NCBI GenBank assembly: GCA_965261475.1
Contig: OZ253454.1
Coordinates: 806,001 to 870,000, forward strand
Origin: G965261475 sp965261475 [NCBI: bacterium]
Lineage (GTDB): Bacteria > SAR324 > XYD2-FULL-50-16
Length of the DNA: 64,000 nucleotides
Reading direction: 5' to 3'
Shown here: piece after piece, positions 1 to 64,000 of the stretch
How positions within the stretch are numbered: position 1 is the stretch's first letter
How the letters are laid out: every line of letters begins with the position of its first letter
Position numbers and translations under genes: made by a program
Notes under the pieces: model-generated
Told to the model about the DNA's origin: nothing
The model's input: only the letters and a program-made list of their open reading frames with translations
Database searches by the model: none

Positions 1-638
1 TCTGCATTCAGCAAAAACTCTTGTATCTGCGAAACTACTTCTTGTAATTCTTGGCGTATTTTTTGTAAATTAGTAAAAAAAATCTGCTCTTCTATAAAAT
101 CTATTTGCGCATTCAGCAAAGACAAAGCCCAAGTAATTTTTTCTTTAAAAAAAATAATTTTTTGATAAAGTTTGCCTTGTAAGTGCTCTATGCCTAGCTC
201 CAGACTAAATAAATTTTTAGCGTCAATAATTTGCCCGATAGCCTCTGCTCTAGTTAAATCTATTCTGCCATTTAAAAAAGCTCTTTTAGTAAACTCTCCT
301 GCTAGCGCCATCCTCAAGCCATTTTGTAAAAAAATTGCTAGCAATCTATTACAAACAGCAAAACCTCCGTGGGAGTGAATCTCTACTACATCCTCCCTAG
401 TATAACTTCTTGGAGCTTTCATCACCAATAGCAAGACTTCGTCTATTTTCTTTGTTTTATTTTCTATCCAACCGTGATAGACCCTGTGAGACTCAAAATC
501 TTTGATTGTTTTTTGCTGAGTAGTACGAAAAAATTGACGAGCTTGCAAAATAGCATTGTTACCACTAATTCTAATAATATTGACGCTTGCTCTACCTGTG
601 GCTGTAGCTAATCCTACAATGGTATCCTCAAAACTCAT
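1..638 (-). CDS. mnmE: tRNA uridine-5-carboxymethylaminomethyl modification GTPase MnmE (5' part, runs off window)
   Basis: The frame is open from ATG at 638 to the left edge (about 212 residues). The N-terminal tetrahydrofolate-binding domain is clear: DTIVGLATATGRASVNIIRI near residues 5-24, the EIHSHGG motif near residue 91, and AGEFTKRAFLNGRIDLTRAE around 118-137. The start of the helical domain follows (AQIDFIEEQ, matching the family's A-x-IDF-x-EE). The GTPase domain and the C-terminal Cys lie outside the window. In the family MnmE works with MnmG to modify the wobble uridine of several tRNAs in the cytoplasm. It lies 134 bp downstream of sucB on the same strand. The start was chosen because the family begins only a few residues before the DTIVAxAT motif. 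Confidence 0.93.
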   Translation of the reverse strand, partial: MSFEDTIVGLATATGRASVNIIRISGNNAILQARQFFRTTQQKTIKDFESHRVYHGWIENKTKKIDEVLLLVMKAPRSYTREDVVEIHSHGGFAVCNRLLAIFLQNGLRMALAGEFTKRAFLNGRIDLTRAEAIGQIIDAKNLFSLELGIEHLQGKLYQKIIFFKEKITWALSLLNAQIDFIEEQIFFTNLQKIRQELQEVVSQIQEFLLNA

Positions 639-772
639 AGATAAAACATCTATTCAATTAACAAAGCAGTTTTACTAAAGCTAGCGCTAAAAGGCTCATA
701 AAAACATCTATAGCACAAACTATTTTTATAAAGAGCTATTGATAAGATAAAATGGAAATAAATTTTTTAGTG

Positions 773-2722
773 CTAAATTCCAAGTAGCATACGCACAGGG
801 TTTTCTAAGTAGTTTTTGACCCTTACCAAAAAACTCACAGCATCTTTGCCATCAATTACTCTATGGTCGTAAGTTAGAGCTAAATACATTACACTAGCTA
901 CCTTGACTTCTCCAGCTATTACCACAGCTCTTGGTGTAATATTATGCATAGCTAAAATAGCACTTTGAGGCGGATTTAAAATAGGTGTAGAAAGCATAGA
1001 GCCAAACACACCTCCATTAGTAATAGTAAAAGTTCCACCTATCATCTCAGCTACTTGTATTTTGCCATCCCTAGCTTTTTTTGCTAAAATAAGAATCTCT
1101 TGCTCAATTTGTGCTATAGAGAGCTTGTTGGCATCACGCAACACAGGCACCATCAAACCTCTAGGTGCACTCACAGCAATTCCCATATCTACATAGTTAA
1201 AAAATGATTGCTCTGCCGATTCTAGATTGATTTGCGAATTAACATTAGGGAATTCTTTTAGAGCTAGACAACTAGCTTTCACAAAAAAAGCTAAAAACCC
1301 TAGTTTAATATTGTAAGCTCTAAAAAATAAATCTTTATATTCTTGTCTTGTTTGCAAAATAGCATCCATATTGACTTCGTTAAAAGTAGTTAGCATAGCA
1401 GTGCTTTGTTTGGCATAGTGTAGTTTTTCTGCTATTTTTTTTCTGATACTACTCATTTTTTTTATCTCTACTTTTCTTGTCTGTGTTAGTGTTTCTGTGA
1501 GACTGGGACTAAGTGTGCTACTGCTCAAGTTCTCCTCTACAGCGCTAGTCGCAAAAGGCTGTTTTACCTCTAGTTGTTTTTCTGGTGTTGGTGTTTCTGT
1601 GAGACTTGGACTAAGTGTGCTACTGCTCGCCTCCTCTACAACGCTAGCTACAAAAGGTTGCTCTATCTCTAGTTGTTTTTCTGGTGTTGGTGTTTCTGTG
1701 AGACTTGGACTAAGTGCGCGACTGCTCGCCTCCTCTACAACGCTAGCTACAAAAGGTTGCTCTATCTCTAGTTGTTTTTCTGGTGTTGGTGTTTCTGCGA
1801 GACTTGGACTAAGTGTGCTACTGCTCGCCTCCTCCTTGTCAGCGCTAGTTGCAAGAGCAAGATCTTTTTGTATCTTTTGAGACGCAAACTCCTTTGTTAT
1901 AGTAACTAATTGAGGAACTGTTTTAGATGCTTCTAACTCTGTTTTTGCAATCACTGTATCTTGATTGTCATCTACGCTTGAGTGTAGCTCTTTTGCTTTC
2001 GCTATTTCGGTTGTTGCCGCAGAAGTTGCTGGAGCTTGGTTTGGTATTTTTTCTTCTATGACCGCAGAAGTTGCTGGAGCTTGAGTTGGTATTTTTTCTT
2101 CTATGACCGCAGCAATATCACCTACACTAGCACTTGCTCCTTGCGGGAGCTTAATACTCAAAATACCAGTAATCTCTGCGTTGATTATAACATTGATTTT
2201 GGCACTTTTAAGCTCATAAATTTTTTCTCCTTTGAGCACAAAATCATCATTATTTTTGAACCACTGAACAATTTCAGCTTTTGTCATAGATTCTTCTAAA
2301 GAAGGAATAATTAGCTCAAAATACTTGCCTTTTTCTTGTTTAGTTGGCGTCTTTTCGTTTGTGTTTGTTATTGTAGGTGATTTTGGAGTTTGAGTATTTG
2401 AACTATTGTCTCCGCTCGTCATCTTATCATCCTGTGACTCTACTGCTAGTATTAGAGTGTCTTGCTCTCCTTGTTTGCTAGGCGGTGTTTGCTCCTCTAC
2501 TACAGCTATCACACTGCCAACCATTATAGTTTGACCCTCTAGCGCTTTTGTTTTTAAAATTCCAGCAATCGCAGATACAATATCTAGGCTAGCTTTTTCT
2601 GACTCTAGCTCACCAATGACTTCGTCTTTCTCTACTAAATCTCCATCTTTTTTATACCAACTAGCCAAAACTAGCTCGTTGATAGATTCCCCCGGACTAG
2701 GGGCTTTAATTTCAAATGACAT
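773..2722 (-). CDS. sucB: 2-oxoglutarate dehydrogenase E2 (dihydrolipoyl succinyltransferase), atypical linker
   Basis: E2 core of the 2-oxoglutarate dehydrogenase complex, which passes succinyl groups from lipoyl-lysine to CoA in the TCA cycle. Residues 2-76 form a lipoyl domain with Lys43 in ESEKAS. Residues about 133-208 form a second lipoyl-like domain that keeps the aligned Lys but reads ELKSAKIN instead of the usual ETDKV context. The catalytic domain fills about residues 415-649 and carries YDHRVIDG near 620. I find no peripheral subunit (E3)-binding domain and no GTGxxGRI-type motif. Instead, residues about 295-410 hold four 33-34-residue Pro/Thr/Ser/Glu-rich repeats (unit includes [20 protein letters not shown]). 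At 649 residues it is longer than typical SucB (about 400). It starts 19 nt after the sucA stop. I chose ATG at 2722 over the in-frame TTG at 2728. Two lipoyl domains could also suggest a pyruvate dehydrogenase E2, but the sucA neighbour argues for SucB. Confidence 0.88.
1490..1840 (-). repeat. Four tandem ~99-bp repeats inside sucB
   Basis: The anchor GAGACT recurs at 1499, 1601, 1700 and 1799, giving periods of 102, 99 and 99 bp. Every period is a multiple of three, so the repeats encode 33- or 34-residue units. The units are rich in Pro, Thr, Ser and Glu and occupy the place where an E3-binding domain would be expected. Copies two to four are nearly identical, which suggests recent expansion. 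Confidence 0.9.
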
Positions 2723-2741
2723 AATCAATATTATTTTAAAT

Positions 2742-5498
2742 TTAAGTAAAACATTCTTCTACTAACTGTTTTTGGTTATTTTTGTGTATTTCGGTAAAAC
2801 CCGTAGCAGTAGCACTGCTTCTCTTACGAGAGATAACTTCTATTTGAAATTCTTCGTATAGATGAGATATAATATAGTACCAAGCCCCCATATTTTTAGG
2901 TTCTTCTTGCACCCAAACAAACTTTTTAGCATTAGCATATTTAGATTTTATTTGCGATAAAATATCTCTTCTCAAAGGGTAAAGCTGCTCTATGCGTACA
3001 ATAGCTATGTGCTCCACATTATTTTGCTCTTGGTATTCCAACAAATCGTAGTAAATTTTGCCACTACAAAACAAAATTTTTGCTACTTTTGCTATCTCAA
3101 CTTTTTGATCATCTATAATTTCTAGGAATTTTGTTCCCTCCCTAAGTTCTGCTGTAGTGCTAATACATTTAGGATGTCTCAGCATACTTTTTGGCGTAAA
3201 AATTATTGCTGGTTTTCTAAATTTTCTAATCATCTGCCTCCTTAAAAAATGAAACAGATTAGCGGGAGTAGTACAATTCGCAACTACCATGTTTTCTTCC
3301 GCACAAAGCTGCAAAAATCTTTCAATTTTAGCAGAAGAATGCTCAGGTCCTTGCCCCTCATAGCCGTGTGGTAACATCAAAACTAGCCCATGCATTCTTT
3401 GCCATTTACTTTCTGCAGCCGAAATAAATTGATCAATAATTATTTGTGCCCCGTTACTAAAATCTCCAAACTGTGCTTCCCAGATTGTCAGAGTCTGAGG
3501 AGATGCCATAGCATAGCCGTACTCATAACCTAGAACCCCGTATTCAGAAAGCAAAGAATTGATTATTTCAAAATTACCTTGATTGCGGCAAATCTTTTTA
3601 AGAGGTGTATAAATAATATCCTCTTCGTCTTCTGGTGTAATATTTTCTGATTCTACTAGTAAAGTAGCATGCCTATGAGAAAAAGTACCTCGTTGCACAT
3701 CTTGTCCGCTAACACGAACATTAAAACCTTCTTTTAACAAAGTTGCCCACGCTAATTGCTCTCCTAACGCCCAATCAATATTTTTTTTTGTGAAAAATAA
3801 TTTATTCCTATCTGCATAAATTTTTGTTATTTTAGAAAAAAATTGACACTCCAAAGGTAGTACAGTGATAGCTCTGGTTACCTCGTCTAAAATAGCTTGC
3901 GTACAGCCTGTTTCTACAGAAGTATAAACTTCGTTTTTTGCTGGTAACTTCATACCTCTCCAGTCTCCTGCAAAAAAAGAATTCAGCTGTCCATGTTTCA
4001 TTTGTTTGGATTTTTCAAAATTTTTATCCAATAACAAACGAAAATCTTTGTTAATTTTTTCTAGGTAACCTGCTTCAATAACGCCTTCTTGCAAAAGTTT
4101 CTTGCCATAAATTTCTTTCACATCCAAATGTTTACCAATTTTTTGATAAAGTTTTGGTTGCGTAAAACGAGGGTCATCTCCCTCGTTGTGTCCGTGTTTA
4201 CGATAACTAATAATATCAATATAGACATCTCTTTCAAATTTCTGCCGAAACTCTAGTGCCAGTTTGATAGTATGTACTACCGCTTCTATATCATCTCCAT
4301 TGACATGAAAAACAGGAGATTTTGTAACTTTGGCAATGTCAGTGCAATAGGTGCTAGTACGCGCGTCTTTATAACTAGTAGTAAACCCTATTTGATTGTT
4401 TAGAACTACGTGGATTGTACCTCCTGTCTTATAACCATTCAATTCTGACATTTGAGCTACCTCGTAAATAATACCTTGCCCCGCAATAGAAGCATCTCCG
4501 TGAATTAAAATAGGAGCAATTCTCTGATAATTTTTACCATATCTATCTCTTATTTTAGCCCCTACAATGCCCTCTACTACAGGGTTAATAGCCTCTAAAT
4601 GAGAAGGATTGGGGGGCATACTCAGGTGCACTTGTTGTCCAAGATTAGTATATTTATCAGAAGAAAACCCCATATGATATTTAACATCTCCTCCAAAAAC
4701 TTCCTGCGCATTTTCGTCATAGGTCTTGCCAGCAAACTCTGAAAAAATAACATCAAAATTTTTTCCCATAATATTTGCTAGCACATTCAATCTACCTCTA
4801 TGAGCCATACCTAGTACAAACTCCCTTATTCCTAGTTTTGCACCTACTTCTACAATGCTTTGTAATGCAGGAATGATAGATTCGCTGCCTTCTAAAGAAA
4901 ATCTTTTTTGACCTACAAACTTAGAGTGCATATACTTCTCAAATACCACTGCCTCGTTAATTTGATGCAAAATACGAATTTTTTGCTCTTTTGTAAATAA
5001 AGGTTGATTTTGATTTTTTTCTATTTTAGCGGTCAACCAATCAATAATTATAGGATTGCGAATAAAAGAAAATTCGGAGCCGATACTACCGCAATAAGTT
5101 TTTTCTAAATATCTAGTTATTTGTCTTAGAGTTGCGTTGCCTATATTAAACCATTTACCAGCATTAAAACAAACATCCAAATCTTCCTCGTTGAGATGAA
5201 ATCTTTCTAGGGTAATAGAAGGCGAAACTTTATTCCTTTTTCTTACCGGAGAAATATCTGCAAATAAATGCCCTCTAATGCGGTAAGCTGAAATCATATT
5301 AAGAATATTAACTTCTTTGCGAATTTTATCTGTAAACCCAGTATTCGTATTATTAGACGGTGCAACTGTGCTCTCTACTTTATTCGTTTGAGCAAATTCG
5401 TAGCCTCGAAAAAAATTTTTCCAGCTGTCTTCTACATTATTAGCATCTAACAAGTATTTTTGATATTCTTGCTCTACAGTCTCTAAATCTATATTCAT
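2742..5498 (-). CDS. sucA: 2-oxoglutarate dehydrogenase E1 component
   Basis: Thiamine-diphosphate-dependent decarboxylase that opens the 2-oxoglutarate dehydrogenase reaction and transfers a succinyl group to the E2 lipoyl arm. It is 918 residues, close to the usual length. Visible family motifs include [78 protein letters not shown] and, near the C-terminus, [20 protein letters not shown] and [10 protein letters not shown]. The wording of these motifs is closest in my memory to Bacteroidota SucA. The short N-terminal E2-contacting segment is present ([20 protein letters not shown]). It is transcribed just upstream of sucB and probably forms an operon with it. The ATG at 5498 has no Shine-Dalgarno; the leader reads TTTAAAATACA. 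Confidence 0.97.
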
Positions 5499-5509
5499 TG
5501 TATTTTAAA

Positions 5510-5632
5510 CTAAATATTTTTAACTAATATAAATATGATACCTAAAAACATTACTACTGCTATAAAATGGATAGGGCTAAAAATCAACAAACATAATAAT
5601 GCTATAAAAATTATGAACCCTACTAAACACAT
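5510..5632 (-). CDS. Possible 40-residue hydrophobic membrane peptide upstream of sucA
   Basis: A 40-codon frame runs from ATG at 5632 to TAG at 5510-5512, ending 11 nt before the sucA start. The peptide is almost entirely hydrophobic, with two likely membrane segments (MCLVGFIIFIALLCLLIFSP, then HFIAVVMFLGIIFILV) and a C-terminal KNI. I recognise no family. Its position directly ahead of sucA could mean co-transcription. AT-rich DNA readily yields hydrophobic chance frames, however, and no Shine-Dalgarno helps. Treat it as a candidate only. Confidence 0.3.
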   Translation of the reverse strand: MCLVGFIIFIALLCLLIFSPIHFIAVVMFLGIIFILVKNI

Positions 5633-5710
5633 AAAAAATTGTAGATTAAATTAAAAGCTATATTATTTTACCATACATCTTGTTGTTAAGCTCAAATAAT
5701 ATTGTTACTA

Positions 5711-5815
5711 TCAATTTTCAATTCTCCATTATCCATTATCCATTCTCAATTATCCATTCTCAATTCTCAATTCTCAATTATCCATTCTCAATTCTCAATT
5801 ATCAATTTTCAATTA
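5711..5815. repeat. Degenerate heptamer tandem repeat, 15 units
   Basis: Fifteen consecutive 7-nt units fit TCMATTH (variants TCAATTA, TCAATTC, TCAATTT, TCCATTA, TCCATTC) with no slippage. They lie between the end of ftsL and the small ORF upstream of sucA. Similar heptamer arrays are known as short tandemly repeated repetitive sequences in cyanobacteria and others. The only plus-strand frame across them simply translates the repeat, so I do not call a gene. Apart from this array and the small ORF I see nothing in 5499-5837. Confidence 0.9.
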
Positions 5816-5837
5816 TATTAGTATTTAAAATAAAAAT

Positions 5838-6194
5838 TTATCTGCTCTGCTTAATATATTCTACTTGTATCATTTGCTCTCTTTTTGCAGGATAAAAATT
5901 ATACTTCTCTGCTGCTACCTTTTCTAAAACTTCATTACTCGTGAGTTTTCTAATTTGTAATTGCAAAGGTAGTGTGCTCTCATCTAATTTTCTATTTTCT
6001 TTGACCTGCTGATAAATTGTTTTCTCTAAATCTTTATAGCGAATATTTTGAAAAATAAGCAAAAATATAGCACAAAAAAGAAAGAGTACTTGAAAGAAAA
6101 AATAAAGAGGTATAAAAAATTGAGTTTTTCTCCGCTTCAAAGATTGATTGTCAAAATAATTGTAGTTTTGTAAATTGTTGTTATAATCTCTCAT
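5838..6194 (-). CDS. ftsL: FtsL-like septum formation / cell-division protein
   Basis: A 118-residue bitopic protein with a polar, Asn/Tyr-rich cytoplasmic N-terminus, one membrane segment at about residues 28-48 (IPLYFFFQVLFLFCAIFLLI), and an extracytoplasmic stretch likely to form a coiled coil (about 50-85). It ends with LTSNEVLEKVAAEKYNFYPA and a following REQMI, which resembles the FtsL C-terminal pattern of a weak helix then a small residue-Pro-x-x-x-Gln. FtsL acts with FtsB and FtsQ in the divisome. Position directly after rsmH is the classic dcw-cluster context and is the strongest argument, since FtsL is poorly conserved. I chose ATG at 6194 over TTG at 6197; it starts 8 nt after the rsmH stop. 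Confidence 0.75.
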   Translation of the reverse strand: MRDYNNNLQNYNYFDNQSLKRRKTQFFIPLYFFFQVLFLFCAIFLLIFQNIRYKDLEKTIYQQVKENRKLDESTLPLQLQIRKLTSNEVLEKVAAEKYNFYPAKREQMIQVEYIKQSR

Positions 6195-6202
6195 CAATCG
6201 TT

Positions 6203-7123
6203 TTATAATTTTTCTATAACCCTCAGTTTTGCACTACGAGCACGAGGGTTGCTGTTAACTTCTTTGGCACTCGGGGTTATTGGTTTTTTCGTTAAATTTT
6301 TTGCTACAGGCTGAGGAAAAATCTGAGGAAACGGGAATGGTGTCCTAGAGGGAGGTTGACACCAATTTTGAAAGCACCTTTTTACAATTCTATCTTCTAG
6401 AGAATGAAAAGAAATAATTGCCAATCTACCAGTAGCAGTCAAAATATCTAAAACTACAGATAACATTTTTTCTAGGAGCTCTAGCTCTTGGTTAACCTCA
6501 ATGCGTATTGCCTGAAAAATCTTTGTCGCAGGATGTATGTTTCTTTTGCCTTTCTTGTAAAAAGCAAATTTTGCAATAAAATTACCTAATTCAAGGCTAG
6601 TTTCAAAAAATTTTTTTTGCCTAGCTAGTAATATTTTTTTAACAAAAAACCTAGCACGGGCTTCCTCTCCATAATCAAAAAAAATTTTCTCTAGCTCTTT
6701 TTGAGAATATAAATTCACTACTTCATAGGCACTTAGCTCTTGTGTAATATCCATTCTCATATCTAATTTACCATCTTTTGCAAAAGAAAAACCTCTTTGA
6801 GCTTGATCTAACTGTAAAGAGCATACACCTAAATCTGTAAAAATAAAATCAAACTTTTTGTTTTGGCTTCTCCACCTGCTAACTTGCGAGTAAAAATCAT
6901 TTTTAAAAAAAAAAATTTTTTCTTTAGCAAAATCTAGTTTTTGCTTGCTATACATAATTGCTTGCTCGTCCCTATCCACTCCATAAATGGTCGCTAAAGA
7001 ATTATTTTGCAAAAAAAATGCGCTATGTCCCCCTAGTCCTAGTGTTAAATCCGCTACAAATAAATCAGAATTTTTACAAAAACTACAAACTTCCTTTGCT
7101 AGTACTGGAATATGCTCAATCAA
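6203..7123 (-). CDS. rsmH: 16S rRNA (cytosine-1402-N4) methyltransferase RsmH
   Basis: SAM-dependent methyltransferase acting on C1402 of 16S rRNA. At 306 residues it matches the family length. Motifs seen: the N-terminal HIPVLAKEV, the SAM-binding DLTLGLGGHS at about 25-34, the acidic motif VDRDEQA near 50-56, DFIFTDLGVCSLQLDQAQRG near 90-110 and IISFHSLEDRIVK near 237-249. The C-terminus has the usual NPRARSAKLRV. The start is TTG at 7123; no ATG lies near enough to keep the invariant HIPVL motif, and the TTG follows the lgt stop codon without a gap, so translational coupling is likely. Confidence 0.96.
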   Translation of the reverse strand: MIEHIPVLAKEVCSFCKNSDLFVADLTLGLGGHSAFFLQNNSLATIYGVDRDEQAIMYSKQKLDFAKEKIFFFKNDFYSQVSRWRSQNKKFDFIFTDLGVCSLQLDQAQRGFSFAKDGKLDMRMDITQELSAYEVVNLYSQKELEKIFFDYGEEARARFFVKKILLARQKKFFETSLELGNFIAKFAFYKKGKRNIHPATKIFQAIRIEVNQELELLEKMLSVVLDILTATGRLAIISFHSLEDRIVKRCFQNWCQPPSRTPFPFPQIFPQPVAKNLTKKPITPSAKEVNSNPRARSAKLRVIEKL

Positions 7124-7915
7124 TTATTTAATAAAAACAAGGTTATCTCTAGTATAAAGTTTGTTTTGATAGATCAAAGCACCAGCTACAATCACGCTAA
7201 TCAAAGCAAATAAATGCGGAGCACGAATACTCGCAAAATAAAGGTCATCTGCACGAAAATTAGTTACGATAGCACGCACGATACCGTAAATTATAAAATA
7301 GCAAGCGCTCAAAAAACCTGCACGAAACTTTTTTTTACGCAGAAAAAATAAAAATACAAAACCAAAGAGATTTAAAATTAGCTCATAAAGCATCACAGGA
7401 TGCGTAGCTAAATTAGGAAACTCTGTTGTAGCTGGTCCATAGCGAAAAACAATGCCCCAGGGCAAATCTGTTGGAACTCCGTGAGCATCTCCATTCATAA
7501 AATTACCAAACCTACCAAAAGCTTGACCTAGAAGAATATAGGGAGCTGCTAAATCCGTCATAGCAAAGAGCGAAACATTATGTCTGCGACAAGCTAGCTT
7601 GGCAAAAATTATACCTCCAAGCAGCCCCCCATGTATTGCCAAACCGCCGTGCCATATAGCAAAAGGCTCATACCAAGGCGTTTGACTAGCAAAATAATAG
7701 CTAGTATTAAATAATACATAGTATATTCTACCACCAAGCACTCCTCCCACAAAACTCAAAATCATTATATTTTCTAAGTTTTCAGGAGATAACTTATAAG
7801 AAGTTTGAGCTAAATCTCTTTTAGCAAAGACGAGCATCGCTATCAAAGCTAGTGCGTACATCAAGCCGTAGTAGCGAAGCTGAATAAATCCTAAGTCAAA
7901 AAGTATAGGGCTCAT
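7124..7915 (-). CDS. lgt: Prolipoprotein diacylglyceryl transferase Lgt
   Basis: Inner-membrane enzyme that transfers diacylglycerol from phosphatidylglycerol to the lipobox cysteine of preprolipoproteins. The 263-residue protein has about seven hydrophobic segments. It shows the family features RYYGLMYALA near the N-terminus, GGRIYYVLFN at about 57-66, WHGGLAIHGGLLGG near 88-101 and the Lgt signature GRFGNFMNGDAHG near 133-145. It is the first gene of the lgt-rsmH-ftsL cluster. Its presence matters here because all ten K-family proteins in this window have lipoboxes and would be its substrates. The ATG at 7915 has only an A/T-rich leader. Confidence 0.95.
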   Translation of the reverse strand: MSPILFDLGFIQLRYYGLMYALALIAMLVFAKRDLAQTSYKLSPENLENIMILSFVGGVLGGRIYYVLFNTSYYFASQTPWYEPFAIWHGGLAIHGGLLGGIIFAKLACRRHNVSLFAMTDLAAPYILLGQAFGRFGNFMNGDAHGVPTDLPWGIVFRYGPATTEFPNLATHPVMLYELILNLFGFVFLFFLRKKKFRAGFLSACYFIIYGIVRAIVTNFRADDLYFASIRAPHLFALISVIVAGALIYQNKLYTRDNLVFIK

Positions 7916-8005
7916 AGAAAAATATCAAAATTAAACTCATCAGTGATAATCTAAAACAAAATGCTTATCCAAGCAACTTGCAATATAAAAACTATAGAAT
8001 AAATT

Positions 8006-9001
8006 CTATACAGATGCTACCTCAGCTTGCAAAGATGTTACGCACACCATATACACAATTTCTAATAACTCGCAACCCCTAGAAAGATCATTAAATGGTT
8101 GAGTAAGCCCTTGTAAAATAGGACCTATAACTTGTGCGTTGCCAATTCTTTGAATAAGCTTATAGCCTATATTACCAGAATTTAAATCAGGAAAAATTAG
8201 CAAATTAGCATTACCTCGAATTGGACTCATCGGAGCCTTAATCTTAGCAATTTTTGGTATAATTGCCGTATCTAACTGTAATTCTCCATCAATAATCAAC
8301 GCAGGATTTAATGCTCTCATTTGTATGGTTGCTTCTACCATTTTTTTTGTTAGTTTATGCTCAGCACTACCTTTAGTAGAAAAACTCAGCATAGCAACCT
8401 TGGCATCAACGCCGCACAAATGCTTCAAAGTGTTAATCGAGCTAGTGGTTATTTGTACGAGTTGTCTAAGATTGGGGTTAGCATTAACCGCACAATCTGC
8501 CAGTCCTAACAAACCCTTTTCGCCAAGATCACTAGGTAGAAAGGCTAAAAACATACCAGATATAATAGTATCTGTACTAATTTTTGGAATATAATGCAAA
8601 GCTGCCCTAATCACTTCACTAGAGTTATGATAAGCGCCACTTACCATTCCTTGTACCTGCTTGTGCCTTAAACTCAAAGCGCCATAACAAAGAGGGTTTT
8701 GGAGTTGTTTGAGCGCTTCTTCTTCACTAATTCCTTCCCTTAAGCTCATACCTAACTCAGCAAGCTCTGCTAATTTCACTTTTTCTTGAGGGTCAATAAC
8801 TTCTATCTCTCCTAGTTTTAAGCCTAAACTACGCAATTTTATAGCAATTTGTTTTTCGTCTCCTAGCAAGACAATTTTTGCTAATCCTTCTTTTTGACAA
8901 ATACTCGCTGCTCGTAAAACTCGCTCATCTCCTGATTCTGGTAGTAAGATTTTTTTACAATGATTTTTTGCTCTTTGTTTGATGCTTTCTAAAAAATTCA
9001 T
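8006..9001 (-). CDS. pta: Phosphate acetyltransferase (short form)
   Basis: Converts acetyl-CoA and phosphate to acetyl-phosphate, normally in partnership with acetate kinase, which is not in the window. The 331-residue length matches the catalytic-domain-only class. Family features: KKILLPESGDERVLRAASIC at about 17-36, the CYGALSLRHKQVQGMVSGAY block at about 104-123 followed by HNSSEVIRAAL, MLSFSTKGSA near 203-212 and the C-terminal NVQ-like GNAQVIGPILQGLTQPFNDL followed by SRG. A phosphate butyryltransferase role is less likely given these motifs. The ATG at 9001 is divergent from K1; the 274-bp gap holds the K1 leader. Confidence 0.93.
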   Translation of the reverse strand: MNFLESIKQRAKNHCKKILLPESGDERVLRAASICQKEGLAKIVLLGDEKQIAIKLRSLGLKLGEIEVIDPQEKVKLAELAELGMSLREGISEEEALKQLQNPLCYGALSLRHKQVQGMVSGAYHNSSEVIRAALHYIPKISTDTIISGMFLAFLPSDLGEKGLLGLADCAVNANPNLRQLVQITTSSINTLKHLCGVDAKVAMLSFSTKGSAEHKLTKKMVEATIQMRALNPALIIDGELQLDTAIIPKIAKIKAPMSPIRGNANLLIFPDLNSGNIGYKLIQRIGNAQVIGPILQGLTQPFNDLSRGCELLEIVYMVCVTSLQAEVASV

Positions 9002-9184
9002 TACAAAATAAGAAATTCGCTCAGCTAAATTATTGTAGCAGAAAGCAAAACAAGATAGTTTGAGTTACTCTAAGAGCTAACATTCGCTTCATGCTACTAC
9101 AAAAGAAAAAAAATAAAAACAATTTTTATACATAACATAGCCTACAAAAAAAAATATATGATACTCAGGTCAAATCAACACTAG

Positions 9185-9275
9185 CCCTGACAATCAAACA
9201 TAAAACTTGTATTTTTCTTTTTTTTACTCTAGTATTACTATATTACCATGCAAATTTACCTCTACCCTATCAATT
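9185..9275 (+). promoter_or_regulatory. Conserved K-family upstream leader (K1)
   Basis: This 91-bp block starts with CCCTGACAATCAAACATAAA, continues with CTTGTATTTTTC and a T-run, then a TATATTACCA region, and ends CTATCAATT at the ATG. Similar blocks sit directly before all ten K genes. The conservation stops at the gene start, so a shared promoter and 5' leader is the simplest reading. A -10 element at TATATT or TACTAT is possible, but the spacing to any -35 is not convincing. Confidence 0.55.
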
Positions 9276-12200
9276 ATGACAATTAACACAAAATATACTA
9301 GACTCTTGAGCTTTACCAAACACTATATCTTTTTACTGCTGCTTGCGTCTTTGTTTTTGCTTGCTGCTTGTAGTAGTAGTGGAAGCAACCCATCTACTAG
9401 TGATTCGCTAAGTAATTTATCTATTGCTGACGCTACTACTCTCGAGGGTGCAAAGCAAATAAAATTCATAGTTTCTTTGAGCGACCCCTTTCCCGGTGGC
9501 AAGGATGTAGTTTTTAACTACCGTACACTAGAAACAACAGAAATAGCAGGTAATGCCATTGCAGATGCTGATTATACTAGCGTCGTCGCTGGTAGAGCTA
9601 CTATAGACAGTGGCACTCTAACTACAAGTATTTTGATAGACATTACCGATGATAGCCTCGTAGAAGACGATGAGACTTTTTTGGTAGAAATTAGCCCTAA
9701 CCAGCTAGACATTCCTATCATCAAACCACAAGCTATAGGCACCATCAAGATTGATGACCTACCAAGTCTGTCTATTACAGACGCTACTGCTTTTGAGGAT
9801 ACAGGGCAAATAGAATTCACAGTGAGCTTGAATCAGGCTTTCCCTGGCAATATTGTATCCTTTGACTACCACACACTAGACTCAGGTAGTGCCAGCTCAG
9901 GTGCTGATTATACTAGCGTCGTCGCTGGTAGAGCTACTATAAACAGTAACGAACCAACTACAAAGATTATTATAGAAATTAACGATGATAGCCTCATAGA
10001 AGACGACGAGACTTTTGACCTAGTAATTAGTAACCCTCCGCCAAATATTCTAATTACTAGAGCAAGAGCCACTGGCACTATCAAAATCAATGGTTTAAGC
10101 TTATCTATTGCTGACGCTACTACTCTCGAGGGTGCAGGTAGTATTAAATTTAGAGTTTCTTTGAGCGCCCCCTTTCCCGGTGGCAAAGATGTAGTTTTTA
10201 ACTACCGTACACTAGAAACAACAAAAATAGCAGGTAATGCCATTGCAGATTCTGATTATACTAGCGTCGTCGCTGGTAGAGCTACTATAGACAGTGGCAA
10301 TTTAACTACAAGTATTTCTATAGACATTACCGATGATAGCCTCGTAGAAGACGATGAGACTTTTTTGGTAGAAATTAGCCCTAACCAGCTAGACATTCCT
10401 ATCATCAAACCACAAGCTATAGGCACCATCAAGATTGATGACCTGCCAAGTCTGTCTATTACAGACGCCACTGCTTTTGAGGATACAGGGCAAATAGAAT
10501 TCACAGTGAGCTTGAATCAGGCTTTCCCTGGCAATATTGTATCCTTTGACTACCGTACACTAGAATCAGGTAGTGCCATTGAAAACGTTGATTATACTAG
10601 CGTCGTCGCTGGTAGCGCTACTATAAACAGTGGCGAACCAACTACAAAGATTATTATAGAAATTAACGATGATAGCCTCATAGAAGAAGACGAGACTTTT
10701 GACCTAGTAATTAGTAACCCTCCGCCAAATATTCTAATTACTAGAGCAAGAGCCACTGGCACTATCAAAATCAATGGTTTAAGCTTATCTATTGCTGACG
10801 CTACTACTCTCGAGGGTGCAGGTAGTATTAAATTTAGAGTTTCTTTGAGCGCCCCCTTTCCCGGTGGCAAAGATGTAGTTTTTAACTACCGTACACTAGA
10901 AACAACAAAAATAGCAGGTAATGCCATTGCAGATTCTGATTATACTAGCGTCGTCGCTGGTAGAGCTACTATAGACAGTGGCAATTTAACTACAAGTATT
11001 TCTATAGACATTACCGATGATAGCCTCGTAGAAGACGATGAGACTTTTTTGGTAGAAATTAGCCCTAACCAGCTAGACATTCCTATCATCAAACCACAAG
11101 CTATAGGCACCATCAAGATTGATGACCTACCAAGTCTGTCTATCACAGACGCTACTGCTTTTGAGGATACAGGGCAAATAGAATTCACAGTGAGCTTGAA
11201 TCAGGCTTTCCCTGGCAATATTGTATCCTTTGACTACCACACACTAGAATCAGGTAGTGCCATTGAAAACGTTGATTATACTAGCGTCGTCGATGGTAGA
11301 GCTACTATAGACAGTGGCGAACCAACTACAAAGATTATTATAGAAATTAACGATGATAGCCTCATAGAAGACGACGAGACTTTTGACCTAGTAATTAGTA
11401 ACCCTCCGCCAAATATTCTAATTACTAGAGCAAGAGCCACTGGCACTATCAAAATCAATGGTTTAAGCTTATCTATTGCTGACGCTACTACTCTCGAGGG
11501 TGCAGATAGTATTAAATTTAGAGTTTCTTTGAGCGCCCTCTTTCCCGGTGGCAAGGATGTAGTTTTTAACTACCGTACACTAGAATCAGGTAGCATCAAT
11601 AGTGCTAGTGCAGGTGCTGACTATACTAGTAAAGCTGGTAGAGCTACTATAAACAGTGGCACTCTAACTACAAGTATTTTGATAGACATTACCGATGATA
11701 GCCTCGTAGAAGACGATGAGACTTTTTTGGTAGAAATTAGCCCTAACAAGCTAGACATTCCTATCATCAAACCACAAGCTATAGGCACCATCAAGATTGA
11801 TGACATGCCAAGCCTGTCTATTACAGACGCTACTGCTTTTGAGAATGCAGGGGTTTTAACATTTCGCGCTTCTTTAAACGCGCCCTTTCCCGGCAATCTA
11901 GTATCATTTGATTATCAAACAAAAAAAGGTAGTGCCAATAATCAAATAACGTGGCAGCAAGCTACCGAACATGCTAGGTGGTCTGCTAGGGACGGACATA
12001 GCTCTGTCGTCTTTAAGGACAAAATCTGGGTGCTGGGTGGTAATACTAGCGTAGGTAGTACTGCTATCCTCCGAAACGATGTTTACTACTCTAGCGATGG
12101 TAGCAACTGGCATACTGCTACCACAAATGCTGCTTGGACTCCTAGGCACTCTCATACCTCTGTCGTCTTTAAGGACAAAATCTGGGTGCTGGGTGGTAGC

Positions 12201-13958
12201 CACAAAAACGATATCTACTACTCTACAGATGGCATCAACTGGGTTGAGGCTACCGCAGATGCTGCTTGGACTGCTCGCGCTGAGCATAGCTCAGTGGTAT
12301 TTAAGAATAAAATGTGGGTGATGGGTGGCTGGGATGGCGTGATGGAGGATGGCATTACTGGCCGCCCAAAAGATGTCTGGAGCTCTGATAATGGCATCAA
12401 CTGGACTAGTGTTACTGCAAATGCTGCTTGGTCTGGAAGGACCAATCATAGCTCAGTGGTCTTTGACGATAAAATCTGGGTGATGGGTGGTAATGCTGCT
12501 GAAGGCCGCAAAGACGATGTCTGGTACTCTGCAGATGGCATCAACTGGGTTCAGGCTATCGAACATGCTAGGTGGACTCCTAGGCATAGGCATAGCTCTG
12601 TCGTCTTTGACGACAAAATCTGGGTGCTAGGTGGTCTGGAGGATAATGACAGAAAAAACGATGTCTGGTACTCTAGCAACGGCACAAACTGGACTCAGTC
12701 TACCTCAAATGTTACTTGGAGCGAGAGGCGCTCTCATAGATCTGTGGTCTTTAAGAATAAAATCTGGGTGCTAGGTGGCTATGATGATGGTAGCAAGAGT
12801 AGATTCAATGATGTATATTTTGCCGACAACACAAGCGACTATCTTAATGCTAGTGGCAGTGGCTTTATCACAGGCGGAGAGCGTAGCACTACTATAGATA
12901 TTGCACTCCTAGACGATAATACCATAGAAGACGACGAGACCTTTGATATTATAATTAGCAACCCCGTCAATGCTACTCTAAACACTGCGGCTGGTGACAA
13001 TCAAGCTACAGGCACTATTTTAGATATTATTAGCTGGACTCAAGCTACCGCAAATGCTGGCTGGATCGCTCGCAGTGAGCATACCTCTGTAATCAATCGT
13101 GATAAAATATGGGTGATAGGTGCCGTACAAAGGCATCTATACGCAACAAAACAGAACGAAGAACCGAAATGGTACTCAGATGCCTGGCACTCAGATAATG
13201 GCATCGACTGGACTAACAATGCAGGATCCTCTAGATCTAGTCTTATTTATAGCGCTGGGCATACCTCAGTCACCCATAACTCAGGCTCCTTTCAAAATAG
13301 AATCTTGGTGATGGGTGGCAAAAATAGTGATGGCGAAGTAACTAATATGATGCAGAGAACTAGTCAACCAATAGCTACTGAAGGAGGCTGGAAGGAAATA
13401 GGTAAGCAATTTACTGCGAGGTATGCGCATACCTCTGTGGTCTTTGGCGGCAAAAGCTGGATACTGGGTGGCTGGAATGGCAGTGAAAACTTAAACGATG
13501 TCTGGAACACTGAGATTCAGGGTTCAAATTTAAACTGGAGCGAAGTTACTACAAGCAATATTTGGAGCGCTAGGAGCGAGCATAGCTCGGTGGTCTTTGA
13601 CGGCAAAATCTGGGTGCTAGGTGGCAAAACTGATGATGGCAACGAAAATGATGTTTACTACTCTAGCAATGGTAGCGACTGGAATACTGCTACCACAAAT
13701 GCTGCTTGGTCTGCTAGGAGCAAACATAGCTCGGTGGAGTTTGATAACAAAATCTGGGTGCTAGGTGGCGATGATGGTAACAAAAAAAACGATGTCTGGT
13801 ACTCTAGCAACGGGGCAGACTGGAGCGAAGTTGCTACAAGCAGTATCTGGGACGCTAGGAGCGATCATACCTCTATCGTCTTTAATGACAAAATCTGGGT
13901 GCTAGGTGGCAAAACTGATGATGGCAACAAAAATGATGTCTGGTTTTTGGGCGAATAA
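9276..13958 (+). CDS. K1: Calx-beta/Kelch lipoprotein, 1560 aa
   Basis: Signal peptide with lipobox LLAAC (Cys32) followed by an SSSGSNPS tether, so it should be a lipid-anchored envelope protein. Seven complete Calx-beta domains (about 48-845) carry acidic Ca2+-type motifs such as DDSLVEDDETF. An eighth begins at about 846 (SITDATAFENAGVLTF), is interrupted at about 892 by six Kelch blades (892-1186), and resumes at about 1187 (DYLNASGSGFITGGERST then LLDDNTIEDDETF) to 1250. Six more blades (1250-1560) follow. Blades follow HSSVVF-x2-KIWVLGG-xn-NDVWYSSNG-x2-W. Blades 7 and 8 are irregular and are shared only with K8. ATG at 9276 was chosen, not the upstream in-frame codon at 9207, because the N-terminus and its leader match the other nine genes. 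The ligand is unknown; adhesion is a plausible inference. Confidence 0.9.
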   Translation: MTINTKYTRLLSFTKHYIFLLLLASLFLLAACSSSGSNPSTSDSLSNLSIADATTLEGAKQIKFIVSLSDPFPGGKDVVFNYRTLETTEIAGNAIADADYTSVVAGRATIDSGTLTTSILIDITDDSLVEDDETFLVEISPNQLDIPIIKPQAIGTIKIDDLPSLSITDATAFEDTGQIEFTVSLNQAFPGNIVSFDYHTLDSGSASSGADYTSVVAGRATINSNEPTTKIIIEINDDSLIEDDETFDLVISNPPPNILITRARATGTIKINGLSLSIADATTLEGAGSIKFRVSLSAPFPGGKDVVFNYRTLETTKIAGNAIADSDYTSVVAGRATIDSGNLTTSISIDITDDSLVEDDETFLVEISPNQLDIPIIKPQAIGTIKIDDLPSLSITDATAFEDTGQIEFTVSLNQAFPGNIVSFDYRTLESGSAIENVDYTSVVAGSATINSGEPTTKIIIEINDDSLIEEDETFDLVISNPPPNILITRARATGTIKINGLSLSIADATTLEGAGSIKFRVSLSAPFPGGKDVVFNYRTLETTKIAGNAIADSDYTSVVAGRATIDSGNLTTSISIDITDDSLVEDDETFLVEISPNQLDIPIIKPQAIGTIKIDDLPSLSITDATAFEDTGQIEFTVSLNQAFPGNIVSFDYHTLESGSAIENVDYTSVVDGRATIDSGEPTTKIIIEINDDSLIEDDETFDLVISNPPPNILITRARATGTIKINGLSLSIADATTLEGADSIKFRVSLSALFPGGKDVVFNYRTLESGSINSASAGADYTSKAGRATINSGTLTTSILIDITDDSLVEDDETFLVEISPNKLDIPIIKPQAIGTIKIDDMPSLSITDATAFENAGVLTFRASLNAPFPGNLVSFDYQTKKGSANNQITWQQATEHARWSARDGHSSVVFKDKIWVLGGNTSVGSTAILRNDVYYSSDGSNWHTATTNAAWTPRHSHTSVVFKDKIWVLGGSHKNDIYYSTDGINWVEATADAAWTARAEHSSVVFKNKMWVMGGWDGVMEDGITGRPKDVWSSDNGINWTSVTANAAWSGRTNHSSVVFDDKIWVMGGNAAEGRKDDVWYSADGINWVQAIEHARWTPRHRHSSVVFDDKIWVLGGLEDNDRKNDVWYSSNGTNWTQSTSNVTWSERRSHRSVVFKNKIWVLGGYDDGSKSRFNDVYFADNTSDYLNASGSGFITGGERSTTIDIALLDDNTIEDDETFDIIISNPVNATLNTAAGDNQATGTILDIISWTQATANAGWIARSEHTSVINRDKIWVIGAVQRHLYATKQNEEPKWYSDAWHSDNGIDWTNNAGSSRSSLIYSAGHTSVTHNSGSFQNRILVMGGKNSDGEVTNMMQRTSQPIATEGGWKEIGKQFTARYAHTSVVFGGKSWILGGWNGSENLNDVWNTEIQGSNLNWSEVTTSNIWSARSEHSSVVFDGKIWVLGGKTDDGNENDVYYSSNGSDWNTATTNAAWSARSKHSSVEFDNKIWVLGGDDGNKKNDVWYSSNGADWSEVATSSIWDARSDHTSIVFNDKIWVLGGKTDDGNKNDVWFLGE
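9430..11480 (+). repeat. 684-bp tandem repeat in K1, three near-identical copies
   Basis: The DNA repeats with a period of 684 bp (228 codons, two Calx-beta domains). For example, the segment beginning near 9572 recurs at 10256 and 10940, and the one near 9908 recurs at 10592 and 11276. Copies differ by only a few substitutions. A partial fourth copy continues to about 11800. The in-frame period allows expansion and contraction without frameshift. Confidence 0.9.
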
Positions 13959-13966
13959 TAAAACCT

Positions 13967-13990
13967 AGCACTTGCCTTGTGCTTTTTTTT
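13967..13990 (+). terminator. Hairpin plus T-run after K1
   Basis: AGCAC-TTGCCTT-GTGCT forms a 5-bp stem with a 7-nt loop, followed directly by eight T. It begins 8 nt after the K1 stop. The stem is short for a strong terminator, but the same element follows nearly every K gene. Confidence 0.5.
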
Positions 13991-15854
13991 ACAGCCCTGA
14001 CAATTCAGCATAACGCTTGCGTTGTGTGTTTTTACGCTCTGCAAGCTCTGCGATTGCTAGACGAGTAATAACCTAGCACTTGCCTTGTGCGTTTTTTATA
14101 CAGCCCTGATAACAAGGCTTGCGTTGTGTGTTTTTACGCTCTGCAAGCTCTGCGATTGCTAGACGAGTAATAACCTAGCACTTGCCTTGTGCGTTTTTTA
14201 TACAGCCCTGACAATCAAACATAACCCTTGCGTTGTGCTTTTTTTATACAGCCCTGACAATCAAACATAACCCTTGCGTTGTGCGTTTTTTATACAGCCC
14301 TGACAATCAAACATAGCACTTGTATTTTTTACGCTATCCCTGACAATCAAACATTCCGCTTGTATTTTTTATACTTGCATTGTGCTTTTTTACACAACGC
14401 AAAGGCTCTACGGTTGCAAGACAAACAATAAACCTAGCTTGTATCTTTTTTGGAGCTAGTTACTACCTACTCTGTCTATGACTAGATAATAACTAACCCT
14501 GACAATAAAACCCAAAACTTGCTTGTTGCTATTTTACACTAACCCTGACAATCAAACATAGCACTTGCCTTGTGCTTTTTTTACACTAGGCAAACTCTGC
14601 GGTTGTAAGACAAACAATAACCTAGCTTGTATCTTTTTGAGAGCTAGCTACTAGCTAGTCTGTCTATAGCTAGATAATAACTAACCCTGACAATCAAACA
14701 TAGCACTTGTGTTTTTTACGCTAGGCAAACTCTGCGGTTGCTAGACGAGCAATAACCTAGCTTGTATCTTTTTTTTGGAGCTAGCTACTAGCTAGTCTGT
14801 CTATAGCTAGATAATAACTAACCCTGACAATCAAACATTCCGCTTGCCTTGTGCTTGTTTTTTACACTAGCCCTGACAATCAAACATTCCGCTTGTATTT
14901 TTTTGGAGCTAGCTACTAGCTACTCTGCCTATAACTAGATAATACTAGCCCTGACAATCAAACATTCCGCTTGCTTGTTGCATTTTTACACTAGCCCTGA
15001 CAATCAAATATAAAACTTGCCTTGTGCGTTTTTACACTAGCCCTGACAATCAAACCCAGCACTTGCCTTGTGCGTTTTTACACTAACCCTGACAATTAAA
15101 TATAACGCTTGCTTGTTGCATTTTTTACACTAGGCAAGCTCTGCGATTGCTAGACGAGTAACAAAACCTAGCACTTGCCTTGTGCGTTTTTACACTAACC
15201 CTGACAATTAAATATAACGCTTGCTTGTTGCATTTTTTACACTAGGCAAGCTCTGCGATTGCTAGACGAGTAACAAAACCTAGCACTTGCCTTGTGCGTT
15301 TTTACACTAACCCTGACAATCAAACACAAGGCTTGCATTGTGCGTTTTTACACTAACCCTGACAATCAAACACAAGGCTTGCATTGTGCGTTTTTACACT
15401 CGCCCTGACAATCAAACATTCCGCTTGTTTGTTGCGTTTTTACACTATCCCTGACAATCAAACCTAGCGCTTGCCTTGTGCTATTTTACGCTAGCCCTGA
15501 CAATCAAACATTCCGCTTGTATTTTTTATACTTGCATTGTGCTTTTTTACACAACGCAAAGGCTCTACGGTTGCTAGACAAGCAATATAACCTAGCTTGT
15601 ATTTTTTTTTTGGAGCTAGCTACTAGCTAGTCTCTATAGGCAAATAATACTAGCCCTGACAATCAAACATAGCGCTTGCGTTGTGCTTGTTTTTTACACT
15701 AGCCCTGACAATCAAACACAACGCTTGCTTGTTGCTTTTTTACGCTAGACAAAGGCTCTGCGGTTGCTAGACAAGCAACAAAACCTAGCACTTGCCTTGT
15801 GCGTTTTTACACTAGCCCTGACAATTCAGCATAACACTTGCATTTTTTATACAG

Positions 15855-15944
15855 CCCTGACAATCAAACATAACATTTGCATTTTTCTTTTTTTACTCTA
15901 ATGTTAGTATATTACTATAAAAATTTACCTACACTCTATCAATT
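15855..15944 (+). promoter_or_regulatory. K-family upstream leader (K2)
   Basis: Begins CCCTGACAATCAAACATAAC and ends with TATATTACTATAAAAATTTA and ACCTACACTCTATCAATT before ATG. Matches the K1 leader closely. Confidence 0.55.
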
Positions 15945-18167
15945 ATGACAACCAATACAAAATATGCTAGACTCTTGAGCTTTATCAAGGACTATATCTT
16001 GTTACTACCCCTAACTTCTTCGTTTTTGCTTGCTGCTTGTAGTAGTGGTGGTGGTGGAAGCAACCCATCTGCTAAGACTTCGCAAAGTAATTTATCTATT
16101 GAGGATAGCTCTGCTTTTGAGGGCGCAGGAGTTATGAAGTTTACAGTGAGCTTAAATGCTACTTCTGATAGTACCACTTCCTTCTACTACAGAACAAAAA
16201 AAGGTAGTGCCAACAATAAAATAGTGTGGCAAGAAGCCCTCGCTCATACTAGTACCCAATCTCCTGAGCGCTGGGCAGCTAGGAGCGGGCAAGCTTTGGT
16301 ATTCAAGAATCGTATGTGGGTGCTAGGTGGTAATAGTATTGGCAATAACAGCCTCAGTGATGTCTGGTACTCTAGCAATGGCAAGAGCTGGAGCGAGGCT
16401 ACCGCAAGTGCCGGCTGGGGAGCTAGGAACGGGCATCGAGCTTTGGTATTCAAGAATCGTATGTGGGTGCTAGGTGGTCGTGTAGGAGATTTGGCACTAA
16501 GCGATGTGTGGGACTCTACCAACGGAGCAGATTGGCACCGACTTACCAGAAATGCTGCTTGGGCATCTGGTACAAGACATACCTCAGTAGTATATAATAA
16601 CAAAATGTGGGTAATAGGTGATGGTGGTAGAAGTAAGAAGGTATGGGACTCCACCAACGGGGTAGATTGGCACCCAGTTACCAGCAATGCTGCTTTTCCT
16701 GACAGAGATCGACAGAGCTCCGTAGTATTTGACGGCAAAATGTGGTTGCTAGGAGGTCAAAGTGAAGGTTACAGAAACTACCGAAACGATGCCTGGTACT
16801 CTACCAACGGGGCAGATTGGTACCCAGCTACTACAAATGCTGCTTGGTCTAGGAGAACCTCTCATACAGCAGTAGTCTTTGACGGTAAAATGTGGGTACT
16901 AGGTGGTCAGGATAGAAATCTTAAGCAACAAAACGATGTTTACTACTCTAGTAACGGGGCAGACTGGAGCAGGCTTGCTACAGAGTCTAGCTGGGAAGCT
17001 AGGGAATTTCTTAGCTCTGTGGTCTTTGATAATAAAATCTGGGTGCTGGGTGGTTTTACTACTACTTGGACGAATGATATACATTTTGCCTACGCCACAG
17101 GCGACTATCTTAGTGCTAGTAGTACAGGTACTATCCTAGGCGGAGAGCATAGCACTACTATAGATATTACACTCCTAGACGATGATATTTTAGAGCTCAC
17201 AGACGAGAGCTTTGACATTATTATCTCTCAGCCCATCAATGCTACTATAAACGCTATCTCTGGTTCTAATCAAGCTACAGCTAGTATTCTAGCAGACACT
17301 GCTAGCTGGAGCGAGGCTACCTCAGATGCCTCTTGGTCTGCTAGATATGCGCATAGCTCTGCCGTATTTAATGATAAAATATGGGTATTAGGTGGTAGTA
17401 GTGGCAACAATAATACTAGCGATGTCTGGTACTCTAGCAACGGCATCAACTGGAGCGAGGCTACCGCAGATGCCTCTTGGTCTGCTAGGGTTGGGCATAG
17501 CTCAGTAGTCTTTGGCGGTAAAATCTGGGTACTAGGTGGCAATGATGGTGATGACACAAACGATGCCTGGTACTCTAGCAACGGGGCAGACTGGAGCGAA
17601 GTTACTACAAGCAATATATGGACTGCGAGGCAAAATCATAGCTCAGTAGTATTTAGGGATAAAATGTGGGTACTAGGTGGTCAAAAGGGTATAAATAATA
17701 GCCTCAACGATGTCTGGTACTCTAGCAACGGGGCAGACTGGAGCGAAGTTACTACAAGCAATATTTGGAGCGCTAGGCAAAATCATAGCTCAGTAGTATA
17801 TAAGGGCAGAGTGTGGGTACTAGGCGGTAATGACGGTAGCTACAAAAACGATGTCTGGAGCTCTAATGATGGCATCAGCTGGCGTGAGGCTACCACAAAT
17901 GCTAACTGGAGCGCGAGGAGCTCGCATAGCTCAGTGGTCTTTGATAACAAAATGTGGGTACTAGGTGGCAATGATGGTAGCGATAAAAACGATGTCTGGT
18001 ACTCTACAGATGGCAAAAACTGGAGCGAAGTTACTACAATCAGTATCTGGGACGCCAGAGATGCTCATAGCTCAGTAGTATTTAAGGACAAAATCTGGGT
18101 GCTAGGCGGCAAAGATAATATAGCAAACAAAAATGATGTCTGGTTTTTAAGCGAATTAAACGAGTAA
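15945..18167 (+). CDS. K2: single split Calx-beta with two Kelch propellers, 740 aa
   Basis: Lipobox LLAAC with Cys32, then SSGGGGSNPS. One Calx-beta domain is split: the first half is at about 47-92 (DSSAFEGAGVMKFTVSL, FYYRTKKGSA). Six Kelch blades follow (95-385), and the closing half at 386-449 carries GDYLSASSTGTILGGE and LLDDDILELTDESFDIIIS. Six further blades run from 449 to the end, which is ...NDVWFLSELNE. The third blade is degenerate (WVIGDGG instead of WVLGG). Much of its first propeller is nearly the same as in K10. This is the compact form shared with K5, K6, K7 and K10. Function unknown; a lipid-anchored surface or periplasmic binding protein is inferred. Confidence 0.9.
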   Translation: MTTNTKYARLLSFIKDYILLLPLTSSFLLAACSSGGGGSNPSAKTSQSNLSIEDSSAFEGAGVMKFTVSLNATSDSTTSFYYRTKKGSANNKIVWQEALAHTSTQSPERWAARSGQALVFKNRMWVLGGNSIGNNSLSDVWYSSNGKSWSEATASAGWGARNGHRALVFKNRMWVLGGRVGDLALSDVWDSTNGADWHRLTRNAAWASGTRHTSVVYNNKMWVIGDGGRSKKVWDSTNGVDWHPVTSNAAFPDRDRQSSVVFDGKMWLLGGQSEGYRNYRNDAWYSTNGADWYPATTNAAWSRRTSHTAVVFDGKMWVLGGQDRNLKQQNDVYYSSNGADWSRLATESSWEAREFLSSVVFDNKIWVLGGFTTTWTNDIHFAYATGDYLSASSTGTILGGEHSTTIDITLLDDDILELTDESFDIIISQPINATINAISGSNQATASILADTASWSEATSDASWSARYAHSSAVFNDKIWVLGGSSGNNNTSDVWYSSNGINWSEATADASWSARVGHSSVVFGGKIWVLGGNDGDDTNDAWYSSNGADWSEVTTSNIWTARQNHSSVVFRDKMWVLGGQKGINNSLNDVWYSSNGADWSEVTTSNIWSARQNHSSVVYKGRVWVLGGNDGSYKNDVWSSNDGISWREATTNANWSARSSHSSVVFDNKMWVLGGNDGSDKNDVWYSTDGKNWSEVTTISIWDARDAHSSVVFKDKIWVLGGKDNIANKNDVWFLSELNE

Positions 18168-18175
18168 CAAAACCT

Positions 18176-18198
18176 AGCACTTGCCTTGTGCTTTTTTT
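18176..18198 (+). terminator. Hairpin plus T-run after K2
   Basis: AGCAC-TTGCCTT-GTGCT then a run of T, starting 9 nt after the stop codon. Confidence 0.5.
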
Positions 18199-18372
18199 AC
18201 ACTCTGCAAGCTCTACGATTGTAAGACAAACAATAACCTAGCGCTTGCCTTGTGCTATTTTACACTAGCCCTGATAACAAGGCTTGTATTTTGCTTTTTG
18301 ACACTCTGCAAGCTCTGCGGTTGCTAGACGAGCAACAAAACCTAGCACTTGCCTTGTGTGTTTTTACACTAT

Positions 18373-18487
18373 CCCTGACAATCAAATATAAAACTTGTGT
18401 AAATAATTCAGCATAAAACTTGTATTTTTCTTTTTTTACTCTAGTGTTAGTATATTACTATAAAAATTTATCTACACTCTATCAATT
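18373..18487 (+). promoter_or_regulatory. K-family upstream leader (K3), extended form
   Basis: The usual block carries an extra insertion, CTTGTGTAAATAATTCAGCA, between the CCCTGACAATC start and the CTTGTATTTTTC part. The same extended form precedes K9, and K4 has a related one. Confidence 0.5.
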
Positions 18488-21400
18488 ATGACAACCAACA
18501 CAAAATATGCTAGACTCTTGAGCGCTACCAAACACTATATCTTTTTACTACTGCTTGCGTCTTTGTTTTTGCTTGCTGCTTGTAGCGGTGGGGGGGGGGG
18601 TAGTAATTCATCGGCTAGTGCTTCGCTGAGTAATTTATCTATTGAGGATAGCTCTGCTTTTGAGGGCGCAGGAGCTATAGAGTTTATAGTTAGCTTAAAT
18701 ACTACTTCTAAGAGTGTTACTTCCTTTGATTACCGCACAATCCCAAGTAGTGCTAGTGCTAGCTCTGATTATACCAGTGTTACTAAAAAAACTGCTAGCA
18801 TAGCAGCTGGCAATAGCGCTACAATTATTAACATTGCCATCAGAGATGACAAAGAAGTAGAGGACGCAGAGAGCTTTATTGTAGAAATTCTACAACCTTC
18901 ATCAAATACCGTGCTTGACAAAGCCAGAGGCACTATTGAAATTGATGATTTACCAAGTCTAGCTATCACAGGTAGCTCCGCATCAGAGGACGCTGGGAGC
19001 ATCAAATTCACAGCGAGCTTGAGCGAGGCTTTTCCTGGCAATATTGTATTCTTTGACTATGCAACAAGACCAATCAGTGCTAGCGCTACCATTGACTATA
19101 CTAGTGTTTCTAGCACTGCTAGTATCCAAGCGGGCAACACTACAGCTGAGATTTTTGTAGATATTATCAATGATGCCAGCACAGAAGGCGATGAGGTTTT
19201 TGAGGTAAAAATTAGCAACCCTAACAATGCTATTATCAGCAAAGGACTTGCTCTAGGCGTTATCAAAGGCGAGCTACCTAGTTTATTTATAGCAGACGCT
19301 ACTGCTCTTGAGAGTGATAGCAACATTAAATTCGTAGTTTCTTTAAGTAGAGCTATCAGCGAAACTCTATCCTTTAGCTATCAAACAAGACCAATCAGTG
19401 CCAGCGCTAACTTAGATTATATGAGCTCAACTAGCACTGCTAATATCAATGCAGGCGATACTACAGCTGAGATTTCTATTCGCATTATCAATGATACTCT
19501 CATAGAGAGCGATGAAACTTTTTTAGTGTCAATTAACATTACTAACACTAATCCGCTCAATGTTCAAATTAGTAGAGACAAAGCCACAGCTACTATCAAA
19601 ATAGATGAGCTACCAAGTCTAGCTATCACAGACGCTACAACCCTAGAGGACGCAGGTAGTATCAAATTCCTTGTTTCTTTGAGCGAGGCTTTTCCCGACA
19701 ATATTGTATCTTTTAACTACCGCATCATAGCAGGTAGTGCTAGTGCAGATTTAGATTATCGTCACTACCCTAGAACAGTTAGTATCAATGCAGGCGACAC
19801 TACAGCTGAGCTCTCCGTTGCTATTATCAATGATACTCTCATAGAGAGCGATGAAACTTTTGACCTAGTAATTATTAACCCTATCAATGCCACTATCAAC
19901 AAAAGCAAAGCAAGAGCCACAGCTACTATCAAAATAGATGACCTACCAAGCCTAGCTATCGCAAACGCTACTACCCTAGAGGACGCAGGAAGTATCAAAT
20001 TCCTTGTGAGCTTGAGCGCTCCTTTCCCGGGCAATATTGTATCCTTTGACTACGAAACAATCCCAAGTAGTGCCAGCGCAGGCTCTGATTATACTAGTGT
20101 TTCTGGCACTGCTAGTATCCAAGCGGGCGATACCACAGCTGAGATTTTTGTAGACATTATCAATGACGCCAGCGCAGAAGGAGATGAGGTTTTTGAGCTC
20201 AAACTTAGCAACCCCGTCAATGCTATTATCAGCAAAGGACTTGCTATAGGTATTATCAAAGGCGAGCTAGTTAGTTTGTTTGTAGCAGACGCTACTGCCC
20301 TTGAGAGTGCAAAAAACATAAAATTTGTAGTTAGCCTAAGTCAACCTCAAACCGAAACTGTGTCCTTTGACTACCGCACAATAGCTGATAGTGCTAGCGC
20401 TACCTCTGATTATACTAGTGTCTCCAGCACTGCAACTATAGACATTGGCGAGACTAGAGCTGAGATTTTTATAGAGCTTATCAACGATACCAGTGTAGAG
20501 GACGATGAGATTTTTTACCTAGCAATTAGTACCAATCGGCTAGATATTCCAATTACTAGAGCCCGTGCTACAGGCACTATTGAAATTGACGATTTACCAA
20601 GCCTAGCTATCGCAGATGCTACTGCCCTAGAAAACGCAGGAAGTATCAAATTTACAGTTTCTTTGAGCGAGGCTTTCCCCGGTAATATTGTATCCTTTGA
20701 CTACCAAACAATAGCTGGTAGTGCTAGCGCCAACCTAGACTATACCCCTTTTTCTAGGAGCGTTAGTATCAATGCAGGTGACACCACAGCTGAGATTTTG
20801 ATAGAGCTTATCAACGATACTCTAGCAGAGGACGATGAGATTTTTTACCTAGCAATTAGCAATATCATCAAAGCTACTGCAAATATAACTCAGTCCACTG
20901 CTACCATCAAAATCAATGATTTAAGTTTGTTTATCACAGACGCCACTGCCCTTGAGAATGCAGGGCGCATAAAATTTACAGTTTTTTTGAGCGAGCCCTT
21001 TCCTAGTGATAAGATTGTACCCTTTAACTACCGCACACTAGAAACAACTAGTGCTAATAGTGCTAGCTCAGGTGATGATTATACTAGCGTCTCTAGCATT
21101 GCTACTATAGGAATTGGTAAGACTAGCACTGAGATTATGATAGACATCAGCAATGATAGCCTTGTAGAGGACAATGAGAGCTTTTTGGTAGTAATTAGTA
21201 CTAACCAGCTAGATATTCCAATTACTAGAGCCCGTGCCATAGGCACTATCAAAATTGATGATTTACCAAGCCTAGCTATCGCAGACGCTACTGCCCTTGA
21301 GAGTGATAGCAGTATCAAATTCACAGTTTCTCTAAGCGAGGCTTTCCCCGGTAATATTGTATCCTTTGACTACCAAACAATAGCTGGTAGTGCCAGCGCA

Positions 21401-24400
21401 GACTCTGATTATACTAGTATTTCTGACACTACTAGTATCCAAGCGGGCGACACTACAGCTGAGATTTTCATTACTATTATCAATGATGCCAGTGTAGAGG
21501 ACGACGAGACTTTTTACCTAGTAATTACTAACCCCGTCAATGCTAGTATAGATATAGCGCGTGCTACTGCTACTATCAAAATTGATGATTTACCAAGCCT
21601 ATCAATCACAGACGCGAGCGCTGTTGAGAGTGCAGGAAGTATCAAATTGACAGTTTCTTTGAGCGCCCCTTTTCCTAGCAATAAGGCTGTAGTCTTTAAC
21701 TACCGCACACTAGAAACAACTAGTGCTAATAGTGCTAGCTCAGGCGATGATTATACTAGCGTCGTTGCTGGTAGAGCCACTATCGCAGCGGGTGAGACTA
21801 GCACTGAGATTGTGATAGACCTCAGCGATGATAGCATCATAGAAGACGACGAGACTTTTTTGGTAGTAATTAGCAGTCCTCAGCCAAATATTCCAATTAC
21901 TAGAGCAAGTGCCACAGCTACTATCAAAATAGATGACCTACCAAGCTTATCCATTGCAGGTAGCTCTGCGGAAGAAGAAAATGAAGATGGTAGTATCAGC
22001 TTCCTTGTTACTTTGAGCGAGGCTTTTCCCGGTAATGATGTATCCTTTGACTACCAAACAATAGCTGGTAGTGCCAGCGCAGACTCTGATTATACTAGTA
22101 TTTCTGACACTACTAGTATCCAAGCGGGCGACACTACAGCTGAGATTTTCATTGCTATTATCAATGATGCCAGTGTAGAAGACGATGAGACTTTTATGGT
22201 AATAATTAGCAACCCCTACAATGCCACTATAGACAAAAATAGAGCAAGCGCCATAGGCACTATCAAAATCAATGATTTAAGTTTGTCTATTGCCGATAGC
22301 TCTGTGAAAGAGAATGTAGGTAGTATCAAATTGACAGTTTCTTTGAGTGCTCCTTTTCCTAGTAGCAAGGCTGTAGTCTTTAACTACCGCACACTAGAAA
22401 CAACTAGTGCTAATAGTGCTAGCTCAGGTGATGATTATACTAGCGTTGTTGCTGGTAGAGCGACTATAGACATTGACGATACCACTACCGAGATTGTGAT
22501 AGACCTCAGCGATGATAGCATCATAGAAGACGACGAGACTTTTTTGGTAGTAATTAGCAGTCCTCAGCCAAATATTCCAATTAGTGAACCGCAAGCCACA
22601 GCTACTATCAAAATAGATGACCTACCAAGCTTATCCATTGAAGGTAGCTCTGCGGCAGAAGAAAATAAAGAGGGTAGTATCAGCTTCCTTGTTACTTTGA
22701 GCAAGCCCTTTCCCGGTAATCTCGTATCCTTTGACTACCACACAATCCCAATGAGTGCCAACACTCAAGACTATACTAGTGCCGTCGCTGGGAGAGCTAG
22801 TATCCAAGCAGGCTACACTGCGACCAATATTGTCATAAACCTCAACGATGATGTTCTCCCAGAAGACGCTGAGACTTTTATGGTAGTAATTTCTAACCCT
22901 TACAATGCCACTATAGACATATCTCAGGCTACAGGCACTATCAAAATCAGTGATTTAAGTTTGTCTATTGCTGACGCTAGCGCTTTTGAGGACGCAGGTA
23001 GTATCAAATTGAAAGTTTCTTTGAGCGCCCCTTTTCCTATTAGCAAAGCCGTAGTCTTTAACTACCACACAATAGACACAGGTAGTGCCAGCTCAGGAGC
23101 TGACTATACTAGCATCATTTCTGGCAGAGCGACTATAGACACTGGCAAGACTAGCACCGAGATTATGATAGACATTAGCGATGATAGCGAAGTAGAAGGC
23201 ATCGAGACTTTTATGGTAGAAATTAGCAGTCCTCAGCCAAATATTCCAATTACTAGAGCACGTGCTAAAGCTAGCATCAAAATAGATGACTTACCAAGTC
23301 TATCCATTGCAGGTAGCTCTGCGGCAGAGAAAGATGGCACTATCAGCTTCCTTGTTACTTTGAGCGAGGCTTTTCCCGGTAATATTGTATCCTTTGACTA
23401 CAAAACAATAGAAACAACTAGTGCCAGTGCAAATAATGATTATACTAGTAAAGCTGGCAGAGCGACTATAGACATTGGTCAGACTAGCACCGAGATTATG
23501 ATAGACATTAGCGATGATAGCATCGTAGAAGACATCGAGACTTTTTTGGTAGAAATTAGTAACCCTCACAATGCCACTATAGACAAAAATAGAGCAAGAG
23601 CCATAGGCACTATTGAAATAGATGACAAGCCAATCCTATCTATTACAGGTAGCTCTGCGTCAGAGAGTGCAGGAAGTATCAAATTTACAGTTTCTTTGAG
23701 CGAGGCTTTTCCCGGTAATGATGTATCCTTTGACTACCGCACAATAGCAGGCAGTGCTATAGCAGGCGATGATTATACTGCTGTTGATGACGCTACTAGT
23801 ATCAAAGCAGGAGACACGACCGCTGAGATTTTTATAAAAATTACCCAAGATATATATGAAGAAAGCGATGAGGTTTTTAGCGTAGAAATTAGCAACACCA
23901 CCAATGCTAGCATCGGTACAGGGCTAGCTAGAGGCGTCATCACGGGCGAGATACCTATTTTGTTTATTACGGGTGGCTCTGCAAAAGAGAGTGCAGGAAG
24001 TATCAAATTCCTAGTTTCCTTAAGCAGAAAAATCGAAAAAGATGTCTCCTTTGACTACGAAACAATAGCAATTAGTGCCATTGAAGGCGTTGATTATCAT
24101 AGGGGATCTGGTAGAGAAACTATAAAGACAGGTGAGGTTACAACTGATATTTTGATAGGTATTATCACTGATGCCAGCATAGAAGACGCTGAGACTTTTA
24201 TTGTCAAAATCAGTAACCCTAGCAATGCCACTATAGACATATCTCAGGCTACAGGTACCATCAAAATCAATGGTTTAAGTTTGTTTATCACAGACGCTAG
24301 CGCTTTTGAGGACGCAGGTAGTATCAAATTGAGAGTGTCTTTGAGCGAGCCCTTTCCTAGTCGCAAGGATGTAGTTTTTAACTACCGCACACAAGACACA

Positions 24401-26725
24401 GGTAGCCCCAATAGTGCTATTGCAGGTGCTGACTATACTAGCGTCGTTGATGGTAGAGCGACTATAGATATTGGTCAGACTAGCACCGAGATTATGATAG
24501 ACATTAGCGATGATAGCATCGTAGAAGACATCGAGAGTTTTTTTGTAGTAATTAGCCCTAACCAACTAGATATTCCAATTAGTAGAGCGCGTGCTAAAGC
24601 TAGCATCAAAATAGACGACCTACCAAGCCTATCCATTGCAGGTAGCTCTGTAGCAGAGAATGCAGGGGTTGTAACATTTACAGCTAGTTTAAGCGAGTCT
24701 TTTCCTCGTAATACTGATGTGAGCTTTGATTATCAAACAAAAAGAGGTAGTGCCAACAATAAAATAGTGTGGCAGCAAGCCCTTGCTACTACTACATCTC
24801 CTGAGCGCTGGGCAACTAGAAAGGCTCATCAAACTGTGGTATTTAATAATCGTCTGTGGGTGCTAGGTGGTATTGATAATGACGATAACCGATTAAATGA
24901 TGTCTGGAGCTCTAGCAACGGCACCAACTGGGCTATGGCTACCGCAGATGCTGGCTGGACAGCTAGATACTATCACACCTCAGTGGTATTTAATAATCGT
25001 ATGTGGGTGCTAGGAGGTTTGCTTTATGGTTCTATAGTAAGAAATGATATATGGGATTCTACCAACGGGGCAGACTGGAACAGAGTTAAAGATAACAACA
25101 ATATTGGCTGGGAGACTAGGTATTTGCATAGCTCAGTCGTCTTTGACGGCAAAATCTGGGTGCTGGGTGGCTATGATGGCAGCAATAACAAAAACGATGT
25201 CTGGTACTCAGCAGATGGCATCAACTGGAGCGAGGCTACCTCAGATGCTGGCTGGTCTGCTAGGTGGGGGCATAGCTCTGTCGTCTTTGACGATAAAATC
25301 TGGGTACTAGGTGGTAATGCTGGCGGCCACAAAAACGATGTCTGGTACTCCGCAGATGGCATCAACTGGACTAGGGCTACCACAAATGCTGCTTGGGAAG
25401 CTAGAAACTTTCATACCTCAGTGGTCTTTGACGATAAAATATGGGTGCTAGGTGGTCAAAATGCTTTACGTAGTCGTCTCAACGATGTCTGGTACTCTAG
25501 CAACGGGGCAGACTGGAGCAGACTGACCGCAGAGCTGAGCTGGGACGCTAGAGACGGGCATAGCTCTGTGGTCTTTGACGATAAAATCTGGGTGCTAGGT
25601 GGTCAGAATAATAGACCTAATGTTCTGAATGATATACATTTTGCCTACGCCACAGGCGACTATCTTAGTGCTAGTAGTACAGGTACTATTCTAGGCGGAG
25701 AGCGTAGCACTACTATAGATATTACACTCCTAGACGATGATATTTTAGAGCTCACAGACGAGAGCTTTGATATTATTATCTCTCAGCCCATCAATGCTAC
25801 TATAGACGCTATCTCAGGTGATAATCAAGCTACAGCTACTATTCTAGCAGACACTGCTAGCTGGGCTAGGGCTACCTCAGATGCTGGCTGGGAAGCTAGA
25901 AACTCTCATAGCTCAGTGGTCTTTAAGGACAAAATCTGGGTGCTAGGTGGTAGTAGTAGCGGTAGTAATACTAGCGATGTCTGGTACTCTAGCAACGGCA
26001 TCAACTGGGCTAGGGCTACCACAGACGCCGACTGGGAAGCTAGGAGCTCGCAGAGCTCTGTGGTCTTTGGTAACAAAATCTGGGTACTAGGTGGCAGAGA
26101 TAATCAAGGAGACAAAGATGATGTCTGGTACTCTACAAATGGCAAGAATTGGAGCAAAGCTAGTACAAGTAATATTTGGAGTGCTAGGCAAAATCATAGC
26201 TCAGTAGTATTTAGGGATAAAATGTGGGTACTAGGTGGCAGAGATAATCAAGGAGACAAAAAAGATGTCTGGTACTCTACAGATGGCAACAACTGGAGCG
26301 AAGTTAGTACAAGCAATATTTGGAGCGCTAGGCAAAATCATAGCTCAGTGGCGTATAAGGGCAGAGTGTGGGTACTAGGCGGCAATGACGGTAGCTACAA
26401 AAACGATGTCTGGAGCTCTAATGATGGCAGCAGCTGGCGTGAGGCTACCACAGATGCTAACTGGAGCGCGAGGAGCGAGCATAGCTCAGTGGTCTTTGAT
26501 AACAAAATGTGGGTACTAGGTGGCAGAGATAATATAGCAAATAAAAATGATGTCTGGTACTCTACAGATGGCAAGAACTGGAGCGAAGTTACTACAATCA
26601 GTATCTGGGACGCAAGAGATGCTCATAGCTCGGTAGTATTTAGGGACAAAATCTGGGTGCTAGGCGGCAAAGATAATATAGCAAACAAAAATGATGTCTG
26701 GTTTTTAAGCGAGTTGGACGAGTAA
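18488..26725 (+). CDS. K3: giant Calx-beta/Kelch lipoprotein, 2745 aa, poly-G switch in frame
   Basis: Signal peptide with lipobox LLAAC (Cys32), then SGGGGGSNSS, where the glycines are encoded by an uninterrupted G11 tract. Eighteen complete Calx-beta domains (about 48-2048) are followed by a nineteenth that opens at about 2049. It is interrupted by six Kelch blades (2095-2390) and closes at 2391-2455 (GDYLSASSTGTILGGERSTT). Six more blades end at NDVWFLSELDE. Domains alternate between types ending GTIKIDDLPSL and GTIKINDLSL, and many carry EDDETF acidic motifs. The N-terminal 600 or so residues are almost identical to K9, and the first propeller resembles K5. A rod-like, Ca2+-binding stalk bearing two propellers is the natural structural inference. 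Partner unknown. Confidence 0.9.
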   Translation: MTTNTKYARLLSATKHYIFLLLLASLFLLAACSGGGGGSNSSASASLSNLSIEDSSAFEGAGAIEFIVSLNTTSKSVTSFDYRTIPSSASASSDYTSVTKKTASIAAGNSATIINIAIRDDKEVEDAESFIVEILQPSSNTVLDKARGTIEIDDLPSLAITGSSASEDAGSIKFTASLSEAFPGNIVFFDYATRPISASATIDYTSVSSTASIQAGNTTAEIFVDIINDASTEGDEVFEVKISNPNNAIISKGLALGVIKGELPSLFIADATALESDSNIKFVVSLSRAISETLSFSYQTRPISASANLDYMSSTSTANINAGDTTAEISIRIINDTLIESDETFLVSINITNTNPLNVQISRDKATATIKIDELPSLAITDATTLEDAGSIKFLVSLSEAFPDNIVSFNYRIIAGSASADLDYRHYPRTVSINAGDTTAELSVAIINDTLIESDETFDLVIINPINATINKSKARATATIKIDDLPSLAIANATTLEDAGSIKFLVSLSAPFPGNIVSFDYETIPSSASAGSDYTSVSGTASIQAGDTTAEIFVDIINDASAEGDEVFELKLSNPVNAIISKGLAIGIIKGELVSLFVADATALESAKNIKFVVSLSQPQTETVSFDYRTIADSASATSDYTSVSSTATIDIGETRAEIFIELINDTSVEDDEIFYLAISTNRLDIPITRARATGTIEIDDLPSLAIADATALENAGSIKFTVSLSEAFPGNIVSFDYQTIAGSASANLDYTPFSRSVSINAGDTTAEILIELINDTLAEDDEIFYLAISNIIKATANITQSTATIKINDLSLFITDATALENAGRIKFTVFLSEPFPSDKIVPFNYRTLETTSANSASSGDDYTSVSSIATIGIGKTSTEIMIDISNDSLVEDNESFLVVISTNQLDIPITRARAIGTIKIDDLPSLAIADATALESDSSIKFTVSLSEAFPGNIVSFDYQTIAGSASADSDYTSISDTTSIQAGDTTAEIFITIINDASVEDDETFYLVITNPVNASIDIARATATIKIDDLPSLSITDASAVESAGSIKLTVSLSAPFPSNKAVVFNYRTLETTSANSASSGDDYTSVVAGRATIAAGETSTEIVIDLSDDSIIEDDETFLVVISSPQPNIPITRASATATIKIDDLPSLSIAGSSAEEENEDGSISFLVTLSEAFPGNDVSFDYQTIAGSASADSDYTSISDTTSIQAGDTTAEIFIAIINDASVEDDETFMVIISNPYNATIDKNRASAIGTIKINDLSLSIADSSVKENVGSIKLTVSLSAPFPSSKAVVFNYRTLETTSANSASSGDDYTSVVAGRATIDIDDTTTEIVIDLSDDSIIEDDETFLVVISSPQPNIPISEPQATATIKIDDLPSLSIEGSSAAEENKEGSISFLVTLSKPFPGNLVSFDYHTIPMSANTQDYTSAVAGRASIQAGYTATNIVINLNDDVLPEDAETFMVVISNPYNATIDISQATGTIKISDLSLSIADASAFEDAGSIKLKVSLSAPFPISKAVVFNYHTIDTGSASSGADYTSIISGRATIDTGKTSTEIMIDISDDSEVEGIETFMVEISSPQPNIPITRARAKASIKIDDLPSLSIAGSSAAEKDGTISFLVTLSEAFPGNIVSFDYKTIETTSASANNDYTSKAGRATIDIGQTSTEIMIDISDDSIVEDIETFLVEISNPHNATIDKNRARAIGTIEIDDKPILSITGSSASESAGSIKFTVSLSEAFPGNDVSFDYRTIAGSAIAGDDYTAVDDATSIKAGDTTAEIFIKITQDIYEESDEVFSVEISNTTNASIGTGLARGVITGEIPILFITGGSAKESAGSIKFLVSLSRKIEKDVSFDYETIAISAIEGVDYHRGSGRETIKTGEVTTDILIGIITDASIEDAETFIVKISNPSNATIDISQATGTIKINGLSLFITDASAFEDAGSIKLRVSLSEPFPSRKDVVFNYRTQDTGSPNSAIAGADYTSVVDGRATIDIGQTSTEIMIDISDDSIVEDIESFFVVISPNQLDIPISRARAKASIKIDDLPSLSIAGSSVAENAGVVTFTASLSESFPRNTDVSFDYQTKRGSANNKIVWQQALATTTSPERWATRKAHQTVVFNNRLWVLGGIDNDDNRLNDVWSSSNGTNWAMATADAGWTARYYHTSVVFNNRMWVLGGLLYGSIVRNDIWDSTNGADWNRVKDNNNIGWETRYLHSSVVFDGKIWVLGGYDGSNNKNDVWYSADGINWSEATSDAGWSARWGHSSVVFDDKIWVLGGNAGGHKNDVWYSADGINWTRATTNAAWEARNFHTSVVFDDKIWVLGGQNALRSRLNDVWYSSNGADWSRLTAELSWDARDGHSSVVFDDKIWVLGGQNNRPNVLNDIHFAYATGDYLSASSTGTILGGERSTTIDITLLDDDILELTDESFDIIISQPINATIDAISGDNQATATILADTASWARATSDAGWEARNSHSSVVFKDKIWVLGGSSSGSNTSDVWYSSNGINWARATTDADWEARSSQSSVVFGNKIWVLGGRDNQGDKDDVWYSTNGKNWSKASTSNIWSARQNHSSVVFRDKMWVLGGRDNQGDKKDVWYSTDGNNWSEVSTSNIWSARQNHSSVAYKGRVWVLGGNDGSYKNDVWSSNDGSSWREATTDANWSARSEHSSVVFDNKMWVLGGRDNIANKNDVWYSTDGKNWSEVTTISIWDARDAHSSVVFRDKIWVLGGKDNIANKNDVWFLSELDE
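18590..18600 (+). repeat. Poly-G tract (G11) in K3, in frame
   Basis: Eleven consecutive G follow TGTAGCGGT, where TGT is the lipobox Cys codon. With 11 G the frame continues as GGG GGG GGG GGT AGT AAT. The K9 copy has 10 G and is out of frame. Homopolymeric G tracts of this length are classic sites of slipped-strand phase variation. Confidence 0.9.
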
Positions 26726-26733
26726 CAAAACCT

Positions 26734-26755
26734 AGCACTTGCCTTGTGCTATTTT
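26734..26755 (+). terminator. Hairpin after K3
   Basis: AGCAC-TTGCCTT-GTGCT followed by ATTTTA rather than a pure T-run; weaker than the others. Confidence 0.4.
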
Positions 26756-28879
26756 ACACTAGGCAAACTCTGCGGTTGCAAGACAAACAATAACCTAGCG
26801 CTTGCCTTGTGCGTTTTTACACTCTGCAAGCTCTGCGATTGTAAGACAAGCAATAACCTAGCACTTGCCTTTTGCATTTTTACACCACGCAAACCCTGCG
26901 ATTGCTAGACGAGTAACAAAACCTAGCACTTGCCTTGTGCTATTTTACACTCTGCAAGCTCTGCGGTTGCTAGACAAGCAATAACCTAGCTTGTATCTTT
27001 GTTGTCGCTAGCTACTAGCTACTCTGCTTATAACTAGATAATACTAGCCCTGACAATCAAACCTAGCACTTACCTTGTGCTTTTTTTACACTAGGAAAAC
27101 CTGTAGCTATGAGACAAGCAATAAGCTAGCTTGTATCTTTGTTGTCGCTAGCTACTAGCTAGTCCTATCTATAGACAAAAAATACTAGCCCTGACAATAA
27201 AACCTAGCACTTGCCTTGTGCTTTTTTACACTATCCCTGACAATCAAACCTAGCACTTGCCTTGTGCTATTTTACACTCGCCCTGATAACAAGGCTTGTA
27301 TTTTGCTTTTTTTACACTAGCCCTGACAATCAAACCTAGCACTTGCGTTGTGCTTTTTTACACTAGCCCTGATAACAAGGCTTGTATTTTGCTTTTTTTA
27401 CACTAGCCCTGACAATCAAACATAAAGCTTGCTTGTTGCTATTTTACACTCTGCAAGCTCTGCGGTTGCAAGACGAGCAATAAGCTAGCTTATATCTTTT
27501 TTGAAGCTAGCTACTAGCTAGTCTGCCTATTAGGCAAATAATACTAGCCCTGACAATCAAACATTCCGCTTGCTTGTTGCATTTTTTACACTAGCCCTGA
27601 CAATCAAACATAGCACTTGCATTTTTGTTTTTACACTAACCCTGACAATCAAACATAAAGCTTGCTTGTTGCTATTTTACACTCTGCAAACTCTGCGATT
27701 GCTAGACGAGCAATAACCTAGCTTGTATCTTTTTTGAAGCTAGCTACTAGCTACTCTGTCTATAGCTAGATAATAACTAACCCTGACAACAAGGCTTGTA
27801 TTTTGCTTTTTGACACTAGCTACTAGCTAATCTGTCTATAGCTAGATAATACTAGCCCTGACAAGCAAACCTAGTACTTGCGTTGTGTGTTTTTACGCTC
27901 TGCAAGCTCTGCGATTGCTAGACGAGTAATAACCTAGCTTGTATCTTTTTTGGAGCTAGCTACTAGCTAGTCTGTCTATGACTAGATAATAACTAGCTTG
28001 GATAACAAGGCTTACTTGTTGCTATTTTACACTATCCCTGACAATCAAACATTCCGCTTGCTTTTTTATACAGTCTTGACAATAAAACATAGCGCTTGCA
28101 TTGTGCGTTTTTACACTAACCCTGACAATCAAACATTCCGCTTGCTAGACGAGCAATAACCTAGCGCTTGCCTTGTGTTTTTATACCACGCAAACCTGTA
28201 GCTATGAGACAAACAATAACCTAGCTTGTAGCTTTTTTGTCGCTAGCTACTAGCTAGTCCTATCTATAGACAAAAAATACTAGCCCTGAAAATCAAACAT
28301 TCCGCTTGCTTGTTGCTATTTTACACTAGGCAAACCTGTAGCTATGAGACAAGCAACAAAACCTAGCTTGTATCTTTTTTGTCGCTAGCTACTAGCTAAT
28401 CTGTCTATTAGGCAAAAAATACTAGCCCTGACAATCAAACATAGCACTTGTGTTTTTTATACAGCCCTGATAACAAGGCTTGCGTTGTGCGTTTTTACGC
28501 TAGGCAAACTCTGCGATTGCAAGACGAGCAATAAAACCTAGCTTGTATCTTTGTTGGAGCTAGCTACTAGCTAGTCCTATCTATAGACAAAAAATACTAG
28601 CCCTGACAATCAAACCTAGCACTTGCATTGTGTTTTTACGCTCTGCAAGCTCTGCGGTTGCTAGACGAGTAACAAAACCTAGCACTTGCCTTGTGCTATT
28701 TTACACTAACCCTGACAATCAAACATTCCGCTTGCGTTGTGCGTTTTTACACCACGCAAACCTGTAGCTATGAGACAAGCAATAACCTAGCTTGTATCTT
28801 TTTTGGAGCTAGCTACTAGCTAGTCTGCTTATAACTAGTAATAACTAGCCCTGACAATCAAACATAGCACTTGTGTAAA

Positions 28880-28963
28880 TAATTCAGCATAACGCTTGCA
28901 TTTTTCTTTTTTTATACTAGTGTTAGTTATGTCAGCATCAGAAATTTACCTACACTCTATAAG
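28880..28963 (+). promoter_or_regulatory. K-family upstream leader (K4), divergent
   Basis: Shares AATTCAGCATAACGCTTGCA and the T-run, but the middle reads TGTTAGTTATGTCAGCATCA instead of TAGTATATTACTATAA, and it ends TACACTCTATAAG. This is among the most altered leaders in the set, so K4 expression may differ. Confidence 0.45.
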
Positions 28964-30283
28964 ATGATAACAATCAACACAAAATATAGCAGGCTCTGGA
29001 GCGCTACCAAACACTATATCTTTTTACTACTACTTGCGTCTTTGTTTTTGTTTGCTGCTTGTAGTAGTGGTGGTGGAAGCAACCCATCTGCTAATACTTT
29101 ACCAAGCCTAGCTATCACAGGTAGCTCTGCGTCAGAAGATGCTGGAACTCTAACATTTAGTGCTCGTTTAAGCGAGCCTTTTTACGGCAATCTAGTATCC
29201 TTTGACTATCAAACAAAAAGAGGTAGTGCCAATAACAAAGCAACTCTATGGCAGGAAGTCCTTGCTAATACTGCGACCCAATCTCCTAACCGCTGGTCTC
29301 AAAGAGGTAGTGTTGCCTCCGTAGTGTTTCAAAATAAAATATGGATACTAGGTGGTATAGACGGAAGTGGATTCAGCCTTCTTAATGAAGTCTGGTCTTC
29401 ACCAGACGGTATCCACTGGGTTGAGGCTACCGCAACTGTTAATTGGACTGCGAGGCAGACGCATCAATCAGTGGTCTTTGACGGTAAAATGTGGGTACTA
29501 GGTGGCAGTACTAGTAGTAATCCTTCTCTAGCAAATGATGTCTGGTACTCAGCAGATGGCGAGCACTGGAGCGAAGTTACTACAAGCAAGATTTGGAATG
29601 CGAGGCAGCTTCATACATCTGTGGTCTTTGACGGTAAAATGTGGGTACTAGGTGGCAATGATGGTAGCAAAAAAAACGATGTCTGGGACTCTACCAACGG
29701 GATAGATTGGCGAAAAGTTAAAGAGAATAACGACAAAGACTGGAGTGCTAGGCAAGGGCATAACTCTGTGGTCTTTGACGATAAAATCTGGGTGATGGGT
29801 GGTAAAGATGATAAGGACAAAGACAAAAACGATGTCTGGTACTCAGCAGATGGTGAGAACTGGAGCGAAGTTACTACAAACAAGCTTTGGTCTGCTAGGG
29901 TTGGGCATAGCTCTGTCGTCTTTGATAATAAAATCTGGGTGATGGGTGGCGGTGATAATGATGACAAAAACGATGTCTGGTACTCTAGCAACGGGGCAGA
30001 CTGGAGCGAAGTTGCTACAAGCAGTATCTGGGACGCTAGGAGCTCGCATAGCTCAGTGGTCTTTGATAACAAAATGTGGGTACTAGGTGGCAGTGATAAT
30101 CAAGGAGACAAAAAAGATGTCTGGTACTCTAGCAACGGCAGGAATTGGATCGAAGTTACTACAAGCAGTATCTGGGACGCAAGAAGGAGTCATAGCTCGG
30201 TGGTATTTAGGGACAAAATCTGGGTGCTAGGTGGTTATGATGGCAACTACAAAAAAGATGTCTGGTTTTTAAGCGAGCAATAA
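28964..30283 (+). CDS. K4: shortest paralogue, half Calx-beta plus seven Kelch blades, 439 aa
   Basis: Signal peptide with lipobox LFAAC, then SSGGGSNPS. One Calx-beta opening half (about 46-90: SLAITGSSASEDAGTLTF, FDYQTKRGSA) is followed by seven Kelch repeats up to the C-terminal NDVWFLSEQ-like end (here KKDVWFLSEQ). The closing Calx-beta half found in the other nine genes (GDYLSAS...DESFDIIIS) is absent. Seven blades could close one propeller. A deletion joining the first propeller to the second would explain both the blade count and the lost strands. It may be an independently working small form or a degraded one; the frame is intact. Confidence 0.87.
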   Translation: MITINTKYSRLWSATKHYIFLLLLASLFLFAACSSGGGSNPSANTLPSLAITGSSASEDAGTLTFSARLSEPFYGNLVSFDYQTKRGSANNKATLWQEVLANTATQSPNRWSQRGSVASVVFQNKIWILGGIDGSGFSLLNEVWSSPDGIHWVEATATVNWTARQTHQSVVFDGKMWVLGGSTSSNPSLANDVWYSADGEHWSEVTTSKIWNARQLHTSVVFDGKMWVLGGNDGSKKNDVWDSTNGIDWRKVKENNDKDWSARQGHNSVVFDDKIWVMGGKDDKDKDKNDVWYSADGENWSEVTTNKLWSARVGHSSVVFDNKIWVMGGGDNDDKNDVWYSSNGADWSEVATSSIWDARSSHSSVVFDNKMWVLGGSDNQGDKKDVWYSSNGRNWIEVTTSSIWDARRSHSSVVFRDKIWVLGGYDGNYKKDVWFLSEQ

Positions 30284-30286
30284 ACT

Positions 30287-30308
30287 AGCACTTGCCTTGT
30301 GCTTTTTT
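30287..30308 (+). terminator. Hairpin plus T-run after K4
   Basis: AGCAC-TTGCCTT-GTGCT then T, 3 nt after the stop codon. Confidence 0.5.
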
Positions 30309-30987
30309 ACACTAGCCCTGACAATCAAACCTAGCACTTGTGTTTTTTATACAGCCCTGACAATCAAACCTAGCTCTTGCTAGACGAGCAATAACCTAGC
30401 GCTTGCCTTGTGCTATTTTACGCTCTGCAAGCTCTGCGGTTGCTAGGCAAGCTCTGCGGTTGCAAGACAAACAATAAACCTAGCTTGTATTTTTTTTGGA
30501 GCTAGCTACTAACTAGTCTGCCTATAGCTAGATAATACTAGCCCTGACAATCAAACATAAAGCTTGCCTTGTGCTTTTTTACACTAGCTTTGATAGCTAG
30601 TATAGCACTTGTGTTTTTTATACAGCCCTGATAACAAGGCTTGCGTTGTGCGTTTTTACACTCTGCAAGCTCTGCGGTTGCTAGACGAGCAATAACCTAG
30701 CTTGTATCTTTTTTGGAGCTAGCTACTAGCTAGTCTGCCTATAGCTAGATAATAACTAGCCCTGACAATCAAACATAGCGTTTGCGTTGTGCGTTTTTAC
30801 GCTAGGCAAGCTCTACGATTGCTAGGCAAGCTCTGCGGTTGCAAGACGAGCAATAAACTAGCGCTTGCTTGTTGCGTTTTTACACAACGCAAAAGCTCTG
30901 CGGTTGCTAGACGAGTAACAAAACCTAGCTTGTATCTTTTTTGGAGCTAGCTACTAGCTAGTCTGCCTATAGCTAGATAATAACTAA

Positions 30988-31077
30988 CCCTGACAATCAA
31001 ACATAATACTTGTATTTTTCTTTTTTTACTCTAGTGTTAGTATATTACTATAAAAATTTATCTACACTCTATCAATT
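30988..31077 (+). promoter_or_regulatory. K-family upstream leader (K5)
   Basis: CCCTGACAATCAAACATAAT, then CTTGTATTTTTC, TAGTATATTACTATAAAAAT and CTATCAATT before ATG. Canonical form. Confidence 0.55.
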
Positions 31078-33324
31078 ATGACAACCAATACAAAATATGC
31101 TAGACTCTTGAGCTTTATCAAGGACTATATCTTGTTACTACCCCTAACTTCTTTGTTTTTGCTTGCTGCTTGTAGTAGTGGTGGTGGTGGAAGCAACCCA
31201 TCTGCTAAGACTTCGCTGAGTAATTTATCTATTGCAGACGCTACTGCTTTGGAGAGCGCAGGAGTTATGAAGTTTACAGTGAGCTTAAATGCTACTTCTG
31301 ATAGTACCACTTCCTTCTACTACAGAACAAAAAGAGGTAGTGCCAACAATAAAATAGTGTGGCAGCAAGCCCTTGCTACTACTACATCTCCTGAGCGCTG
31401 GGCAGCTAGAGAGGCTCATCAAACTGTGGTATTCAAGAATCGTCTGTGGGTGCTAGGTGGGACTGGCAACAACAAATTCAATGATGTCTGGAGCTCTAGC
31501 AACGGCAAGAGCTGGGCTATGGCTACCGCAAATGCTGGCTGGACAGCTAGATACTATCACACCTCAGTGGTATTTAATAATCGTATGTGGGTGCTAGGAG
31601 GTTTGCTTGATGGTTCTATAGTAAGAAATGATATATGGGATTCTACCAACGGGGCAGACTGGAACAGAGTTAAAGATAACAACAATATTGGCTGGGAGAA
31701 GAGGTGGGGACATGCCTCAGTAGTATTTAAGGGTAAAATGTGGGTACTAGGTGGTCAGGATAGAAACGATAATTTTAAAAACAAAAACGATGTGTGGAAC
31801 TCTACCAACGGGGCAGATTGGCGCCTAGTTACCGACAATGCTGCTTGGGAAGCTAGAAGAGGAGTTACCTCGTCAGTAGTAGTGTATAATAACAAAATGT
31901 GGTTGTTAGGAGGTAATATCAATAATAAAAAATACAATGATATATACTACTCAGCAGATGGTAGCAACTGGACTAGGGCTACCACAAATGCTGCTTGGGA
32001 AGCTAGAAACTTTCATACCTCAGTGGTCTTTGACGATAAAATATGGGTGCTAGGTGGTCGAAAGAGTATATTCAGTAGATTCAAAGATGTCTGGTACTCT
32101 AGCAACGGGGCAGACTGGAGCAGACTGACCGCAGAGCTGAGCTGGGAAGCTAGAGACGCGCATAGCTCTGTGGTCTTTGACGATAAAATCTGGGTGCTAG
32201 GTGGTCAGAATAATAGACCTGTTACTCTGAATGATATACATTTTGCCTACGCCACAGGCGACTATCTTAGTGCTAGTGGCAGTGGCTCTATTCTAGGCGG
32301 AGAGCGCAGTACTAGCATAGATATTGCACTCCTAGACGATGATATTTTAGAGCTCACAGACGAGAGCTTTGACATTATTATCTCTCAGCCCATCAATGCT
32401 ACTATAAACGCTGCCTCAGGTGATAATCAAGCTACAGCTACTATTCTAGCAGACACTGCTAGCTGGAGCGAGGCTACCTCAGATGCCTCTTGGTCTGCTA
32501 GATATGCGCATAGCTCAGTGGTTTTTGATAACAAAATCTGGGTACTAGGTGGTAGTAGTAGCGGTAGTAATACTAGCGATGTCTGGTACTCTAGCAACGG
32601 CATCAGCTGGAGCGAGGCTACCTCAGATGCCTCTTGGTCTGCTAGATATGCGCATAGCTCTGTGGTCTTTGATAACAAAATCTGGGTACTAGGTGGTAGT
32701 AGTAGCGGTAGTAATACTAGCGATGTCTGGTACTCTAGCAATGGCATCAGCTGGAGCGAGGCTACCGCTGATGCTGCTTGGTCTGCTAGGTCAGGACATA
32801 GCTCAGTAGTATTTAGGGATAAAATGTGGGTGCTAGGTGGCAATGATGGTAGCGATAAAAACGATGTCTGGTACTCTACAGATGGCAAAAACTGGAGCGA
32901 AGTTAGTACAAGTAATATTTGGAGCGCTAGGCAAAATCATAGCTCAGTAGTATATAAGGGCAGAGTGTGGGTACTAGGCGGTAATGACGGTAGCGATAAA
33001 AACGATGTCTGGAGCTCTAATGATGGCATCAGCTGGCGTGAGGCTACCACAAATGCTAACTGGAGCGCGAGGAGCTCGCATAGCTCAGTGGTCTTTGATA
33101 ACAAAATGTGGGTACTAGGTGGCAATGATGGTAGCGATAAAAACGATGTCTGGTACTCTACAGATGGCAAAAACTGGAGCAAAGCTAGTACAAGCAGTAG
33201 TATCTGGGACGCTAGAGATGCTCATAGCTCGGTAGTATTTAGGGACAAAATCTGGGTGTTAGGCGGCAAAGATAATATAGCAAACAAAAATGATGTCTGG
33301 TTTTTGAGCGAATTAGACGAGTAA
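31078..33324 (+). CDS. K5: split Calx-beta with two Kelch propellers, 748 aa
   Basis: Lipobox LLAAC (Cys32), SSGGGGSNPS. The Calx-beta domain opens at about 47 (DATALESAGVMKFTVSL) and closes at 394-458 (GDYLSASGSGSILGGERSTS); six Kelch blades lie between and six follow. The second blade (LLDGSIVRNDIWDSTNGADW) is almost the same as in K3. Blades 7 and 8 are a direct duplication at 32461-32748. The protein ends NDVWFLSELDE, and the stop context GACGAGTAACAAAACCTAGC is the same as an intergenic module B/A junction. Confidence 0.9.
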   Translation: MTTNTKYARLLSFIKDYILLLPLTSLFLLAACSSGGGGSNPSAKTSLSNLSIADATALESAGVMKFTVSLNATSDSTTSFYYRTKRGSANNKIVWQQALATTTSPERWAAREAHQTVVFKNRLWVLGGTGNNKFNDVWSSSNGKSWAMATANAGWTARYYHTSVVFNNRMWVLGGLLDGSIVRNDIWDSTNGADWNRVKDNNNIGWEKRWGHASVVFKGKMWVLGGQDRNDNFKNKNDVWNSTNGADWRLVTDNAAWEARRGVTSSVVVYNNKMWLLGGNINNKKYNDIYYSADGSNWTRATTNAAWEARNFHTSVVFDDKIWVLGGRKSIFSRFKDVWYSSNGADWSRLTAELSWEARDAHSSVVFDDKIWVLGGQNNRPVTLNDIHFAYATGDYLSASGSGSILGGERSTSIDIALLDDDILELTDESFDIIISQPINATINAASGDNQATATILADTASWSEATSDASWSARYAHSSVVFDNKIWVLGGSSSGSNTSDVWYSSNGISWSEATSDASWSARYAHSSVVFDNKIWVLGGSSSGSNTSDVWYSSNGISWSEATADAAWSARSGHSSVVFRDKMWVLGGNDGSDKNDVWYSTDGKNWSEVSTSNIWSARQNHSSVVYKGRVWVLGGNDGSDKNDVWSSNDGISWREATTNANWSARSSHSSVVFDNKMWVLGGNDGSDKNDVWYSTDGKNWSKASTSSSIWDARDAHSSVVFRDKIWVLGGKDNIANKNDVWFLSELDE
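32461..32748 (+). repeat. 144-bp tandem duplication of one Kelch blade in K5
   Basis: Two copies (32461-32604 and 32605-32748), 48 codons each, differ at only a few bases. Each encodes a blade with RYAHSSVVFDNKIWVLGG and SDVWYSSNGIS. The total stays at six blades in the second propeller, so a different blade must have been lost or replaced. Confidence 0.88.
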
Positions 33325-33332
33325 CAAAACCT

Positions 33333-33355
33333 AGCACTTGCCTTGTGTTTTTTTT
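33333..33355 (+). terminator. Hairpin plus T-run after K5
   Basis: AGCAC-TTGCCTT-GTGTT (one G-U pair) followed by a long T-run. Confidence 0.45.
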
Positions 33356-34194
33356 ACACTAACCCTGACAATCAAACATTCCGCTTGCTTGTTGCGTTTT
33401 TATATCACGCAAACCTGTAGCTATTAGACGAGCAATAAAACCTAGCACTTGCCTTGTGCGTTTTTACACTAACCCTGACAATCAAACATAGCACTTGCCT
33501 TGTGCTATTTTACACAACGCAAAGGCTCTGCGGTTGCAAGACAAACAATAAACCTAGCTTGTATTTTTTTTGGAGCTAGCTACTAGCTAGTCTGTCTATA
33601 GCTAGATAATAACTAGCCCTGACAATCAAACATTCCGCTTACTTGTTGCGTTTTTATACCACGCAAACCTGTAGCTATTAGACGAGCAACAAAACCTAGC
33701 TTGTATCTTTTTGAGAGCTAGCTACTAGCTAGTCTGCCTATAGCTAGATAATAACTAGCCCTGACAATCAAACATAGCGTTTGCATTGTGCTTTTTTACA
33801 CAACGCAAAGGCTCTGCGGTTGCAAGACAAGTAACAAACCTAGCTTGTATTTTTTTTTTTGGAGCTAGCTACTAGCTAGTCTGCCTATAGCTAGATAATA
33901 ACTAGCCCTGACAATCAAACATTCCGCTTGTTTGTTGCTATTTTACACTAGCCCTGATAACTAGCATAGCACTTGTGTTTTTTATACTTGCGTTGTGTGT
34001 TTTTACACAACGCAAAGGCTCTGCGGTTGCTAGACGAGTAACAAAACCTAGCTTGTATCTTTTTTGGAGCTAGCTACTAGCTAGTCTGCCTATAGCTAGA
34101 TAATACTAGCCCTGATAATTAAATATAAAGCTTGCATTTTTTATACAATCTTGACAATCAAACCTAGCACTTGCCTTGTGCTTTTTTACACTCG

Positions 34195-34284
34195 CCCTGA
34201 CAAGCAAACATAATACTTGTATTTTTCTTTTTTTACTCTAGTGTTAGTATATTACTATAACAATTTACCTACACTCTATCAATT
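34195..34284 (+). promoter_or_regulatory. K-family upstream leader (K6)
   Basis: CCCTGACAAGCAAACATAAT, then CTTGTATTTTTC, TAGTATATTACTATAACAAT and CTATCAATT before ATG. Confidence 0.55.
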
Positions 34285-36531
34285 ATGACAACCAATACAA
34301 AATATGCTAGACTCTTGAGCTTTATCAAGGACTATATCTTGTTACTACCCCTAACTTCTTTGTTTTTGCTTGCTGCTTGTAGTAGTGGTGGTGGAAGCAA
34401 CCCATCTACTAAGACTTCGCTGAGTAATTTATCTATTGCAGACGCTACTGCTTTGGAGAGCGCAGGAGTTATGAAGTTTACAGTGAGCTTAAATGCTACT
34501 TCTGATAGTACCACTTCCTTCTACTACAGAACAAAAAGAGGTAGTGCTAATAATAAAATAGTGTGGCAAGAAGCCCCTGCTGCTACTACATCTACTGAGC
34601 GCTGGGAAGCTAGGAGCGGGCATCAAACTGTGGTATTCAAGAATCGTATGTGGGTGCTAGGTGGTGCAATTGGTAACAACAACCAATTAAGTGATGTCTG
34701 GTACTCTAGCAACGGCACCAACTGGACTAGGGCTACCGCAAGTGCTGGCTGGGGAGCTAGGGCCTCTCATCGAGCTTTGGTATTCAAGAATCGTATGTGG
34801 GTGCTAGGTGGTTTTGAGGGGAATAATGCAAGAAGCGATGTCTGGAGCTCTACCAACGGGGTAGATTGGCACCGAGTTACCAGCAATGAAGCTTGGCATT
34901 CATTTGCAGGTAACTCAGTAGTATATAATAACAAAATGTGGGTAATAGATAATGATAATTTTAATGGTAAACTGAGGATATGGAACTCTACCAACGGGGC
35001 AGATTGGCACCAAGTTACCAGCAATACTAATTTTTCTGACAGACTTGGACGGAGCGCCGTAGTATTTGACGGCAAAATGTGGGTGCTAGGTGGTAAAGAT
35101 CAAGGTATTATAGACCACCAAAACGATGTCTGGAACTCTACCAATGGAGCAGATTGGCGCCTAGTTACCAGCAATGCTGCTTGGTCTAAGAGACAAAATC
35201 ATACAACACTAGTCTTTGACGGCAAAATGTGGGTGCTAGGTGGTGAGGATATAGATAAAAATCAACAAAACGATGTTTACTACTCTAGCAACGGGGCAGA
35301 CTGGAGCAGGCTGACCGCAAAGTCTAGCTGGGACGCTAGGGAATTCTTTCACTCTGTGGTCTTTGATAACAAAATCTGGATGCTGGGTGGTCGTGTATCA
35401 TCTAGTAGAAAGAATGATATACATTTTGCCTATGCCACAGGCGACTATCTTAGTGCTAGTAGTACAGGTACTATCCTAGGCGGAGAGCGTAACACTAGCA
35501 TAGATATTACACTCCTAGACGATGATATTTTAGAGCTCACAGACGAGAGCTTTGATATTATCATCTCTCAGCAGCCCATCAATGCTACTATAAACGCTAT
35601 CTCTGGTTCTAATCAAGCTACAGCTAGTATTCTAGCAGACACTGTTAGCTGGAGCGAGGCTACCTCAGATGCCTCTTGGTCTGCTAGGTATGCGCATAGC
35701 TCAGTGGTATTTAAGGATAAAATATGGGTGTTAGGTGGTAGTAGTGGCAACAGTAATACTAGCGATGTCTGGTACTCTAGCAACGGCATCAGCTGGAGCG
35801 AGGCTACCTCAGATGCTGGCTGGGAAGCTAGGAGCTCGCAGAGCTCTGTGGTCTTTGATGACGAAATCTGGGTACTAGGTAATAGTGATTGGTGGAGCTC
35901 TCAAAACGGGGTATCTTGGACTAAAATTACAGATAACGAGGGCTGGGGCTCAAGGAGCGGACAGAGCTTGGTGGTATTTAAAAACGGAGTATGGCTACTA
36001 GGAGGCAGTGATGCTGCTGGTGCTCTTAAAAACGATGTCTGGAATTATGCTGCAGAAGTAATTCGTCGTTCCTCTCTAGAAACAGCTTGGAGAGAGCTTA
36101 AAGCTGATGATGATAACAATAATAGCTGGAGCGCTAGGCAAAATCATAGCTCAGTAGTATATAAAGGCAGAGTGTGGATACTAGGCGGCAATGACGGTAG
36201 CTACAAAAACGATGTCTGGAGCTCTAATGATGGCATCAGCTGGCGTGAGGCTACCACAAATGCTAACTGGAGCGCGAGGAGCGAACATAGCTCAGTGGTC
36301 TTTGATAACAAAATGTGGGTACTAGGTGGCAGAGATGGTAGCGATAAAAAAGATGTCTGGTACTCTACAGATGGCAAGAACTGGAGCGAAGTTACTACAA
36401 GCAGTATCTGGGACGCAAGAGATGCTCATAGCTCGGTAGTATTTAGGGACAAAATCTGGGTGCTAGGCGGCAAAAATAATATAGCAAACAAAAATGATGT
36501 CTGGTTTTTGAGCGAGTTGGACGAGCAATAA
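34285..36531 (+). CDS. K6: split Calx-beta with two Kelch propellers, 748 aa
   Basis: Lipobox LLAAC (Cys32), SSGGGSNPS. Calx-beta opening half at about 46-90 and closing half at 386-450 (GDYLSASSTGTILGGERNTS). First propeller: blade 3 has lost the GG turn (WVIDNDNFNG). Second propeller: blade 8 is short (WVLGNSDWWSSQNGVSW) and blade 9 carries a variable insert (NYAAEVIRRSSLETAWREL) before KADDDNNN. Its end, TTGGACGAGCAATAACCTAG, copies module B/A of the intergenic arrays, so the last codons and stop belong to the repeat vocabulary. Otherwise close to K7. Confidence 0.9.
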   Translation: MTTNTKYARLLSFIKDYILLLPLTSLFLLAACSSGGGSNPSTKTSLSNLSIADATALESAGVMKFTVSLNATSDSTTSFYYRTKRGSANNKIVWQEAPAATTSTERWEARSGHQTVVFKNRMWVLGGAIGNNNQLSDVWYSSNGTNWTRATASAGWGARASHRALVFKNRMWVLGGFEGNNARSDVWSSTNGVDWHRVTSNEAWHSFAGNSVVYNNKMWVIDNDNFNGKLRIWNSTNGADWHQVTSNTNFSDRLGRSAVVFDGKMWVLGGKDQGIIDHQNDVWNSTNGADWRLVTSNAAWSKRQNHTTLVFDGKMWVLGGEDIDKNQQNDVYYSSNGADWSRLTAKSSWDAREFFHSVVFDNKIWMLGGRVSSSRKNDIHFAYATGDYLSASSTGTILGGERNTSIDITLLDDDILELTDESFDIIISQQPINATINAISGSNQATASILADTVSWSEATSDASWSARYAHSSVVFKDKIWVLGGSSGNSNTSDVWYSSNGISWSEATSDAGWEARSSQSSVVFDDEIWVLGNSDWWSSQNGVSWTKITDNEGWGSRSGQSLVVFKNGVWLLGGSDAAGALKNDVWNYAAEVIRRSSLETAWRELKADDDNNNSWSARQNHSSVVYKGRVWILGGNDGSYKNDVWSSNDGISWREATTNANWSARSEHSSVVFDNKMWVLGGRDGSDKKDVWYSTDGKNWSEVTTSSIWDARDAHSSVVFRDKIWVLGGKNNIANKNDVWFLSELDEQ

Positions 36532-36534
36532 CCT

Positions 36535-36556
36535 AGCACTTGCCTTGTGCTATTTT
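36535..36556 (+). terminator. Hairpin after K6
   Basis: AGCAC-TTGCCTT-GTGCT followed by ATTTT; only 3 nt after the stop codon. Confidence 0.4.
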
Positions 36557-37314
36557 ACACTAACCCTGACAATAAAACCTAGCACTTGCCTTGTGCGTTT
36601 TTACACTATCCCTGACAATAAAACCTAGCACTTGCATTGTGCTTTTTTACGCTAGCCCTGACAATAAAACCTAGCACTTGCCTTGTGCTTTTTTTATACA
36701 GCCCTGACAATAAAACCTAGCACTTGTATTTTTTACGCTCTGCAAGCTCTGCGGTTGCTAGACAAACAATAAAACCTAGCTTGTATCTTTTTAAGAGCTA
36801 GCTACTAGCTAGTCTGCCTATAGCTAGATAATACTAGCCCTGACAATTAAATATTCCGCTTGCATTTTTTATACAGTCTTGACAATAAAACATAGCACTT
36901 GTGTTTTTTACGCTCTGCAAGCTCTGCGATTGCTAGACGAGTAACAAAACATAGCACTTGCGTTGTGTGTTTTTACGCTCTGCAAACTCTGCGGTTGCTA
37001 GACGAGCAATAACCTAGCACTTGCCTTGTGCTTTTTTACACTAGCCCTGACAATCAAACCTAGCACTTGTGTTTTTTATACAGCCCTGATAACAAGGCTT
37101 GCGTTGTGCGTTTTTACGCTCTGCAAACTCTGCGGTTGTAAGACAAACAATAACCTAGCTTGTATTTTTTTTTTTTTGGAGCTAGCTACTAGCTAGTCTG
37201 TCTATAGCTAGATAATAACTAGCCCTGACAATAAAACATTCCGCTTGCATTGTGCGTTTTTACACTAGCCCTGACAATCAAACATAGCGCTTGCCTTGTG
37301 CGTTTTTACACTAG

Positions 37315-37404
37315 CCCTGACAATCAAACATAATACTTGTATTTTTCTTTTTTTACTCTAGTGTTAGTATATTACTATAAAAATTTACCTACACTCTATC
37401 AATT
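37315..37404 (+). promoter_or_regulatory. K-family upstream leader (K7)
   Basis: Canonical block, almost the same as the K5 leader. Confidence 0.55.
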
Positions 37405-39666
37405 ATGACAACCAACACAAAATATGCTAGACTCTTGAGCTTTATCAAGGACTATATCTTGTTACTACCCCTAACTTCTTTGTTTTTGCTTGCTGCTTGT
37501 AGTAGTGGTGGTGGAAGCAACCCATCTACTAAGACTTCGCTGAGTAATTTATCTATTGCAGACGCTACTGCTTTGGAGAGCGCAGGAGTTATGAAGTTTA
37601 CAGTGAGCTTAAATGCTACTTCTGATAGTACCACTTCCTTCTACTACAGAACAAAAAAAGGTAGTGCCAACAATAAAATAGTGTGGCAGCAAGCCCTTGC
37701 TGCTACTACATCTACTGAGCGCTGGGAAGCTAGGAGCGCTCATCAAGCTTTGGTATTCAAGAATCGTATGTGGGTACTAGGTGGTGTGGGTACTAGCAAT
37801 AACAAACTCAGTGATGTCTGGTACTCTAGCAACGGCACCAACTGGACTATGGCTACCGCAGATGCTGGCTGGGGAGCTAGGAGCGAGCATCAAGCTTTGG
37901 TATTCAAGAATCGTATGTGGGTGCTGGGTGGTTTTAAGTTGGGGGATGGGGCTAGATCAAGCCGCGATGTATGGGACTCTACCAACGGGGCAGATTGGCG
38001 CCAAGTTACCAGCAATGAAGCTTGGTCTGGAATTAGAATTACCTCAGTAGTATATAATAACAAAATGTGGATAATAGATGATACTAATACTAACGGTAAA
38101 CAGGAGATATGGAACTCTACCAACGGGGCAGATTGGCACCGAGTTACCAGCAATGCTGCTTTTCCTACCAGGCTTAGCCGGAGCTCCGTAGTATTTGACG
38201 GCAAAATATGGCTGCTAGGTGGTAAAGATCAAGGTGGTATAGACCACCAAAACGATGTCTGGTACTCTACCAACGGGGCAGATTGGCACCTAGTTACCAC
38301 AAATGCTGCTTGGTCTAAGAGAGTAGAACATACAACACTAGTCTTTGACGGCAAAATGTGGCTGCTAGGTGGTCAGGTGCTAGGTGCTCAGAATGCAAAA
38401 AATAAGTATCAAAACGATGTTTACTACTCTAGTAACGGGGCAGACTGGAGCAGACTGACCGCAGAGTCTAGCTGGGAAGCTAGGGAAAATAGTAGCTCTG
38501 TGGTCTTTGACGATAAAATCTGGGTGCTTGGTGGTGAGCTTGGGGATGTTCCTGCTAATGATATACATTTTGCCTACGCCGCAGGCGACTATCTTAGTGC
38601 TAGTAGTACAGGTACTATCCTAGGCGGAGAGCACAGCACTAGCATAGATATTACACTCCTAGACGATGATATTTTAGAGCTCACAGACGAGAGCTTTGAT
38701 ATTATTATCTCTCAGCCCATCAATGCTACTATAAACGCTATCTCTGGTTCTAATCAAGCTACAGCTAGTATTCTAGCAGACACTGCTAGCTGGAGCGAGG
38801 CTACCTCAGATGCCTCTTGGTCTGCTAGATATGCGCATAGCTCAGTGGTATTTAAGGATAAAATATGGGTACTAGGTGGTAGTAGCAGTAGTAGTAGTAA
38901 TACTAGCGATGTCTGGTACTCTAGCAACGGCATCAGCTGGGCTAGGGCTACCTCAGATGCTGGCTGGGAAGCTAGGAGCTCGCATAGCTCTGTGGTCTTT
39001 GACGATAAAATCTGGGTGCTAGGTAATAGTAATTGGTGGAGCTCTCAAAACGGGGTAGCTTGGACTAAAAGTACAGAGAAAAAGAGCTGGGAAGCAAGGA
39101 GCGGACAGAGCTTGGTAGTATTTAGTAACGAAGTATGGCTACTAGGAGGCAGTGATACTGGTGCTCTTAAAAACGATGTCTGGTATTATACTATAGCATT
39201 AAATAATATATTTCATAAAGTACGAGTTTGGAGAAAGCTTAAAGCTAATGATGATAACAATAATAGCTGGAGCGCTAGGCAAAATCATAGCTCAGTAGTA
39301 TATAAGGGCAGAGTGTGGGTACTAGGCGGTAATGACGGTAGCGATAAAAACGATGTCTGGAGCTCTAATGATGGCATCAGCTGGCGTGAGGCTACCACAA
39401 ATGCTAACTGGGAAGCTAGGAGCTCGCATAGCTCAGTGGTCTTTGATAACAAAATGTGGGTACTAGGTGGCAATGATGGTAGCGATAAAAACGATGTCTG
39501 GTACTCTACAGATGGCAAAAACTGGAGCAAAGCTAGTACAAGCAGTAGTATCTGGGACGCTAGAGATGCTCATAGCTCGGTAGTATTTAGGGACAAAATC
39601 TGGGTGTTAGGCGGCAAAGATAATATAGCAAACAAAAATGATGTCTGGTTTTTGAGCGAGCAATAA
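37405..39666 (+). CDS. K7: split Calx-beta with two Kelch propellers, 753 aa
   Basis: Lipobox LLAAC (Cys32), SSGGGSNPS. The closing Calx-beta half starts at about 394 (GDYLSASSTGTILGGEHSTS). Six blades precede it and six follow. Blade 3 lacks the GG turn (WIIDDTNTNG). Blade 8 is the short WWSSQNGVAW form, and blade 9 has the insert YYTIALNNIFHKVRVWRKL. Long stretches of its two propellers are nearly identical to K9 (for example GGFKLGDGARSSRDVWDSTN against GARASRD in K9), which points to gene conversion. The repeat AGTAGCAGTAGTAGTAGT near 38880 lengthens one loop by in-frame serine codons. Confidence 0.9.
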   Translation: MTTNTKYARLLSFIKDYILLLPLTSLFLLAACSSGGGSNPSTKTSLSNLSIADATALESAGVMKFTVSLNATSDSTTSFYYRTKKGSANNKIVWQQALAATTSTERWEARSAHQALVFKNRMWVLGGVGTSNNKLSDVWYSSNGTNWTMATADAGWGARSEHQALVFKNRMWVLGGFKLGDGARSSRDVWDSTNGADWRQVTSNEAWSGIRITSVVYNNKMWIIDDTNTNGKQEIWNSTNGADWHRVTSNAAFPTRLSRSSVVFDGKIWLLGGKDQGGIDHQNDVWYSTNGADWHLVTTNAAWSKRVEHTTLVFDGKMWLLGGQVLGAQNAKNKYQNDVYYSSNGADWSRLTAESSWEARENSSSVVFDDKIWVLGGELGDVPANDIHFAYAAGDYLSASSTGTILGGEHSTSIDITLLDDDILELTDESFDIIISQPINATINAISGSNQATASILADTASWSEATSDASWSARYAHSSVVFKDKIWVLGGSSSSSSNTSDVWYSSNGISWARATSDAGWEARSSHSSVVFDDKIWVLGNSNWWSSQNGVAWTKSTEKKSWEARSGQSLVVFSNEVWLLGGSDTGALKNDVWYYTIALNNIFHKVRVWRKLKANDDNNNSWSARQNHSSVVYKGRVWVLGGNDGSDKNDVWSSNDGISWREATTNANWEARSSHSSVVFDNKMWVLGGNDGSDKNDVWYSTDGKNWSKASTSSSIWDARDAHSSVVFRDKIWVLGGKDNIANKNDVWFLSEQ

Positions 39667-39671
39667 AACCT

Positions 39672-39694
39672 AGCACTTGCCTTGTGCTTTTTTT
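39672..39694 (+). terminator. Hairpin plus T-run after K7
   Basis: AGCAC-TTGCCTT-GTGCT then seven T, 5 nt after the stop. Confidence 0.5.
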
Positions 39695-39853
39695 ACACTA
39701 GCCCTGACAATCAAACATAGCGCTTGCCTTGTGCTTTTTTTACACTAGCCCTGACAATCAAACATAGCACTTGTGTTTTTTACGCTAGGCAAACTCTGCG
39801 GTTGCTAGACAAACAACAAAACCTAGCACTTGCCTTGTGCTATTTTACACTAG

Positions 39854-39943
39854 CCCTGACAATCAAACATAAAGCTTGCATTTTTCTTTTTTTTACTCTA
39901 AATATTACATATGTTATAAAGATTTACCTCTACCCTACCGATT
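39854..39943 (+). promoter_or_regulatory. K-family upstream leader (K8), divergent middle
   Basis: Starts CCCTGACAATCAAACATAAA but the middle reads CTAAATATTACATATGTTAT, and it ends CTCTACCCTACCGATT. K1 shares the CTCTACCCTA end, in line with K1 and K8 being sister genes. Confidence 0.5.
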
Positions 39944-42900
39944 ATGACAATTAACACAAAATATGCTAGCCTCTTAGGCTTTACCAAACACTATATCTTT
40001 TTACTACCTCTTGCGTCTTTGTTGCTACTTGCTTCTTGTGGTGGTGGCGGTGGAGGCAACCCATCTGATAATACTTCACCGAGTAATTTATCTATTGCAG
40101 ACGCTGCTACTCCAGAGAGTGCGGGAGTTGTAGAGCTCATAGTTACCTTAAATCCTACTTCTGATAGTGCTACTTCCTTCTATTACAGAACACAAGATGG
40201 CAGTGCTACAACCTCAGATTATACCAGTGTTACTAAAAAAACTGCTAGCATAGCAGCTGGCGCTAGCACTACAACTATTAGCATTACAATCATAGATGAC
40301 GCAACAGTAGAAGACGCAGAGAGTTTTGTTGTAGAAATTCTTGATTCTTCATCAAATAGCATACTTGATACAGCCACTGCTACTATCAAAATCAGTGATT
40401 TAAGCTTAGCTATTACTGACGCCACTGCTCTTGAGAGTGCAGGGAAAATAAAGTTCATAGTTTCTTTGAACGCTCTTTTTACCGGTAGCAAGGCTGTATC
40501 TTTTAACTACCGTACACTAGAATCAGATAGCATCAATAGTGCTAATGCCATTGCAGATGCTGACTATACTAGTAAAGATGGTAGAGCTACTATAGACAGT
40601 GGCGAGCTGACTACAAGTATTTTGATAGACATTAGCAATGATAGCGAAGTAGAAGACGATGAGATTTTTTACCTAGTAATTAGCAATCCTCACAATGCCA
40701 CTATAGACAAAAACAAAGCAAGTGCCACAGGCACTATCAAAATAGATGATTTACCAAGCTTATCTATTGCTGACGCTACTACTCTCGAGGGTACAGGTAG
40801 TATTAAATTTAGAGTTTCTTTGAGCGACCCCTTTCCCGGTGTCAAGGATGTAGTTTTTAACTACGAAACACGAGAAACAACTAGTACCGAAGTTGCTAAT
40901 GCCATTGCAGGTGCTGACTATACTAGTGACTCTGGTAGAGCTACTATAAACAGTGGCGAGCTGACTACAAGTATTTCGATAGACATTAGCAACGACACTC
41001 TAATAGAAGACGACGAGACTTTTTACCTAGTAATTAGTAACCCTCAGCCAAATATTACAATTACTAGAGGAATAGCCACTGGCACTATCAAAATCAATGG
41101 TTTAAGTTTATCTATTGCTGACGCTACTACTCTCGAGGGTGCAGGGAAAATAGAGTTCATAGTTTCTTTGAGCGCCCCCTTTCCCGGTGGCAAGGATGTA
41201 GTTTTTAACTACGAAACACGAGAAACAACTAGTACCAAAGTTGCTAATGCCACTGCAGGTGCTGACTATACTAGTGACTCTGGTAGAGCTACTATAAACA
41301 GTGTCACTCGAACTACAAGTATTTTTATAGACATTAAAGATGATAGCCTCGTAGAAGACATCGAGACTTTTTTGGTAGAAATTAGCCCTAACCAGCTAGA
41401 CATTCCTATCATCAAACCACAAGCTATAGGCACCATCAAGATTGATGAGCTACCAAGCCTGTCTATTACAGACGCCACTGCTTTTGAGAATGCAGGGGTT
41501 TTAACATTTACAGCTCGTTTAAGCGAGCCCTTTTCTCATAACACTGCTGTGAGCTTTGATTATCAAACAAAAAGAGGTAGTGCCAATAACAAAATAACGT
41601 GGCAGACAGCTACCGAAGATGCTGCTTGGTCTAAAAGGCTAGGGCATAGCTCTGTCGTCTTTAACGGCAAAATCTGGGTACTGGGTGGTAATGATGGTAG
41701 CCGCCGAAACGATGTTTACTACTCTAGCGATGGCAGCAACTGGCATACTGCTACCACAGATGCTGCTTGGACTCCTAGGCAGGGGCATAGCTCTGTGGTC
41801 TTTAACGGCAAAATCTGGGTGCTAGGTGGTAGTAGTGATGGTAGCGATAAAAAAGATGTCTGGTACTCTACAGATGGCATCACCTGGACTATGGCTACCA
41901 GAAATGCTGCTTGGTCTGCTCGCGCTAATCATAGCTCTGTGGTCTTTAAGAATAAAATCTGGGTAATGGGTCGCTACAAAAAAAACGATGTCTGGAGCTC
42001 TGATAATGGCATCAACTGGACTAAGGCTACCGAAAATGCTGCTTGGTCTGAAAGGAACGGTCATAGCTCGGTGGTCTTTGACGGCAAAATCTGGGTGCTA
42101 GGTGGTAATGAAAGCACAGGGGTTAGTAATAATCTTGGCGGCCGCAAAAACGATGTCTGGTACTCAACAGATGGTATCAACTGGGATTCTGCTACCACAG
42201 CTGCTGCTTGGTCTAAGAGGCAGAAGCATAGCTCTGTCGTCTTTGACGGTAAAATCTGGGTGCTAGGTGGTTCGGATAGTTATGCAAACAACAATGTCTG
42301 GTACTCTAGCAACGGGGCAGACTGGAGCGAGCTGCCCGCAGAGTCTAGCTGGAGAGCTAGGCTCTCGCATAGCTCTGTGGTCTTTGGCAATAAAATCTGG
42401 GTGCTAGGTGGCTATCAGGATATTGAAAATGCTAACAATATATTATTCAATGATATATATTTTGCCGACGCCACAGGCGACTATTTTAGTGCTAGTGGCA
42501 GTAGCTCTATCCCAGGCGGAGAGCGTGGCACTACTATAAATATTACACTCCTAGACGATGATATTTTAGAGCTAGCAGATGAGACCTTTGATATTATAAT
42601 TAGCAACCCCGTCAATGCTACTATAGACACTGCGGCTGGTGATAATCAAGCTACAGGCACTATAGCAGATATTGCTATCTGGACTAGAACTACCAATACT
42701 GCTAGCTGGAATTATAGGAGCGAGCATAGCTCTGTGGTTACTATGTTTGAGGGTGAGAATCTAATGTGGGTGATAGGTGGCAGAAGGAACAATACCGCCA
42801 GCGGCAATGGCTACTACTCAGCAGATGGCATCAGCTGGACTCAAAAAACAGGCGGTGTGTTTCCTGCTCGCTGGGGGCATAGCTCAGTCGTCTATAGCTT

Positions 42901-43588
42901 CGGCTCCTACGAAAATCGTATCTTGGTGCTGGGTGGCAAAAATGCTACAAAAGTATCAAAATTTTTCTTTAGATCTATTCAAGAGAATCCTACTGAAGGT
43001 GGCTGGGGGATTAATAATTTAATTAATCCTTGGAAGAGGTATGCGCTTAGCTCTGTAGTCTTTAAAGGTAAAAACTGGTTACTAGGTGGCAATAACAACA
43101 GTAAAAACTTCAATGATGTCTGGAGCTCTAGCTACTCTAGCTTTGCAGGAGGAGAGTTAAGTTGGGTAAAAGTTAAAGATGATAACGACACAGGCTGGAG
43201 CGCTAGGAGCGAGCATACCTCTGTGGTCTTTAACGGCAAAATCTGGGTGCTAGGTGGCAATGATGGTAGCAACAAAAACGATGTCTGGAGCTCAAGTGAT
43301 GGCACCAACTGGACTATGGATAACGAACATGCTGCTTGGAGTGCAAGGAGCGAGCATAGCTCAGTGGTCTTTGACGGCAAAATCTGGGTGCTAGGTGGCA
43401 AAACTAATAATGGCAGAGAAAATGATGTCTGGTACTCTACAGATGGCAAAAACTGGGGCAAAGTTACTACAAGTACAACTTGGAGTGCTAGGAGACAGCA
43501 TACCTCTGTGGTCTTTGACGGCAAAATCTGGGTGCTGGGTGGTAATGATGGCAACGACAAAAGAGATGTCTGGCATTTGAGCGAGTAA
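39944..43588 (+). CDS. K8: Calx-beta/Kelch lipoprotein, 1214 aa
   Basis: Lipobox LLASC (Cys32) then GGGGGGNPSD, whose glycine codons are interrupted by T, unlike the pure G tracts of K3 and K9. Four complete Calx-beta domains (about 48-503), then a fifth opening at about 504 (SITDATAFENAGVLTF). Six Kelch blades follow (553-844), the closing half at 845-910 (GDYFSASGSSSIPGGERGTT, DDDILELADETFDIIIS), and six further blades. Blades 7-9 are irregular (for example ILVLGGKNATKVSKFFFRS) and match the odd blades of K1. It ends KRDVWHLSE. K8 is closest to K1 overall, with fewer Calx-beta units. Confidence 0.9.
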   Translation: MTINTKYASLLGFTKHYIFLLPLASLLLLASCGGGGGGNPSDNTSPSNLSIADAATPESAGVVELIVTLNPTSDSATSFYYRTQDGSATTSDYTSVTKKTASIAAGASTTTISITIIDDATVEDAESFVVEILDSSSNSILDTATATIKISDLSLAITDATALESAGKIKFIVSLNALFTGSKAVSFNYRTLESDSINSANAIADADYTSKDGRATIDSGELTTSILIDISNDSEVEDDEIFYLVISNPHNATIDKNKASATGTIKIDDLPSLSIADATTLEGTGSIKFRVSLSDPFPGVKDVVFNYETRETTSTEVANAIAGADYTSDSGRATINSGELTTSISIDISNDTLIEDDETFYLVISNPQPNITITRGIATGTIKINGLSLSIADATTLEGAGKIEFIVSLSAPFPGGKDVVFNYETRETTSTKVANATAGADYTSDSGRATINSVTRTTSIFIDIKDDSLVEDIETFLVEISPNQLDIPIIKPQAIGTIKIDELPSLSITDATAFENAGVLTFTARLSEPFSHNTAVSFDYQTKRGSANNKITWQTATEDAAWSKRLGHSSVVFNGKIWVLGGNDGSRRNDVYYSSDGSNWHTATTDAAWTPRQGHSSVVFNGKIWVLGGSSDGSDKKDVWYSTDGITWTMATRNAAWSARANHSSVVFKNKIWVMGRYKKNDVWSSDNGINWTKATENAAWSERNGHSSVVFDGKIWVLGGNESTGVSNNLGGRKNDVWYSTDGINWDSATTAAAWSKRQKHSSVVFDGKIWVLGGSDSYANNNVWYSSNGADWSELPAESSWRARLSHSSVVFGNKIWVLGGYQDIENANNILFNDIYFADATGDYFSASGSSSIPGGERGTTINITLLDDDILELADETFDIIISNPVNATIDTAAGDNQATGTIADIAIWTRTTNTASWNYRSEHSSVVTMFEGENLMWVIGGRRNNTASGNGYYSADGISWTQKTGGVFPARWGHSSVVYSFGSYENRILVLGGKNATKVSKFFFRSIQENPTEGGWGINNLINPWKRYALSSVVFKGKNWLLGGNNNSKNFNDVWSSSYSSFAGGELSWVKVKDDNDTGWSARSEHTSVVFNGKIWVLGGNDGSNKNDVWSSSDGTNWTMDNEHAAWSARSEHSSVVFDGKIWVLGGKTNNGRENDVWYSTDGKNWGKVTTSTTWSARRQHTSVVFDGKIWVLGGNDGNDKRDVWHLSE

Positions 43589-43636
43589 TAAAACCTCGCA
43601 CTTGTGTTTTTTACACTAACCCTGACAATAAAACCT

Positions 43637-43659
43637 AGCACTTGCCTTGTGCTTTTTTT
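43637..43659 (+). terminator. Hairpin plus T-run downstream of K8
   Basis: The unit directly after the K8 stop is a shortened GCACTTGTG without a usable loop. The first proper AGCAC-TTGCCTT-GTGCT hairpin with T-run comes about 50 nt downstream. Confidence 0.4.
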
Positions 43660-44335
43660 ATACAGCCCTGACAATCAAACACAAGGCTTGCGTTGTGCGT
43701 TTTTACACTAGCCCTGACAATCAAACACAACGCTTGCGTTGTGCTATTTTACACTAGGCAAACTCTGTAATTGTGAGGCGAACAATAAACCTAGCGCTTG
43801 CTTGTTGCTATTTTACACTAGGCAAGCTCTGCGATTGCTAGACAAACAATAAAACCTAGCTTGTATCTTTTTTGGAGCTAGCTACTAGCTAGTCTGTCTA
43901 TGGCTAGATAATACTAGCCCTGACAATAAAACATAGCGTTTGCCTTGTGCTATTTTACACTAACCCTGACAATCAAACACAAGGCTTGCATTGTGCTATT
44001 TTACACTAACCCTGACAATCAAACACAACGCTTGCTTGTTGCTTTTTTACGCTAGACAAAGGCTCTGCGGTTGCTAGACGAGCAATAACCTAGCTTGTAT
44101 CTTTTTGAGAGCTAGCTACTAGCTAGTCTGCCTATAGCTAGATAATAACTAGCCCTGACAATCAAACATTCCGCTTGCGTTGTGCGTTTTTATACCACGC
44201 AAACCGTAGCTATTAGACAAACAATAAAGCCTAGCTTGTATCTTTTTGGAGCTAGCTCTACCTATCTGTCTATAACTAGATAATACTAACCCTGACAATC
44301 AAACATTCCGCTTGCTTGTTGCATTTTTACACTAG

Positions 44336-44450
44336 CCCTGACAATCAAATATAAAACTTGTGTAAATAATTCAGCATAAAACTTGTATTTTTCTTTTTTT
44401 ACTCTAGTGTTAGTATATTAGTATAAAAATTTATCTACACTCTATCAATT
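44336..44450 (+). promoter_or_regulatory. K-family upstream leader (K9), extended form
   Basis: Nearly identical to the K3 leader, including the CTTGTGTAAATAATTCAGCA insertion; it differs at TATTAGTATAA. The duplication of K3 and K9 therefore includes the leader. Confidence 0.5.
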
Positions 44451-47400
44451 ATGACAACCAATACAAAATATGCTAGACTCTTGAGCGCTACCAAACACTA
44501 TATCTTTTTACTACTGCTTGCGTCTTTGTTTTTGCTTGCTGCTTGTAGCGGTGGGGGGGGGGTAGTAATTCATCGGCTAGTGCTTCGCTGAGTAATTTAT
44601 CTATTGAGGATAGCTCTGCTTTTGAGGGCGCAGGAGCTATAGAGTTTATAGTTAGCTTAAATACTACTTCTAAGAGTGTTACTTCCTTTGATTACCGCAC
44701 AATCCCAAGTAGTGCTAGTGCTAGCTCTGATTATACCAGTGTTACTAAAAAAACTGCTAGCATAGCAGCTGGCAATAGCGCTACAATTATTAACATTGCC
44801 ATCAGAGATGACAAAGAAGTAGAGGACGCAGAGAGCTTTATTGTAGAAATTCTACAACCTTCATCAAATACCGTGCTTGACAAAGCCAGAGGCACTATTG
44901 AAATTGATGATTTACCAAGTCTAGCTATCACAGGTAGCTCCGCATCAGAGGACGCTGGGAGCATCAAATTCACAGCGAGCTTGAGCGAGGCTTTTCCTGG
45001 CAATATTGTATTCTTTGACTATGCAACAAGACCAATCAGTGCTAGCGCTACCATTGACTATACTAGTGTTTCTAGCACTGCTAGTATCCAAGCGGGCAAC
45101 ACTACAGCTGAGATTTTTGTAGATATTATCAATGATGCCAGCACAGAAGGCGATGAGGTTTTTGAGCTCAAAATTAGCAACCCCGTCAATACTACTATCA
45201 GCAAAGGACTTGCTCTAGGCGTTATCAAAGGCGAGCTACCTAGTTTATTTATAGCAGACGCTACTGCTCTTGAGAGTGATAGCAACATTAAATTCGTAGT
45301 TTCTTTAAGTAGAGCTATCAGCGAAACTCTATCCTTTAGCTATCAAACAAGACCAATCAGTGCCAGCGCTAACTTAGATTATATGAGCTCAACTAGCACT
45401 GCTAATATCAATGCAGGCGATACTACAGCTGAGATTTCTATTCGCATTATCAATGATACTCTCATAGAGAGCGATGAAACTTTTTTAGTGTCAATTAACA
45501 TTACTAACACTAATCCGCTCAATGTTCAAATTAGTAGAGACAAAGCCACAGCTACTATCAAAATAGATGAGCTACCAAGTCTAGCTATCACAGACGCTAC
45601 AACCCTAGAGGACGCAGGTAGTATCAAATTCCTTGTTTCTTTGAGCGAGGCTTTTCCCGACAATATTGTATCTTTTAACTACCGCATCATAGCAGGTAGT
45701 GCTAGTGCAGATTTAGATTATCGTCACTACCCTAGAACAGTTAGTATCAATGCAGGAGACACTACAGCTGAGCTCTCCGTTGCTATTATCAATGATACTC
45801 TCATAGAGAGCGATGAAACTTTTGACCTAGTAATTATTAACCCTATCAATGCCACTATCAACAAAAGCAAAGCAAGAGCCACTGCTACTATCAAAATAGA
45901 TGACCTACCAAGCCTAGCTATCGCAAACGCTACTACCCTAGAGGACGCAGGAAGTATCAAATTCCTTGTGAGCTTGAGCGCTCCTTTCCCGGGCAATATT
46001 GTATCCTTTGACTACGAAACAATCCCAAGTAGTGCCAGCGCAGACTCTGATTATACTAGTGTTTCTGGCACTGCTAGTATCCAAGCGGGCGATACCACAG
46101 CTGAGATTTTTGTAGACATTATCAATGACGCCAGTGCAGAAGGAGATGAGGTTTTTGAGCTCAAACTTAGCAACCCCGTCAATGCTATTATCAGCAAAGG
46201 ACTTGCTATAGGTATTATCAAAGGCGAACTAGCTAGTTTGTTTGTAGCAGACGCTACTACCCTTGAGAATGCAGGACGCATAAAATTCGTAGTTACCTTA
46301 AGTCAACTTCAACTCGAAACTGTTGTGTCCTTTGACTACCGCACAATAGCTGGTAGTGCCAGTGCCACCATAGACTATACTAGCTCCGTTGGCACTGCTA
46401 TTATCAATGCAGGCGAGACTAACACTGAAATTTTTATAGACATTATCAATGATGCCAGTGTAGAAGACGATGAGATTTTTTACCTAGAAATTAGTAGCAC
46501 TCAGTCAAATATTCCAATTAGCAGAGCGCGCGCCACTGCTACTATCAAAATAGATGACATACCAAGCCTAGCTATCGCAGACGCTACTAGCCTAGAGGGT
46601 GCGGGACGCATCAAATTCATAGCGAGCTTGAGCGAGGCTTTTCCCGGTAATCTGGTATCCTTTGATTACGAAACAATCCCAGGTAGTGCCAGCGCTAACC
46701 TAGACTATACTCCTTTCTCTAATAGAATCAGTATAGCAGCAGGCGAGACTAGAGCAGAGATTTTTATAGATATTATCAATGATGCCATCATAGAAGACGA
46801 TGAGACTTTTGCTCTAGTAATTAGCAACCCTCACAATGCTAGTATAACTAGAGATAGAGCCACTGCTACTATCAAAATCAATGATTTAAGTTTGTCTATT
46901 GCTGACGCTAGTGCTTTTGAGAATGTAGGTAGTATCAAATTGACAGTTTCTTTGAGTGCTCCTTTTCCTAGTAGCAAGGCTGTAGTCTTTAACTACCGCA
47001 CACTAGAAACAACTAGTGCTAATAGTGCTAGCTCAGGTGATGATTATACTAGCGTTGTTGCTGGTAGAGCCACTATCGCAGCGGGTGAGACTAGCACCGA
47101 GATTGTGATAGACCTCAGCGATGATAGCATCATAGAAGACGAAGAGAGCTTTTTGGTAGAAATTAGCAGTCCTCAGCCAAATATTCCAATTAAGATAGCA
47201 AGTGCCACAGCTACTATCAAAATAGATGATTTACCAATGTTAACTATCGCAGACGCTACTGCCCTTGAGAGTGATAGCAGTATCAAATTCACAGTTTCTC
47301 TAAGCGAGGCTTTCCCCGGTAATGATGTATCCTTTGACTACCGCACAATAGCAATTAGTGCTAGCGCAGACCTAGACTATACTAGTATTTTTGACACTAC

Positions 47401-50400
47401 TAGTATCAAAGCAGGCGACACCACAGCTGAGATTTTCATTGCTATTATCAATGATGCCAGTGTAGAGGACGATGAGACTTTTTACCTAGTAATTACTAAC
47501 CCCGTCAATGCTAGTATAGATATAGCGCGTGCTACGGCTACTATTAAAATAGATGACCTACCAAGTCTCTCTATCAAAGACGCTACTACCCTAGAGAGCG
47601 CAGGACGCATCAAATTTACAGTTTCTTTGAGCGAGGTTTTTCCCGGTAATCTTGTATCCTTTGACTACCACACAACAACAGGTAGTGCCAGCGCTAACCT
47701 AGACTATACTCCTTTCTCTAATAGAATCAGTATAGCAGCAGGCGAGACTAAAACTGAGATTTTTATAGATATTATCAATGATGCCAGTGTAGAAGACGAT
47801 GAGACTTTTGCTCTAGTAATTAGCAATCCTCACAATGCTACTATAGACAAAAACGCAGCGAGTGCTATAGGTACTATCAAAATAGATGACCTACCAAGCT
47901 TATCCATTGCAGGTAGCTCTGCGGAAGAAGAAAATGAAGATGGTAGTATCAGCTTCCTTGTTACTTTGAGCGAGGCTTTTCCCGGTAATGATGTATCCTT
48001 TGACTACCAAACAATAGCTGGTAGTGCCAGCGCAGACTCTGATTATACTAGTATTTCTGACACTACTAGTATCCAAGCGGGCGACACTACAGCTGAGATT
48101 TTCATTGCTATTATCAATGATGCCAGTGTAGAAGACGATGAGACTTTTATGGTAGTAATTAGCAACCCCTACAATGCTACTATAGACAAAAATAGAGCAA
48201 GCGCCATAGGCACTATCAAAATCAATGATTTAAGTTTGTCTATTGCCGATAGCTCTGTGAAAGAGAATGTAGGTAGTATCAAATTGACAGTTTCTTTGAG
48301 TGCTCCTTTTCCTAGTAGCAAGGCTGTAGTCTTTAACTACCGCACACTAGAAACAACTAGTGCTAATAGTGCTAGCTCAGGTGATGATTATACTAGCGTT
48401 GTTGCAGGTAGAGCGACTATAGACATTGACGATACCACTACCGAGATTGTGATAGACCTCAGCGATGATAGCCTCATAGAAGACGACGAGACTTTTTTGG
48501 TAGAAATTAGCAGTCCTCAGCCAAATATTCCAATTACTAGAGCGAGTGCCACAGCTACTATCAAAATAGATGACATACCAAGTCTATCCATTAAAGGTAG
48601 CTCTGCGGCAGAGAAAGATGGTAGTATTAGCTTCCTTGTTTCTTTGAGCGAGGCTTTTCCCGGTAATATTGTATCCTTTGACTACCACACAATCCCAATT
48701 AGTGCCAGCACTCAAGACTATACTAGTGTCGTCGCTGGCAGAGCTAGTATCCAAGTAAGCTACACTGCGACCGAGATTATGATAGACATTAGCGATGATG
48801 CTCTCCCAGAAGACGCTGAGACTTTTATGGTAGTAATTTCTAACCCCTACAATGCCACTATAGACATATCTCAGGCTACAGGCACTATCAAAATCAGTGA
48901 TTTAAGTTTGTCTATTGCTGACGCTAGCGCTTTTGAGGACGCAGGTAGTATCAAATTGAAAGTTTCTTTGAGCGCCCCTTTTCCTATTAGCAAAGTCGTA
49001 GTCTTTAACTACCACACAATAAACACAGGTAGTGCTATCGCAGGTACTGACTATACTAGCATCATTTCTGGCAGAGCAACTATAGACATTGACGATACCA
49101 CTACCGAGATTGTGATAGACCTCAGCGATGATAGCATCGTAGAAGACATCGAGACTTTTTTGGTAGAAATTAGCAGTCCTCAGCCAAATATTCCAATTAG
49201 TATAGCGCGTGCTACAGCTAGCATCAAAATAGACGACTTACCAAGTCTATCCATTGCAGGTAGCTCTGCGGCAGAGAAAGATGGCACTATCAGCTTCCTT
49301 GTTACTTTGAGCGAGGCTTTTCCCGGTAATGATGTATCCTTTGACTACAAAACAATAGAAATAGCAGATAGTGCCAGTGCAGATACTGATTATACTAGTA
49401 AAGCTAGCAGAGCTACTATAGCATCTGGCGAGCTGACTACAAGTATTTTTATAAATCTCAACGATGATATCCTCGTAGAAGACATCGAGACTTTTTTGGT
49501 AGAAATTAGTAACCCTCACAATGCCACTATAGACAAAAATAGAGCAAGAGCCATAGGCACTATTGAAATAGATGAGCTACCAAGCCTATCTATCGCAAAC
49601 GCTAGCGCTTTTGAGAGTGCAGGAAGTATCAAATTTAGAGTTTCTTTGAGCGAGGCTTTTCCCGGTAATGATGTATCCTTTGACTACCGCACAATAGCAG
49701 GTAGTGCTATGGCAGACATAGACTATACTAGTACTTCTGACACTACTAGTATCAAAGCAGGAGACACGACCGCTGAGATTTTTATAAAAATTACCCAAGA
49801 TACAGATGAAGAAAGCGATGAGGTTTTTAGCGTAGAAATTAGCAACCCCACCAATGCTAGCATCATCGGTCAAGGGCTAGCTAGAGGCGTCATCACGGGT
49901 GAGGTACCTATTTTGTTTATTACGGGTGGCTCTGCTATTGAGAGTGCAGGAAGTATCAAATTCGTAGTTACCTTAAGCAGAAAAACCGACAACGATGTCT
50001 CCTTTGACTACGAAACAAGAGACACAGGTAGTGCCAGCGCAGACCTAGACTATGCTAGTAAATCTGACAGAATAACTATAAAGACAGGTGAGGTTACAAC
50101 TGATATTTTGATAGATATTCTTGCTGATGCCAGCACAGAAGACGCTGAGACTTTTATAGTAGAAATCAGCAACCCTAGCAATGCCACTATAGACATATCG
50201 CAAGCTACAGGTACCATCAAAATCAATGGTTTAAGCTTATCTATTGCTGACGCTAGTGCTTTTGAGGACGCAGGTAGTATCAAATTGAGAGTGTCTTTGA
50301 GCGAGCCCTTTCCTAGTCGCAAGGCTGTAGCCTTTAACTACGAAACACGAGACACAGGTAGCCCCAATAGTGCTAGAGCAGGTGCTGACTATACTAGCGT

Positions 50401-52693
50401 CGTCGCTGGTAGAGCGACTATAGATATTGGTCAGACTAGCACCGAGATTATGATAGACATTAGCGATGATAGCATCGTAGAAGACATCGAGAGCTTTTTG
50501 GTAGTAATTAGCCCTAACCAGCTAGATATTCCAATTAGTAGAATGAGTGCTAAAGCTAGCATCAAAATAGACGACCTACCAAGCCTATCCATTGCAGGTA
50601 GCTCTGTAGCAGAGAATGCAGGGGTTGTAACATTTACAGCTAGTTTAAGCGAGCGCTTTCCCGGCAATCTAGTATCTTTTGATTATCAAACAAAAAGAGG
50701 TAGTGCCAACAATAAAATAGTGTGGCAGCAAGCCCTTGCTACTACTACATCTACTGAGCGCTGGTCTGCTAGGAACGCTCATCAAGCTGTGGTATTCAAG
50801 AATCGTATGTGGGTGCTAGGTGGTAATGGTATTGGCAATAACAAACTCAGTGATGTCTGGTACTCTAGCAACGGCATCAGCTGGACTATGGCTACCGCAA
50901 ATGCTGGCTGGGGAGCTAGGAGCAAGCATAAAGCTTTGGTATTCAAGAATCGTATGTGGGTGCTGGGTGGTTTTAAGTTGGGGGATGGGGCTAGAGCAAG
51001 CCGCGATGTATGGGACTCTACCAACGGGGCAGATTGGCGCCAAGTTACCAGCAATGAAGCTTGGTCTGGAGTTAGAAGTACCTCAGTAGTATATAATAAC
51101 AAAATGTGGATAATAGATGGTACTAATACTAACGGTAAACTGGGGATATGGGACTCTACCAACGGGGCAGATTGGCGCCAAGTTACCAACAATGCTGCTT
51201 TTCCTACCAGGCTTAGCCGGAGCTCCGTAGTATTTGACGGCAAAATATGGCTGCTAGGTGGTAAAGATCAAGGTGGTACAGACCACCAAAACGATGTCTG
51301 GTACTCTACCAACGGGGCAGATTGGCACCTAGTTACCACAAATGCTGCTTGGTCTAAGAGAGTAGAACATACAACAGTAGTCTTTGACGGCAAAATGTGG
51401 CTGCTAGGTGGTCAGGTGCTAGATGTAAAAAATAAGTATCAAAACGATGTTTACTACTCTAGTAACGGGGCAGACTGGAGCAGACTGACCGCAGAGTCTA
51501 GCTGGGAAGCTAGGGAAAATAGTAGCTCTGTGGTCTTTGACGATAAAATCTGGGTGCTTGGTGGTCGTGTATCATCTAGAAAGAATGATATACATTTTGC
51601 CTATGCCGCAGGCGACTATCTTAGTGCTAGTAGTACAGGTACTATTCTAGGCGGAGCGCGTAGCACTACTATAGATATTACACTCCTAGACGATGATATT
51701 TTAGAGCTCACAGACGAGAGCTTTGATATTATTATCTCTCAGCCCATCAATGCTACTATAGACGCTATCTCAGGTGATAATCAAGCTACAGCTAGTATTC
51801 TAGCAGACACTGCTAGCTGGGCTAGGGCTACCTCAGATGCTGGCTGGGAAGCTAGAAGCTCTCATAGCTCAGTGGTCTTTAAGGATAAAATCTGGGTGCT
51901 AGGTGGTAGTAGTAGCGGTAGTAATACTAGCGATGTCTGGTACTCTAGCAACGGCATCAACTGGGCTAGGGCTACCACAAATGCTGGCTGGGAAGCTAGG
52001 AGCTCGCAGAGCTCTGTGGTCTTTGATGACGAAATCTGGGTACTAGGTAATAGTAATTGGTGGAGCTCTCAAAACGGGGTAGCTTGGACTAAAAGTACAG
52101 AGAAAAAGAGCTGGGAAGCAAGGAGCGGACAGAGCTTGGTAGTATTTAGTAACGAAGTATGGCTACTAGGAGGTAGTGATACTGGTGCTCTTAAAAACGA
52201 TGTCTGGTATTATACTATAGCATTAAATAATAGGTTTCGTAAAGTACGAGTTTGGAGAGAGCTTAAAGCTGATGATGATAACAATAATAGCTGGAGCACT
52301 AGGCAAAATCATAGCTCAGTAGTATATAAAGGCAGAGTGTGGGTACTAGGCGGCAATGACGGTAGCCACAAAAACGATGTCTGGAGCTCTACAGATGGCA
52401 GCAGCTGGGCTGAGGCTACCACAGATGCTAACTGGGAAGCTAGGAGCGAACATAGCTCAGTGGTCTTTGATAACAAAATGTGGGTACTAGGCGGCAGTGA
52501 TGGTAGCGATAAAAACGATGTCTGGTACTCTACAGATGGCAAAAACTGGAGCGAAGTTACTACAATCAGTATCTGGGACGCAAGAGATGCTCATAGCTCG
52601 GTAGTATTTAGAGACAAAATCTGGGTGCTAGGCGGCAAAGATAATATAGCAAACAAAAATGATGTCTGGTTTTTAAGCGAATTAAACGAGTAA
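44451..52693 (+). CDS. K9: giant Calx-beta/Kelch lipoprotein, out of frame at a poly-G tract (phase OFF)
   Basis: ATG at 44451 opens the usual signal peptide with lipobox LLAAC (Cys32). The following poly-G tract has 10 G instead of the 11 in K3, so the frame shifts and ends at TGA 44589-44591 after 46 residues. One extra G would restore a frame open to 52693, giving about 2747 residues, almost the length of K3. The restored protein has 19 Calx-beta domains, the last one split by six Kelch blades (opening near 50582, closing near 51611 with GDYLSASSTGTILGGARSTT), and six more blades. The Calx-beta part is K3-like; both propellers are K7-like. The downstream frame shows no other damage, which favours a reversible switch over a pseudogene. 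A homopolymer sequencing error is the main alternative. Confidence 0.85.
44553..44562 (+). repeat. Poly-G tract (G10) in K9, out of frame
   Basis: Ten consecutive G after AGCGGT. The frame continues GGG GGG GGG GTA GTA ATT CAT and stops at TGA 44589. Adding one G restores the long frame, as in K3. Confidence 0.9.
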
Positions 52694-52701
52694 CAAAACC
52701 T

Positions 52702-52721
52702 AGCACTTGCCTTGTGTTTTT
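52702..52721 (+). terminator. Hairpin plus T-run after K9
   Basis: AGCAC-TTGCCTT-GTGTT (one G-U pair) then T, 8 nt after the stop. Confidence 0.45.
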
Positions 52722-53855
52722 ACGCTCTGCAAGCTCTGCGGTTGCAAGACAAACAATAACCTAGCACTTGCCTTGTGCTTTTTTACACTAGCCTTGATAA
52801 CAAGGCTTGTATTTTGCTTTTTGACACTCTGCAAGCTCTGCGATTGCAAGACAAACAATAACCTAGCACTTGCCTTGTGCTTTTTTTACACTAGCCCTGA
52901 TAACAAGGCTTGTATTTTGCTTTTTGACACTCTGCAAACTCTGCGGTTGCTAGACGAGCAATAACCTAGCGCTTGCCTTGTGCTTTTTTTACACTAGCCC
53001 TGATAACAACACTTGCCTTTTGCTATTTTACACAACGCAAAGGCTCTGCGGTTGCTAGACGAGCAATAACCTAGCACTTGCCTTGTGCGTTTTTATACCA
53101 CGCAAACCGTAGCTATTAGACAAACAACAAAACCTAGCTTGTATCTTTTTTGGAGCTAGCTACTAGCTAGTCCTATCTATAGACAAAAAATACTAGCCCT
53201 GACAATCAAACATAGCGCTTGCATTGTGCGTTTTTACACTGGCGTTGTGCTATTTTACACTAGCCCTGACAATCAAACATAAAGCTTGCTTGTTGCGTTT
53301 TTACACAACACAAAGGCTCTGCGGTTGCTAGACGAGCAATAACCTAGCACTTGCCTTGTGCTATTTTACACCACACAAACTCTGCGATTGCAAGACAAAC
53401 AATAAAGCCTAGCTTGTATCTTTTTTGTCGCTAGCTACTAGCTAGTCTGCCTATAACTAGATAATACTAGCCCTGACAATCAAACATTCCGCTTGCATTT
53501 TTTATACTTGTATTGTGCGTTTTTACACTAGCCCTGACAATCAAACATAGCACTTGTGTTTTTTACGCTATCCCTGACAATCAAACACAAGGCTTGCTTG
53601 TTGCTATTTTACACTATCCTTGATAACAAGGCTTGCATTGTGCGTTTTTTATACAGCCCTGACAATCAAACCTAGCACTTGCCTTGTGCTATTTTACGCT
53701 AGCCCTGACAATAAAACATAGCACTTGCATTGTGCTTTTTTACGCTAGCCCTGACAATTCAGCATAGCGCTTGCGTTGTGCGTTTTTACACTCGCCCTGA
53801 CAATCAAACATAACACTTGCATTTTTTATACTTGCGTTGTGTGTTTTTACACTAG

Positions 53856-53945
53856 CCCTGACAATCAAACATAAAACTTGTATTTTTCTTTTTTTACTCT
53901 AGTGTTAGTATATTACTATAAAAATTTATCTACACTCTATCAATT
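53856..53945 (+). promoter_or_regulatory. K-family upstream leader (K10)
   Basis: Canonical 90-bp block from CCCTGACAATCAAACATAAA to CTATCAATT, same middle as K5 and K7. Confidence 0.55.
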
Positions 53946-56183
53946 ATGACAACCAACACAAAATATGCTAGGCTCTGGAGCGCTACCAAACACTATATCT
54001 TTTTAATGTTGCTAGCATCTTCGTTTTTGCTTGCTGCTTGTAGTAGTAGTGGTGGAAGCAACCCATCTGCTAAGACTTCGCTGAGTAATTTATCTATTGC
54101 AGACGCTACTGCTTTGGAGAGCGCAGGAGTTATGAAGTTTACAGTGAGCTTAAATGCTACTTCTGATAGTACCACTTCCTTCTACTACAGAACAAAAAAA
54201 GGTAGTGCCAATAATAAAATAGTGTGGCAAGAAACCCTTGATACTACTGAGCGCTGGGCAGCTAGGAGCGGGCATCAAACTGTGGTATTCAAGAATCGTA
54301 TGTGGGTGCTAGGTGGTAATAGTATTGGCAATAACCAATTAAGTGATGTCTGGTACTCTAGCAACGGCATCAGCTGGAACGAGGCTACCGCTGATGCTGG
54401 CTGGGGAGCTAGGAACGAGCATCGAGCTTTGGTATTCAAGAATCGTATGTGGGTGCTAGGTGGTTTTGAGGAGAATAATGCAAGAAGCGATGTCTGGAGC
54501 TCTACCAACGGGATAGATTGGCGCCTAGTTACCAGAAATGCTGCTTGGACAGCGGGTGGCAAGCATACCTCAGTAGTATATAATAACAAAATGTGGGTAA
54601 TAGGTGATGGTAATATAAGTAAGAAGGTATGGGACTCCGCCAACGGAGCAGATTGGCACCTAGTTACCAGCGATGCTGCTTTTCCTAGCAGGGATCAACA
54701 GAGCTCCGTAGCATTTGACGGCAAAATGTGGTTGCTAGGCGGTAAAAGTGATGGTAACAGAAACTACCGAAACGATGCCTGGTACTCTACCAACGGGGCA
54801 AATTGGTACCAAGCTACCACAAATGCTGCTTGGTCTAGGAGAACCTCTCATACAGCAGTAGTCTTTGACGGTAAAATGTGGGTACTAGGTGGTTTGGATA
54901 GAAATAATAAGCAACAAAACGATGTTTACTACTCTAGCAACGGGGCAGACTGGAGCAGGCTGACCGCAAAGTCTAGCTGGGAAGCTAGGAGCTCGCATAG
55001 CTCAGTAGTCTTTAAGAATAAAATCTGGGTGCTAGGTGGCAATAAGGATGTTAAAAATGCTGACGATATATTATTCAATGATGTATATTTTGCCGACGCC
55101 ACAGGCGACTATTTTAGTGCTAGTAGTACAGGTACTATCCTAGGCGGAGAGCACAGCACTAGCATAGATATTACACTCCTAGACGATGATATTTTAGAGC
55201 TCACAGACGAGAGCTTTGATATTATCATCTCTCAGCAGCCCATCAATGCTACTATAAACGCTATCTCTGGTTCTAATCAAGCTACAGCTAGTATTCTAGC
55301 AGACACTGCTAGCTGGAGCGAGGCTACCTCAGATGCCTCTTGGTCTGCTAGATATGCGCATAGCTCAGTGGTATTTGATGATAAAATATGGGTACTAGGT
55401 GGTAGTAGCAGTAGTAGTAGTAATACTAGCGATGTCTGGTACTCTAGCAACGGCATCAGCTGGAGCGAGGCTACCTCAGATGCTGGCTGGGAAGCTAGGA
55501 GCTCGCAGAGCTCTGTGGTCTTTGATGACGAAATCTGGGTACTAGGTAATAGTAATTGGTGGAGCTCTCAAAACGGGGTAGCTTGGACTAAAAGTACAGA
55601 GAAAAAGAGCTGGGAAGCAAGGAGCGGACAGAGCTTGATAGTATTTAGGAACGAAATATGGCTACTAGGAGGCAGTGATGCTGGTGCTCTTAAAAACGAT
55701 GTCTGGTATTATGCTACAGAATTCCCTATTTTCCATCCAGTAACAGCTTGGAGAGAGCGTAAAGCTGATGATGATAACAATGATAGCTGGAGCGCTAGGC
55801 AAAATCATAGCTCAGTAGTATATAAAGGCAAAGTGTGGCTACTAGGCGGTAATGACGGCAGCTACAAAAACGATGTCTGGTACTCTACAGATGGCAGCAG
55901 CTGGCGTGAGGCTACCACAAATGCTAACTGGGAAGCTAGGAGCGAACATAGCTCAGTGGTCTTTGATAACAAAATGTGGGTACTAGGTGGCAGTGATGGT
56001 AGCGATAAAAACGATGTCTGGTACTCTACAGATGGCAAAAACTGGAGCGAAGTTACTACAAGCAGTATCTGGGACGCAAGAGATGCTCATAGCTCAGTGG
56101 TATTTAAGGATAAAATCTGGGTGCTAGGTGGCAAAGATAATATAGCAAACAAAAATGATGTCTGGTTTTTGAGCGAGCAATAA
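53946..56183 (+). CDS. K10: split Calx-beta with two Kelch propellers, 745 aa
   Basis: Signal peptide slightly different in its core (FLMLLASSFLLAAC; Cys32), then SSSGGSNPS. The Calx-beta closing half is at about 387-452 (GDYFSASSTGTILGGEHSTS). It is a mosaic: blades 2-5 follow K2 (ISKKVWDSANGADW, NYRNDAWYSTNGANW), blade 6 follows K8 (NADDILFNDVYFADATGDYF), and the second propeller follows K6 and K7, with the short WWSSQNGVAW blade and its own variable insert (YYATEFPIFHPVTAWRERK). Ends NDVWFLSEQ. Last member of the array before the housekeeping genes resume. Confidence 0.9.
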   Translation: MTTNTKYARLWSATKHYIFLMLLASSFLLAACSSSGGSNPSAKTSLSNLSIADATALESAGVMKFTVSLNATSDSTTSFYYRTKKGSANNKIVWQETLDTTERWAARSGHQTVVFKNRMWVLGGNSIGNNQLSDVWYSSNGISWNEATADAGWGARNEHRALVFKNRMWVLGGFEENNARSDVWSSTNGIDWRLVTRNAAWTAGGKHTSVVYNNKMWVIGDGNISKKVWDSANGADWHLVTSDAAFPSRDQQSSVAFDGKMWLLGGKSDGNRNYRNDAWYSTNGANWYQATTNAAWSRRTSHTAVVFDGKMWVLGGLDRNNKQQNDVYYSSNGADWSRLTAKSSWEARSSHSSVVFKNKIWVLGGNKDVKNADDILFNDVYFADATGDYFSASSTGTILGGEHSTSIDITLLDDDILELTDESFDIIISQQPINATINAISGSNQATASILADTASWSEATSDASWSARYAHSSVVFDDKIWVLGGSSSSSSNTSDVWYSSNGISWSEATSDAGWEARSSQSSVVFDDEIWVLGNSNWWSSQNGVAWTKSTEKKSWEARSGQSLIVFRNEIWLLGGSDAGALKNDVWYYATEFPIFHPVTAWRERKADDDNNDSWSARQNHSSVVYKGKVWLLGGNDGSYKNDVWYSTDGSSWREATTNANWEARSEHSSVVFDNKMWVLGGSDGSDKNDVWYSTDGKNWSEVTTSSIWDARDAHSSVVFKDKIWVLGGKDNIANKNDVWFLSEQ

Positions 56184-56393
56184 ACTAGCACTTGCATTGT
56201 GCTTTTTTTATACAGCCCTGACAATCAAACATAGCACTTGCATTGTGCTTTTTTTATACAGCCCTGACAATCAAACATAGCACTTGCATTGTGCTTTTTT
56301 TATACAGCCCTGACAATTCAGCATAACACTTGCATTGTGCGTTTTTACACAACGCAAAGGCTCTGCGGTTGCTAGACGAGCAATAAAAACTTA
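56184..56393. repeat. Terminal repeat array after K10
   Basis: Three almost identical module A units (with GCACTTGCATTGTGC and a T-run, then TATACAGCCCTG) in perfect tandem, followed by a last A and one module B. The repeat vocabulary ends at about 56390, which marks the right boundary of the K locus. Confidence 0.87.
56187..56209 (+). terminator. Hairpin plus T-run after K10
   Basis: AGCAC-TTGCATT-GTGCT then seven T, 3 nt after the stop. Three tandem copies follow. Confidence 0.5.
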
Positions 56394-56427
56394 CTAGAAT
56401 TAGCAAACTTTTAATGCCTATTATAAA

Positions 56428-56919
56428 TTAGTTGAGTATGAGGCAATAAAAAGTTAGGTTTAACCATTTTCCAAATTTTTGACCAACTTGAGGTAGAGTA
56501 CCGCAATGCTGAAAGCCCAAAGAGCGATGTAGGGCGTGAGACGCTAAATTAGAATTATCAATTCCTGCTATGATGGCGTGCAACCCGTCTTTTTTCGCTA
56601 TTACAATCAAAGCGCGCATTAGAGCCTTAGCTACGCCCTGTTTTTGATACTTATCGTCAATATAGATGGAATGCTCTACCGTGTGTTTATAGCCTTCGCC
56701 AACACGAAAAGGAGCTAAAGACGAAAACCCGCAATTTTGCCCTTGTTTTTGTGCTATGAGTACTGGTAGCCCTGCCTGCTCTTTTTCTGCTAACCATTTT
56801 TCTCTTTCTTTGAGGCTGACTTGAGTATCACGAAAACTAGCTGTAGTTTGGAGTATATGCCTATTGTAAATCTCAGCAATAAATGGTAAATCTTTGATAG
56901 TTGCTTTTCTAATAATCAT
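56428..56919 (-). CDS. GNAT N-acetyltransferase, Pat/MnaT type
   Basis: A 163-residue single-domain GNAT protein. The N-terminus (IIRKATIKDLPFIAEIYN, then SFRDTQVSLKEREKWL) and the acetyl-CoA loop YIDDKYQKQGVAKALMRALI (Q/R-x-x-G-x-A/G form) match the phosphinothricin / amino-acid N-acetyltransferase subgroup, as does the later NLASHALHRSLGF. In that subgroup substrates include phosphinothricin, methionine sulfone and related amino acids; the real substrate here cannot be read from sequence. It starts 3 nt after the stop of the upstream DUF790 gene, so the two are probably co-transcribed. It is convergent with K10. Confidence 0.87.
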   Translation of the reverse strand: MIIRKATIKDLPFIAEIYNRHILQTTASFRDTQVSLKEREKWLAEKEQAGLPVLIAQKQGQNCGFSSLAPFRVGEGYKHTVEHSIYIDDKYQKQGVAKALMRALIVIAKKDGLHAIIAGIDNSNLASHALHRSLGFQHCGTLPQVGQKFGKWLNLTFYCLILN

Positions 56920-56922
56920 AGG

Positions 56923-58107
56923 TTAATTGACTAATTCTGCTAATTTAGCTTGACTAAAATTTTTGACAAAACAAATAATTTTTTTTTCTTTTAGTAACTT
57001 CTCAAAATAAGTTAAAAAAATTTTTTTAGCACCAATAATTAAAAAAAAATAATTATTTTGACTAGTTTGTATCTTTTTTTTAAAATTGCCTAGATTGCCT
57101 AGAGGGTATTGTACCCACTCAAAATAAAATTTTTGACTATTTTTATTTGTTAGCACAATATCAGGTAAGAGGTAAATATTATCAGCAAAAGAAAATACCT
57201 GCGTAGCTACGGAGGCTAAAGTATTTTTTTGATTCCATTTTTTGACAAAACTATGTATTTTTGGCTGTTTGATAAAATTTTCTTTCTTGTAAAAAGTTTT
57301 ATAATTATCTGTAAAAGATAATTTAAATTGATAGTTTATTTTTCCTTGAAACTGTATTTTTGTTGTTATTTGCCATTCTGCTTCAGCTAATAAAATTGCT
57401 GGTAGTAGTTTTATAAAATTTACTCTGTAACTACGAGTATTCTCTAGGATAGCTTCAGGTCCATAAATCAAAAGCTCCCAATAATTTGTATTTTTTTTGA
57501 CCTCAAAAATTAAACCAAAGCATTTAAAATATCTAATTAAAACCTTGAGTTTTGGTAGTTTTGCATAGAATAGAATTTTGATAGATGCCGCTTGCGACAA
57601 TAAAGATTGAGCCATAGAAAGGTCAACCCAATCTATAAAATCCTCTGTTGTGAGTGTTTCAAAATTTTGTAAAAATTGATTGTGAGCTAAATCTTTGTAT
57701 AACAAAAAAGATGATTGTTTAAAATTAGGTGTTTTTTTGAAAGTATTTTGTAAAATTGTTGGCGCAATTTCTTTTAAACTAGGTAGGGTTTGTAGGTTTG
57801 ACCAAAATATTTGAGAATTTTTAAATATTTTTGCTCTGGTTGCCTCAGCATCGTTTTTATCATCTTCTTGAAACACGCCTCTATCTAAAAGTAACTTTAT
57901 TATTACTTGTGCTATTTTTGGCTGCCACGTTTGACGAGCAAAACACTGTAATTTTTCCTCGATATTACCTTTTTTTTCTCCAATAGCATTTTGCATATAG
58001 TCTAACATTTGCTTGATAATATCAAAATTGTGTTTACTTTTTGCTAGGCGAAAAGGGTATAGTATGCCTTTTGCGATACGATAAACTACTTGTTTTTTTT
58101 GTAACAT
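56923..58107 (-). CDS. DUF790 family protein (Bax1-like putative nuclease)
   Basis: This 394-residue protein matches my recollection of the DUF790 family point by point: an N-terminal region ending KIAQVIIKLLLDRGVFQ; the core DLAHNQFLQNFETLTTEDFI then SMAQSLLSQAASIKI (family: aDLp-x-rll-f-pptpeeLle-yN-a-aQallyrA); FKCFGLIFEV and ELLIYGPEAILENTRSYR (family: GPlSLf-x-trYG); LLPAILLAEAEWQI; and a C-terminal PDIVLTNKNSQKFYFEWVQY, which could be a PD-(D/E)xK-type nuclease strand pair (D...E). Archaeal Bax1 of this family partners with XPB helicase; no XPB gene is visible here. The protein is very Lys-rich. ATG at 58107 was preferred over GTG at 58113. Confidence 0.7.
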   Translation of the reverse strand: MLQKKQVVYRIAKGILYPFRLAKSKHNFDIIKQMLDYMQNAIGEKKGNIEEKLQCFARQTWQPKIAQVIIKLLLDRGVFQEDDKNDAEATRAKIFKNSQIFWSNLQTLPSLKEIAPTILQNTFKKTPNFKQSSFLLYKDLAHNQFLQNFETLTTEDFIDWVDLSMAQSLLSQAASIKILFYAKLPKLKVLIRYFKCFGLIFEVKKNTNYWELLIYGPEAILENTRSYRVNFIKLLPAILLAEAEWQITTKIQFQGKINYQFKLSFTDNYKTFYKKENFIKQPKIHSFVKKWNQKNTLASVATQVFSFADNIYLLPDIVLTNKNSQKFYFEWVQYPLGNLGNFKKKIQTSQNNYFFLIIGAKKIFLTYFEKLLKEKKIICFVKNFSQAKLAELVN

Positions 58108-58127
58108 AAGCACTAATATAGTAACAA

Positions 58128-58901
58128 ATGGATTCTACCGCTGCTAATGTAACAAGAGCGCAATTAATGATTTTTGCTGCAGGGTTTGGCAAGAGACTAA
58201 ACCCGCTTAGTTTACATACACCAAAGCCACTTGTCAAGATAGGCGATAGACCTATTTTAAAACATATTCTACGACATTATCAAGAGCATTTTGTAGAGCA
58301 ACCTGCCGTCATCAATATTCATTATTTAGCAGAGCAATTCAGAGATTTTATCAAACAAAATACAGATTATAATATTTTAGCATCTTTTGAAAAAAAAATT
58401 TTAGGAACTGGTAAAGGGTTGTTTTTTGCCAAAAATTTATTGCAAACAGAGCATTTTTGGTTACAAAATGCAGATATTCTTTGTAACTACAATCCACAAA
58501 AAATGATGAACTTTCATCAAAAAAACAAAGCAATCGCTACGCTAGCTGTGATAACTACTCCTATTACAGAGTCTATGCAATCTGCATCTATGGTGCATAT
58601 TGATACAAATGGAGTAGTTTTAGGTTTTAAAAAATTTAATAAAAAAACTTACCCTCAAGCCAATCTTAAAACTTTTTGTGGTATTCACTGTGTATCAAAA
58701 AAAATATTTTCTTTGCTTTTAGATAGCGAAGTACCCGCATCAATTATAGAGCTTTATCAAATTTTAATCTCACGAGGAGAAAAAATTTTTGCCCGTGAGC
58801 TCAAAAATACTAATTGGCTAGACATAGGTACTCCGCAAAATTTAGACTTCGCTAGAAACAACATTAAAAATTTTTTTAACTATGACAAAGATAATAAGTA
58901 A
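58128..58901 (+). CDS. Sugar-phosphate nucleotidyltransferase (MurU/HddC-like)
   Basis: A 257-residue NTP-transferase-type fold. The nucleotide-binding signature is MIFAAGFGKRLNPLSLHTPK followed by PLVKIGDRPILKHIL, and WLQNADILCNY provides the metal-binding Asp. NWLDIGTPQNLDFAR near the C-terminus is typical of the family. It resembles MurU (N-acetylmuramate-1-phosphate uridylyltransferase) and similar enzymes of cell-wall or envelope sugar metabolism; the exact sugar is uncertain. Only 20 bp separate its ATG from the divergent DUF790 start, so a later start at ATG 58167 is conceivable but would cut into the first strand. Its end overlaps the next gene by 20 nt. Confidence 0.85.
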   Translation: MDSTAANVTRAQLMIFAAGFGKRLNPLSLHTPKPLVKIGDRPILKHILRHYQEHFVEQPAVINIHYLAEQFRDFIKQNTDYNILASFEKKILGTGKGLFFAKNLLQTEHFWLQNADILCNYNPQKMMNFHQKNKAIATLAVITTPITESMQSASMVHIDTNGVVLGFKKFNKKTYPQANLKTFCGIHCVSKKIFSLLLDSEVPASIIELYQILISRGEKIFARELKNTNWLDIGTPQNLDFARNNIKNFFNYDKDNK

Positions 58902-59844
58902 ATTTTTTTTTCTTGTTGTTTCTTTGATATGTGCGTCAATAGTGATTTTTTTGTGTACGGATATCCTCCCCGGCGATACAGCACAATTTATTTTAGGAAC
59001 CGAAGTTGACGAAGTAGCCTTGCAAACTTTAAGAAAAGAGCTAGGGCTACACTATAGTTGGTACCAAAGATATTTTTTTTGGATTTTCGATTTACTACAA
59101 GGTGATTTAGGTAAAAGCTATTTACTTGGGGTAGATAACGCTCTACTTTTGAAAGAAAGATTAGCTGTAACTCTGCCTTTAATTTTTTTTAGTCTGTTAA
59201 TTAGTTTGATACTCGCATATCTGATTGGATTAGTTAGCATCTATTTTCAAAAAAAATGGCTCAATAGATTTATAATGAGCTTTTTACAAATAGGGATAGC
59301 TTTGCCTTCTTTTTGGATTGCTTCCTTGCTTATCTTATTCTTTGCGGTAAAAAAAGGATGGCTGCCTGCTGGGAGTTTTCCTGCTTGGAATTTTCAATCT
59401 GCAAGCGGAGTTTTAAACTCGCTCAAATATCTAATTTTGCCGATTATATCTTTGAGTATTCCTCAAACAGCTATTTTTACTAGAATTATTAGAAACTCTC
59501 TGCTAGATACTGCTGGTGAGGATTTTATCAAAACAGCACTATCTAAAGGCTTAACTAAAAACAAAACCCTTTTTTTTCATATTTTACCCTACGCACAAAT
59601 TCCTATTATCACTATTGTATCTTTGCAAATACCTTTCTTACTAACAGGAGCCGTGCTAGTAGAGAGCGTATTTTATTTACCCGGAATGGGTAGGTTGATT
59701 TTGCAAGCAATTCATCAAAGAGATTTAATTTTAGTCAAAAATACTGTCTTGCTTTTATTCGTTTTTGTTATTTTTATTCAATTTTTAGCTCAAATGATAA
59801 TTATGATACTCAATCCTGAAATTACCAAAACAAAACATTTATAA
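58882..59844 (+). CDS. ABC transporter permease, DppB/OppB type (orphan)
   Basis: A 320-residue inner-membrane permease. It shows the DppB-type N-terminal pattern (ILPGDTAQFILG, LRKELGLHYSWYQRY, LLQGDLGKSY), about six membrane segments, the EAA-like loop (SLLDTAGEDFIKTALSKGLT followed by HILPYAQIPI), and the GAVLVESVFYLPGMGRLILQ block with HQRD. The C-terminus LNPEI corresponds to the family's LDPRI. Such permeases import peptides or nickel, pairing with a DppC-type partner, two ATPases and a binding protein; none follows here, since gltX lies convergently downstream. Translation is probably coupled to the upstream nucleotidyltransferase by the 20-nt overlap. Confidence 0.9.
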   Translation: MTKIISKFFFLVVSLICASIVIFLCTDILPGDTAQFILGTEVDEVALQTLRKELGLHYSWYQRYFFWIFDLLQGDLGKSYLLGVDNALLLKERLAVTLPLIFFSLLISLILAYLIGLVSIYFQKKWLNRFIMSFLQIGIALPSFWIASLLILFFAVKKGWLPAGSFPAWNFQSASGVLNSLKYLILPIISLSIPQTAIFTRIIRNSLLDTAGEDFIKTALSKGLTKNKTLFFHILPYAQIPIITIVSLQIPFLLTGAVLVESVFYLPGMGRLILQAIHQRDLILVKNTVLLLFVFVIFIQFLAQMIIMILNPEITKTKHL

Positions 59845-59935
59845 AATAGCTAATTTTTATTTTTAAGAAAATTGATAGCGAAAACATTGTACTTCATAGC
59901 TCTAGGGTGCATAAACACCAAGACACTCGCTTTTA

Positions 59936-61366
59936 TTAAGTTGAGCTATGCAATAATTTTGTTATTTTATTGACGCAAACTTCTTTACCAAATACCTCCG
60001 CTATAGCAGGTAATTCTGGTCCAGAATCTCTAGCAGTAAGTGCTAGACGCACAGGATGCCAGAGCGCCTTACCTTTGATGCCTGTATTTTTTTGCACTAA
60101 CTGCATAGAGCGTAAAAAACTAGCTCTTACTAGCTCTTTACTATTTTGTATTTGCAAAAGTAAATTAGCCAATAGTTTTTGATTATCTGGTTGCTGCAAT
60201 AATGCTTGGGCTTGTTTGTCTAACTCTTGGTGTAGAAAAACACTAAGCTCTTGGTTAATCTCGTCTAGCCTAGTTAGTCCATCTTGCACTACAAGCATCA
60301 TTTGCTTGAGTTTATTTTCTGCTATGTTTTTGTATTTTGTAGCTAAAAAAGGTTGTAGTTTTTCCCATAATTCTTGCTTATTTAACCGCTTGATATGCTG
60401 TTGATTCATCCACTGTAATTTTTGCAAGTCAAAAATTGACCCTGATTTTCCAAGTCTTGCTAGAGAAAATTCTGCTACCAATTCTGTTAGAGTAAAAATT
60501 TCTTTGCTATCGCCGGGATTCCACCCTAAAAGTGCAATAAAATTCAGCAAAGATTGTTTCAAAAACCCTGTTTTTAAATAATCTATGACAGAAAGAGCTC
60601 CTTGTCTTTTACTTAATTTGCTGCGGTCAGCCGATAATAAAAGTGGTAAATGCACAAAAGCAGGAGCCTGCCAACCAAAATATTCGTAGAGTTGTAAATG
60701 CTTGGGGGTAGAAGATAACCACTCCTCGCCTCTAATAACATGTGTGATTTTCATCAAATAATCATCTACCACGCAAGCTAAGTGGTAAGTAGGAAAGCCA
60801 TCTGATTTTAAAATAACTTGGTCGTCTATTTGCGACGATTTAAAAACTACTTTACCTTTTAATAGATCTTGGACTATGTATTGACCTTGTGTGATTTTAA
60901 TTTTGAGGCGAATGCTATAGGGTATATTTTTTTGTAAATTATCCTTTATTTGCTCATCGGATAGTTTTCTGCAAGCCCCATTGTACCTAGTAGCGATACG
61001 CTGTGCTTTTTGTACTACGCGCATTTTTTCTAGTTGTTGAGGGCTACAAAAACACCGATAGGCGTATTTTTTAGCTAATAATTCTTGCGCTTTTTTTTGA
61101 TAAATTGCCAATCTCTGTGATTGTATATAAGGTCCAAACTCTCCCTTTGTTTGATAAGATTCATCAGGCTTGATGCCTAATAAAACAAGGTCTGCTAGAA
61201 TTCTTGCTTTTGCTCCTTCTACTTCGCGTGCTTGGTCTGTATCTTCAATACGCAAAATAAATTTTCCGTTGTTTTTTTTAGCAAAAAGATAAGAAAACAA
61301 AGCAGTTCTTAAACTGCCTATGTGTAGTAGCCCAGTAGGGCTGGGTGCAAACCTTGTTCTAATCAT
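59936..61366 (-). CDS. gltX: Glutamyl-tRNA synthetase
   Basis: Class I aminoacyl-tRNA synthetase that charges tRNA-Glu (and, in organisms lacking GlnRS, often also tRNA-Gln). It has 476 residues, the normal length. Signature motifs: TRFAPSPTGLLHIGSLRTAL at 3-22 (HIGH motif HIGS), RIEDTDQAR near 40-48, VIRGEEWLSSTPKH near 212-225, and KLSKRQGA near 256-263 (KMSKS equivalent). The anticodon-binding helical domain follows. Start ATG at 61366 puts the invariant motif at the extreme N-terminus, as expected. Convergent with the permease; the 91-bp gap holds only a weak GGTG-N6-CACC hairpin. Confidence 0.97.
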   Translation of the reverse strand: MIRTRFAPSPTGLLHIGSLRTALFSYLFAKKNNGKFILRIEDTDQAREVEGAKARILADLVLLGIKPDESYQTKGEFGPYIQSQRLAIYQKKAQELLAKKYAYRCFCSPQQLEKMRVVQKAQRIATRYNGACRKLSDEQIKDNLQKNIPYSIRLKIKITQGQYIVQDLLKGKVVFKSSQIDDQVILKSDGFPTYHLACVVDDYLMKITHVIRGEEWLSSTPKHLQLYEYFGWQAPAFVHLPLLLSADRSKLSKRQGALSVIDYLKTGFLKQSLLNFIALLGWNPGDSKEIFTLTELVAEFSLARLGKSGSIFDLQKLQWMNQQHIKRLNKQELWEKLQPFLATKYKNIAENKLKQMMLVVQDGLTRLDEINQELSVFLHQELDKQAQALLQQPDNQKLLANLLLQIQNSKELVRASFLRSMQLVQKNTGIKGKALWHPVRLALTARDSGPELPAIAEVFGKEVCVNKITKLLHSST

Positions 61367-61421
61367 AATTGTATTTTTATAAAAAAATATTTAAATCATC
61401 AATTCGTTTTTAAAATAAACT

Positions 61422-62516
61422 CTATTTGTATTTTTGAGGATAAAGCTCTATTAAAATATCTTCTGCTAAATGCTCTATTTTTGCTATGCTCCAGTGATTT
61501 TGATTGAGGAGACTTATAGTATTTAAGTGCTCGCACCAATTTTTTCCATCACTTCCTATAATTTTAGGAGCTAAAAAAAGATATATTTTATCTACAAGCC
61601 CTGCTACTAGAAAGGAAGTAAATAGTGCGCCGCCCCCTTCTACAATTAAGGATAAAATTTTTTGAGTATAGAGAAACTCTAGCACTTCTCTAGGCTGCGG
61701 TAAAACTTGAGATGATTGAAAAATAAATAAATTTTGCGAGCTTATTTTTTGTAAATATGATTTTTTGATATTTTTTCCCACAATCAAAAATTTTTTTCTA
61801 GGATCTTGTAGAAAAAAACAATGCTCTAGCAATTCTCCTTTGCTTATAAAAATTATAGGGCTAGGTTGAGGCAATAGTTGGTGATTGATATTCCTATTGG
61901 TAAGCCTCGGGTTATCTTGCCAAAGAGTGTTTTTTCCTACAGCAATACCCTCAAACTCACTGCGTAATTGGTGAGTGCGGACTTTTGCTTTTTTTCCTGT
62001 AATCCATTGTGATTTTGTATTTTTAAGAGCAATTTTTCCATCTAGACTCGCTGCTATTTTAAGTGCTACAAAGGATCTTTTTTGAGTGGTATGTGTAAGA
62101 TACTTCTTATTTAAGAGCTCGCACTCTTTTTGACAAATACCAACTTCTACGGCAATCTTATGTTTTTCTAGCTCTAAAATGCCTTTACCAGCTACTTTGG
62201 GGTTAGGGTCTAAAATACCAATAATTACTCTAGGTACTTTTTTTTGGATAATAATCTGCGTACAAGGCGGATTTTTACCTTGATGACAACAAGGCTCAAG
62301 ATTGACAAACAAACAGCTTCCAGCTGGGGCTTGCTCAATGTTTTTTAGTACATTAAATTCGGCGTGTTTTTGACCAAACTTTTGGTGATAACCCTCTGCT
62401 AAAATATGACCTTCTTGAGACAATAAAATCGCCCCTACCATAGGGTTAGACAACACAAAATTTTTGCCTTTTGCTGCTAACTCCAAGCAGCGTAGCATTA
62501 TTTTTTCTTTCAGCAT
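61422..62516 (-). CDS. ribD: Bifunctional riboflavin deaminase/reductase RibD
   Basis: Two steps of riboflavin synthesis: deamination of the pyrimidine intermediate by the N-terminal domain and NADPH-dependent reduction by the C-terminal domain. The deaminase zinc motifs are HAEFNVL near residue 51 and EPCCHQGKNPPC near 74-85. The reductase part starts near 144 with RSFVALKIAASLDGKIALKN and includes SQWITG, AVGKNTLWQDNPRLTNR and LIVEGGGALFTSFL. The length of 364 residues is typical. Other rib genes are not in the window. ATG at 62516 precedes an alternative ATG six codons in; the first is preferred because the family starts close to the first helix. Confidence 0.95.
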   Translation of the reverse strand: MLKEKIMLRCLELAAKGKNFVLSNPMVGAILLSQEGHILAEGYHQKFGQKHAEFNVLKNIEQAPAGSCLFVNLEPCCHQGKNPPCTQIIIQKKVPRVIIGILDPNPKVAGKGILELEKHKIAVEVGICQKECELLNKKYLTHTTQKRSFVALKIAASLDGKIALKNTKSQWITGKKAKVRTHQLRSEFEGIAVGKNTLWQDNPRLTNRNINHQLLPQPSPIIFISKGELLEHCFFLQDPRKKFLIVGKNIKKSYLQKISSQNLFIFQSSQVLPQPREVLEFLYTQKILSLIVEGGGALFTSFLVAGLVDKIYLFLAPKIIGSDGKNWCEHLNTISLLNQNHWSIAKIEHLAEDILIELYPQKYK

Positions 62517-62699
62517 CTGCGTATATTGCCTCTAAAAATAATCATTTTTTAAGATATATTAAACTTTTACCTGTTCTTTATAGCTTATAAAATATTAGCA
62601 ACAATAGCAATTTACAAAATACGACTAACTTAGAGTTTTTAATTGAAATAGTTTAGGCAACAACAAAATTTTAAGTAAAAATTTTTTACTGCTAATAGT

Positions 62700-63614
62700 T
62701 TAAATTGATAAAAATAATTGCTCTCCATTTAAAAGATTTTCTCCTAATTGGCGAATGCTACGAGAAGCAGCAGAAAATGGATTATAGATAGAAATAGGTT
62801 TTCTCTCCCTAGCAGCTAGCAGTATGTTTTTATCGCTCTCAATAACCCCAGTATAGTTTAAGGTAATACCAAAATGTTTTTTACAAGAGTTTTTGATAAT
62901 TGCACCTAAACGAATATCTCTATTGCTAATTACTTGGTTGAGTATTAAATTGACATCCATAGAGCTAATTGCATTATTCAACACAGAGCCTGCTTCAGGA
63001 TTGATAATAGCAATTTCTTGAATTAGATGATTGGGACTAAGTTGATGGTTATTTTCCTTACGATTTACAATTCTTTCTAAATAATCTCGTACTCCGGGGT
63101 AGTTATGAACCGTGCGGAATTTTCTATAAACAGAGTGTTTGATAAAACGATAGGTGTTTTCAATAGAGGTTGGCTCTGGCATAGTTATCAAAATGCCTTT
63201 ATGTGCTTGGTTAAAAATATCAATAATCTGATGGTTAGTGCCAGCTCCTAGATCTATAATAATATAATCTGCATCAATTTGTTTGATACTTGTTATAAAA
63301 TCTTTGATTTGACCAGCAGTAGGGTTAGCTATTTCTAAAGAATCTTGCGCTCCACTAATGATATAGAGTTTGGAATAAAATGTTGTAGAGATACAATTAT
63401 GTAAATTATTGACATTCCCAGAAAAAAAATCTATCAAACTACTCCTAGGTGCTGGTAGTCCTAAACAAGTATGCACATTAGCAGCTCCAAAATCAGCATC
63501 AATAATAACAACAGTATAATTTTTTTCCGCTAATAAAAGAGCGATATTACTACTGACAATACTTTTACCAACGCCTCCTTTGCCGCCTCCAAATGCCCAA
63601 ATCTGTTTTTTCAT
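62700..63614 (-). CDS. FlhG/MinD-like P-loop ATPase
   Basis: A 304-residue ParA/MinD superfamily ATPase. The deviant Walker A GGGKGGVGKSIVSSN sits at about 9-23, followed by VVIIDADFGAANVHTCLGLP (switch I) and YIIIDLGAGTNHQIID (switch II / Walker B). The wording GGGKGGVGKS and a C-terminal FSAASRSIRQLGENLL resemble the FlhG-like ATPases seen in spirochaetes and Bdellovibrio-like groups. FlhG proteins set flagellar number with FlhF, but no flagellar gene is visible, so the role is open (flagellar, chromosome or protein positioning). No obvious C-terminal amphipathic membrane helix of MinD. ATG at 63614 was preferred over TTG at 63617. Confidence 0.85.
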   Translation of the reverse strand: MKKQIWAFGGGKGGVGKSIVSSNIALLLAEKNYTVVIIDADFGAANVHTCLGLPAPRSSLIDFFSGNVNNLHNCISTTFYSKLYIISGAQDSLEIANPTAGQIKDFITSIKQIDADYIIIDLGAGTNHQIIDIFNQAHKGILITMPEPTSIENTYRFIKHSVYRKFRTVHNYPGVRDYLERIVNRKENNHQLSPNHLIQEIAIINPEAGSVLNNAISSMDVNLILNQVISNRDIRLGAIIKNSCKKHFGITLNYTGVIESDKNILLAARERKPISIYNPFSAASRSIRQLGENLLNGEQLFLSI

Positions 63615-63721
63615 CAATCATTAACTACTTAATAAAAATAATCGTCATATCTTATAGTAAGCAGTTTCTATTCCAAAATAACAAGTCGAGTAAATGGAGT
63701 AGGTAATTTATATTATTTGAT

Positions 63722-64000
63722 TTAAACAGCAAGTTTAGTATTTTTGACAACAAAATCATAGTAATCGTTGCATAGCTGGCAATAATCTCGTTTTTTTGTA
63801 GCATCTGGAAAGAAGCTACTGCTAAATCCCTGTAGCACTAATCGTTTAAATTCTGTAGGTTGAAACACCATACCTGTTCTAGCTAGCAACAATTCTTTAG
63901 TGATAGAAGTTTTAGAAGCTGTTCTATTATCCGTACAAACAACAATATTTAAGTTATTTGCGAGCATTTTTTTATAACTGTGATTCTCAATTTTTTTGAT
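63722..64000 (-). CDS. Adenosine deaminase family protein (3' part only, runs off window)
   Basis: The frame is open from the right edge to the stop at 63722 (about 92 residues visible). The internal Met at 63967 is not the true start, because the frame continues in both sequence and homology to the edge (IKKIENHSYKKMLANN). The segment NLNIVVCTDNRTASKTSITK followed by ELLLARTGM fits the adenosine deaminase C-terminal pattern: strand, T/C-DN-R with the metal-binding Asp, S-x-T/S, then the L-T-K-E helix. GFSSSFFPDATKKRD fits the usual N-x-x-x-x-SF-x-P-x-x-x-K stretch. Enzymes of this family deaminate adenosine or related purines; the catalytic His and Glu residues lie outside the window. Confidence 0.8.
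   Translation of the reverse strand: MKKIENHSYKKMLANNLNIVVCTDNRTASKTSITKELLLARTGMVFQPTEFKRLVLQGFSSSFFPDATKKRDYCQLCNDYYDFVVKNTKLAV

What the first reader, a model, noticed from the sequence alone, without database searches (positions are those of the whole stretch)
44451..44591. Poly-G ON/OFF switch behind the lipobox of K9, with the ON state preserved in K3
K9 has G10 (44553-44562), which puts the 2.7-kilocodon frame out of register and stops at 44591. Its near-duplicate K3 has G11 (18590-18600) and is in frame. The other eight K genes have T-interrupted glycine or serine codons here and cannot slip this way. The tract lies between the signal peptide and the mature protein, so slippage would switch lipoprotein export all-or-none. 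The rest of K9 is undamaged. This is the standard logic of phase-variable surface proteins, but the placement in giant Calx-beta/Kelch lipoproteins is, to my knowledge, undescribed.
Basis: partly seen in the sequence, partly recalled or inferred. Interest (0 to 1): 0.85.

Follow-up and report, generated by a model that had tools for sequence, protein, structure and literature searches.

The report
Poly-G switch in giant surface lipoproteins
Two giant lipoprotein genes of an unplaced bacterium carry a run of ten or eleven G bases just behind their membrane-anchor signal, one in frame and one out of frame, which looks like a well-known kind of random ON/OFF switch, although no read data were available to prove that it switches.

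Summary
The only G runs of 7 or more in 64 kb are G11 at 18590-18600 (K3, open frame, 2745 aa) and G10 at 44553-44562 (K9, stop at 44589-44591). Both sit just after the lipobox cysteine; the other eight K genes use mixed codons there. K9 is otherwise open for 2709 codons. In an 832-bp block where K3 and K9 are almost identical, the tract is the only indel. The best reading is a simple-sequence contingency locus (translational phase variation), with K3 caught ON and K9 OFF (about 0.6). A homopolymer error in the assembly is the main rival and could not be excluded: no reads, isolates or close relatives were available. Two corrections: the tract lies inside the mature N-terminus, so the OFF frame still encodes a 15-residue lipopeptide; and K3 and K9 are mosaics, sharing the start and a related Calx-beta stalk, while K3's Kelch head is closest to K5's (81%) and K9's to K7's (90%), so switching K9 would show a different head. 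The mechanism is well known (pilC1/2, hpuA, nalP, and a gonococcal 'repetitive large surface lipoprotein' candidate). This is a new member of a known kind, in an unusual protein family and an unplaced lineage.

The parts
44451..44591 (+). K9 start, signal peptide, lipobox and truncated reading frame (46 codons and stop)
44544..44546 (+). [quoted passage not shown]
44553..44562 (+). G10 tract of K9, out of register with the downstream frame
44564..52693 (+). K9 body, open for 2709 codons; homologous to the Calx-beta stalk and Kelch head of K3
   Evidence: the Pfam scan was run on K3, not on K9
18488..26725 (+). K3, same tract in the open register; 2745 aa, 18 Calx-beta stretches then Kelch repeats
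18590..18600 (+). G11 tract of K3
18373..19204 (+). K3 half of the nearly identical 832-bp block; inside it 2 substitutions and the tract length are the only differences from K9 44336-45166
44336..45166 (+). K9 half of the nearly identical block (831 bp)
24725..26722 (+). K3 Kelch head (81% aa to K5, 73% to K9)
50669..52690 (+). K9 Kelch head (90% aa to K7, 73% to K3)
9276..56183 (+). Array of ten paralogous lipoprotein genes K1-K10 with related signal peptides; K1, K2, K4-K8 and K10 have no G run of 7 or more

Best explanation
K3 and K9 are two simple-sequence contingency loci. Slipped-strand mispairing during replication lengthens or shortens the G tract just behind the lipobox. One register in three reads on into the ~2.7-kilocodon lipoprotein; the other two stop within 37-47 codons and give only a signal peptide plus a very short lipopeptide. 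Each gene would therefore flip at random between showing and not showing a giant Calx-beta-stalk, Kelch-head lipoprotein. In the sequenced state K3 is ON and K9 is OFF. Because the two share the 5' region and a related stalk but carry different Kelch heads, a flip would change which head is displayed as well as how much. Shown: tracts, frames, intact downstream gene, near-identical 5' blocks, mosaic heads. Inferred: slippage, reversibility, surface display, binding role of the heads.
For: Only two G runs of 7 or more in 64 kb, both at the homologous site behind the lipobox, about 0.004 runs of G10+ expected. Three consecutive GGG codons where GGG is 8.1% of Gly codons. Register arithmetic: one register in three open, two closed within 37-47 codons, for both genes. 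In the 832-bp homogenised block the tract is the only indel, beside 2 substitutions; uniform placement of 3 changes would hit the tract with P=0.039. K9 has 2709 codons without a stop although K3 and K9 differ at 944 of 8052 aligned sites; about 11.5 stops would be expected on a neutral K9 branch carrying half of them. dN 0.107, dS 0.205. On a DNA-level alignment 19 of 21 gaps are multiples of 3 and the other two lie close together and sum to 36 net. 65 A/T runs of 7 or more lie inside coding regions and none of the other nine K genes has an internal stop. Published parallels: hpuA, pilC, nalP (passages).
Against: No reads, second isolate or close relative: tract-length variation within a population was not observed. 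A single length difference between two paralogs is one event, and P=0.039 is weak. Part of K9's integrity may come from gene conversion with intact paralogs, so it shows that K9 was translated for most of its history, not that the present state is reversible. Accuracy at long G runs cannot be calibrated, because the window holds no other. The lipobox-plus-poly-G arrangement shows no clear enrichment over the reversed-pattern control in 595 other genomes (6 v 5 of 296, 21 v 17 of 299).
Confidence: 0.6

Rival explanations
1. Assembly or base-calling error: both genes really have the same tract length and one homopolymer was miscounted. The long near-identical repeats suggest (inference) that the contig rests on long reads, whose typical error is homopolymer length.
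For: The two lengths differ by one base in a ~10-base homopolymer; on the 3' side the flank is identical for about 600 bases, so read mis-assignment between K3 and K9 is also possible. No other long G run exists to calibrate accuracy.
Against: 65 A/T runs of 7 or more inside coding regions, 6 of them 9 or longer, and none of the other nine K genes has an internal stop. The tracts themselves, the unusual feature, would remain even if the length of one were wrong.
Confidence: 0.22
2. K9 was permanently inactivated recently by a one-base tract change and is on its way to becoming a pseudogene; the tract slips, but there is no selected switch.
For: One frameshift in an otherwise clean gene is what a very young pseudogene looks like; paralogs could cover the function (inference).
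Against: A pure G tract is an easily reverted kind of frameshift (general knowledge), and the same tract is kept in K3. Eight paralogs show that the linker can be encoded without the tract.
Confidence: 0.12
3. RNA-polymerase or ribosome slippage on the G tract yields some full-length K9 from the out-of-frame gene, so the tract tunes the level rather than switching all-or-none.
For: Long homopolymers can be slippery for RNA polymerase (general knowledge, not tested here).
Against: No element that would favour programmed frameshifting was looked for, so this rests only on replication slippage being the usual cause at such tracts.
Confidence: 0.06

Closest known systems
Neisseria hpuA (haemoglobin receptor lipoprotein)
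   Same: Surface lipoprotein with a poly-G tract in its reading frame; ON/OFF by frame; tract range 7G-19G; ON reported at 7, 10, 13, 16 and 19, though the paper notes that polymorphisms near the tract upset this rule in some isolates (PMC3786947, PMC3352162, passages).
   Different: Receptor of about 37 kDa, not a giant Calx-beta/Kelch protein; tract variation established in isolates. Where exactly its tract lies relative to the lipobox was not stated in the passages seen.
Neisseria pilC1/pilC2
   Same: Two copies of one gene subject to phase variation; [quoted passage not shown] PMC5953494 table G 9-20, its running text says polyC; passages).
   Different: Pilus proteins; no Pfam match listed for the nine K genes scanned points to PilC.
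Neisseria meningitidis nalP
   Same: Lipid-anchored surface protein switched by a homopolymer in the coding region; tract 6-15 bp, ON at 7, 10, 13 (PMC5472700, PMC3723659, passages). From recall only: glycines follow its lipobox.
   Different: Autotransporter protease; tract listed as poly-C.
Gonococcal 'repetitive large surface lipoprotein' (NGO_09875/09870, NGK_2422/2423)
   Same: Large repetitive surface lipoprotein listed with a short G tract, (G)7 or (G)8 by strain, as a phase-variation candidate (PMC5320596, table passages).
   Different: Candidate only; domain content not given in the passages seen; tract shorter.
Mycoplasma hominis vaa and M. fermentans P78 (recalled, not looked up)
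   Same: Lipoproteins switched by a homopolymer near the start of the mature protein.
   Different: Poly-A tracts, no outer membrane.

Membership tests
Simple-sequence contingency locus (translational phase variation) | Repeat tract long enough to be hypermutable (G of 9 or more) | tested here: met
   G10 and G11; threshold as used in PMC5953494 (passage)
Simple-sequence contingency locus (translational phase variation) | Tract in the 5' coding region so that length changes alter the frame | tested here: met
   One register in three open, others stop within 37-47 codons
Simple-sequence contingency locus (translational phase variation) | More than one tract length at the site | tested here: inconclusive
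   Two lengths, but at two paralogous sites of one assembly
Simple-sequence contingency locus (translational phase variation) | Length heterogeneity among cells or isolates | not testable with these tools
   No reads; no genome held for the window; no hit in viral contigs for two exact patterns
Simple-sequence contingency locus (translational phase variation) | Reversible ON/OFF of the protein | not testable with these tools
   Needs culture or reporter
Simple-sequence contingency locus (translational phase variation) | Product is a surface structure | tested here: inconclusive
   Lipobox signal peptide, Calx-beta and Kelch domains, Kelch-propeller matches for a moderate-confidence model of the K3 head; outer-surface location not testable
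HpuA/TbpB-type (Slam-dependent) surface lipoproteins | Homologous handle/barrel domains | tested here: not met
   Pfam matches listed for nine K genes (K1-K8 and K10) are Calx-beta and Kelch families plus three others (Eco57I and DUF5130 in K1, DUF6242 in K10), none of this type; K9 itself was not scanned

The most novel reading that the evidence does not exclude
A combinatorial surface system in an unplaced bacterial lineage: ten paralogous stalk-and-propeller lipoproteins whose Kelch heads are shuffled by gene conversion, with two giant members carrying independent poly-G switches on a shared 5' end and related stalk, so that tract slippage chooses which of two different heads is displayed.
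Probability: 0.25. Interest if true: 0.6.

Novelty: new member of a known kind. Interest (0 to 1): 0.42.

Why it matters
If true, it extends homopolymer phase variation, best studied in host-associated bacteria such as Neisseria and Campylobacter, to giant stalk-and-propeller lipoproteins in a lineage close to no genome that I could search. It would make testable whether that bacterium faces selection for surface variability (host immunity, phage, partner recognition), and it shows poly-G tracts together with head exchange between paralogs in one gene array.

Tried and rejected
GltX: 43% at best full length in 13 chosen genomes; best full-length identity 48% in 39 genomes of the phylum of that MAG and 48% in 296 of the Bacteroidota draw, with one partial match at 49%; no match at E<=1e-110 in 299 of the Pseudomonadota draw. 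The lineage stays unplaced. K10 against the 296-genome Bacteroidota draw: 1 genome at E<=1e-40, 34% identity. K3 in viral contigs: two phage-type Kelch proteins. K5 in plasmids: 14 records, all Leptospira, 39-42% identity.

Arguments rejected: counting whole-codon gaps on the protein alignment, because such gaps are multiples of 3 by construction (the probability printed for it is not used; replaced by the DNA-level count); internal starts as a way round the frameshift, because the first in-frame start after the tract is GTG 44873, codon 104, without a signal peptide; a promoter argument, because the scan of 43500-44800 found 4 sites against 2.9 (sd 1.8) in shuffles. The lipobox-plus-poly-G survey showed no clear excess over control. 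One search examined 40 loci from it and printed 11 rows that passed a filter (lipobox-like motif, start codon 12-45 codons upstream); judged by eye, three of them (L085, L112, L114) look like real lipoproteins with an open frame. Rows that failed the filter were not studied further.

Literature listings not followed up: 28 papers, 20 listed; 5 papers; one paper, on Mycoplasma agalactiae; 16 papers, 12 listed; 101 papers, 15 listed; none of the listed holds both Calx-beta and Kelch; 5 papers, none holds Kelch. In PMC5084427 a search for lipoprotein, hpuA and NHBA found nothing.

Full report
Check of the observation. The window contains exactly two G runs of 7 or longer: G11 at 18590-18600 and G10 at 44553-44562. 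First-order composition predicts about 0.004 runs of G10 or longer. Each lies in the same place: lipobox LLAAC, then codons AGC GGT and the tract. K3 reads through for 2745 aa; K9 stops at 44589-44591 after 46 codons. The other eight K genes encode the same Gly/Ser linker with mixed codons, mainly GGT, AGT and GGA, and GGC in K8. In the K genes outside the tracts GGG is 70 of 865 Gly codons, so a run of three GGG is unusual for this family.

Where the tract really lies. The K9 cysteine codon is 44544-44546, so the tract begins at residue +4 of the mature lipoprotein, not between signal peptide and mature part. In the present register the product keeps the complete signal peptide and lipobox and would mature to a 15-residue lipopeptide. 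What is switched all-or-none is the 2.7-kilocodon body, not entry into the lipoprotein pathway. In both genes one register in three is open and the others stop within 37-47 codons.

Is K9 otherwise intact? Downstream of the tract K9 has 2709 codons with no stop. Over 2684 aligned codons K3 and K9 share 83.2% of residues; 944 of 8052 nucleotides differ; dN 0.107, dS 0.205. If half of the differences arose on an unselected K9 branch, about 11.5 stops would be expected. At the DNA level 19 of 21 gaps are multiples of 3 and the remaining two lie close together and sum to 36 net. K9 has therefore been translated for most of its history; the out-of-frame state is recent or transient, or the assembly is wrong at this homopolymer. 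Exchange with intact paralogs may have helped to keep it clean.

The tract against its flanks. K3 18373-19204 and K9 44336-45166 form a nearly identical block; the differences inside it are two substitutions upstream of the tract and the tract length. Three uniformly placed changes would hit the 11-base tract with probability 0.039. This fits hypermutability but is one event.

K3 and K9 are mosaics, not duplicates. Divergence along the pair ranges from 0 to 37% per 100-codon window. Residues 39-540 are 99.0% identical, 540-2080 82.4%, the head 72.7%. In 200-base windows most of the first half of the K3 head is closest to K5 (about 97%) and most of the K9 head to K7 (up to 98%); one stretch near 25688 is shared by K3 and K9 (99%), and other windows are closest to K2, K6 or K10. 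At protein level the heads are K3-K5 81%, K9-K7 90%, K3-K9 73%. The natural reading is recombination among paralogs. Pfam finds 18 Calx-beta stretches followed by Kelch repeats in K3; K9 itself was not scanned. A model of the K3 head (mean pLDDT 71, pTM 0.49, four sequences) has two all-beta regions and a low-confidence middle; apart from large dynein-type complexes its top matches are Kelch propellers such as LZTR1 (TM-score by target about 0.8). A stalk carrying two propellers is thus likely; ligand binding is inference.

Assembly error. Reads were not available. 65 A/T runs of 7 or more lie inside coding regions and none of the other nine K genes has an internal stop, which suggests that homopolymers were generally well resolved, but nothing calibrates G runs. 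This rival keeps 0.22.

Relatives. No genome is held for the window. SucA, GltX, K3, K5 and K10 searches found nothing close in what they covered, and two exact patterns gave no viral-contig hit. Variation between isolates could not be examined. A survey for a lipobox-like motif followed by nine or more G matched 6 of 296 genomes of the Bacteroidota draw (5 of 296 with the reversed control pattern) and 21 of 299 of the Pseudomonadota draw (17 of 299 with the control), so there is no clear excess. Of 11 rows that passed the filter, three (L085, L112, L114) look by eye like real lipoproteins with open frames: the arrangement is uncommon but not unique.

Comparison with the known. Translational phase variation by homopolymer is standard: pilC1/pilC2 (PMC5320596, PMC5953494; passages), hpuA, a surface lipoprotein with tracts of 7G-19G (PMC3786947, PMC3352162; passages), and nalP, lipid-anchored with a tract of 6-15 (PMC5472700, PMC3723659; passages). 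A gonococcal 'repetitive large surface lipoprotein' with (G)7/(G)8 is a listed candidate (PMC5320596, passages). Searches combining Calx-beta, Kelch, lipoprotein, adhesin and phase-variation terms showed no report for this protein type in the open-access library (listings only, 15 of 101 papers seen). It works like those loci; whether it is one needs evidence of length variation, which is missing here.

Verdict. Observation confirmed, interpretation partly supported, kind already known, protein context and lineage apparently new. Confidence in phase variation 0.6; interest 0.42.

Noticed in passing
15602-15611, 33850-33860, 37165-37177: Copies of one intergenic repeat (CCTAGCTTGTA-T(n)-GGAGCTAGCTACTAGCTAGTC) upstream of K2, K6 and K7 carry T runs of 10, 11 and 13: length-variable runs that might affect spacing or expression.
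   Followed up: no
18200-18460, 26726-27200, 44160-44420, 52694-53200 and other K spacers: The spacers read around K3 and K9 consist largely of short related repeats; tblastn with K proteins found no K coding fragment in 11 spacers at E<=1e-3.
   Followed up: partly
whole window: Judged by eye, almost no Shine-Dalgarno-like sequence precedes the 24 starts printed; together with Bacteroidota-like SucA/SucB this hints at an unusual lineage.
   Followed up: partly
773-5498: SucA and SucB are closest to Bacteroidota among the loci fetched (SucA up to 55% identity; SucB C-terminal part about 61%), while GltX does not place the genome in any phylum sampled.
   Followed up: partly
L081 8264-10984; L082 5422-10017: Contigs of the viral collection encode proteins with many Kelch repeats of the same 'SSDG-NW' kind (about 41% and 34-37% identity to K3), in L082 among genes that look by eye like phage structural and terminase genes.
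   Followed up: no
28964-30283: K4 is much shorter (439 aa) than its neighbours and follows a 2.2-kb spacer; it may be a deletion product of a longer K gene.
   Followed up: no
6905-6915: An 11-base A run (T on the coding strand) lies inside the presumably essential rsmH, with the frame open.
   Followed up: no
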